Source: Bacteroidota bacterium
Lineage (GTDB): Bacteria; Bacteroidota; Bacteroidia; Bacteroidales; F082
NCBI GenBank assembly: GCA_024279935.1
Contig: JAJRQZ010000049.1
Coordinates: 1 to 39,002, forward strand
Direction: 5' to 3'
Length of the DNA: 39,002 nt
In this document: positions 1-39,002 of the stretch, piece after piece
Layout: each line of letters opens with the position of its first letter
Position numbering within the stretch: position 1 is the stretch's first letter
The notes under the pieces: generated by a model
Told to the model about the DNA's origin: nothing
Seen by the model: the letters and a program-made list of their open reading frames with translations, nothing else
The model's database searches: none
Made by a program: the position numbers and the translations under genes

Positions 1-69
1 ATTAACTCATTGGTTACCTATCCGTTTTGTCACAATTTTTGTTTGAAAAACACAAAATTTCCGCTAAAA

Positions 70-465
70 CTACTGAGATTTCAAATATATAGCCCCACGC
101 TGAAGCATGGGGCTATTGATAATCAACTTGATGAACCTGCTAAGTAGTGACAAAAAAAGAATAGTTGTGATAATAGTAAATGTTTTTCTATCTTTTGCTG
201 ATTCTTTTCTTCTGTATTGTTGGTTTTTTTCATAACAATCATTGCACAAAAAAACTTTTCTTTTGGCAATAGGTGAAAAAAGCGAAATTTTAGTGTTATC
301 CTGCTTCCATTCAAGACCAGTCCAAATTTGTTTACATACTTGGGCTCCAACCAAAGCATGAACAACAAAAGGGATAAATTTCTAATTTTGCTTGATTTCT
401 TTACTGCAAAATGAACAATTATACTTTGTATCTGCTTTCTGAAATATGATCTTTGTTGTTTCCAT
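70..465 (-). pseudogene. Small Cys-rich membrane protein, split by an in-frame TAG
   Basis: I do not recognise the family. Reading from an ATG at 465 (preceded by GAAGAAAA) gives 27 residues with a CSFC pair, then TAG at 384-382. The same frame then continues without interruption to 70. The downstream part holds a second pair, CNDC, followed by a basic stretch and one hydrophobic segment (FTIITTILFLSLL). Two Cys-x-x-Cys pairs before a membrane anchor suggest a small zinc-ribbon membrane protein, which is an inference. The last ~14 residues are encoded by the hairpin at 91-114, so the native C-terminus may have been lost too. Without readthrough, only the 27-residue peptide or an internal TTG start (near 354) would be used. 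Confidence 0.45.
91..114. repeat. GC-rich hairpin, REP-like
   Basis: AGCCCCA and TGGGGCT form a perfect 7-bp stem (8 with the flanking T/A) around a 10-base loop, in otherwise very AT-rich sequence. There is no clear U-run on either side, so it looks more like a REP-type or IS200/IS605-type hairpin than a simple terminator. It lies inside the 3' end of the broken gene at 70-465. Confidence 0.5.
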
Positions 466-494
466 TTTTCTTCAAATTTAAGATTTTATAAATA

Positions 495-1079
495 TTATTC
501 GATGAGAATAAATGATTCTATAATTTTATCCAAATAGCTCTTGTATGTGCTAAAATCATTATTATTTAAACCTGCCACTGTGAATTCATAAATTACAGAA
601 TTTACTATTGTTCTCATTGAATAAGATCGTCCGCTATTGCTTCCAGTATTTGCATGGAAATCTTCAATCAGCATTAGGATACCATTAATTTTCTTTATTT
701 CAAGTGCATTTAATTTTGTCAAATAACCTGCTTCTAATGCATCTTTATCTGTTTGTTTTCTTTGATTTAAAAGAGAATCAATGGTTAATATATCGGACAC
801 ATTTGCTTTGTCAAATACCAACATAGTGTAATTTGAAGATTCCAAAACAAAAATTTCCAATTCAAGCACTTTGCCTGTATATACATTTTGCTGCGACTCT
901 AATTGCTGACGAAATGATGATATTATTTCGTCAGGAGCCTTTTCCAATTTTTTTGGATATGAAAAGCTCACATTTGCATCTTTATAATTCAAATTATCAC
1001 TTTTATTTGTTTGTCCGCAAGATGTAGTAATTGAAAATAGGAATACAACCCCAAATAAGAATCGAATATTATTTTTCAT
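495..1079 (-). CDS. Predicted lipoprotein, unknown function
   Basis: A 194-residue protein with a signal peptide and a lipobox ending in TTSC at about residue 21, so probably an outer-membrane or periplasmic lipoprotein. The mature part is a small alpha/beta protein with no Cys and no motif I recognise. The pattern (strand, 'SYPKKLEK', long middle, C-terminal 'SYLDKIIESF') resembles the PsbP/DUF1795-like lipoprotein folds common in this phylum, but that is only an impression. It stands alone: the next gene upstream is beyond a 380-bp repeat-rich gap. Confidence 0.75.
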   Translation of the reverse strand: MKNNIRFLFGVVFLFSITTSCGQTNKSDNLNYKDANVSFSYPKKLEKAPDEIISSFRQQLESQQNVYTGKVLELEIFVLESSNYTMLVFDKANVSDILTIDSLLNQRKQTDKDALEAGYLTKLNALEIKKINGILMLIEDFHANTGSNSGRSYSMRTIVNSVIYEFTVAGLNNNDFSTYKSYLDKIIESFILIE

Positions 1080-1126
1080 GTGTTTATAATTTTGTAATTA
1101 ATCGTCATCTAGCATATTATATTTAT

Positions 1127-1202
1127 CATCGGATTTAACAGATTAAGCGGATTTTAGTTTTTCGCAAGCGAAAAACATCCGTTAAACCCGCTTAATCCGA
1201 TG
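1127..1202. repeat. 76-bp palindromic intergenic repeat
   Basis: CATCGGATT at 1127-1135 pairs with AATCCGATG at 1194-1202. The centre is a perfect GTTTTTCGC-AA-GCGAAAAAC hairpin (1157-1176). Between them are degenerate GGATTTAACAG / GTTAAACCCGCTTAATCC modules that also pair imperfectly. This is a REP/MITE-like element. It lies upstream of the lipoprotein gene ending at 495, so a regulatory role is possible but not shown. Confidence 0.7.
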
Positions 1203-1323
1203 ACTGTATTTTTGCAGAATAATCATTTTCCTGTGTGTTTAAAATTAAACATGAATGTTTCATTTTTCTAAATATTTTAAAGTTAATAATCACTTTTCTG
1301 TTATTATTTTTATTTTTTCCAAT

Positions 1324-1460
1324 GAACGCTAACGTTAAGTATATGAAAAGTAAGCGATTTCGGAGCACAAATCTTTCAACTTACAACAAAGTTTAAACGG
1401 GCTGCAAACCTTGATATTACTACCATCTCGCTTATTTTTTATATACATTGTTGTGCGTTC
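1324..1460. repeat. 137-bp imperfect palindrome, attC-like
   Basis: Outer arms GAACGC (1324-1329) and GCGTTC (1455-1460) are exact. Going inward, the left arm GTTAAGTATATGAAAAGTAA matches the reverse complement of the right arm (AATGTATATAAAAAATAA) and both continue with AAGCGA. In gene orientation it starts one base after the stop of the gene ending at 1462, with CGCACAAC on the near side and AACGTTAGCG on the far side. Position 3' of an ORF, long imperfect pairing and AAC/GTT cores resemble integron attC sites. The cores do not match the consensus exactly, and a terminator or REP-like role is the alternative. Confidence 0.45.
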
Positions 1461-1461
1461 G

Positions 1462-1878
1462 TTATTCTTTTTTCAATTTCCATTTTTTCAATCCGCCGAT
1501 TAAAAACAATAGTCCAATTCCCAATGCAATTAACGAATATATTGTTTCAGTTACCGGCGCTGCTTCTTGTTGTGAAATATCAAATATTAATTCTCCAATT
1601 CCACGGAATATATAAATTCCAGCAATCGTAAATACTCCCAATTTCAAAAAGGGTAATTTTCTAAATTTTCCGTCTGCTGACAGTCCATAAAGCCCGAAAA
1701 TGAAAAATACAATTGCAACAAAAACTGTCAATAAGTTAGGTAATGACGAATGAGTTTGGGCGAGTTCATCCATTTCTTTTCCAATTCCTGTTATTTCAAA
1801 CATTTGCTCTGCCCAAATCAATCCAACAATATGTCCAACAGCAATTAGTATGTTTATATATCCACCAAGTCTTAACAT
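1462..1878 (-). CDS. Small four-helix membrane protein, unknown function
   Basis: 138 residues with four hydrophobic segments (about 7-24, 46-66, 79-97, 110-130) and a basic tail (KKWKLKKE). I do not recognise a characterised family; many Bacteroidota carry such DoxX/DUF4149-like small proteins of unknown role. It begins 2 bases after the stop of the upstream membrane-protein gene (1881-2306), so the two form a translationally linked pair. The stop lies directly against the attC-like palindrome at 1324-1460. Confidence 0.75.
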   Translation of the reverse strand: MLRLGGYINILIAVGHIVGLIWAEQMFEITGIGKEMDELAQTHSSLPNLLTVFVAIVFFIFGLYGLSADGKFRKLPFLKLGVFTIAGIYIFRGIGELIFDISQQEAAPVTETIYSLIALGIGLLFLIGGLKKWKLKKE

Positions 1879-1880
1879 AA

Positions 1881-2306
1881 TTATTTTTGCTTGACTTCTC
1901 TGTAAAGTTTAGAACCAATTACACTTGCCAATATTAATTCCAATAAACCGTATGCAGTACCAATTGCAGCAAGTCGAAATGGCATAAAACCGTAAGCAAC
2001 AAGAGCTGCATTAGACCAAAAATATGTTAAAAACCAAATGATTATGGAGACTGCAACTGCTACTTTTAACTTTGACTTAAAGTTAGACTGAACAAAAGCA
2101 TAAACCCAAATAATTGAAATTCCTAATATGATGGACATAATTCCAAAATATCCCACAGCTCCATTGCTTAAAGGTGGTAAAGAACGACTTTCTAAAACCT
2201 CGTTCATTTGATTACCAACAAGAGGAATCATACCCATTCCACTTACAATGATTATAATTCCAGCTACAATTCCACTTATAAATACGCTCTTTAAATTTAT
2301 ATTCAT
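1881..2306 (-). CDS. Small membrane protein, unknown function
   Basis: About 141 residues with four predicted membrane segments (roughly 6-27, 56-77, 88-107, 112-135). I chose the ATG at 2306 because AGGAG sits 6 bases upstream; an in-frame ATG at 2321 would place that site inside the gene. It is the first gene of a two-gene unit with 1462-1878. The pair is bracketed by TGTTGTGCGT (1449-1458) and ACGCACAACA (2391-2400). No function can be assigned from sequence; both products may act together in the inner membrane. Confidence 0.75.
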   Translation of the reverse strand: MNINLKSVFISGIVAGIIIIVSGMGMIPLVGNQMNEVLESRSLPPLSNGAVGYFGIMSIILGISIIWVYAFVQSNFKSKLKVAVAVSIIIWFLTYFWSNAALVAYGFMPFRLAAIGTAYGLLELILASVIGSKLYREVKQK

Positions 2307-2390
2307 TTTTTCTCCTTTCATTTATAATTTGTATTTATTTAATATTGTTTTTTTTAGACTCTATCATCTATCTGACGGTTCTGTTTAATG

Positions 2391-2400
2391 ACGCACAACA
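2391..2400. repeat. Right copy of 10-bp inverted repeat around the membrane-gene pair
   Basis: ACGCACAACA here is the exact inverse of TGTTGTGCGT at 1449-1458. Both copies are followed outward by an AT stretch (TATTATAA and ATGTATAT). The two copies enclose the two-gene unit 1462-2306 and little else. Confidence 0.5.
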
Positions 2401-2448
2401 TATTATAAAGATGAAGAAAAAACCAACAACGTTTCTATAATCCATGAT

Positions 2449-2895
2449 TTATTTAGTGTACCTAAGCAATTTGCACTTCTTGATCCGCTGTTCCCCAATC
2501 TCGTTCGGCACTAATTCCAATTTTACCGATTCTCCTTCGATATAATAAGTTTTGCCAGCCTCGATATCAACAAGTATTTCCGTCCTGGTATTTGAGACCT
2601 GTGCCCAAAATTCATATTTGCCCGGATCGGCGAAATATACTATATAACCTCCATTGTACAAGTGGACATCACTAACTTTTCTATCGTTTGCGTGTACTGA
2701 GAAATGCACGGCTGAACCAACGAAATTTTTTGGCCTGTAAATATATACTAATGCTTTGCCCTCAGGCATTGTTTTTACAGTTGTGAATTTGGCCGTAAAA
2801 TATTTTCTGCCCCAACAACCTGAAGTTAATAGTAAGGTTATTGTAATCACGATGATCGTTATGCCGGCTATGCTCCTTCCTTTTTCTTTTTTCAT
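2449..2895 (-). CDS. DUF2846-like lipoprotein
   Basis: 148 residues: a long hydrophobic signal (residues 9-26) and lipobox TSGC, so a lipoprotein. The mature part starts with an 'ALVYIYRP' strand, then an all-beta domain with a 'G-Y-I-V-Y-F-A-D-P-G-K-Y-E-F' turn and 'GKTYYIEG'. This matches the DUF2846 pattern (YRP ... PG ... GKTYY) of small periplasmic beta proteins with unknown function. It is last in a three-gene run with the paralogues at 2900-3445 and 3469-3984, only 4 bases after the preceding stop, so it is probably co-transcribed with them. Confidence 0.75.
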   Translation of the reverse strand: MKKEKGRSIAGITIIVITITLLLTSGCWGRKYFTAKFTTVKTMPEGKALVYIYRPKNFVGSAVHFSVHANDRKVSDVHLYNGGYIVYFADPGKYEFWAQVSNTRTEILVDIEAGKTYYIEGESVKLELVPNEIGEQRIKKCKLLRYTK

Positions 2896-2899
2896 TCCC

Positions 2900-3445
2900 T
2901 TAATTTTTATGATTGAGTTTTACTGTGATACCGACTGCATAGTATTTTTCATTAATTACATTGTTTCTTATAAGATTGAAGCTATAGTTGAATTCTGCGT
3001 TTTTGTAAACTGTCTTTTCCTTTTTAACTAAGGCCCCGACAATTGCACCAACTGCTCCGCAAACTAATGTGCCACCAATGATAAATCCTGTTTTTTGGTC
3101 TTCTAAACTGGTTCCATTCCAGCTCATAGTTCCTAACAGCCCTCCCAACAGTCCTCCGGCGGCACACGAAAACCCGTAAACAGCCGCATAATTACCAGTT
3201 TTGGTTACCCTATAAACTTCAGCGCTTGATAGTTGTTGCTGAATTCCGGCTTTGTTCTCAAAATATATAGTATCGCCTAGTACATTTAAGTTTTTATAAC
3301 TCATTTCTGCACCATCCAATAGTTTAATATTCCCCTTTTTCTGAGGACCAAGGTTTTTTAGGGCATTAACTTGTGCAAGTAGTCCGATCGTGGTGATCAA
3401 CATAACAAAACACAGTACCGTTTTTTTAATTACTCTTTCTTTCAT
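2900..3445 (-). CDS. Exported glycine-zipper-type protein, paralogue 1
   Basis: 181 residues with an N-terminal signal (cleavage likely near LLAQ, ~25). A beta-rich first half ('LDGAEMSYKNLNVLGD') is followed by two Gly/Ala-rich hydrophobic segments (~88-107 and ~122-141), then a short basic strand region 'KTVYKNAEFNYSFN'. The same plan and similar residues occur in the next gene upstream, 3469-3984: 'KIVYSKSRFACNFS', a central 'KxGNxxA', and GG-rich hydrophobic segments. The two look like an old tandem duplication. Function unknown; the Gly-rich hairpins suggest membrane association. Confidence 0.7.
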   Translation of the reverse strand: MKERVIKKTVLCFVMLITTIGLLAQVNALKNLGPQKKGNIKLLDGAEMSYKNLNVLGDTIYFENKAGIQQQLSSAEVYRVTKTGNYAAVYGFSCAAGGLLGGLLGTMSWNGTSLEDQKTGFIIGGTLVCGAVGAIVGALVKKEKTVYKNAEFNYSFNLIRNNVINEKYYAVGITVKLNHKN

Positions 3446-3468
3446 AATATCAACTTTAGGTTTAACTA

Positions 3469-3984
3469 TTATTTTAATCTTATCCGAATGGCTAATCCCA
3501 CCGTGGCTTTTTTGTTGATTGAATATATCTGCGGACTAAAATTGCATGCAAACCGGCTTTTTGAATAAACGATTTTATATTTAGGCCATACAGCACCGAC
3601 TATTATTCCACTCACAGTAAAAAGACTTGTGTACAGGATTATCGGGAATGATTTGGGTTTGCCAAGTAAATCTTCATCCCAGACATTTGAAACAACTACT
3701 CCGGCAGCAAGCCCGACACCCCCAAAAACAATTGTCATTATTGCAATATGGTTCCCTTTCTCGTCAATCCTACACACATTTTCCGTAGCATACTTTATTT
3801 CAATTACTTTTTGAACACATATCAAACTGTCATCCAGTAGTATTAACTTGTTAAAGTTAACTGTATAACCATCGCATGTATAAAGCTTGCCGCTCTTTTC
3901 TGCCGGGAATTTAATGGTTTGGCCATGAACAGACAAAGCGAATGTCAATACAATGAAATAAATTATTGCGCTGGGGTTTCTCAT
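3469..3984 (-). CDS. Exported glycine-zipper-type protein, paralogue 2
   Basis: 171 residues, signal peptide ending near VHGQ (~22). A beta-rich domain is followed by two hydrophobic Gly-rich segments (~81-100 and ~117-136) and the conserved 'YKIVYSKSRF' tail. It is the promoter-proximal gene of the unit 3984-2449, with 23 bases to the next gene. It is homologous to 2900-3445 by plan and motif. I can assign no function. Confidence 0.7.
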   Translation of the reverse strand: MRNPSAIIYFIVLTFALSVHGQTIKFPAEKSGKLYTCDGYTVNFNKLILLDDSLICVQKVIEIKYATENVCRIDEKGNHIAIMTIVFGGVGLAAGVVVSNVWDEDLLGKPKSFPIILYTSLFTVSGIIVGAVWPKYKIVYSKSRFACNFSPQIYSINKKATVGLAIRIRLK

Positions 3985-4511
3985 GTTTTTCCGGATTTAT
4001 TTGTTGAACAACATATTAATTTTACATCTTTAGATATATATATGCATCGGCGTCCCGTTTCTGGAAAATCTTTGTAAATTTTTAGTTTAAACTGTATGAT
4101 TGCATGTCAGCAGATCAGAAGGGCATCTGTTTACTGAGAAACGACCCTGATGGGTTTGTCTTTAAATTTCAGAAGGTTATCAGCATAATTGTCCTGCAAC
4201 AATAAATATTCGGGAGCAAACTCCTTTGCCTTATTTTCTTGAGTTTACGGAGTTCCCCTAATGTCAATATTAGTTATTGGAGTTTATTTGTTCATTTAAG
4301 GTTATTCTCACAACAACCCCTGATTTAATTATTGTAAAAGGAATTATTAAAACCCCCTTTAAGATACTTAAAGCATAAGTAATATTGATTTTCTTATGCT
4401 CTTGACAGGGGTTTTCGAAAAAGAAGCTTCGTTCGCGAGCAAAGCCTTAAAACAGGATTCATAAAGACACCGGCAATCAACAATTTGGCAAGGAAGTGCT
4501 TTGTGCCGGAC
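3985..4511. other. 527-bp intergenic region with a long inverted repeat
   Basis: No credible coding sequence. It must contain the promoter of the minus-strand unit 3984-2449 and the 3' end of icd. A nested inverted repeat lies at 4349-4415: AAAACCCC pairs with GGGGTTTT, with GCATAAG (4373-4379) / CTTATGC (4393-4399) inside. The icd terminator follows at 4418-4446. Confidence 0.5.
4418..4446 (-). terminator. Rho-independent terminator of icd
   Basis: On the minus strand, GCTTTG and CGAAGC form a 6-bp stem (one G-U) around CTCGCGAA, followed by TTCTTTTTC. It lies about 65 bases after the icd stop. Confidence 0.55.
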
Positions 4512-6734
4512 TCAAATCCCGTCGATTATAGCATTCATAGTTGCACTGGGGCGCATGGCTTTTGTTGCCATATCGTCGTTCGGCATATAATAACCACCTA
4601 TGTCCGTGGCCTTGCCTTCGGCTGCTGCTATTTCTTCCAGGATTTTAGCCTCCTTGCTTTTCAACTCTTCTGCAACAGTTGCAAACTTTGCCTTTAGTTC
4701 GGCATCTTCATTCTGCAGCGCAAGTTGTTCTGCCCAATACTCGGCTAGGAACAGATGGCTTCCGCGGTTATCTAGTTCACCCGCTTTTCGCGACGGCCCC
4801 CTTTTGTTGTCGAGATGCTTTGCAACCGCCCTGTCGAGCGTTGTTGACAAAATTCGTGCACGTTTATTGTCATATTTGTTTGCCAGATGTTCCAAAGAAA
4901 CCGTCAGGGCAAGGAATTCGCCCAGCGAATCCCACCTTAAATGGCCCTCGGCATTAAATTGCTGAACGTGTTTTGGGGCAGACCCGCCGGCTCCTGTCTC
5001 AAACAATCCACCACCGGCAAGCAATGGAACAATGGAGAGCATTTTTGCGCTTGTGCCCAGTTCCAGGATCGGAAACAAATCAGTTAGATAATCCCTTAAG
5101 GCGTTTCCGGTTACCGAAATAGTGTCTTTTCCTGCTTTCGCACGAGGAAGGGTGAACTTCATTGCCTCAACAGGCGACATGATTCGGATATCCAGCCCAT
5201 TTGTGTCATGATCTTTCAAATAGGCTGTTACAAGTTTTATCATAGCAGCATCGTGGGCGCGGTTTTTGTCCAACCAAAAAATAGTTGGTTCTCCTGTTGC
5301 ACGAGCCCTGCTTACTGCCAGTCTCACCCAGTCCCTGATCGGGATGTCTTTCGTTTGACAGCTGCGGTAGATATCTCCTTCTTCAACTTTATGTTGCATA
5401 AGTAAGTCATCGTCGCTATTCACGATGCGGACAGTGCCCTGGCCTGAAATTTTAAATGTTTTGTCGTGCGAACCATATTCCTCGGCTTTTTGAGCCATCA
5501 GCCCCACATTCGAGACATTTCCCATGGTAGCAGGGTCGAAAGCACCGTTTTTCTTGCAAAAGCTTATGGCTTCTTGATAAAAAGTCGAATAGCACCTGTC
5601 GGGGATTATCGCCTTTGTGTCCTGAAGTTTTCCGTCAGCATTCCACATTTTCCCGCTGTCGCGGATGACGTTCGGCATGGAGGCGTCGATGATTATATCG
5701 TTATATGCATGCAGGTTTGTGATGCCCTTATCGGAATCGACCATTGCCAGGGCAGGGCTTTTTTCGTAAACGGCTTGTATGTCGGCTTCTATTTCCTCGC
5801 GTTTTCCGGCATCCAAAGCAGCAATTTTTTTATAAAGGTCGCCCAAGCCCATATCGGCAACAACGCCAAGTTCTTTAAAAACGCCTTGGTATTTTTCAAA
5901 AACATCCTTAAAGAAAACAGTAACAAAGTTCCCGAAAATGACAGGGTCGGAGACTTTCATCATAGTTGCTTTAAGGTGAACAGAAAAAAGGGTGCCGTTG
6001 GCTTTTGCGTCGTCTATTTGTTCCTGGATGAACTCCCGCAAGGAGGCTGCGCTCATAAAAGTGCCGTCGAGCACTTCGCCTTTCAACAACTTGAGGCCTT
6101 CTTTCAATACGGTCATGTTTCCGTTTGCATCAACAAACTCCCATTTTACCGTATCATCCTTTTCCATTACGACGGTTTTCTCGTTGCCGTAGAAATCGTT
6201 GGATTTCATGTTTGCCACATGGCATTTCGATTCAGGGGACCAGGCGCCCAGTTTTTTGGGATTCTTCATGGCAAAGGCTTTTACCGATGGCGCAACGCGG
6301 CGGTCTGAATTCCCTTCGCGCAATACAGGGTTTACAGCGCTTCCGAGACAAACGGCATATCTTGCCTTTATTTTTTCCTCTTCCGCATTTTTGGCTTCCT
6401 CAGGATAATCGGGCAACTTATAGCCTTTTTCCTGAAGTTCGGCGACAGCAGCCCTAAGCTGAGGTATCGAAGCGCTTATATTAGGTAGTTTTATGATGTT
6501 GGCCTCCGGTTTTTGTACCTGTTTGCCAAGGAATGCAAGGCCGTCCTCCAATTTCTGGTCGTCGGTAAGATATTCGGGGAAAGTGGAAATTATACGCGCT
6601 GCCAGGGAGATGTCCCTGGTTTCAACCTCCACTCCGGCGGCGTTTGTAAAAGCTTTAACAATAGGTAATAAAGAATATGTTGCCAAAGCCGGGGCTTCGT
6701 CGATTTTTGTCCAAATGATTCTCGAACTGCTCAT
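4512..6734 (-). CDS. icd: NADP-dependent isocitrate dehydrogenase, monomeric type
   Basis: Oxidative decarboxylation of isocitrate to 2-oxoglutarate with NADP+, in the TCA cycle, cytoplasmic. The start at 6734 ([10 protein letters not shown]) gives 740 residues, the usual length of the monomeric family; a 48-residue upstream extension in frame is not family-like and is left out. Residue numbers match the Azotobacter vinelandii enzyme as I recall it: S132, N135, R139 and R145 in the '[15 protein letters not shown]' segment, K255 in 'HLKATMMK', and metal ligand D350 in 'NDIIID'. The sequence is intact. No Shine-Dalgarno precedes the ATG, which is common in this phylum. It ends in TGA followed by a hairpin terminator and appears monocistronic. 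Confidence 0.97.
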
Positions 6735-6918
6735 GATATTGATTTGATTTGAAACTAATACTAAATACGGCCGTTTATTGCCAAAAATTATAAAAGGCTG
6801 CAAATGTAAGGAATTTGATGCTCCCAACCTTTGCGCCCGGAAATTTTTTGCTGCTGGTTTGGAACGGGGAAAAAGCACTTTTCCTTAGGTTCACAAACTT
6901 TCCGCTAAGGGCAAACTT

Positions 6919-8910
6919 TTAATAATAATCTGTTTGTTCTTCGGTTTCCGTTCGGGAGATATCCCATTCGTAACCACATCGGTAGCAGGTTCTGTGATCA
7001 AGGTACCGCCTAACCGTGGTGGTGGTCTTTTTATCCCTTCGCTCATAATGACGGGTAGTTGTGGTCAGCGTTCTGCCTTCGCCCAGGCTGCTTACTTCGC
7101 TGGTGGTGCCTTTATCAACATTGTATGTGCCCAAAGTTGAGCTTGTCGATTGCCCTTTAAACGTACTGCCTTTATCCAGGGCCGAGTACATTGTGTTGCA
7201 GTTCGGGCAGCGTACATATTCGAGGTTCATGAGATAGAACGAGGACCATATCCCCAAACAGAGCAAAGTGAGAAGGGCAGGTATCAGCCACTGATCCATT
7301 ATCAAGATCATGAAAGCAAAAAATATGTATGCAAACACTAAATAAACAGGGACGGAAATCAACTTTAGCGTTTCGTTGCTGAATCTTGTGCTGAAAGCGA
7401 AAGAGTTTATGACCGGGGAGGCCACCGCCCAGGGAACCAAAAAGACCAGTATGAAAATCACGGCCCTTAAAACCCATTTGACAAGCCATGCCAGTATCCT
7501 GCTAATCCAATTTATCTCCCTGAAGTCTTCCCACCACTGAAATCGAATTTCGTTATCGTTATAAAATGAATAATTGAATATTTTATTGGGTTCGAGCTTC
7601 CTGAGCTTGCTAACCAGCGGAAACAAATTATAAAAGCGGCCTTTGCCATGTTCGCTTATCTTGATGGCTTGTGCCTCCTTGTTATCGTCAAGAAAAACCG
7701 TCAGACCTTTGTGATCCTTTTTTCCGTCCACGACCACCAGCTGCCTGAAATATGCCTTGAGGGTATCGTTTACTTTAAGAATAGACGATGCCGGCCCATA
7801 TCGCTTTTCGATCTCGGTGATTTGTTTTCCTAAAATGGTTTTTTCTGCATCATCGCGGTTGACCCTATAAAAAAAAGACTCGTTGATGTCGGGAATCCCA
7901 TTGAATATCGGATAATCGAAATACTTTTCCATGGCCCATTTTTTTCTGCCGTCTTTAAGCTTGATCTTGATAAATAGAATATTATTTGAGTAAATGCGCC
8001 ATTTCTTTCTTTCAAGAACAGTTACTTTTGTGCCTCTGGAAATTGTATCGTGTTTTTTTGCCCCGACTTTATCGAATATGTTCACCTTGGCGCTTGCTTC
8101 CGCAAGTCGCATCCCTTTCAATAAATTGTTTTTGACAAAGCCTCTTTGCCCATCGTCGGTCTCAACTTGAAACCACCCTGTCGTCCCCGTCCTTGCAACA
8201 GGTTTTAATTGAGTCTTTTTCCGCAAATGAATTTTTTGTTTAACATCGGCAAGTTCATCGTCGCTCCTGAAAGCCTTAAAAAACATATACCCGCTTTTAA
8301 CAGTAACAAACTGCTTTGCATCGTATTGAAAATCAGGCGTTTTAAAAGTGTTTATGCTGGAAACGAAGACCAGGGCGGAAATAATGAGCAAGCTGAAAAC
8401 GATCGACCGCACCATCTTTCCCCTGTTGTTGGGGATTTTGGTGTCGATGGAGTCCACAACTTCTTCCAATTCTTCTATCCTGTCCCTTATGTCGTTATCA
8501 TCAACATCTAGTTCTTTGACTTCTTTTATCAAATGCCTCGACTTTTTTATTTCCTTTCTGCTGTCGGGGCTCCTGAACTCTTGTTCATCATCATAGCTTA
8601 TATTGGTCCATGCTTCATAAACTTCATTGAGTTTTTGCCATGCTAGGTCGTAATTGCTTGCTGCTTTGGCGTTCTCGCCGAATGATTCCAGTATTTCACG
8701 TAGTTCCCCCAGCCGTTGTTTTTGATCTTCATCGACAATTCCCAACTTATCGATTTTTTTAATCAGCCGCCATGATTCTTCCACCTCCCCTATGTTGGCA
8801 GGGCCGTGGAATTCTTTATCGCCTTCATGCGAGATATCAGTCCATAAATTAAAAATCCTATCTAAATAATCCGATATTTTTTGAGCATTGCCATTGGATT
8901 CCGAAGTCAT
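6919..8910 (-). CDS. Multi-domain membrane protein: helical repeats, SH3-like domains, split zinc ribbon
   Basis: 663 residues. Residues ~11-75 and ~86-150 are a tandem duplication of a helical module (compare 'LWTDISHEGDKEFHGP' with 'AWTNISYDDEQEFRSP'). A membrane segment follows at ~167-186. Then come two SH3-like beta domains (~200-265 'GTTGWFQVETDDGQRGFVKNNLL'-type pattern, shown here as the GWF...GQRGFV signature, and ~270-335), an alpha/beta region with 'EIEKRYGPASSILK' (~366) like SmpA/BamE-type modules, and three membrane segments (~474-498, 516-537, 541-561). The tail has CPNC at 568-571 and CYRC at 642-645, a zinc ribbon interrupted by ~70 Ser/Thr-rich residues. Role unknown; bacterial SH3 domains often bind peptidoglycan. 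It is a single gene on its own strand segment. Confidence 0.8.
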   Translation of the reverse strand: MTSESNGNAQKISDYLDRIFNLWTDISHEGDKEFHGPANIGEVEESWRLIKKIDKLGIVDEDQKQRLGELREILESFGENAKAASNYDLAWQKLNEVYEAWTNISYDDEQEFRSPDSRKEIKKSRHLIKEVKELDVDDNDIRDRIEELEEVVDSIDTKIPNNRGKMVRSIVFSLLIISALVFVSSINTFKTPDFQYDAKQFVTVKSGYMFFKAFRSDDELADVKQKIHLRKKTQLKPVARTGTTGWFQVETDDGQRGFVKNNLLKGMRLAEASAKVNIFDKVGAKKHDTISRGTKVTVLERKKWRIYSNNILFIKIKLKDGRKKWAMEKYFDYPIFNGIPDINESFFYRVNRDDAEKTILGKQITEIEKRYGPASSILKVNDTLKAYFRQLVVVDGKKDHKGLTVFLDDNKEAQAIKISEHGKGRFYNLFPLVSKLRKLEPNKIFNYSFYNDNEIRFQWWEDFREINWISRILAWLVKWVLRAVIFILVFLVPWAVASPVINSFAFSTRFSNETLKLISVPVYLVFAYIFFAFMILIMDQWLIPALLTLLCLGIWSSFYLMNLEYVRCPNCNTMYSALDKGSTFKGQSTSSTLGTYNVDKGTTSEVSSLGEGRTLTTTTRHYERRDKKTTTTVRRYLDHRTCYRCGYEWDISRTETEEQTDYY

Positions 8911-9197
8911 AATTTCATAAGTTACATGAGCTTACAATTTAACGGTTTTAGCAACAGCTTTGTTAAAGTCGCCTAATTTATAAGGAATCCAAATAATTTA
9001 AGCTGCAAGCCCGGCCCGGGAATGACAACGAAATCCGTTAGTCGCTAATTCGCTTTGCTCATTTGTAGTTTGAGGTGGGCTTAAAAACTACCTGGATCAA
9101 GATGTATAGAAACCGCCCCTAAGTTTTTGGCACCGGTTTAAGGAAAAATGATAAATTAGCAAAAAATACCTGCTCGTCAACATTGGGGGGAATAAAA

Positions 9198-11456
9198 ATG
9201 AGAAAAGTTTATATCATGCTTGTCGGCCTTGTCCTGCTTCTGTTGTCCCAATGCCGAACACCCAAAACCAAAATTGCCCGGGCCGATTTTACGGGCAGTC
9301 GAGCATGTGCTGAATGTCATGGGAAGGAATATGCCGAATGGCAAGGCTCGGATCACGATAATGCTATGGACACTGCCATTGCCTCAACGGTTTTGGGCGA
9401 TTTTAACAATGCCGGATTTGAGCGCAATGGCTTTGTCAGCAGTTTTTTTACCAAGGACGGGAAATATTTTGTTCATACAAAAGGTCCCCGCGGCAAGGCA
9501 GGCGACTTTCAAATTGCTTATACATTTGGCGTCAGGCCATTGCAGCAATATCTGATTCCTTTCGAAAATGGCAGAATGCAATGTTTGCCCATAGCCTGGG
9601 ATACGGAAAGAAAAACATGGTTCCATCTTGCCGATTCTGTATATAAAGGACAGGAGATAAATCCGAACGACTGGCTCTACTGGACAAATAACGGCCAAAA
9701 CTGGAACGGCATGTGCGCCGAATGCCACTCGACCAACCTTCGTAAGGATTATAATCCCGTAACCCACGTTTTCAATACTAAATGGTCGGAGATTGACGTA
9801 GCATGCGAAGCCTGTCACGGCCCTGCGTCGGAGCATAACAAATGGGCCGCAGACAAGGACAGGTCCATCGCCAACTACGGACTGCTTGTCCAAACCTCCA
9901 ACATTAATTCAGAAACACTCATCAATCAGTGTGCTTATTGCCATTCGCGGCGCACCTCCTTTGGCGATTTCGTTCACCCACGTGAGGACTTATTCGATAT
10001 AATAAGTCCCCAACTCCCTGTTGAACCTTTTTATTACCCCGACGGACAAATACTTGAAGAAGATTATGTATATTCTTCTTTTTCTCAGAGCAAAATGCAC
10101 CAAAACAATGTAAGATGCACAAATTGTCATAACCCGCATAGCTTAAAATTAAGACACGAAGGAAATAATCTTTGTTACCAATGCCATAAACAGGAAAAAT
10201 ATGGAAATCATGAGCATCATTATCATAAATCGTTCAATGAGGAAGGAGAAGGTTTAATACTTGATAATGGCAAAAAAACCATAAAGGCCGGGGAGGGCTC
10301 ATTATGTGTAAACTGCCACATGCCGGGCAGGTTTTTCATGGGCGTTGACTTTAGGCGCGACCATAGCATGCGCATCCCGCGCCCCGATTTGAGCGACAGG
10401 CTGCAAACCCCCAACGCATGTACGCAATGCCATAGCGACAGGAGTAACGAATGGGCTGCCGGCTTTACTGCCAAATGGTATGCTAAGCCCAATCGGTTTC
10501 ATTTTGGCGAAACGATGTATTTAGCTGCCGGAAACGATACCTCTGCCTTGAAAGGATTGTATAAAATCCTAGATGACGAAAACTCTTCGGCAATTATTAA
10601 AGCCGCTGCAACTTATTATCTAGGTGCTTTTCAGAGCGAAGAAAACTATTTGAAAAACAAAGAGTTACTAAAAAGCGAACACCCTGTTGTCAGAAGAGAA
10701 GCCGTGAAAAACTTCATTCCCAAAAGCAAAAGCGACCTTAAAACTTCCATAATTCCGCTTTTAAGCGATTCGACACTTATGGTTAGAAACGAAGCCGTGT
10801 CGAAGCTTTCAGTCTTGAAACAGTCTGATTTCGACAGTATTGCGTATAGAAAGTTCAGCAACTCGGTTGGTGAATACATCCGTTCAATGGAGTATTCGTC
10901 CGATTTTGCAAGCAGCAGGCACAATTTAGGCAATCTATATTCTAATCTTGGGCAAAACCAAAAAGCAATAAAACAATATAAAGAGGCAATCGAAATCGAT
11001 GATTTGTTCTTTCCGTCGAAAATGAACCTTGCCATGCTCTATAACCGAGAGGGCAAGAACGAAAAAGCCGAAAAGCTGTTTATCGAGCTAACGAAGCAAA
11101 ACCCTGAAATGGGGCAGGCATTTTATTCATTGGGCTTGTTGCAAGGCGAAATGCAGAAATACGATGAAGCAATAGTGAATTTGTATCAAGCGGCAAAACT
11201 ATTGCCCGGGCAAAACAGGGTGAAGCTTAATTTATTTAAACTGCTCTCATTTAAAAAGCGAGGCAAGGAAGCCTCAAAGATTATTGATGAATGTATATCG
11301 CTGGAGCCTTCGAATATTGAATATCTATATGCAAAAATAGAGCTGCTTATACAGCAAGACAATATGCGGGAAGCAAAAAACATTGCCCGTAAAATCCTAA
11401 AAACAAACCCCGAGACAAGAGATAAAAATCAATTATTGCAATTCATAAATTCGTAA
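9198..11456 (+). CDS. Octahaem c-type cytochrome lipoprotein with HEAT and TPR repeats
   Basis: About 752 residues. The ATG at 9198 is preceded by GGGGGG at good distance; a TTG at 9183 is in frame but less likely. Signal and lipobox LLSQC at ~15-19 give a lipoprotein. Eight CxxCH haem sites begin at residues 37, 173, 203, 245, 307, 326, 370 and 408. After residue ~430 there is a HEAT-like helical stretch, then about four TPR units (~570-750). This is the cytochrome c554/doubled-CxxCH type fused to TPRs found in Bacteroidota and Planctomycetota, an electron carrier on the outside of the inner membrane or in the outer membrane. The electron donor and acceptor cannot be read from the sequence; no oxidoreductase gene is adjacent. 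Confidence 0.9.
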   Translation: MRKVYIMLVGLVLLLLSQCRTPKTKIARADFTGSRACAECHGKEYAEWQGSDHDNAMDTAIASTVLGDFNNAGFERNGFVSSFFTKDGKYFVHTKGPRGKAGDFQIAYTFGVRPLQQYLIPFENGRMQCLPIAWDTERKTWFHLADSVYKGQEINPNDWLYWTNNGQNWNGMCAECHSTNLRKDYNPVTHVFNTKWSEIDVACEACHGPASEHNKWAADKDRSIANYGLLVQTSNINSETLINQCAYCHSRRTSFGDFVHPREDLFDIISPQLPVEPFYYPDGQILEEDYVYSSFSQSKMHQNNVRCTNCHNPHSLKLRHEGNNLCYQCHKQEKYGNHEHHYHKSFNEEGEGLILDNGKKTIKAGEGSLCVNCHMPGRFFMGVDFRRDHSMRIPRPDLSDRLQTPNACTQCHSDRSNEWAAGFTAKWYAKPNRFHFGETMYLAAGNDTSALKGLYKILDDENSSAIIKAAATYYLGAFQSEENYLKNKELLKSEHPVVRREAVKNFIPKSKSDLKTSIIPLLSDSTLMVRNEAVSKLSVLKQSDFDSIAYRKFSNSVGEYIRSMEYSSDFASSRHNLGNLYSNLGQNQKAIKQYKEAIEIDDLFFPSKMNLAMLYNREGKNEKAEKLFIELTKQNPEMGQAFYSLGLLQGEMQKYDEAIVNLYQAAKLLPGQNRVKLNLFKLLSFKKRGKEASKIIDECISLEPSNIEYLYAKIELLIQQDNMREAKNIARKILKTNPETRDKNQLLQFINS

Positions 11457-11471
11457 AAAAAACTCCAAAAA

Positions 11472-11503
11472 CTTGCATTCATTGTTTTTCCGTCATATAT
11501 TTG
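11472..11503 (+). promoter_or_regulatory. Bacteroidota-type promoter for the surface locus
   Basis: CTTG at 11472-11475, 20 bases, then TATATTTG at 11496-11503, a full match to the TAnnTTTG -7 box. The first start codon (11544) is about 35 bases downstream of the expected transcription start. The -33 flank CAAAAACTTGC is shared with the promoter at 18428. Confidence 0.65.
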
Positions 11504-11543
11504 TCGGCTGTTAACAACAGCAACAAACAACAACTAAGGTCAA

Positions 11544-12374
11544 ATGAAACAGCAAATCTCTTTTTTAGTTGTGTTTATACTATTCTGTGCATCAGATATT
11601 TATGTGTATAAACCGTATTCCCTCGAAGGTAAAAACCTAAAAGGGGAAATAAGAAACATCACTAGTCTTCAAAGCGTGTTGAACAACGACGAAGGGAGAC
11701 AAATAACGAAAAACACCATCGAGGCTTACGACCGTAACGGCAGGATGCTTGAGTTGCAAAAATTAAAAAACCACAAGCTTTTCTCAAGGATCAACTATCA
11801 TTATACAGATGAAGGGGTCTTGGATTATTCAACGGAAACCAATCCCGACGGAAGTCGGTTTTTGAACATAACTTATAAGTATGACGAAAATGGTTTTTTG
11901 AGGTCGAAACGTTTCAATAGGGCGGAACAAAGAAAATATGATAGCGAAAGGCGGAAAACAGAGGTTGAATATGAGCAATATTATAATAATCTGTTTACCG
12001 AGGTTTTATATAAATGCGATTATAAAGGCTATAAGCTGGAAGAGGAATTCTTAAAACAAAACGGGGAGCTCTCGTTTAAGCAAACATACAAATACGACTA
12101 TAAATATCATTTGGTGGAGCTTAAATACTACAATTCAAAAGGGCAGGCCGAAAAGCGGGTGAAATATCGTTATAACCAGGAAGGCGATGTTTTGGAAAGC
12201 AAAACTTTCATAAGCAACCGGCCGGCCCTCATTTCCTCCTTTTCCTACACTTACGACGAGCATGGCAACTGGATCGGACGAACGGAAAAAAGAAAGCCGG
12301 CCGACAATTTCCTCGCATCCGACATCGATACAAGCAATATCTTAACGCAAAGAATAATAGCGTATTACAATTAA
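11544..12374 (+). CDS. Exported YD/RHS-repeat-like protein
   Basis: 276 residues with an N-terminal hydrophobic signal (~4-17). The rest is tandem beta-hairpin units rich in Tyr-Asp and Gly: 'YKYDENGFLRSKRF', 'YKYDYKYHLVELKYY', 'YRYNQEGDVLESKTF', 'YTYDEHGNWIGRTE'. This is the RHS/YD-repeat signature in a short stand-alone form without a toxin domain. Location is probably periplasmic or cell-surface. It is first in the plus-strand run that continues at 12410 after 35 bases. Function unknown; MORN-type (16631) and YD-type repeats in one operon suggest surface scaffolding, which is inference. Confidence 0.7.
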   Translation: MKQQISFLVVFILFCASDIYVYKPYSLEGKNLKGEIRNITSLQSVLNNDEGRQITKNTIEAYDRNGRMLELQKLKNHKLFSRINYHYTDEGVLDYSTETNPDGSRFLNITYKYDENGFLRSKRFNRAEQRKYDSERRKTEVEYEQYYNNLFTEVLYKCDYKGYKLEEEFLKQNGELSFKQTYKYDYKYHLVELKYYNSKGQAEKRVKYRYNQEGDVLESKTFISNRPALISSFSYTYDEHGNWIGRTEKRKPADNFLASDIDTSNILTQRIIAYYN

Positions 12375-12409
12375 CAGAAGATTTTCTTTAAAACAAGCAA
12401 AACATAAAG

Positions 12410-14200
12410 ATGAGAGTATTAATATTCATTTTATTGATTACTGCCTCCTTGGCAGTCATGGGGCAAGTAGGAATATTGACCGATACTCCGCATGCTTCGT
12501 CGGCATTGGAAATTTATTCCACCAACAAAGGATTGTTGATTCCGCGGCTAACCTTGACCAGTAATTTGAACAGTCCCAGTCCGGTGAGCTCCCCTGCAAC
12601 AGGCTTGTTGATATTTAATTCAGGGGCAAATCAAGCATTGGGTTTTTATTATTGGAACGGATCCATGTGGGTCTCGACTTCCTATTCTACAAATAATTGG
12701 TCTATTACCGGGAATAGCGGGACATCAGTTACCAACAACTTTCTCGGCACTACCGACAACCAGCATCTGGCTATTAAAACAAATAACGCGGAGCGAATCC
12801 GTTTTGAGTCGGACGGTCAGGTAATTATTGGCGCCACTACTCCCAATGCCAGCGAGGATTTGTTCACGGTTCAGGCCAACGCCACTCAGAACTATGCGAT
12901 TAACGCATATTCGCCAAGTGGTTACGGGGTTTATGCAAGTGCTGGCATTATTGGTTTTTACGCTGCTGTAAACAATGATAACGGTTTTCCCTTATGGGCC
13001 AAAAATGAAGGCGCCAATGGTTATGGGGCCATGTTAATAGGAAGCAACTCAGGGGCTTACACCCTGCAAAACCATACTGCGGCATTATCGGCGAATGGTA
13101 AGGACGGGATTTTCAGCCTTGGCCAGGCCTCTGATGGTATGGGTATTATCGCAGGGGGGAACAATGTTGGCACGCTATCGACCATAAGCGTTGGGGCAGG
13201 CGGAGCCTTTACGGGATATCACGGGGTTTACGGAAAAGGCGTAAACAGTTCTTCGGGAGTTGGTGTCATCGGCGTGGGCAACAACGGCTCTTCATACACT
13301 ACCAATTCCGATGGCAGCGGGGGAGCCTTTACGGGATATCACGGGGTTTTTGCAAACTCTACCAACCTTATTTATGGTACCGGATGCATAGGCGTAGGAA
13401 ATGCGGGCATATATTATTTGTTCGACGACGGTAACGGACATCAGGGTAGCGGAGGTGCGTTCACCGGGAAATATGTAGGTATGGCAGCATGGGCAACCCA
13501 GGCAAACAACAGCTCCATAGGGGTTTATGGTCGTTATAACGGCAGCGGGAGCTATGATGGCACGGGAGTTTATGGAATAGCCATTACATCAAACAGCAAC
13601 AGGGGTTATGGCGTTTATGGAGAGGGGAACAGATATGGTATTTACGCCAATGGCGACATGGGGGCGAGCGGCAGCAAATCGTTTGCCATTGACCATCCGT
13701 TGGATCCCGAAAACAAAATCCTGAAACATTATAGCGTTGAATCACCGGAGGTGTTGAATATGTACCGCGGAAACATAATCCTCGACCGGGATGGCGAAGC
13801 ATGGGTGAGCCTGCCGGATTATTTTAATGAAATAAACATCAATTTCTCGTACCAGCTAACAGCCGTGGGCATGGCGGCACCGGGAATATTTGTCGAAAAT
13901 GAAATAAATGAAAAAGGGGAATTCAAAATAGCGGGCGGAAATGCCGGTCAAAAAATTTCGTGGACGGTCTTTGCCGACCGGAATGACCCTTATATGAGAA
14001 TTAATAGGGAAAAAGAAGTTGATGTACTTGAAAAACCTGATAACGAAAAAGGAAAGTATATCGCTCCAAAGCTTTACGGCCAACCTGAGAGCAAGGGTGT
14101 TTTCTTCCGTGCCGACAATGGGCTGGAGAAAAAGCCTGTCCAGCACGAAGCAAGGGATATCAAGATCAAGCTAAACAAGAATATTGATGAACGCAAATAG
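12410..14200 (+). CDS. Exported tail-fibre/adhesin-like protein
   Basis: 596 residues with a signal peptide (to about VMGQ, 19). The N-terminal part has the Bacteroidota surface-fibre opening 'SSALEIYSTNKGLLIPRL' and 'GFYYWNGSMWV'. The middle (~160-410) is Gly/Asn-rich short repeats ('GGAFTGYHGVYG', 'GVGVIGVGNNG', 'GYGVYGEGNRYGIYANG') likely to form a beta-helix or trimeric fibre. The C-terminal ~170 residues carry a widespread module: 'SVESPEVLNMYRGNI', 'AWVSLPDYF', 'FSYQLTAVG', 'GKYIAPKLYG'. There is no T9SS sorting domain. The coding end overlaps the next gene by 17 bases, so the two are probably co-translated. It is a likely outer fibre or adhesin of the locus. Confidence 0.8.
   Translation: MRVLIFILLITASLAVMGQVGILTDTPHASSALEIYSTNKGLLIPRLTLTSNLNSPSPVSSPATGLLIFNSGANQALGFYYWNGSMWVSTSYSTNNWSITGNSGTSVTNNFLGTTDNQHLAIKTNNAERIRFESDGQVIIGATTPNASEDLFTVQANATQNYAINAYSPSGYGVYASAGIIGFYAAVNNDNGFPLWAKNEGANGYGAMLIGSNSGAYTLQNHTAALSANGKDGIFSLGQASDGMGIIAGGNNVGTLSTISVGAGGAFTGYHGVYGKGVNSSSGVGVIGVGNNGSSYTTNSDGSGGAFTGYHGVFANSTNLIYGTGCIGVGNAGIYYLFDDGNGHQGSGGAFTGKYVGMAAWATQANNSSIGVYGRYNGSGSYDGTGVYGIAITSNSNRGYGVYGEGNRYGIYANGDMGASGSKSFAIDHPLDPENKILKHYSVESPEVLNMYRGNIILDRDGEAWVSLPDYFNEININFSYQLTAVGMAAPGIFVENEINEKGEFKIAGGNAGQKISWTVFADRNDPYMRINREKEVDVLEKPDNEKGKYIAPKLYGQPESKGVFFRADNGLEKKPVQHEARDIKIKLNKNIDERK
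13202..13349 (+). repeat. Direct 28-bp repeat inside the fibre gene
   Basis: The 28 bases at 13202-13229 recur identically at 13322-13349, exactly 120 bp apart, encoding GGAFTGYHGV both times. A third, diverged copy (GGAFTGKYVG) starts at about 13453. The identical third positions point to recent duplication or gene conversion of a 40-residue unit. Confidence 0.8.
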
Positions 14201-15797
14201 GTATATGTTTAATAGTCAGTCAAATAGAATTAACAGAACAATTGATTCCCACACAAATGGAAAGCTTGTCGGAAAGTATTTGCATAAATACTATTTTACG
14301 AAGATATTAGTGGTGATCAACTTGGTATTTGCTTTATTCACCTGCAACATTTGCGCCCAGTTAAGTATTTTGCCCAATGCCAGTATCACTATCAAGACTT
14401 CGGGCAGCCTGTACGCAAATACTGAACTGCATATATTCTCAAACTCATCAGGTTCCGGATACCTTGCCGATCAAACATCGGGAGGAAGCCTTAGCGTAAC
14501 ATCGAATATACTGGTAGAGAGATACATTTCATCTTCGGGATGGCATAATGTTTCTTCGCCCGTTGCCACCGCCGGCACATCCCTTTTCAGCTCAACGGAT
14601 TTGATATTTTATTATGATGAGACTAAAGTCCTCAATGATTGGAACTTCGGTTGGATATGGTATCCCAGCGGAAACTTTTCCTAATTTAAAGGATACGATA
14701 TTTATTATGAAACCGGTTCGCAAAACATTGACTATACGGCTTCCGGATCTTCGTCGCTGAATACCGGAGCCTATTCAATTGCAATAAGCAGGACAAATCC
14801 GGCAAATGGCGAAACGGAAAACCACAAAGGTTGGAACCTCGTCGGAAACCCTTATCCTTCACCTGTTGACTGGCTTGTGGAGTCGGGCTGGGACAAATCG
14901 GACATCAACGATGCCAAATATATATGGAACCCATCGGCTGACAATTATACTATTTTCCTCGGGGGGTCCAATCCGGTCGGGATAAATGGCGGAACTCAGT
15001 TCATCCCGTCTAATCAGGGGTTTTGGGTGCAGGCAACAACCAACGGGAATATTTCGGTCAATAATGCATGCCGCAAGGGGATAATGAATTCAACTCCCGA
15101 TTACTATAAAAACCAGGAAACCGACTATCCTTTTATAAGCTTAATATGCAGCGGCAATTCGCTTAGCGACGAAACAATAGTGAGGTTCATCGGGCAGGCA
15201 AGTCCCGAATTCGACCTAAACCTCGATGCAATAAAACTCTTCAGCTTTAGTGATAAGACCCCGCAGATCTCAAGCATGCTTGAGAAAACAGCCCTGGCGA
15301 TAAACGCTCTTGCCGAAATAACTGATAACCTTGAGATACCCTTGAGTTTTTATTGCCCGACAGAAGGAAATTTCTCCTTGAGCCTGGATAATAAAAGCAA
15401 TACGGCGGAGTTTAGGGACATTTATCTTTTCGACAGGTTATTGAAACAACTGACAAACCTGAAACAGGACAAAACTTATGAGTTCCGGTACCTGACATCA
15501 AATATCCGCTCTCGTTTCCTGCTTATCATAAATCCTTCAAGGGAGAAGTTGACCGCATTGGAAACTGGGGATAAGTTCAGGGTTTATGCCATAGGCAAAC
15601 GAATCTTCATCGACAAGCTTGATGGCAAGAAACAAGGCTGCAAACTGATGGTCAGTAATTTGGCGGGGCAGGTAATTTTTTGGGGCGAGTTCGCGTCAAG
15701 CAAGAAAAATCTCGTATTGAACGCAGATGCCGGAATATATATTTTCAGTATCGTAACAGACAAGGAAATATTTAGCAAAAAACTATATATCAATTAA
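14184..15797 (+). pseudogene. T9SS type A sorted surface protein, split by an in-frame TAA
   Basis: Signal segment near residues 38-58 ('ILVVINLVFALFTC...AQ'), then a large beta-rich exported domain with 'HKGWNLVGNPYPSPVDW' and 'QGFWVQA', typical of Bacteroidota T9SS cargo. It ends in a Por-secretion type A sorting domain (~465-537) with 'MVSNLAGQVIFWGEF', 'DAGIYIFSI' and final 'KKLYIN'. TAA at 14682-14684 interrupts it. Reading on in the same frame gives FKGYDIYYETG and the rest of the domain with no other lesion. As split ORFs, the second part has no start near the break and no signal. The start overlaps the fibre gene by 17 bases. If the stop is real, the product lacks the sorting domain and would stay in the periplasm. 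Confidence 0.75.
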
Positions 15798-15824
15798 ATG
15801 TAATTAAAACAAAATTTTAAACAG

Positions 15825-16634
15825 ATGAAAACAATTGCAAAAATCTCTTGGGCATTGATGATTTTTCTAGGCTCGACAGTAGTGCTGAACGCACAGGAAT
15901 TAGAGGTAACACCGGCAACTTTGATGTTTAACACAAAACCGGGCTCATCACAAACAAAACAGGTTTATGTAAGAAACAAAGCAAAAACCGAGCAATCGTT
16001 CATTTTTAACCTTGCCGACTGGCTTTCGGACGAGGAGGGGGAGATAAAATATTTCGCCCCCGGTACTATTGGCCGTTCCTGCTCCGATTGGATTACCGTT
16101 TCGCCGGCCTTGGTAACGCTTCAGCCAAACGAGGCTGTAAGAATCAACATCACCATGCTTGTTCCCGAGGATAACCCTTCAACAAAATGGGCGGTGCTTT
16201 TCATAGAATCAGCAACCGAAAAAACCGGCGCCAACGCCATCGACAAGAACGTGCAAATGGGTCTGAAAATATCGGCCCGTATCGCAGTACCCATTTATCA
16301 GTCGCCTGACGCAAACACACTTTATAGGGGAAGCCTTGAAGGCCTTGACAATATCAAAGATAAGGACGGCAAGGAACTTTTCCAGACGAAAGTAATAAAC
16401 CTGGGCGATAAAATATTGAATTGCAAGGTGTTCTTCACCTTTTCGAATTTGGAGACCGCTGATGAATTTACTTCAAACCCTCTTGAGTTTTCCCTGCTCC
16501 CCGAATCGGACAAAAACATAAATTATACTCTTAAAGAGCCTCTGGCCAAAGGAAAATATTCCGTTGCCGCCATACTAGACTATGGATATAACGAGGAGCT
16601 CGAAGGTATTCAAACCGAAATTGAAATAAAATGA
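15825..16634 (+). CDS. PapD-like periplasmic chaperone
   Basis: 269 residues with a signal peptide cut near LNAQ (23). The first mature domain has the immunoglobulin-like pattern of pilus chaperones: 'LEVTPATLMFNTKPGSSQTK', 'VYVRNKAKTEQSF', 'DWITVSPALVTLQPNE', 'VRINITMLVP' and 'WAVLFIE'. A second beta domain follows (~165-269). Known role of the family is to hold fibre subunits in the periplasm before delivery to an outer-membrane usher. Context supports this: three small exported paralogues and a large usher-like barrel follow on the same strand. The stop overlaps the next start by 4 bases (ATGA). I cannot confirm the PapD active-site Arg/Lys pair without an alignment. Confidence 0.75.
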   Translation: MKTIAKISWALMIFLGSTVVLNAQELEVTPATLMFNTKPGSSQTKQVYVRNKAKTEQSFIFNLADWLSDEEGEIKYFAPGTIGRSCSDWITVSPALVTLQPNEAVRINITMLVPEDNPSTKWAVLFIESATEKTGANAIDKNVQMGLKISARIAVPIYQSPDANTLYRGSLEGLDNIKDKDGKELFQTKVINLGDKILNCKVFFTFSNLETADEFTSNPLEFSLLPESDKNINYTLKEPLAKGKYSVAAILDYGYNEELEGIQTEIEIK

Positions 16635-17818
16635 GGATGTTGAAACACATATTGTTTATCTTTTTTTCGCTCATGCTGAAAATGATTATCGCACAAAACG
16701 CTTTCGTTACCGACACATCGTATTTTTATAATGACGGCAAACACATAAAATCGATAATCGCTTATGAACTCATTTCCGGCGACAGCCTGAAAAGCGGTGA
16801 AGCGTATTTCTTTTACATAAGTGGCAATTTAATGCAGGAAGGAGCCTTTAAATCGGGTTGTATGTCTGGCCGCTGGACAACATTTTATCCCGATGGAACA
16901 TTGAAAAGAACATCTAGTTATGTTGATGGCATCAAGAATGGGGATGTAAAAAGTTATCATCAGAACGCTAAGCTGAAGTATATCGGGTTTTTTGAGAATG
17001 ATTCTTTGGAAGGTGAAATGACTCTTTTCTATGACAGCGGCATTATTAAAGAAATCCGTAACTATCATAAAAACAAGCTCAACGGTTTAACTACCGGATA
17101 CTTCCCCAATGGGAACAAAAATTATGAGATAATGTTCAGCGATAGTATAAAAAGCGGTAAGTACAAAAGATACTTTTCCTCCGGAAACATACAGGAAGAC
17201 GGCTTTATGAAAGGTGAATACTTTTATGGTGATTATAAAAGCTATTATGATAACGGGAATATTGAAAAGGCCTACTCATATAGCAATTTTGATATCGAAG
17301 GGCCATATCTGGTTTATCACGACAATGGCAGCTTGATGATAAGGGCAAATTATGAACAAGGCCGTTTACAAGGAGTTTACACTAAGTTCTACAAAAACGG
17401 CATCCCCTATGAATCAGGAAGTTATAAAGATGGCTTGCGAGAAGGCCTTTGGACTAGCTTCCACAACGACTCGACTGTTTATATGGAGGGCCGTTATTTG
17501 CATGGCGAGGCACAGGGCTATTGGTCGGTTTATTTCAAAAACGGGAACTTAAAGCAAAACGGGCTTTTCGACAAGGGCTTGTCGCAGGGCTTGTGGAAAT
17601 ATTACCATAAAAACGGCCAACTGAAAATAAAAGGTGTTTATGTTGACAACAAAGAGGATGGCCATTGGGTCCGTTTTTACGATAACGGAAAAGCAAAACT
17701 AGACCTTTATTATAAAATGGGACGGCTAAGCGGTTTGTTGACAGCCTATGACGAAGAGGGAAAAGTTTTGGAGCAAGCCGAATATGCCGATAATAAGCTA
17801 ATAAGAAAAATAAAGTAA
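16631..17818 (+). CDS. Exported MORN-variant (YwqK-like) repeat protein
   Basis: 395 residues; signal peptide at ~4-21 (cleavage near IIAQ). The remainder is about 14 tandem ~23-residue hairpin units of the form 'G-x-W-x-x-Y-x-x-N-G-x-L-K', for example 'GRWTTFYPDGTLKRTSSY', 'GVYTKFYKNGIPYESGSY' and 'GLWKYYHKNGQLKIKGVY'. This is the MORN_2 / YwqK family. Despite the 'antitoxin' label in databases, secreted versions are usually scaffolds. It overlaps the chaperone gene by 4 bases and abuts the first subunit gene with no gap (TAA then ATG), so it is made together with them. Role in fibre assembly is inference. Confidence 0.8.
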   Translation: MRMLKHILFIFFSLMLKMIIAQNAFVTDTSYFYNDGKHIKSIIAYELISGDSLKSGEAYFFYISGNLMQEGAFKSGCMSGRWTTFYPDGTLKRTSSYVDGIKNGDVKSYHQNAKLKYIGFFENDSLEGEMTLFYDSGIIKEIRNYHKNKLNGLTTGYFPNGNKNYEIMFSDSIKSGKYKRYFSSGNIQEDGFMKGEYFYGDYKSYYDNGNIEKAYSYSNFDIEGPYLVYHDNGSLMIRANYEQGRLQGVYTKFYKNGIPYESGSYKDGLREGLWTSFHNDSTVYMEGRYLHGEAQGYWSVYFKNGNLKQNGLFDKGLSQGLWKYYHKNGQLKIKGVYVDNKEDGHWVRFYDNGKAKLDLYYKMGRLSGLLTAYDEEGKVLEQAEYADNKLIRKIK

Positions 17819-18391
17819 ATGAGGATCCCTGCTTATATAATGTTTCTGCTCTTTTCCGCTTCGGCGGGAAGGCTTATGGCACAAGATATCCCGCCACCCA
17901 ACCCTTCTATGGTAATCAGTATAGTTGCAGGATATAGCGTTTCCTTTACGTTCGACCAAATGGACGAGTATAAGAACGGAATATTGAACGGCGGTCAACA
18001 GACATTTATAAGGATAGGGGCTGTTAACGACTGGAAGCTGCAATTCAAGGCAGATCAGAACATTTTTTACGGTGATAACAACCCGGCGAATCAAATGGAA
18101 CTAAATAATGTAGGTTTGGTGGTGCTGTCAACGGGAACAAACCAGGACGACGGAAGCAATATTATAAACTACGCAAAACTTGAACCTTTGGCACTTTCGG
18201 GCAGCAACCAAACGCTCATGACCAAGGGTGCCGGCTCCAACAGGGGCTACGAAAACAGGAATTCTTTTACCTTAAACTGGGAAATGGGCACAAAAAGGGG
18301 GAACATGAACAACCAAAGTATATTGGAGCAGATGATAGAAGCTGATACTTATACTGTTAGCATCATTTTAACTTTGTCTCCGGCAAATTAG
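17819..18391 (+). CDS. Exported subunit paralogue A of the fibre locus
   Basis: 190 residues with a signal peptide (cleavage near LMAQ, 22). The all-beta mature part has the landmarks shared with 18693 and 19407: 'DEYKNGI', a 'NDWKLQFKAD' strand, 'NNVGL', 'NSFTLNWEMGT' and a last strand 'TYTVSIILTLS'. No Cys. The start directly follows the MORN gene stop. I read it as a minor subunit or adaptor, being expressed from the upstream operon rather than from the promoter before subunit B. No characterised family is recognised with certainty; the fold resembles DUF4402/coat-protein-U-like fimbrial subunits. Confidence 0.7.
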   Translation: MRIPAYIMFLLFSASAGRLMAQDIPPPNPSMVISIVAGYSVSFTFDQMDEYKNGILNGGQQTFIRIGAVNDWKLQFKADQNIFYGDNNPANQMELNNVGLVVLSTGTNQDDGSNIINYAKLEPLALSGSNQTLMTKGAGSNRGYENRNSFTLNWEMGTKRGNMNNQSILEQMIEADTYTVSIILTLSPAN

Positions 18392-18692
18392 CGATGAAGG
18401 CTTGAGCAGAAAAAAAACAGACAAAAACTTGCGTGCATAAGTATATTTTTTGTATATTGCATCCTCGTTTAAAGCAGGCATTAAAACAAAACGGCATTAA
18501 TTTTTTTGTTATTGAATCAGTCCACTAATATAAAGGGATTATTATGTTGATATACGAAATGGCATTTGACAGTTCTTAAATTAACAAACAAAAGCATTTC
18601 CCGCAAAGGGGGGATGAAAAACAGATAAACGGTGAAAGAAGCAAGACATATTTATAAACCAATATTTTTCTAACATTTTAAAACACTTTATT
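18392..18692 (+). promoter_or_regulatory. Promoter and long leader of subunit B
   Basis: 301 bases without a gene between subunits A and B. TTG at 18429-18431, 21 bases, then TATATTG at 18453-18459 fits the Bacteroidota promoter. The flank CAAAAACTTGC matches the one at 11472. The resulting leader is ~225 bases, AT-rich, with a GGGGGG at ~18607. No riboswitch family is recognised. Such a leader suggests separate, strong control of subunit B. Confidence 0.5.
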
Positions 18693-19289
18693 ATGAAAAA
18701 ATTCATTATTGTTTTGATGGTGCTGGCAATGGCACAAGCAACAGGCATGAAGGCTCAGACAACTGACACCGATGTTGTTAACTTCACGGCTATTCTACAG
18801 GAAGTTCTAAATTTGAACGTAACTGGCGGGCAGAACCAGACTGCCGACTTCGACACTCCGGACGAGTACAACCTTGGAATTGATGCTGTTGGGACAACCA
18901 CTATCACAGTTGAATCAACAGGTGATTGGGATTTACAAATTAATGCTGCAGACTTCAGCGACGGAGGTGGAAATATCATTCCCATCGATAATTTAGGACT
19001 ATGGTGCGAAGCCACCGGCGTTCATCAAATCGGAACTGAAGTAAGCTGCAGTTACACATCATTGGCAAATGCATTGGGAATAACCGCGACCGATCAGATG
19101 TTATTGGACAACCTTGGCGGTAACGGCGGCGATGCAAGTGATAACGCGTTTAATTTAAACTGGACCATGGGAACCATGAACGGATCCATGAGTACGGCAA
19201 GTATTTTCCAGCAGGTTTCCGACGGGACAATCGGGGCGCTCGGAACTTATACGACAACAGTAAATTTAACACTTACTGCAAAGCCATAG
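18693..19289 (+). CDS. Exported subunit paralogue B, probable major subunit
   Basis: 198 residues; signal peptide cut near MKAQ (22). The mature N-terminus 'TTDTDVVNFTAILQEVLNLNV' has alternating hydrophobic residues, as expected for a strand given to a neighbour, though this is inference. Landmarks shared with A and C: 'DEYNLGI', 'VESTGDWDLQINA', 'IPIDNLGL', 'NAFNLNWTMGT' and 'TYTTTVNLTLT'. Two Cys (CEATGVHQIGTEVSC) could form a disulfide. It has its own promoter and leader and is closed by a hairpin terminator at 19318, so it is set for a higher level than its neighbours, the pattern of a major structural subunit. Confidence 0.75.
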   Translation: MKKFIIVLMVLAMAQATGMKAQTTDTDVVNFTAILQEVLNLNVTGGQNQTADFDTPDEYNLGIDAVGTTTITVESTGDWDLQINAADFSDGGGNIIPIDNLGLWCEATGVHQIGTEVSCSYTSLANALGITATDQMLLDNLGGNGGDASDNAFNLNWTMGTMNGSMSTASIFQQVSDGTIGALGTYTTTVNLTLTAKP

Positions 19290-19317
19290 GGTTTTGTTTT
19301 CATTTACATTAATGCCT

Positions 19318-19390
19318 GGTCGGCAGTAATTTGTCGCTTTTCCCCGGTTCAGGACTATATCGGGAATCAGTTTTACTGCCGGCCTTTTTT
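19318..19390 (+). terminator. Terminator/attenuator between subunits B and C
   Basis: GGTCGGCAGTAA (19318-19329) pairs with TTACTGCCGGCC (19373-19384), 12 bp with one G-U, followed directly by six T. The loop contains a second small stem (TCCCCG / CGGGAA). Read-through would feed subunit C and the usher-like gene at a lower level. Confidence 0.7.
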
Positions 19391-19406
19391 CAACAAACAA
19401 TATTAA

Positions 19407-20018
19407 GTGAAAATAAAAAAAACAATCGGTAACCTACTGGTATTTGCCGTTTTCCTCAATTTCAATTTGGCAAATGCACAGGGCGAAATAATGGAAACCC
19501 ATGTTGCCGCCACTCTCGAATCAGTATTGATACTGAATATCAATCCCGGTGTAAACGTTGAGTTCGGAATAATCGAGGTCTCGGAAAACCTATACCAAAT
19601 AACGCATAAGCCCGATGATATCCACTTCAGCGTCGAATCGACAGGGAACTGGGATCTGAGTGTCTCGGCAAGCGATAATTACTTCAGCTGCGTTGATGAC
19701 AGCTCATGTAAAATCCCCATCGACTTTGTTGGATATCAAATAGAAAACGAAGGAACCAATTGGGACAACGGCCTTTTTTCGCATATAGCTAACCGTACAA
19801 AAGACACAACTCTTTCATTGTCAACCAAAAAGACAACGGTCTTGGTAAACGGGAATAAAAACAATATAGGTGGGAAAGAGCAAAATGCCTTTGTTCTTAG
19901 GTGGAAACTGAATTTTGAAGATGACTTATTAAAGATAGATAAATTTTATAAATACAAAATAAAGGAGGGATATTATAGAGCAGATTTTTACATCACCTTA
20001 ACCGAGGACAATAGATAA
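19407..20018 (+). CDS. Exported subunit paralogue C
   Basis: 203 residues from a GTG start placed 17 bases after the terminator T-run. Signal peptide cut near ANAQ (25). Shared landmarks: 'ATLESVLILNINPG', 'FSVESTGNWDLSVSAS', 'IPIDFVGY', 'NAFVLRWKLNF' and 'YYRADFYITLT'. Two close Cys (CVDDSSC). It is the most diverged of the three, with a basic insertion near the C-terminus (KIDKFYKYKIKEG). It lies 44 bases before the usher-like gene, so a tip or anchoring subunit that contacts the barrel is plausible but unproven. Confidence 0.7.
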   Translation: MKIKKTIGNLLVFAVFLNFNLANAQGEIMETHVAATLESVLILNINPGVNVEFGIIEVSENLYQITHKPDDIHFSVESTGNWDLSVSASDNYFSCVDDSSCKIPIDFVGYQIENEGTNWDNGLFSHIANRTKDTTLSLSTKKTTVLVNGNKNNIGGKEQNAFVLRWKLNFEDDLLKIDKFYKYKIKEGYYRADFYITLTEDNR

Positions 20019-20062
20019 ATAGCCCGAAAAAAGCCTGGCAAAACGAAAACAAGACAAGGCAA

Positions 20063-23000
20063 ATGGCAGGTAAAATGAGCAACAAAATCTTCCCGCACAA
20101 TTCTTGTCGCGGGCTGGCAGTAGAGTTTCTATGGACTTTGTCCTTCATGCTCTTATATAGCTTTGCCGCTAATTCGCAGGCCCTGCGAATTAGCTTCGTT
20201 AAAACAAATATAAATCAGGATGCCGGAAGCCTGATCTTTAATATTGCGAGGATAAAAAATAATTCCGCCGAACAAATTAACTTGCAGCCCGTATTGAAAT
20301 TGCCCGGGAACTGGGCGTTTTTTAGTGGTTCGCTCAAGGCGATATCACTAAGGCCAGCTGACAGTATTTCCATTCCCTTAAGGATTAAAATCCCTGTCTC
20401 GGCAAGTTCCGAAATTAATTATACAATTGAGTTACAGTTGTTTACCGATGAAAATCAATTTTTGTCGAGGAGAACATTCACTGTAAGGACAAGGCCAGTT
20501 CACAATTGGGACGTGCAGGTGCCTCAAGAAAGGCTGTATTTTTTCCCGGGATCGGACAGGCTAAGCTTTGACCTAAAAATATTGAACAATGGAAATATCA
20601 GCGATACAATTGCGCTCGATATTCTTCCCGACAGGAAAATAAAATTAAAGACGCGCGATGAACTTGATCCGCCGGGCTTTGTCATCCTAAAACCACATAC
20701 CGACACTACCCTCCCCTTAACAGCTTTATACTCTTATGACGAAGAAAGGATATTTGAGCTAAGCAAAATCCAAATCTTCGCAAAAGCAAATAATAAAAGG
20801 ATTTACAGGGCTGTTATTATCGAAAAATACTCCGACAACTACGACCCTTTCGAGATAGACCTGACCTTGCCCCACCAAGTTGAGGCAGGTTTCAGGACTT
20901 TTAACAAAAACAGCGAGGTATTGCCGTTCGTTAAAACCAACGGCATAGCCAAACTTAGCGGGGAAAGCAATTTCAGGTATAATTTTACATACTATGATCT
21001 TACACAAACAGAGAACATTATAGCAAACTCTTATTATAATCTTCTTTATTCCAATAATGATTTAAAAATTGGCCTGGGTGCGTTTAGTTCCATGCTTGGG
21101 CGAAACCTATACAACAGGAACAGCATTATGGTCGCCCATAAAATCCGCATTAGCAAAACCGGAAGCCTGGAAGGTTTTGCAAGTTATGGCTTCGTAGATC
21201 CCAAGGCCGGAGGTGCAATTGGCTATATTTATGAAAAAAACGACCTGAACATGAAGGCTTCCGTAGCCTACGATGCCGATGGGCTGAGGAAGATAAATAC
21301 TGCCTCCTTCATTTATCACTCAAATAAGATCAAACTGGCAAAAAACCACGATATGAGTGCTGTTTTATATGCCTATAACGAAAACCATTATCTAACCAAT
21401 AAATATTCGCTTAGCGGAATTGCATGGGACATAAACTATTATGGTCGTTTGTCGAAGAACATTGTTTTGCAGTTCAGCAATAATTACGGAAGCCCGAATA
21501 TGCCCGGGCCACAAATGGGGCTTTTGAACTTCAAAACAAAGCTTAATCTTGCCACTTCCGACAAAAAGAAATTCTTTACCTTCAAATACGTTAACACAAA
21601 CAAGAACTTTTATTATATGAGCTATGAGGGCAATAAGCTTCCCGGCTCACTCCTTCACGATCAGTTTGGCAGCATTTTTTATCATTCGTATTCGAGCAAG
21701 GTCCATCGGTGGTCGGCCGGGCCGAGTATGGAATATTATAAATCCTTAAAGCCCATTTCCAATTCGGATGAAAAAGCAGTTTATAGTGTCAGCAAGTATC
21801 GTATTGAATATCATTCGTTTATAGGGCGTAAGCTAACGCTGGGCATTAAAGCCGGCATGGGGGATATTTATTATAAGGAAAGCGAGGAAACAAAAGAACT
21901 GCGTTACGATTTCCATCTTTTGGGCGATTTGAACCTGGGCGGTTACGGCTTGCGCTTTGCCTACGATTATGGCCCCATGGTAAATACAGGAATCTATCAG
22001 TTCGCCATCGACGCTTCCAACAACAGCGCGAACATTTCGCCTTATGCAATAAAACAAATCTTGAAGGGAAGAGTTAACCTTACCCTTTTTGCCAATTTCG
22101 CCTATCGCTTCGACCTAAGATACGGATCCATAAACATAAACCCGAAAATCGAGGCCTATGTTTATAAGGATTGGTATATAGTAGCGGGCGGGACATATTC
22201 TTACCTAAACCAGGAATATAAGGGAAGTAAGATAGATGCAAGTTATTATTATACAGAGTTGTCCGTCAAGAAGAAGTGGGGGGAAACCGATTATAAGAAA
22301 TGGCAAAAAGATTTAAGGAGGATGAAAATCGTTTTCTTCAGGGATAATAACGGCAATGGGAAAAAGGATAATCTTGAGCAAGGAATCCCTTATGTCAAAG
22401 CAAGATTGCTGCTTGTGAATTCGGCCGACCAAAATAGGAAAAACGAATTCCCAATTGACCTCACATTGCTTTCGAACGACAAGGGAAGCGTGATCTTCAG
22501 CCGCATCCCAATGGGGTTTTACGAGCTGAGCATCACGCCATTGCAGGATCAAAAAGAGTATTTCTATATTAATAAAACAGCCCAAACCATTGAGGTTACA
22601 AAAACCGACGTGCTTTATGTCCCGTTTCAGAAAGCCTCCAAGATCGAAGGCAAAATTGAGCTGAGCCAACGCAAATACGTGCTTGAAAATCAAAAAATCA
22701 GGGATATGGCCAACATAAAAGTTACGGCCTTCAACAACGAAGGCAACACTTATTCGGCTTTTACAAGGAAGGATGGCAGCTTTGTGCTTTTTGCTCCAGG
22801 CAACAATGTTTACTTCTTGAGGATCTCAAATGTTTTCGGAAAGGATTTCAGGATATTGAAAAATGATCTGAAAATAGAATTGCCCAACCCTGAGCTTGTT
22901 GTTTTTAGAGTTGTTGAAAACAATAGAAAGATAAAGTTCAAGCAGGCAAAACCTAAAGGCAAAGAGGAAGGCAACACTAAAAAGCTAAAGATTTTACCGG

Positions 23001-23338
23001 GCAGGATTTATAAAAACGAGCAAGAGAGACTCGACGAGCAAAGCCCTCTGCCCCGGTTTAATATAAAGAACAAAGCTGCTATGGAAGAGGTTGTCATAAA
23101 GGATAGGTTTTATGTTGTCTTATCGAGAACCGCCGATTTCAACCTGGCCAGCGACATAGTAAAGCTCATGAAGGAAAATGGTGTGCTTTGCCGTATCGGC
23201 TCCGGCCAGGGCAGCGACGAATTAATAGTTTTCACGAATTACTATTCCACTAAGGATGAAGCGAAAGCTGAAGTTAAAAGGTTAAAAACCACTGGAATTA
23301 AAAGGGTCTATATCCTCAGGGCAGGGAAAAATCAGTAA
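20063..23338 (+). CDS. Usher-like outer-membrane beta-barrel with C-terminal SPOR-like domain
   Basis: 1091 residues. The start is ATG at 20063 or, equally possible, ATG at 20075; the signal peptide follows (LSFMLLYSFAANSQ). Residues ~40-260 look like two immunoglobulin-like domains. Residues ~280-745 are amphipathic beta strands rich in Tyr/Phe/Asn ('YNFTYYDLTQ', 'SNNDLKIGLGAFSS', 'FRFDYGPMV'-like segments), a probable large barrel. At ~757 'FRDNNGNGKKDNLEQG' begins a SdrD_B/CNA_B-like domain, then another carboxypeptidase-regulatory-like domain (~850-910), a Lys-rich linker, and a ~80-residue C-terminal domain (~1010-1091, 'RFYVVLSRTADFNLAS ... VYILRAG') like SPOR peptidoglycan-binding domains. 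Barrel size, the chaperone and subunits upstream and the Ig/plug-like domains suggest an usher role. It is not a classical PapC-family usher by motif. Confidence 0.7.
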   Translation: MAGKMSNKIFPHNSCRGLAVEFLWTLSFMLLYSFAANSQALRISFVKTNINQDAGSLIFNIARIKNNSAEQINLQPVLKLPGNWAFFSGSLKAISLRPADSISIPLRIKIPVSASSEINYTIELQLFTDENQFLSRRTFTVRTRPVHNWDVQVPQERLYFFPGSDRLSFDLKILNNGNISDTIALDILPDRKIKLKTRDELDPPGFVILKPHTDTTLPLTALYSYDEERIFELSKIQIFAKANNKRIYRAVIIEKYSDNYDPFEIDLTLPHQVEAGFRTFNKNSEVLPFVKTNGIAKLSGESNFRYNFTYYDLTQTENIIANSYYNLLYSNNDLKIGLGAFSSMLGRNLYNRNSIMVAHKIRISKTGSLEGFASYGFVDPKAGGAIGYIYEKNDLNMKASVAYDADGLRKINTASFIYHSNKIKLAKNHDMSAVLYAYNENHYLTNKYSLSGIAWDINYYGRLSKNIVLQFSNNYGSPNMPGPQMGLLNFKTKLNLATSDKKKFFTFKYVNTNKNFYYMSYEGNKLPGSLLHDQFGSIFYHSYSSKVHRWSAGPSMEYYKSLKPISNSDEKAVYSVSKYRIEYHSFIGRKLTLGIKAGMGDIYYKESEETKELRYDFHLLGDLNLGGYGLRFAYDYGPMVNTGIYQFAIDASNNSANISPYAIKQILKGRVNLTLFANFAYRFDLRYGSININPKIEAYVYKDWYIVAGGTYSYLNQEYKGSKIDASYYYTELSVKKKWGETDYKKWQKDLRRMKIVFFRDNNGNGKKDNLEQGIPYVKARLLLVNSADQNRKNEFPIDLTLLSNDKGSVIFSRIPMGFYELSITPLQDQKEYFYINKTAQTIEVTKTDVLYVPFQKASKIEGKIELSQRKYVLENQKIRDMANIKVTAFNNEGNTYSAFTRKDGSFVLFAPGNNVYFLRISNVFGKDFRILKNDLKIELPNPELVVFRVVENNRKIKFKQAKPKGKEEGNTKKLKILPGRIYKNEQERLDEQSPLPRFNIKNKAAMEEVVIKDRFYVVLSRTADFNLASDIVKLMKENGVLCRIGSGQGSDELIVFTNYYSTKDEAKAEVKRLKTTGIKRVYILRAGKNQ

Positions 23339-23471
23339 GGCATATTCCTGATCGAACATTAATAACAACGATATTCGGGTATTGTACAGATATTATTTGG
23401 ATATTTGTAAAACTAATAAGGAAGTATTTAAGAGAAAGGCCAATCGTTAAAAATATCTGGTTTAAGTAAAA

Positions 23472-24283
23472 ATGAAACATAATATCTTTATTATTTCCGA
23501 TGGTACGGGCGGTACCGCAAAGAGGGCGCTGAAAGCCGCTTTGGTGCAATTCGGGAAAACCGAGACGGAGACCTTTTTATATCCGCAGGTACGCGATCAA
23601 GAGCAGATATTGGGGATTATTTCGGAAGCCAGCAGAAAAAAGGCCTCATTGTCCATACCCTCGTATCAAAAAAGCTTAGGCATTTCATATTGGAGCAGGC
23701 GCGCCTTAACGATATTGGGGCTATTGATATTATGGGACCGTTATTGGCTCAAATATCTCATAATTTTGAAAATACGCCTTCGGAAGAGCCCGGAATCTTC
23801 GAGGTGTTGAACAAGGCTTATTTCCAGCGCATTAAAGCCGTGGAGTTTACCATCCATCACGACGACGGGCTAAGGACTGAAGAACTTGACAAGGCCGACA
23901 TAGTGTTGTTGGGAGTGTCGCGGACATTTAAAACGCCTTTAAGCGTTTATTTGGCCCATAAGGGATGGCTGGTAGCCAATGTCCCGATCATCCTGGGTTT
24001 CGATGTGCCTGATGCCGTTTTTAAAATGGATCCCGACAGGGTTTTCTGTCTTACCACTTATTCGCAACGACTGGCGGAGCTCAGGAAGACCAGGGATAAT
24101 TATTTAGGGGGAAACACTGGGGATTATGCTGATCAGGAGCATGTTAAAAAGGAGTTGAATTATGCGTCGCGAATCTATCGACTTCATCCTAAATGGAATA
24201 TTATCAACGTAACAAATAAACCGATAGAAGAAATTTCTTCGGAGATATTGTCGATATTAAGGACAAAGAATATCTACCGTTAA
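23472..24283 (+). pseudogene. PPDK/PEP-synthase regulatory protein (DUF299), -1 frameshift
   Basis: The family is a bifunctional kinase/pyrophosphorylase that switches pyruvate phosphate dikinase or PEP synthase off and on. The N-terminus 'FIISDGTGGTAKRALKAAL' matches the family's VSDGTG...TA opening. The middle and end, 'HHDDGLRTEELDKADIVLLG', 'GVSRTFKTPLSVYLA' (the P-loop-like GVSRxxKTP) and 'AELRKTRDNYLGG', lie one frame back. The break is at 23636-23642, A AAA AAG in the zero frame; a -1 slip there gives GGC CTC ATT, 'GLIVHTLVSKKLRHFILEQ', and a full-length ~270-residue protein. Zero-frame reading gives 112 residues with an unrelated tail. This may be a homopolymer indel or a programmed slip. 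Confidence 0.85.
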
Positions 24284-24303
24284 GCCTTGGACGACAAGCT
24301 TTG

Positions 24304-25260
24304 TTAAAACAGTCTGCCGACAAACATTTCCAGTTTTCTCAAGTCCTTGCTGAAATTCCTTATTCCTTCCGACAGCTTCATGTTTGCCATTGGGTCTTCG
24401 TTCATCAACCAGCGGAAGCTCATCTCGTCGAGGCTAAGCTTGTCGATTTTCATTTTTTGTGCCCTTTCTACCGTAAGGCGGGGCTCAAGATTGATTTCAG
24501 CAGTTTCGAGCTCGGCAAGAAGCTTGGGGGAAATTGTAAGTAAATCGCAGCCGGCAAGCTCAATAATTTCTTCTTTGTTGCGGAAGCTTGCGCCCATTAT
24601 CTCTGTTTGATACCCGAACTTTTTATAATAATTATAAATTTCTGTTACGGATAAAACGCCGGGGTCCTCCGTGGCCGGATAATTGTCAACTCCATTGGCC
24701 ATTTTATACCAGTCGAGGATTCGGCCAACAAAAGGCGATATCAACTGAACGCCGGCCTCGGCACAGGCTATGGCCTGGGTTTTGCTGAACAAAAGTGTAA
24801 GATTAGTTTTAATGCCTTCTTTTTCAAGTATTTCGGCAGCCTTGACACCTTCCCATGTAGAAGCAATCTTAACCAGGATCCTGTCTTTGCCGATGCCTTC
24901 TTTTTCATATAAGCGTATTAAGCTTTTGGCATACGAAACAGTATCGTATATACGGAACGAAAGACGGGCATCGACTTCAGTTGAGACCCTGCCGGGTACG
25001 ATTTTTAATATCTCAAGCCCGAAATTAACCGATAATTTCTCCATGCAAGCCCTCATCCTGCGACCATCTTCGAATTCTGTTGACCTGGCATATTTTATCG
25101 CGTCGTCAACAAGCTGCTTGTATTTCGGGCTTTGTGCAGCCTGATAAATCAATGAAGGGTTTGTTGTGGCGTCGCGGGGGGTGTATTTCTCCATCGTCCG
25201 GAAATCGCCGGTATCGGCTACAACAGTGGTAAACCTTTTAAGTTGTTCGAGTGCGTTCAT
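24304..25260 (-). CDS. tal: Transaldolase (TalB type)
   Basis: Moves a dihydroxyacetone unit from sedoheptulose-7-phosphate to glyceraldehyde-3-phosphate in the non-oxidative pentose phosphate pathway, cytoplasmic. 318 residues, the usual length of the TalB class. Schiff-base lysine K131 in '[12 protein letters not shown]' corresponds to K132 of E. coli TalB; 'DATTNPSLI' (30-38) and '[13 protein letters not shown]' (~177-190) are family signatures. It is intact, convergent with the PPDK regulator (20 bases between stops) and monocistronic. Confidence 0.96.
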
Positions 25261-25511
25261 TGATTACATGTTCTTTGAGCCGCAAAAATATGCAAATTCT
25301 TAAACCATGGACAGTATTTCGAGAACCCTTTAAGGCCAATCCCGCAATCCCCGGCCGATAGTTTATTCGTGAAACTCAATTTTCAACATTGTATTTGAAC
25401 GAATCCCGATAGCGCAGCGTATCGTGATAAATGAGTTTAATACTCCGATACTTGCATCGTTTTGAAAACAAATTCTATTTTGATACTTCCTCAGCTTTGC
25501 TGCTAGGCAGT

Positions 25512-28500
25512 TCATTTCAGCACAGTTACCGAACCTTCCAAAACTTTATCCTTGTCGAGCATGGATGTGTATTTTATGGTATAAACATAGGTTCCGGTTG
25601 GGACAAATCCGCCATTATACCTTCCGTCCCACTGATCCTCGATATTATTCGACTCAAATATCAATTCGCCCCAGCGCGAGAAAACCTGAAGGTTGTAGGC
25701 CTTTAGACCGATACCCTTGATCTCGAAGAAATCATTCATCCCATCTCCGTTGGGGGAAAAGGCGTTAGGCGCATAGACAACAAAATCGGGATGGATGGTA
25801 AGCTCCTTCTCCATGCTGCTCTCACAGCCGTTGGCGGTAACAATGTCAAGGGTGATCGTATAAATCCCTGCTTGCGTATAAATATGTGTAGGCGAGGCTG
25901 TTGTAGAGGTTTGGCTGTCGCCGAAGGTCCAAATATAACTAAGGGCGCCGCCGCTAATGGAAGTATTGCTGAAGTCGATGGTTGCTTTATCATCCTCAAG
26001 TATAGATTCCGGCGGGACAAGGTCGAAATCGGCAACAGGAGTCTCGTTAACATCTATAAAAGCATTTACCGTTTTGCTATCGGAGCATAGGCCGTTATTG
26101 GTGATTTCCAGTTTTACATCATACTGTCCGGGAGTGGTATAGGTTGTTGAAACGGATTCGGTCGTGCCACCGCTTCCATTACCGAGATCCCAGTTATATG
26201 TTACGTTATCGGTAGTATTGCCCGAAGTGCTGTTAAAAACTACGTCCAGGGGGGCGCAACCGGAAATGCTATCGGAAATAAAATCGGCAACAGGGCTTCT
26301 GACAACCTCCAGTTCGAGGCTGAACGCTTCGGCACTACAGCCATCTTCTTCAACTAAAAGACTAAGGGTTTTCGTTCCTTCCAAATCCCATTGTATATCA
26401 TAGGGCCCTTGTCCGGAACCGGAGTTGATGCTTGCACCGTCGAAATCCCAGCTGTAATTTGCCGCCGTACCGGCATTTCCCGAATAGTTCACTATCATGG
26501 CCTCGTTCTCGCAAACCAGATCAGATTGCAAGGCAAATGTTGAGAACAATTCCGGTTTAACCGTGATAGTTTGCTCAAGGGTTGCAGGACAATTGAATCC
26601 GGCAACATTGCCTACTAAAGTATAAGTAGTTGTTTCAAGGGGCGTAACATTGATGACGGCATTTGTTTCCTGTCCGGTCAAGCTGGCATCCGGAGGATTG
26701 GCAGTCCAAGTTAGATCTGTTGCCGTCCCAACAGCCGTTATGCTTACTGTTTCGCCATAGCAGGCAAAATCATCGGGAACATCCAGGGAAATATCAGGTA
26801 CCGGATCAACCTGAAGGATCATATCATCGGTATTTACGCAGCCATTTGCATCGGTAACCTGCACCGAATAGGTATAATTTGTTTGCTGGTCGGGTGTTAC
26901 CAAAGGGTTATATATCGAATCCTGTCCGCTTAAACTAGGGTCAAGGGGAGCCGATGTCCAGACATAATCCGTTCCGCCGCCAGCCTCAAGATTAAATGAA
27001 TCGCCAAAGCATATCGAGTTATCGAGGCCTGCGCTGGCATTAGGGAGAGGATTGACCGTGATTGATATATCAGTGCTTGCCGTAAAATTGCAGGCATTGG
27101 TAACGGTTACGCTATAAGTTGTTGTGGTTGTTGGCGTTACATTTATTACCTGATTGTTTTCCTGACCGCTGAGCGAAGGATCAAGTGGTGAGGATGACCA
27201 CACATAAGTTTCGTCGGTAGCACCCTGGTTAATAGTAAGCTGACTAAGGTCGCCTATGCAAATAACATTTGTGTCGGCTATTGCAAAGGCAGAAGCCCCT
27301 TCGAGCAAGGCCATGGTGGTATCGGTATCGAGATGAGTACAGTTATCACTTACTTCCAGCACATATTCCGTTGTGCCCGGAGGGCTAACCACAGGATCCG
27401 GGATTGTTTCCTGCCCTGCCAATGAGGAATCTACCGGGTTTGATGTCCAGAAAAATGCCTGTGCCCCTTCCGAAGATCCCTCAAGCTGAACGCTGGTAAC
27501 GTTGCACAAATCTTTGTCGGGGCCTGCGTTTGAATAAATTGGTGTGGCAATAATGATTGCAGTGTCCAGTACCTGACGTCCGCATGTGTCGCTTACGATA
27601 CAATAAACCTCGGCACTGTCGGTCCCTGAAATTGCGAAGTCGTACGTCTGGGTTAGGAAGCTCCCCGGCAACCATTCATAAGAATAAGGCGGGATCCCCG
27701 TTAAATACTGGTCCCCGAAACTAAGTGTTATCGTATCTTCGCAATATGTTTCATATCTTCTTGTAGTATCCCCGAAATAAGGTTTGTCGAGTATCAACAC
27801 AAAAGCGGTATCCGTCAGTAAGGGGTTGCACATCTCGGCACGGTAAATAACCTGGATGTCCTCCTGACCTTCTGTAATAAAATCTTCGTAAAAATTATAA
27901 AAAATTATGGAATCCCTTGTGGAACCACTGGGGAAAAACAAGGTGTCCTCGAGATTGACTATCTTTTGGTAATCATCGCCAAGAGTGGCGCTTCCCTCAA
28001 TTTTATATGGGATATAATAATCGAAGCCCATTTGTGTAGATAGATTAAAAACCATATTGACATCATGGTTGTTGCATGCTTCGTAAACGAGGCTGTCGAT
28101 GGTAGGATGGGTATATTCCGGTAAAGCGTCCACTGTTCCCAGGTTGAAGCTTCCTTTTTCGAGGAAGACACCTGTATCGAAAACCCCGTCCCCAGCATCG
28201 CCGACCTTCAATCTTATAGTGTACCATTGACATTGGGAAACCCCACTTTTTGCTGGAAGCGAAGTAGTATAACCATCATAAACAAAGTTTTTGAAGTTGG
28301 GGTCATCGCTTTGACTGTTGTCCTTGAAATACTGGCAATTGGTGCAGCCGCTTGGCTTGCCAGTACAAGTTTGCCCGCCTTTTCCAAAATTTATATTGTC
28401 AATTGCGACCGGAGTATGTGTTCCGGGTATTTCAGCTATATTTTTGGAGTTTAGGCTGAAGGGACCATTAATACCAGGCCCTGAAAGAAAGAAGCCAAAA

Positions 28501-29014
28501 ACATCATTAAAACTGGCAAAAACATAATCATGATATTCTTCGGAAGCGAAAACATATTGGAATGTTGCACTATCGGCGGTGGGCTTAAATTGAAATTCGA
28601 TAATACGAACATCATGAGTAGCCGTTCCGTTTCCCAATTGATTGAGGTCGGCATCATTTCAACGCCATTATTGTTTGTGCTGGCATTAGCCGCGCTTCCA
28701 CAAACATTTTCCTTATCAACATCGTCGGATTTACCGGAAGTCATAATAATTCCCTGGCCTTTTGTAAAACCAAGGAAATATCCGTTTTTGAAATATCCCA
28801 CGGAACTTGGATCGCCGTAAAACTTTATGTTCTGTTTAGCATACACAGGAACGCTTTTCAAAAAAACAGTATCAATTAAAGCGACGACAGCGGCACTGTC
28901 GGCACAGGGATAAACAGTGAAATCGCCAAATCCCTGGGCATTGGCTTTTTCTACATTGGAAAACGAAAAAAATACGGTTAATAAAAGAACTGAAAATTGT
29001 AGTTTTAGTTTCAT
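25512..29014 (-). pseudogene. Giant surface protein: choice-of-anchor L, PKD repeats, T9SS type B domain; -1 frameshift
   Basis: Start MKLKLQFSVLL at 29014; signal peptide cut near ANAQ. The N-terminal domain (~30-270) matches choice-of-anchor L proteins: 'GIIMTSG', 'NGTATHDVRIIEFQF', 'FQYVFASEEYHDYV'. A long series of Ig-like repeats follows, with recurring 'DPSLSGQE', 'NVTPTTTTTYSVTV' and 'GLDNSICFGDSFNLEAGGG'-type units, then PKD domains ('YIWTFGDSQTSTTASPTHIY'). The end is the gliding-motility C-terminal type B sorting domain: 'APNAFSPNGDGMNDFF', 'WGELIFES', 'QWDGRYNGG', 'PTGTYVY'. The frame breaks at 28659-28657, where GTTGAAATGATGCC lacks one A; adding it restores 'VENDADLNQLGNGT' across the family's conserved region. 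The corrected product is ~1167 residues. Confidence 0.85.
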
Positions 29015-29141
29015 GTTTTTAAATCTGGTGTGTGGTTCCGCGCAAAAATAACTAATTCGCATTGGTTTGACAACTTTTTATTTTAAGGAGTTGCAAATAA
29101 GAGGTTTCAAGGTCTGGTGTTTGGTGATTTTGATGCCGCCT

Positions 29142-29186
29142 TTTGGCTTTAGCCAAACTGGATTTTTTACCATTCGGCTTTAGCCA
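29142..29186. repeat. Two GGCTTTAGCC palindromic repeats
   Basis: TTTGGCTTTAGCCAAA (29142-29157) is a near-perfect 16-bp palindrome. GGCTTTAGCCA recurs at 29176-29186. The loop is too small for a hairpin terminator; the pair is a short dispersed repeat or a protein site. Confidence 0.4.
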
Positions 29187-29248
29187 TATTTTTGTAAAAC
29201 GAGTTTTGCAAAGTATTCGAGTAGTGAAACCTTAATATATTTCAATAA

Positions 29249-29299
29249 TGTTGTTTTGAGACAACAATAAATTGTTATATTTGTTGTTTTAACACAACA
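29249..29299 (+). promoter_or_regulatory. Promoter with twin palindromic operators
   Basis: TGTTGT-N6-ACAACA occurs at 29249-29266 and again at 29282-29299, 33 bp apart (about three helical turns). The promoter lies between them: TTTG (29255-29258), 17 bases, TATATTTG (29276-29283). The -33 box is inside the first palindrome and the -7 box touches the second. Binding of a dimer at both would block the ATPase gene. Confidence 0.65.
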
Positions 29300-29313
29300 T
29301 ATAATTTAACGTC

Positions 29314-30510
29314 ATGCAAAAGCTGTTTAAATATTCTATTTTAAGAGTTAAAAATACATCTCTACAATTTGTAAGATACTTATATGATGAAATCGCCTGG
29401 GACGACAGATTGATCGGTATTATCGGTGCGCGCGGAACAGGTAAAACAACATTGATGTTACAATACATCAAGAAGAACTACAAGAACTCAAATAAAGCTA
29501 TTTACATATCCTTGGATGATTTGTATTTTACAAAAAACAAATTATTCGATTTTGTAGAAGAATTCTATTCTTACGGTGGGCGTTTTTTATTTGTGGATGA
29601 AGTGCATAAATATCAGACATGGGGCATCGAGATAAAAAATATTTATGATATATTCACTGATATAAAAATAGTTTTTTCGGGTTCATCAGCATTGCAACTT
29701 CATAAATTGCAGGGGGATTTGAGTCGCCGGGCAGCAATGTATCAGTTGTGTGAACTATCTTTTCGCGAATATTTAAACCTTTCATATCGCTCTGATCTAC
29801 CATATTTTAATCTATCTGATATTACTAATAATCATGTAGAATTAATTCCCCAAGTAATACGGGTAGAGAGTATATTAAAAGAGTTCGATTATTATTTAAC
29901 AGATGGCATTTATCCTTTTTTTATTGAAACCAAAGGTCAGTTTTACGATAGATTAATAAACACCGTTAATGTTATCATTGAAGTTGATTTACAGGCAATA
30001 GACAATATAAACTTTTCAACTACTGTAAAACTCCGAAAAATAATAGCTTTAATAGCCGATAGCGTGCCTTTTAGAGTTAACATAACAGATTTAAGCAGGA
30101 AATCAGGATTAAGCAGAGATGTTCTGCTTCGGTTATTGAATTCATTGGATAGGGCAAACCTTATAAATATGCTTAGGCGAAGTTCGATGCCAACCGGGCA
30201 CTTAACAAAGCCTGAAAAAATATATTTGAATAACACGGCTCTATTAAATGCTCTAAACACAAATGATTCTTGTTCAAAAGGAACAGCAAGAGAGACTTTT
30301 TTTTTAAACCAGCTAAAACAGAACCACAAAATTACTTATCCAAAAACAGGCGGTTTTTTGGTTGATAATAAGTATCTTTTTGAAATAGGTGGCAAAGGCA
30401 AGAGTTATAATCAAATTGACGGAATCGAAAATTCATATATAGCAGCCGACGATATAGAGTATGGATATGGAAATAAAATACCTCTTTGGCTTTTTGGCTT
30501 TTTGTATTAG
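29314..30510 (+). CDS. AAA_14/DUF4143-type ATPase
   Basis: 398 residues. Walker A 'GARGTGKTT' at ~38-46, Walker B 'FLFVDEVHKY' at ~90-99, sensor 'IVFSGSSALQL' at ~117-127. C-terminal part with 'GTARETFFLNQL' and 'YLFEIGGKGKSYNQI' is the DUF4143 restriction-endonuclease-like domain. These ATPases are widespread accessory genes of unsettled role, often considered defence- or mobility-related. It is intact, more AT-rich than its neighbours and carries its own operators, so probably acquired. It is convergent with the ABC permease (12 bases between stops). A truncated relative is at 38611. Confidence 0.85.
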   Translation: MQKLFKYSILRVKNTSLQFVRYLYDEIAWDDRLIGIIGARGTGKTTLMLQYIKKNYKNSNKAIYISLDDLYFTKNKLFDFVEEFYSYGGRFLFVDEVHKYQTWGIEIKNIYDIFTDIKIVFSGSSALQLHKLQGDLSRRAAMYQLCELSFREYLNLSYRSDLPYFNLSDITNNHVELIPQVIRVESILKEFDYYLTDGIYPFFIETKGQFYDRLINTVNVIIEVDLQAIDNINFSTTVKLRKIIALIADSVPFRVNITDLSRKSGLSRDVLLRLLNSLDRANLINMLRRSSMPTGHLTKPEKIYLNNTALLNALNTNDSCSKGTARETFFLNQLKQNHKITYPKTGGFLVDNKYLFEIGGKGKSYNQIDGIENSYIAADDIEYGYGNKIPLWLFGFLY

Positions 30511-30522
30511 TCAACAAACCGC

Positions 30523-31350
30523 TTACTTCAAGTCTTTTTTGTTCAAGATATAAGAAATAGATAAGATATAGACCAACAGCCACCCAAACGATATCAGGAA
30601 CGACTTAACAGAAACATAATCCTGTATCTCCCTGAAGATATATCTCCCAAAAGGAACGCTTATCAGGTTGTTTAATGCGTTTATAGGGAAATATTGGGCA
30701 ATTTGCGACATTACGCCCCCCTTAAAGTAGGGTGCGTTCTCAAAGACAGCCACCGCAATGGGCTCGAACATAAATGTATATAAAAACAATGCGACAATCA
30801 CAAAGCCCGATTTCTTTATAAGCAAAGAAAGCAAAAAGGCCAGTGAGCAATAAACAGCTATCTCATAGAAATATGCAAACAAGAACTGTGTTTTGGCAAA
30901 AACAACCTCCATTCCCCTGACATGTGAATATAACATGCCGTTAATAAATCCTGACAGGAAGACGAACAAGGTGCTCAAGGCCGCAAGGGAGACTATCATC
31001 ATCAACTTGCTTGCCAGATATTCCTTTTTGCTTAATCCGTCGATGATGTTTTGGCGCAAAGTATTGTATGTTAGATCGTTATTTACTGATATTATTACCA
31101 TGAAAGCAATGAATATTTTAGCGAACGAGCTTAAATAGGTTATGTTCTGCCATATATCGGGGAAATCAAAAATAGGGACTATCGTCGGGTCGATGCCGTT
31201 GAAGTCGGCGCCCTCGCTTTTGAGCCAAGCCAAAAACAAGCCTCCACCGGAGGCAATTATCACCAGGGCAAGCAAGTACATTGAAATCAATATCCAGAAA
31301 ACCCTGTAATTCTTTATCTTAAGCCATTCTAGTTTTAATGCTCTAATCAT
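30523..31350 (-). CDS. ABC-2 type transporter permease
   Basis: 275 residues with six hydrophobic segments (about 19-41, 79-98, 111-137, 148-175, 178-200, 245-266), the usual size and plan of an ABC-2 permease, inner membrane. 'NDLTYNTLRQNIIDGLSKKEYL' region (~90-111) is the cytoplasmic coupling-helix segment typical of these exporters. It overlaps the ATPase gene by 8 bases, so they form one exporter. The substrate cannot be read from sequence. It is last in the ECF sigma operon. Confidence 0.85.
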   Translation of the reverse strand: MIRALKLEWLKIKNYRVFWILISMYLLALVIIASGGGLFLAWLKSEGADFNGIDPTIVPIFDFPDIWQNITYLSSFAKIFIAFMVIISVNNDLTYNTLRQNIIDGLSKKEYLASKLMMIVSLAALSTLFVFLSGFINGMLYSHVRGMEVVFAKTQFLFAYFYEIAVYCSLAFLLSLLIKKSGFVIVALFLYTFMFEPIAVAVFENAPYFKGGVMSQIAQYFPINALNNLISVPFGRYIFREIQDYVSVKSFLISFGWLLVYILSISYILNKKDLK

Positions 31351-32239
31351 GATCTTTAAGTATTTTCAGGAATTCTTTTTCCAGTGAGTTGGTATGTGTG
31401 CTGAGTTTCTGGAGCACTATTCCGTTATTGAAGCAAAACTCATTGATCTGCATAGCGTTAAATCCATCTTTCAAGGTCATTGTGAGCGTGTTGCCCCCAT
31501 TCTCGATTTTTTCCTTTCCGGGGAATTTTTCCAGGAGCAGGGCAAGGTTTTTCATGTCGCTGCTCTTTAGTTCCACCTTGTTTATTTCGCCGAGGGTTTC
31601 GCTTACGGCACCCTCATGAATTTTAACACCGAATTTCAAAACACAAAAATGTGTGCATACCTTTTGGACTTCGTCGAGCAAATGGCTGGCGATTATTATG
31701 GTCTTGCCCTCGTTAGCAATGTCAACGATTAGCTGCCTAACCTCTGCTATACCCTGTGGGTCGAGGCCGTTGGTGGGCTCGTCAAGTATTAATACAGGAG
31801 GGTTGGCGAGTAGGGCGGCAGCAATGGAAAGTCTTTGTTTCATTCCCAGGCTGAAGGTTTTAAACTTGTCGTCCTTGCGGTCGAATAGGCCTACCTGCCT
31901 TAAAACCAGGTCAATCCTGTTGGCATCGGCGTTTTTTATATGGGCAACGATTTCAAGGTTTCTTGTTGCCGAGAGATATGGAAGGAAACAAGGGGTTTCG
32001 AGTATGGCCCCGATTTTTTTTCGCGCTTCGATATTAGGCATGCCCCCGAACCACGAAAAACTGCCGCTCTGGGGCGCCACCACGTCCAGTATCATCCCAA
32101 GGGTTGTGGTTTTGCCGCTGCCGTTGGGGCCGAGAATGCCATAGACCTGCCCGGGCATAACCCTAAGGTTGAGGTTTTGAACAGCCTTGATTTTCCCGAA
32201 CGACTTGCTAAGGCCTTGTATCTTAAGGGTGGTTTTCAA
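31343..32239 (-). CDS. ABC transporter ATP-binding protein
   Basis: 298 residues. Walker A GPNGSGKT (37-44), signature 'FSLGMKQ' (128-134), Walker B 'VLILDEP' (148-154), and H-loop His in 'IIIASHLLDEV' (~180-190). Closest in type to drug/lantibiotic-type ATPases of the CcmA/NatA class. It pairs with the permease 30523-31350, and its start overlaps the DUF4252 gene by 17 bases. All six genes of this unit touch or overlap, so an envelope-stress sigma factor probably drives an exporter; this is inference from order. Confidence 0.92.
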   Translation of the reverse strand: MKTTLKIQGLSKSFGKIKAVQNLNLRVMPGQVYGILGPNGSGKTTTLGMILDVVAPQSGSFSWFGGMPNIEARKKIGAILETPCFLPYLSATRNLEIVAHIKNADANRIDLVLRQVGLFDRKDDKFKTFSLGMKQRLSIAAALLANPPVLILDEPTNGLDPQGIAEVRQLIVDIANEGKTIIIASHLLDEVQKVCTHFCVLKFGVKIHEGAVSETLGEINKVELKSSDMKNLALLLEKFPGKEKIENGGNTLTMTLKDGFNAMQINEFCFNNGIVLQKLSTHTNSLEKEFLKILKDHD

Positions 32240-32732
32240 ATCCAGATGTGTTTAAGTCAAGTATATTTATAAAATCTCCTTCTTTAATGCCGTTGATCAA
32301 TTTTGGTAATTCATCCCAGTCAAGGCCCCCTTTTAAATAAAACGCCAACAAGGCATCTTCCTGATTGAAATAACCAACATATTCCTTTCCCTTATTTCCA
32401 GGGCTTGCTAAAAGCGATGCCTCGTAATTACCTCCTGTAATTGAAAGATATTCCTCAAACCCCTCGGATTTGAATTCCTTGACCATGTTTTTGTAGGCTT
32501 TGCCGTTACGGCTTGCAGAGTCCAGTTTATAAACCAGGAGTTTTTCGACCCCCTTGACCATTTGGTCGAACTCTTCGTTGCCACCTATGTTCAACATGCG
32601 CAAGGTGCTGGGATAAAAGCAAAAGGCCCTCTCTTTATGGGCTTCCGCAAAATCCTTGAAAAGGTCTTCCTGCCCTTTTGCCGACAGGAAGACCGCAACT
32701 AAGAAAAATACTGTTAATACTCTAATCTTCAT
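32223..32732 (-). CDS. DUF4252 family exported protein
   Basis: 169 residues from ATG at 32732 (MKIRVLTVFFL), which puts the signal peptide (cut near SAKG) at the N-terminus; in-frame ATGs at 32744 and 32759 add only polar residues. The pattern 'SVNDEFDQMVKGVEKLLVY'-type central helix and 'LLASPGNKGKEYVGYFNQ' match DUF4252, a Bacteroidota-specific periplasmic family typically found next to ECF sigma factors. It overlaps the upstream DUF4252 copy by 11 bases. No biochemical role known to me. Confidence 0.75.
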   Translation of the reverse strand: MKIRVLTVFFLVAVFLSAKGQEDLFKDFAEAHKERAFCFYPSTLRMLNIGGNEEFDQMVKGVEKLLVYKLDSASRNGKAYKNMVKEFKSEGFEEYLSITGGNYEASLLASPGNKGKEYVGYFNQEDALLAFYLKGGLDWDELPKLINGIKEGDFINILDLNTSGFENHP

Positions 32733-33279
32733 CTTCTTTGTCATGACCTTTGCCGTCATGGTCCTCGTAATGGAAATCTTTCAAGCTTTGCATCCCGTTT
32801 AATTTCATGCCGTTGGCAATCTTGGATACATTCTTCAAATCGATTTCGCCGTATAAGCTCAAAAGTACGAATTCTTCCTTTCCGCCAACAAGCATGATCA
32901 TTTCTTTTACTATACCGTCTTTCTCCCTTATGGAGAATTTCACGTTTTAGTCGGCATCGGTAACCGACATAAGTTCTTCGTAACCTGCTTTTTCTATTTC
33001 AGCAGCCGTGGACTTAAATAATTTGCCGGGGTTTTCTACACTGTCGGCAACAAGGACTTTCAATCCTTCCAGCTTGCTAATGGCTTGCATAAACTCTGTT
33101 TCCTCCTCAGTATTGCCCTCGAAATTTGCAAAAAGGGAAAACATCTTCTGGTTAATTGTAACTTGTGTAAAGTTCTCGTTGCCAGCATATTTATCAAAGT
33201 ATTTATTGATAAGCGATTGCTGGGCCATCATTGTCGCGGACATGGCCAGTCCTACTAAAATTAATGTCAATCGTTTCAT
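32722..33279 (-). pseudogene. DUF4252 family exported protein, split by an in-frame TAA
   Basis: Signal peptide (MKRLTLILVGLAMSATMMAQ) and an N-terminal domain 'KYFDKYAGNENFTQVTI', 'EGLKVLVADS', 'YEELMSVTDAD', then TAA at 32949-32947. The same frame resumes at once with NVKFSIREKDG, 'KEMIMLVGGKEEFVLLSLYG' and 'IDLKNVSKIANGM', which is the rest of the DUF4252 fold. A GTG at 32943 could start the second half, but this would lack a signal and is only 73 residues. One base change would restore a 185-residue protein. It lies 11 bases after the anti-sigma-like gene. Confidence 0.8.
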
Positions 33280-33290
33280 GATATTTAAAT

Positions 33291-33716
33291 TTATTTATTT
33301 ATTAATTGTTTAACTTCATTTATTTTCTCTATTCGCGACGAATAGGTTTTTGCTTTGTTCAGTTCAGCCGAAACCATCATGAGTGCTTGCATGCTAATAT
33401 TGTAAGCCTCTTGAGGATCGGTTATTTCATAAGGGTCGCTTTGCTTGTAACTGTTATATCCAATGACAAGGCTTATTAGGATAACTATTGACGCCGCTAT
33501 TGACGAAAACTGCCACAAGAAACGCTTTTTGTTTTTAGGCATGACGAATTCGATATCAGCCCTGGTTTTTTTTCGTTGGTCGAGAGCGGTGAAAAATAAA
33601 CCGGCAGGGCTTTTGTCAGCCTCGTTTACAAGAAGGCTCCCCAGAAGTTTTTCTTCTTCCACGGAAGTTTTCCCCTCCCAGTATTTCTGTTGTAGTTTTT
33701 TAATTTGCGATTCCAT
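33291..33716 (-). CDS. Anti-sigma-like single-span membrane protein
   Basis: 141 residues: a cytoplasmic part (1-70) with 'LQQKYWEGKTSVEEEKLL', the short helix motif seen in Bacteroidota FecR/anti-sigma-like proteins, one membrane segment (~70-87) and a periplasmic helical tail (~95-141). No zinc-binding HxxxCxxC is present. Overlap of 17 bases with the sigma gene and position right behind it support an anti-sigma role. The family itself I do not recognise with certainty. Confidence 0.7.
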   Translation of the reverse strand: MESQIKKLQQKYWEGKTSVEEEKLLGSLLVNEADKSPAGLFFTALDQRKKTRADIEFVMPKNKKRFLWQFSSIAASIVILISLVIGYNSYKQSDPYEITDPQEAYNISMQALMMVSAELNKAKTYSSRIEKINEVKQLINK

Positions 33717-34209
33717 ATCCTTCTATTTCTCGAAATGAAGATTTAATTTTTTGCCGCATGCGATAAACGCTTACTTTTACGTCGGAGAGGCTCAACGACA
33801 TTACCTCTGCGATATCCTGATAAGTCATTTCCTCCACCTCGCGCAGATGGAATATCTCCTTGTTCTTTTGGGAAAAGGAGCTCATTATCCTGCTCAGCCA
33901 CAATTCGTTGTCTTTTAATATCGATTCGTAGTCGGTCTCGTCGATGTTGGCAATATCGTTCAATGCTTCGTCGCCTATCGAGAACCTACTGGTCTTTACC
34001 CAATCGTAACATTGATTGCGTGTTATGCGCATTACCCATGAGTCGTAACTTTTTATTCGAGGAAGTATTTTACGCTTGTCCCAAATTTTCATGAGGCATT
34101 CCTGAACAACATCTTTTGCCAGCTCCTTGTTTTTAAGTATAGAAAATGCATATCTATACATCTTATCGCTCTGTGGCATTATCTTATGTTCAAAAATTTT
34201 TTTCGACAT
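33700..34209 (-). CDS. ECF-type RNA polymerase sigma factor
   Basis: 169 residues from ATG at 34209 (MSKKIFEHKI); an in-frame ATG at 34239 adds 10 residues and would start upstream of the promoter below. Region 2: 'AFSILKNKELAKDVVQECLMKIW'-type helix (~20-42) and 'SWVMRITRNQCYDWVK' (~56-71). Region 4: 'FHLREVEEMTYQDIAEVM' helix-turn-helix (~118-135) and 'SLSDVKVSVYRMRQKIK' (~137-153). It is first in an overlapping six-gene unit (sigma, anti-sigma, two DUF4252, ABC exporter). Confidence 0.93.
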   Translation of the reverse strand: MSKKIFEHKIMPQSDKMYRYAFSILKNKELAKDVVQECLMKIWDKRKILPRIKSYDSWVMRITRNQCYDWVKTSRFSIGDEALNDIANIDETDYESILKDNELWLSRIMSSFSQKNKEIFHLREVEEMTYQDIAEVMSLSLSDVKVSVYRMRQKIKSSFREIEGYGIAN

Positions 34210-34218
34210 TTCGGGAAG

Positions 34219-34246
34219 GAGACGACAGTTTGTCCACAAAGTTACA
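34219..34246 (-). promoter_or_regulatory. ECF-type autoregulatory promoter
   Basis: On the minus strand TGTAAC (34246-34241), 16 bases, CGTC (34224-34221) is the AAC/CGTC architecture of ECF promoters. Transcription would begin near 34213, only ~4 bases before the ATG at 34209, so the mRNA would be nearly leaderless. Confidence 0.55.
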
Positions 34247-34455
34247 AAATGGGTTTATATGAGGTTTGGTAAATTATTGCAGCTTGTTGTCAGGTCAAAT
34301 GTGTTTTAACCACAGCATCACTCGTTCTTTTTGCCTACAGATTAGTCAAAAAACTTATGCGCGACCGTGTCATTAATGAAAATTTCTCGCCTCGCAGCTG
34401 ACAAAAACAACTTCGACTTATGCGACAATACAAGCATGATTTGTAACTGCAAATA

Positions 34456-35922
34456 TTATACCCTGACATTGAAGGTTTTTCTCTCAAAAACAAAAACGCT
34501 TGCTGCATAAATTATCATAAGCCCGCTGTTTATGGCAAACCGCAGCGATTCTCCATAAGCGGAAAAATATCTTGACACGAAAAACAAAACAAGGCCCAAC
34601 AGGCTGTATGACAATATTTTCTTTAAGTTATAATTAACCTTATAAATTTTCCTGCCCCAGAAAAACGATATCAGCATCATGCTGGCATAACAGGCAAAGT
34701 TGGCCCACGCCGAACCATAATATCCTATTTTAGGAATCAAGACTATATTCAGTACTATGGTGATAAATGCCCCAAAAACGGCAATGAGCGCACCATAGAG
34801 GGTCTTGTTGGTCAGTTTGTACCAAACCGAGAGGTTGAAAAATATCCCCAGGAACATCTTGGCCGCCAAAACTATTGGCACTATGCTCAAGCCTGCCCAA
34901 AATTCCCTCCCAATCATAAATTTGAAGATGTCTATATATAAAGTAACGCCCAAAAATATGAACCAGGTAAAAATCACAAAATATGTCATTATCAGTCCAT
35001 AGGTTTTCTTGGCATCTTTTTTTTTCGCTTCGGCGAAGAAAAACGGTTCGGCAGCATACCTGAACATTTGTATAAAGAGCATCATCAGTATTGCAAGCTT
35101 ATAATTGGCGCCGTAAACCCCTATCTGTTCAATAGCCGTTCCCGGACCGGTGAGATAATATTTCAAGAGTATCTTGTCGGCAACCTCGTTTATCATCCCG
35201 GCAAAACCTATAACCAAGACCGGCAGGCCGTAAGCTAGCAGCTTATTCAACAAAAGCTTGTTTATCCTAAATCGGAATATCCGCAATTCGCGCCAAAGCA
35301 TAACAATAGTTGACAATGAACCTATCAGGTTTGCAATAAACACGAAAACTATTTTGTTGGCTCCCTGATAAAAACATAACCTGCTGCTTTCTTCGGGAAA
35401 CCATTTAGGAATTGCAACAAGAAATATCAGGTTAAAGGAAATATTTATCGCCACGCTCGCAATTCTGATGAAGGCAAACCTTTTTGCCTTGTCCTCATAT
35501 CGCAGCCATGCAAAAGGGATTGCGGTAAAGGCATCGATGGCAACTATAAGCGCGATCATCAAAACATATTCGCTATGGCCGGAGTATCTGATTGCTGTGG
35601 AAACCTTACCCGAAAACAGCACTACAAGGCCCAGAAAAACAATGGCTACGGCGATAATTGAGGAAAGGGCCGTATTATAAACATCGGATGCGTTTTTTTC
35701 TTTATTGGCAAAGCGGAAAAAAGCCGTTTCCATACCAAATGTGAGCAAGACCAGCAAAATCGCAACATAGGCATAAAGCTCGGTTATCTGCCCGTACTCC
35801 GCTTTGTTGAACACGAGTATGGTATAAAAAGGAACCAATAGATAATTCAACAATCTGGGCACCATGGTCCCCAATCCGTAAATGGCAGTGTCGCCGGCAA
35901 GTTTTTTTAATGGATTCGCCAA
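34456..35922 (-). CDS. Polysaccharide flippase, Wzx/MATE-like
   Basis: About 488 residues and 12-14 membrane segments. I chose the TTG at 35922, giving 'LANPLKKLAGDTAIYGLG', where family members begin; a longer in-frame reading from an ATG at 36090 adds 56 polar residues unlike the family. 'GDTAIYGLGTMVPRLLNYLLVPFYT' region and 'VYGANYKLAILMMLFIQMF' are typical of Bacteroidota oligosaccharide flippases (MOP superfamily). Known role: moves lipid-linked sugar units across the inner membrane. No glycosyltransferase is adjacent. It is divergent from the GH114-like lipoprotein, which may act on the same polymer. Confidence 0.85.
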   Translation of the reverse strand: MANPLKKLAGDTAIYGLGTMVPRLLNYLLVPFYTILVFNKAEYGQITELYAYVAILLVLLTFGMETAFFRFANKEKNASDVYNTALSSIIAVAIVFLGLVVLFSGKVSTAIRYSGHSEYVLMIALIVAIDAFTAIPFAWLRYEDKAKRFAFIRIASVAINISFNLIFLVAIPKWFPEESSRLCFYQGANKIVFVFIANLIGSLSTIVMLWRELRIFRFRINKLLLNKLLAYGLPVLVIGFAGMINEVADKILLKYYLTGPGTAIEQIGVYGANYKLAILMMLFIQMFRYAAEPFFFAEAKKKDAKKTYGLIMTYFVIFTWFIFLGVTLYIDIFKFMIGREFWAGLSIVPIVLAAKMFLGIFFNLSVWYKLTNKTLYGALIAVFGAFITIVLNIVLIPKIGYYGSAWANFACYASMMLISFFWGRKIYKVNYNLKKILSYSLLGLVLFFVSRYFSAYGESLRFAINSGLMIIYAASVFVFERKTFNVRV

Positions 35923-36177
35923 TTCTTGATTTTTAAAAAGCCAAAAATAACCAATTAAAATTATCGGGCGACATTTGTGTTTCTTGAACCGGGCCGGTTG
36001 CGGGCTTTGAGCGTCCTGGGATTTGTACTTTTGTAATATTGACGTAAAAATATTTGCGCTGCAAAATGCTGAAATTGTTTTTTCGGGCAATAATTGTTAT
36101 AGGGGATAGTTTTTTTAGGGTAAGGGTTTAAAAGTGGCTGAAAGTGCCGACACCTCAGCATTTAAAGGTTTAAAGGT

Positions 36178-37185
36178 ATGAAAAGAATTAAGTTAACGAT
36201 AATTTTATTTTTATGTTTGTTTTGGGTAGGTATTGTTATTCAGGCATGTAAGAAGGATGCGGCTTCTTTGCCCTCCAGCAGCGACTATAAACAGGAAATG
36301 AGGGATTTTGTTCAGCAGATAAGTTCCCACTCTAAGGCAATAAATCCGGATTTTATAATAATCCCCCAAAATGGAGCCGAATTGGTTAGCAAAACCGGGG
36401 ATGAAACCGGAGAGCCCGATTTAACATATTTAGGGGCCATAAACGGCATTGGCCAGGAAGACCTGTTTTATGGTTATAATAAGGATGATGAGGCAACACC
36501 TGATGACGCCAATGAATGGATAAGCGGGTTTTTGGATATGGCCAAAAATAACGCAAACATAAAAATATTGGTAACCGACTATTGTTCAACACACTCAAAT
36601 ATCGACGCCTCTTATTCGCTAAATAATTCCAAAGCTTATATTTCTTTTGCTGCCGATCATCGCGAACTCGACAATATTCCAATATATCCCCCACAAATCA
36701 AGGGCGAAAACCATAGCTTGATCAATAATCTCCAGGATGCTGAAAACTTTCTGTATCTCATTAGTCCCGACAATGAATATGCAAGTCCCCAGGCTTTTGT
36801 GGATGCTGTTAAAAACACGAATTACGATTTTATAATAATGGATTTCTTTTATGACGGCCAGGGATTTACGGCTGAACAGATAGCCCAGCTTAAAAATAAA
36901 GCCAATGGGGGAAGCCGTATGCTGATTTGTTATTTGAGCATCGGGGAAGCAGAGGATTACAGATATTATTGGAAGGCTGACTGGAAAGTCGGCAATCCTT
37001 TGTTTATTGAAAAGCCTGATTCAAATTGGCCCGGCAACTATTATGTGAGATATTGGGAAAAAGACTGGCAAGACATCATCTTCGGCAACGATAGTTCTTA
37101 TTTGAAGAAAATAATCGATGCCGGATTCAACGGCGCCTACCTCGATATCATAGATGCTTTCGAGCAGTTTGAGAGTGCCAAATAG
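36178..37185 (+). CDS. GH114-like (endo-alpha-1,4-polygalactosaminidase-type) lipoprotein, circularly permuted
   Basis: 335 residues, signal and lipobox 'VIQAC' (~20-24). C-terminal half: 'YDFIIMDFFYDG' (~215), 'CYLSIGEAEDYRYYW' (~251), 'GNYYVRYWEKDWQDIIF' (~282), 'GFNGAYLDIIDAFEQFE' (~314-330), all GH114/TM1410 signatures. N-terminal half: 'MRDFVQQIS' (~41), 'FIIIPQNGAEL' (~59), 'GQEDLFYG' (~93), 'AYISFAADHREL' (~155), which in most family members come after the LDIIDA segment. The order is thus swapped, as in a circularly permuted TIM barrel. Probable cell-envelope glycosidase acting on galactosamine-type polymers. Adjacent flippase suggests exopolysaccharide turnover. Confidence 0.8.
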   Translation: MKRIKLTIILFLCLFWVGIVIQACKKDAASLPSSSDYKQEMRDFVQQISSHSKAINPDFIIIPQNGAELVSKTGDETGEPDLTYLGAINGIGQEDLFYGYNKDDEATPDDANEWISGFLDMAKNNANIKILVTDYCSTHSNIDASYSLNNSKAYISFAADHRELDNIPIYPPQIKGENHSLINNLQDAENFLYLISPDNEYASPQAFVDAVKNTNYDFIIMDFFYDGQGFTAEQIAQLKNKANGGSRMLICYLSIGEAEDYRYYWKADWKVGNPLFIEKPDSNWPGNYYVRYWEKDWQDIIFGNDSSYLKKIIDAGFNGAYLDIIDAFEQFESAK

Positions 37186-37248
37186 GATTATTGGCATCTG
37201 CTTTAAGGAATAGATTTCCTTGCGAATGGCGGTTGTATTGATAGTTGT

Positions 37249-37318
37249 AGCTCATTATAAAGAAATATTCGGCTCAACTCTAATTATATATGAGCCAAAA
37301 CGATTACATTTGTGAGCT
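37249..37318 (+). promoter_or_regulatory. Nested half-site operator before the Fic gene
   Basis: Outer pair AGCTCA (37249-37254) and TGAGCT (37313-37318), inner pair GGCTCA (37271-37276) and TGAGCC (37291-37296). Adjacent half-sites on each side are exactly 22 bp apart. A -7 box TACATTTG (37305-37312) touches the last half-site, and the ATG is 12 bases further. No clear -33 TTTG. Likely autoregulation by the Fic protein's winged-helix domain. Confidence 0.5.
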
Positions 37319-37329
37319 AAATAAAAGAT

Positions 37330-38364
37330 ATGGATGATAAAAAATTGATAATTGAATATGTAAAGCAATATCCTAATTGTTCATCAAAAGAGATTTTTCA
37401 AGGTTATGGTGAGAAAAGAAGTCTTGCCACAGTAAAGAGAATATTACTAAAATTAATTCAGGAAAGATTAATAATTACGACAGGAAAAGGAAAATCCACA
37501 CGTTATCATCTTTCACCGATTTATAAATTGTTTGAACCAATTGATTTTGAGAAATACTATGAAAAAGAGATTGATGAGAGGGAAATAAATGAAAGTTTTA
37601 ATTTTTCGATTATTTCTGAAATTTTACCGGAAATTAATTTGTTCTCAGTAGAAGAAAGCTAAGTATTAAATTCACTCCAAGACAATTTTACAAATAACAT
37701 TTCAGAATTAAGCGAATTTGAATATAAAAAAGAACTAGAACGTCTTGCAATTGATTTAAGTTGGAAATCCTCACAAATTGAAGGAAACACCTATTCGTTA
37801 CTTGAAACAGAACGATTATTAAAGGAAAAAGAAACCGCAGCCGGAAAATCAAAAGAAGAAGCTCTAATGTTGCTCAATCATAAAGATGCGATTGATTTTA
37901 TAGTTGAAAATCCAGATTACTTGTTTCCATTACTCATTTCGAAAATTGAGGACATTCATAGTATTTTAACAAAAGGACTTGCTGTTGATAGAAATATACG
38001 CAAAAGACGAGTCGGAATTTCAGGGACAAATTACAAACCGATAGATAATGTATTTCAAATAAAAGAAGCTTTATCGGAAATGTGCGATTTGATTAATGAG
38101 AAAAAGAATGTTTTTGAGCAAGCACTTTTAGCATTAGTCTTGATTTCATACATTCAACCATTTGTTGACGGAAATAAACGAACAGCAAGAATAGTAAGTA
38201 ATGCAATATTGATAAATCATAAATACTGTCCAATATCATTTAGAACTGTTGATAGCGTGGATTATAAAAAGGCAATGCTCTTATTTTATGAACAGAACAA
38301 TATAACAAGTTTTAAAAAGATATTTATTGAACAATATGAATTTGCTGTGAAAACTTATTTTTAA
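37330..38364 (+). pseudogene. Winged-helix Fic family protein, split by an in-frame TAA
   Basis: The frame is open except for TAA at 37660-37662 after codon 110. N-terminal ~70 residues are a winged helix ('CSSKEIFQGYGEKRSLATVKRILLKL'-type, truncated here as SSKEIFQGYG...RILLKLIQE). After the stop: 'WKSSQIEGNTYS', the class II inhibitory (S/T)xxxE(G/N) helix, then the Fic core with 'YIQPFVDGNKRTARI' (Gln at 38155-38157). The usual motif is HPFxxGNxR, so the catalytic His is replaced by Gln; AMP transfer by the normal route is unlikely. 'YCPISFRTVDS' and 'FYEQNNITSFKKIF' close the family pattern. The second part has no start or signal near the break. It lies in AT-rich accessory DNA. Confidence 0.8.
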
Positions 38365-38377
38365 AAAGAAGGATGAA

Positions 38378-38525
38378 TAATAACGAGTTACAACAACACC
38401 TATACTGCATACCGCAATTAATTGTAAACATGAATATTATGTGCCATAATTCAATATATTGGTAACCAAGAAAATTTGAACAACTAAATGCGGTACGCAG
38501 CATAGCCAAACCGTTGTGGTTATTA
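38378..38525. repeat. 148-bp imperfect palindrome, attC-like
   Basis: TAATAAC (38378-38384) pairs with GTTATTA (38519-38525). CTATACTGCATACCGCAATT (from 38400) pairs with the right arm 38485-38505 at 18 of 21 positions. ACAACAAC flanks the left arm and CCGTTGTGG the right. Like 1324-1460, it begins just after a gene's stop (13 bases after Fic). The ~60-base centre is AT-rich and non-coding. Confidence 0.5.
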
Positions 38526-38610
38526 GGGGAAATACAAATTAATAAACAATCTAATTATCAAATAATACAGAAATTGCATGTTTTGATGATTTATTTCATA
38601 ACTGTGCAGA

Positions 38611-38859
38611 ATGGATAAGTACATAAACCAAAAGGAATATATTGATGAGTTACTATCATACAAGGATAAAGACCTTATAAAGGTAGTGAGTGGCTTGCGT
38701 AGGTCGGGTAAAAGCACTTTGCTTGAAATTTACCAAGAATATTTGTTAAAACAGAAGGTCGGTAAACGACAAATACAATTTTACAATTTTGAACTACCCG
38801 AAAATTATCTGAACAAAAAGTGGGATGATATATATTTCGGGATAAAGAAAAAGATGTAA
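38611..38859 (+). pseudogene. Truncated AAA_14-type ATPase
   Basis: 82 residues: 'KYINQKEYIDELLSYKDKDL', Walker A 'GLRRSGKSTLLEIY' (~29-42), then 'FYNFELPENYLNKKWDDIYF' and a stop after GIKKKM. Family members run to ~400 residues with a DUF4143 C-terminal part. Here Walker B and everything after it are missing, and the other frames downstream show no continuation. It is followed by a strong terminator at 38914. A remnant rather than a functional ATPase; the full-length relative is at 29314. Confidence 0.75.
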
Positions 38860-38913
38860 CCCCTTAAATCCGCAAGTAATTATTAACAATTCACTTTAAG
38901 TTGTTGAAAAATA

Positions 38914-38947
38914 AGACCTGCAATCACTTGCAGGTCTCGTGTTTTTT
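38914..38947 (+). terminator. Rho-independent terminator
   Basis: AGACCTGCAA (38914-38923) pairs perfectly with TTGCAGGTCT (38928-38937) around TCAC, then CGTG and TTTTTT (38942-38947). Confidence 0.75.
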
Positions 38948-38961
38948 CACCTATTTAGGTG
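38948..38961. repeat. CACCTA-TT-TAGGTG palindrome
   Basis: A perfect 6-bp inverted repeat with a 2-base centre, directly after the terminator T-run. It is probably an operator or promoter element of a gene to the right of the window. Confidence 0.4.
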
Positions 38962-39002
38962 TATGTACAAAAACACAAACACAAAGGTAACGCCTTTTGG
39001 CG

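Follow-up and report, generated by a model that had tools for sequence, protein, structure and literature searches.

Chaperone-usher pili (Fim, Pap, CFA/I and Csu, covering the classical, alternate and archaic types) depend on a chaperone of the PapD superfamily. The usher itself is a 24-strand barrel with a plug domain. TLP-1a/1b is a fibre protein with a cryo-EM structure, which we take to belong to the CryoSeek studies. The pond-water filaments of those studies resisted conclusive identification, according to a 2026 review (PMC12967142). Searches of the openly available literature under the PDB codes and the name turned up nothing on TLP-1 except two papers citing CryoSeek. Fibre assembly in Bacteroidota is little understood. 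The Type V fimbriae are Bacteroidota fibres for which donor strand use has been supposed, and chaperone or usher genes were undescribed in P. gingivalis as of 2018 (PMC5789003). No paper on a Bacteroidota chaperone-usher-like system of the present kind was found in the same openly available literature.

The window analysed here is a stretch of 39,002 nucleotides of DNA from an uncultured Bacteroidota bacterium. It contains a locus that probably encodes a pilus assembly system working like the chaperone-usher pathway, with a fibre resembling TLP-1.

Gene set and its conservation

The initial annotation described a run of six genes for a PapD-like chaperone, an exported MORN-repeat protein, three small subunits and an outer-membrane barrel, and read it as a chaperone/usher-like assembly system. 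All six ORFs lie at the coordinates given there, and the ORF check bore out the gene order as well as the 4-bp overlap and zero gap. N-terminal export signals were seen by eye in the sequence. The features of the locus and its upstream region are as follows.

9183-11456: multihaem cytochrome gene, upstream of the operon
12410..14200, plus strand: gene for a fibre-like exported protein of 596 aa, conserved upstream in much of the window's own family
14184..15797, plus strand: T9SS cargo gene (Por_Secre_tail, NCBIfam E-value 5e-7, over the cut-off)
15825..16634, plus strand: chaperone ORF, 269 aa, PapD-related, periplasmic, two Ig-like domains
16631..17818, plus strand: MORN-repeat protein ORF, 395 aa, exported; 4-bp overlap with the chaperone ORF
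17819..18391, plus strand: subunit 1 ORF, zero gap after the MORN ORF; pilin-like, lacking the N-terminal strand
18693..19289, plus strand: subunit 2 ORF, candidate major pilin and relative of TLP-1a/1b
19318..19390, plus strand: terminator-like hairpin between subunits 2 and 3, 12 pairs then T6; candidate attenuator
19407..20018, plus strand: subunit 3 ORF, pilin-like with the N-terminal strand; candidate minor or base subunit
20063..23338, plus strand: outer-membrane barrel ORF, 1091 aa; candidate usher-like conduit

The chaperone, MORN protein, three small subunits and large barrel form a conserved unit. The same gene order recurs across the window's own family and the phylum, far above chance, and the proposed conservation of the gene set is thereby upheld. 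Among 100 relatives surveyed, chaperone and barrel occur together in 26/29 cases, and subunits and barrel in 27/29 (the genome-level p values treat genomes as independent, though they are related). In the phylum sample, the chaperone lies 32-3495 bases from the barrel for 17/17 full-length barrels; this count covers 17 places in 12 genomes where nearly the full barrel profile is matched, short single-domain matches having been dropped beforehand. Wide barrel scans overstate the reach of the family. The first matched 23/395 genomes, 12 of which were judged real barrel carriers, and a later one matched 61/395, with near-whole profile coverage at the above places only. Ten of the 12 judged carriers are full-length in the later scan, and the other two (G443 and G341) have a long ORF adjoining the chaperone with a weak barrel match. 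For three distant barrels (G083, G077 and G069), the chaperone is located away from the barrel.

Several accompanying genes are also constant within the family. The MORN protein has seven stretches matching MORN_2 (Pfam E-value: 1e-37), as expected from the initial reading, and its gene adjoins that of the chaperone in 13/13 own-family loci and in two further loci (L049 and L051). A homologue of the T9SS cargo gene is directly upstream of the chaperone in all 13 own-family loci long enough to include this position, which lends some support to the earlier suggestion that upstream genes supply surface partners; in the window, a single in-frame stop interrupts one frame at 14184..15797. The fibre-like protein has no Pfam match. 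A homologue of its gene lies upstream in 10/15 own-family loci (L036-L041 and L043-L046), a count to be read with the fact that some of the others end before that position.

Chaperone, subunits and the TLP-1 family

By profile comparison, the chaperone can be classified as a remote PapD relative. An hhalign comparison of 40 chaperones with seven E. coli chaperones gave a probability of 89.3% over 201 columns spanning both domains (best of 80 shuffles: 9.5%; reversed: 0.2%), although an earlier, narrower comparison had given only 15.9%. The domain PapD_N is matched by 12/16 chaperone members at E<=0.1, all under the Pfam cut-off. Together with the hhalign controls, these matches sustain the PapD-like assignment made at the outset. 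WxLIP_PGBD is matched by 15/16 members at the same threshold. In the MAFFT alignment, the columns of R8 and K112 (which we take to be the chaperone positions holding the subunit C-terminus) contain T and P in the window chaperone; R8 is present in 10/41 family rows, and both residues in 5/41.

The three small proteins are paralogous, as first proposed: each matches the other two in most relatives (phmmer) and they align over their full length. The confident model of subunit 2 (pLDDT 91.7) shows a pilin body of the chaperone-usher type, with the N-terminal strand left free (residues 1-16 unpaired). In a VIA fold search, 38/48 listed rows other than TLP-1a/1b are chaperone-usher pilins or pilin domains, with middling Z scores of 5.8-7.0 that may mean only a common arrangement. 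The model and fold search agree with the reading of the small proteins as fibre subunits in the initial annotation. The N-terminal strand is present in 13/13 subunit 2, 14/14 subunit 3 and 5/5 distant rows; it is absent from 14/14 subunit 1 rows, which have a D-x-PPPNP start in its place. The subunit 2 gene is duplicated in three loci (L085, L087 and L103). We propose that subunit 2 is the major pilin, subunit 1 the tip subunit and subunit 3 a minor or base subunit. No lipobox cysteine was seen by eye in the three window subunits. Type V fimbriae were considered and rejected, as a Pfam scan of 46 subunits gave no fimbrillin family match at E<=0.1.

Subunit 2 belongs to the TLP-1 fibril protein family by both sequence and whole-chain fold. 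TLP-1a/1b is its sole strong fold match (VIA Z 10.3/10.0 over 159/167 residues; Foldseek E-value: 1e-6). The subunit 2 profile matches TLP-1 over about 60 residues (E-value: 3e-8), and a single-sequence search gives an E-value of 0.023. TLP homologues lie two genes from a barrel of the same family in 12/12 loci examined, with the chaperone present in 11/12. These homologues share the chaperone-barrel operon. On this reading, TLP-1-type fibrils would gain a genomic home.

The gap between the subunit 2 and 3 genes folds with a minimum free energy of -30.3 kcal/mol (z -2.7), and a hairpin is found 3' of the major-subunit gene in 12/14 family operons. As the hairpin rule was written after the window hairpin had been seen, the other 13 operons constitute the test; 11 of these 13 have a hairpin in the same gap. 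Hairpin density is 0.16 per kb in real sequence versus 0.048 in resampled sequence (null: first-order Markov). A hairpin follows the TLP gene in 6/12 loci. A consensus promoter and terminator scan found no excess (17 vs 20.7 and 11 vs 9.9 in shuffles) and the hairpin at 19318-19390, which has a long loop, was not among its predictions. We propose that this hairpin is an attenuator; the pilin-gene attenuator of pap is an analogue for a hairpin after a pilin gene.

The outer-membrane barrel

The AlphaFold2 model of the barrel protein has two N-terminal Ig-like domains (about residues 40-256), a large barrel (about residues 271-739) and two beta-rich C-terminal domains. The predicted strands number about 26 (counted from the DSSP line of the model). 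At the C-terminus is a SPOR-like beta-alpha-beta-beta-alpha-beta unit (about residues 1014-1087), and family members have either a SPOR-like or an OmpA-type end. The Ig-like domains, barrel and SPOR-like end named in the initial annotation are therefore seen in the model; its plug-like domain is not borne out there, with no domain inserted between the barrel strands. An end of this type, the lack of usher homology and the T9SS cargo gene in the own-family locus would all suit a barrel that acts as an anchor or porin holding the finished fibre, the subunits being exported otherwise, for example by the T9SS. This explanation is unlikely, as the subunits have no T9SS tail (NCBIfam, Pfam) and the loci of other families keep chaperone, pilins and barrel together with no window-type T9SS cargo gene seen beside the chaperone.

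As originally stated, the barrel has no classical PapC-family sequence match. PF00577 (Usher) is not matched at E<=0.1 among 18 barrel members, and 0/100 relatives score above the cut-off, whereas the E. coli control was detected. It is possible, though we consider it doubtful, that the barrel is a genuine PapC-type usher that has diverged very far, the system then being an extreme chaperone-usher branch. Foldseek places FimD and PapC among its top matches (best usher E-value: 4e-9), the PapC row aligns to model residues 232-916 (barrel plus C-terminal domains), the barrel-usher profile score of 35.6 exceeds those of all 80 shuffles (at most 27.6), and the chaperone is a PapD relative. However, the PapC row has an rmsd of 11.8, the strand number and missing plug do not fit an usher, and the hhalign probability against the usher profile is 5.7%. 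This last comparison is a weak method because a control pair of known ushers scores 17.5%.

In VIA, the top row for the barrel is the porin MtrB (6R2Q; Z 18.1, 428 residues, rmsd 4.8), and the FimD/PapC rows fall below it, level with TonB receptors. The fit of the model to MtrB and TonB receptors is thus no worse than that to PapC/FimD, which leaves the usher identity of the barrel ambiguous. An identity as TonB receptor or MtrB is not favoured: the structural rows are equal or better, but neither the sequence families nor the gene context agree with it. A role in electron transfer as an MtrB-like porin is very improbable for the barrel, despite the multihaem cytochrome gene upstream. None of 18 barrel members matches the Pfam MtrB family at E<=0.1, no cytochrome was recognised among the operon genes of relatives (judged from sequence starts and from homology to genes of the window), and the constant partners of the barrel are a chaperone and pilins. 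The chaperone/usher-like reading is therefore upheld for the chaperone, the pilin-like subunits and the gene set, but not for the plug, and the fit of the barrel is equivocal.

Proposed model and comparison with known systems

The proposed model for pilus assembly by a pathway of the chaperone-usher kind draws on the gene set and its linkage, remote PapD homology, pilin-like fold, TLP-1 homology and hairpin position computed here, and is as follows. Subunits would be carried into the periplasm by Sec, where the PapD-type chaperone would bind each pilin and hold its folded state. They would then reach the outer-membrane barrel, which its SPOR-like end would anchor to the peptidoglycan. Donor-strand exchange would link them into a polymer at this site, each free N-terminal strand being donated to a neighbour. 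The growing chain would cross the outer membrane through the barrel. Subunit 1, having no strand to donate, would start the fibre as its tip, with subunit 2 as the shaft protein and subunit 3 as a minor or base subunit; the MORN protein and T9SS cargo presumably have roles as well. The hairpin after subunit 2 may reduce expression of the downstream genes. The fibre is expected to resemble TLP-1 fibrils and, if so, the makers and assembly of TLP-1-type fibrils become directly testable.

There is perhaps an even chance that the locus represents a separate pilus pathway, spread throughout the Bacteroidota, in which a chaperone of the PapD family works with a barrel not descended from ushers, and which assembles TLP-1-type environmental fibrils. 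In that case, chaperone-usher logic would have acquired a second outer-membrane gate, unrelated to the usher. A phylum-wide PapD-related chaperone with a different barrel would change the picture of Bacteroidota fibre assembly and raise the question of how many origins this logic has had.

Of the known systems, the Type V fimbriae of Bacteroidia (FimA, Mfa1) differ in having subunits of unmatched families. WxL-interacting proteins (EfmWxLIP1) resemble the chaperone, whose profile aligns with them weakly along most of the chain (E-value: 0.039), but they belong to the Gram-positive cell surface, without outer membrane or pilin partners. MtrB of the Mtr complex is the best structural row for the barrel but differs in sequence family and in the cytochromes of its setting. 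Chaperone-usher pili share with the locus a PapD-superfamily chaperone, pilin-like subunits with an N-terminal extension, clustered genes and a large outer-membrane barrel. They differ in that the window chaperone lacks R8/K112, that the window barrel has no Usher match, is predicted to be plugless with about two more strands than the usher and has a SPOR- or OmpA-type end, and that two extra genes (MORN and T9SS cargo) are constant in the window's own family. TLP-1a and TLP-1b (PDB 9IKJ and 9IKK) have chains of 236-237 residues, about 60 longer than mature subunit 2 (176 residues), with about 20% identity to it; even so, they share with subunit 2 both sequence and the fold of the whole chain.

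Gene set and genomic context

All six genes of the fibre-assembly system proposed in the initial annotation are open reading frames of the window, a single contig of a 3.73-Mb draft genome, and lie where they had been placed:

15825-16634, plus strand: chaperone
16631-17818, plus strand: MORN protein
17819-18391, plus strand: subunit 1
18693-19289, plus strand: subunit 2
19407-20018, plus strand: subunit 3
20063-23338, plus strand: outer-membrane barrel

The MORN protein is the sole one of the six above a Pfam or NCBIfam cut-off; the chaperone, the three subunits and the barrel have no match above either. Named relatives are uncultured Bacteroidales, Bacteroidetes, Marinilabiliales and 'Chlorobiota' (all metagenome assemblies).

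The barrel query matched 29 of 100 relatives. Within these 100 genomes the chaperone is present in 26/29 with the barrel but 1/71 without it, and the subunit in 27/29 and 0/71, respectively, which bears out conserved co-occurrence of the set. Exceptions with a barrel match are genomes whose barrel lies at a contig end or on a contig of <7 kb (G002, G035, G076) and one whose match is a C-terminal piece only, with one stop (G045). The sole chaperone match without a barrel (G021) is partial (E-value: 2e-12). Six genera include both carriers and non-carriers.

Twenty neighbourhoods were examined, 15 from the window organism's own family and five from elsewhere in the order. In the own family, the genes run type IX secretion (T9SS) cargo, chaperone, MORN, subunits 1, 2 and 3, and barrel; the first three adjoin in all 13 loci reaching that far. 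Kinase and response-regulator genes lie between subunits 1 and 2 in 6/14 loci (one pair, in L036, confirmed by Pfam). The inserted pair is a PAS histidine kinase and a LuxR-type response regulator (L036, 5120-7630; same place in L035, L037, L038, L041 and L042). Response-regulator genes also lie close to L118 (confirmed by Pfam), L122, L124 and L127. The five other-family loci have a subunit and a second small exported protein upstream of the barrel; the chaperone and MORN genes occur together on the opposite strand in two, and the chaperone is at another genomic site in three (G083, G077, G069).

In the phylum sample (n = 395), 17 full-length barrels were found in 12 genomes. Every one of these barrels has a chaperone nearby, at a distance of 32 to 3495 bases, and eight of them did not figure in the query alignments. 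Subunits, chaperone and barrel occur together in distant neighbourhoods, and in some genera the small subunits form tandem runs of up to five; judging by their gene content, our guess is that these genera are Flavobacteriia. At L122 (4914-8461) and L124 (3808-6520), the chaperone is preceded by four to five small exported subunits in tandem, nearly identical to one another. The chaperone family spreads wider than the barrel, with matches in 86/395 genomes. Many genomes (e.g. families f59 and f65) have a chaperone-family match and no detected barrel of the window type; such chaperones may serve other systems.

The T9SS cargo gene is broken in three same-genus genomes, by an in-frame TAA in the window, an in-frame TGA in G004 and a frame change in G003. 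All breaks fall within ~20 residues of one spot, and G001 has a single open frame. Candidate causes are chance, sequencing error or something regulated. The sites concerned are:

Window, 14184-15797: T9SS cargo gene, broken
Locus L033, 117-1625: T9SS cargo gene
Locus L178, reverse strand, first 1.4 kb: T9SS cargo gene

Elsewhere, the window encodes a multihaem cytochrome c with TPR repeats (9183-11456), a kinase/pyrophosphorylase (PF03618) whose gene is divided between two overlapping frames (23472-24283) and a large PKD-repeat protein that carries a CHU_C type IX secretion domain (25512-28637).

Chaperone and pilin-like subunits

The PapD-like assignment of the chaperone is supported by profile comparison. 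PapD_N was found in 12/16 members, all under the Pfam cut-off. Forty members aligned by hhalign to seven E. coli chaperones gave 89.3% over 201 columns spanning both domains, against at most 9.5% in 80 shuffles and 0.2% for the reversed control; an earlier, narrower comparison gave 15.9%. It is the five classical chaperones that carry the signal (73.8% by themselves). With EcpB/E only, the score was 2.5%, but the true pair, classical against EcpB/E, scores 1.3%. By sequence profile, the window chaperone is a PapD superfamily member.

A 46-row subunit profile matched 9IKK (E-value: 3e-8) and 9IKJ (E-value: 9e-8) over ~60 residues, and no further solved chain at 0.01 or better; subunit 2 as a lone query reached 0.023. 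9IKJ is TLP-1 in the sequence file and TLP-1a in the fold library, and 9IKK is TLP-2 and TLP-1b, respectively. The predicted model of subunit 2 (pLDDT 91.7), in which mature residues 1-16 form no strand, has TLP-1a (Z 10.3) and TLP-1b (Z 10.0) as its top VIA rows. Chaperone-usher pilins or pilin domains make up 38 of the 48 remaining rows (Z 5.8-7.0), the other 10 being other beta proteins; in 32 of the 38 the alignment starts at residue 11 or later. The major subunit is a TLP-1 family member. The N-terminal segment is present in 13/13 subunit 2, 14/14 subunit 3 and 5/5 distant rows. Because it is missing in 14/14 rows of subunit 1, which starts with D-x-PPPNP, we infer that this subunit would take a strand without donating one.

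TLP stands for Tsinghua Lotus Pond. Both structures are presumably those of the CryoSeek paper of Wang et al. (2024, PNAS), which reportedly describes protomers n and n+4 linked by donor-strand exchange and is said to propose uncharacterised bacterial pili. A review (PMC12967142) states that the identity of the CryoSeek pond filaments could not be established conclusively. A 60-residue TLP piece matched 30/395 genomes of the class (best identity 69%). In all 12 TLP loci examined, of 20 listed, the TLP gene is followed by a small exported protein and a barrel of the window family; the chaperone is there too in 11, and the contig of the twelfth (L150) ends shortly upstream of the TLP gene. Immediately downstream of the barrel in the TLP-type operon of L152 is a multi-domain FKBP-type isomerase (3285-4844, Pfam); L150, L151 and L154 have ORFs alike, judged by sequence start.

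Outer-membrane barrel

The predicted barrel model (pLDDT 81.9, pTM 0.52; five models average 68 to 82) comprises two Ig-like domains, a barrel of ~26 strands (counted manually) and a pair of beta domains, together with a linker of low confidence and a terminal SPOR-like unit. Ig-like and SPOR-like domains had both been annotated and are recovered in this model, SPOR being weak by sequence (3/18 members, best E-value 0.001). An OmpA-type domain replaces the SPOR-like end in three distant homologues; both are peptidoglycan-binding families.

Fold searches matched several kinds of large barrel, ushers among them. In Foldseek, FimD and PapC appear in the leading rows, interspersed with Ig-repeat proteins; the best match to an usher has an E-value of 4e-9. 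MtrB heads the VIA ranking (Z 18.1 over 428 residues, rmsd 4.8), followed by TonB receptors and LptD at Z of about 15-16; PapC scores 14.5 (443 residues, rmsd 11.8).

Hairpin and comparison with known systems

The gap between subunits 2 and 3 of the window contains a 12-pair hairpin followed by six T (gap z -2.7). Hairpins with stems of 12-14 pairs and a T tract occupy this gap in 12/14 operons, two further hairpins lying elsewhere in the scanned stretches; under the scan's rule, L034 and L039 have none between these subunits. Stem sequences vary between groups. The same feature lies 3' of the TLP gene in 6/12 loci and between tandem pilin genes in 4/6 loci of presumed Flavobacteriia. By analogy, it would fit attenuation downstream of the major pilin gene, for which pap is a parallel.

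The chaperone/usher-like reading is retained in its conserved set, PapD-superfamily chaperone and TLP-1-family subunit; the barrel is no more than a candidate usher. The window chaperone has neither R8 nor K112; R8 occurs in 10/41 family rows, and both residues in 5/41. The locus is a real, conserved, predicted fibre-assembly system, probably chaperone-usher-like in its working.
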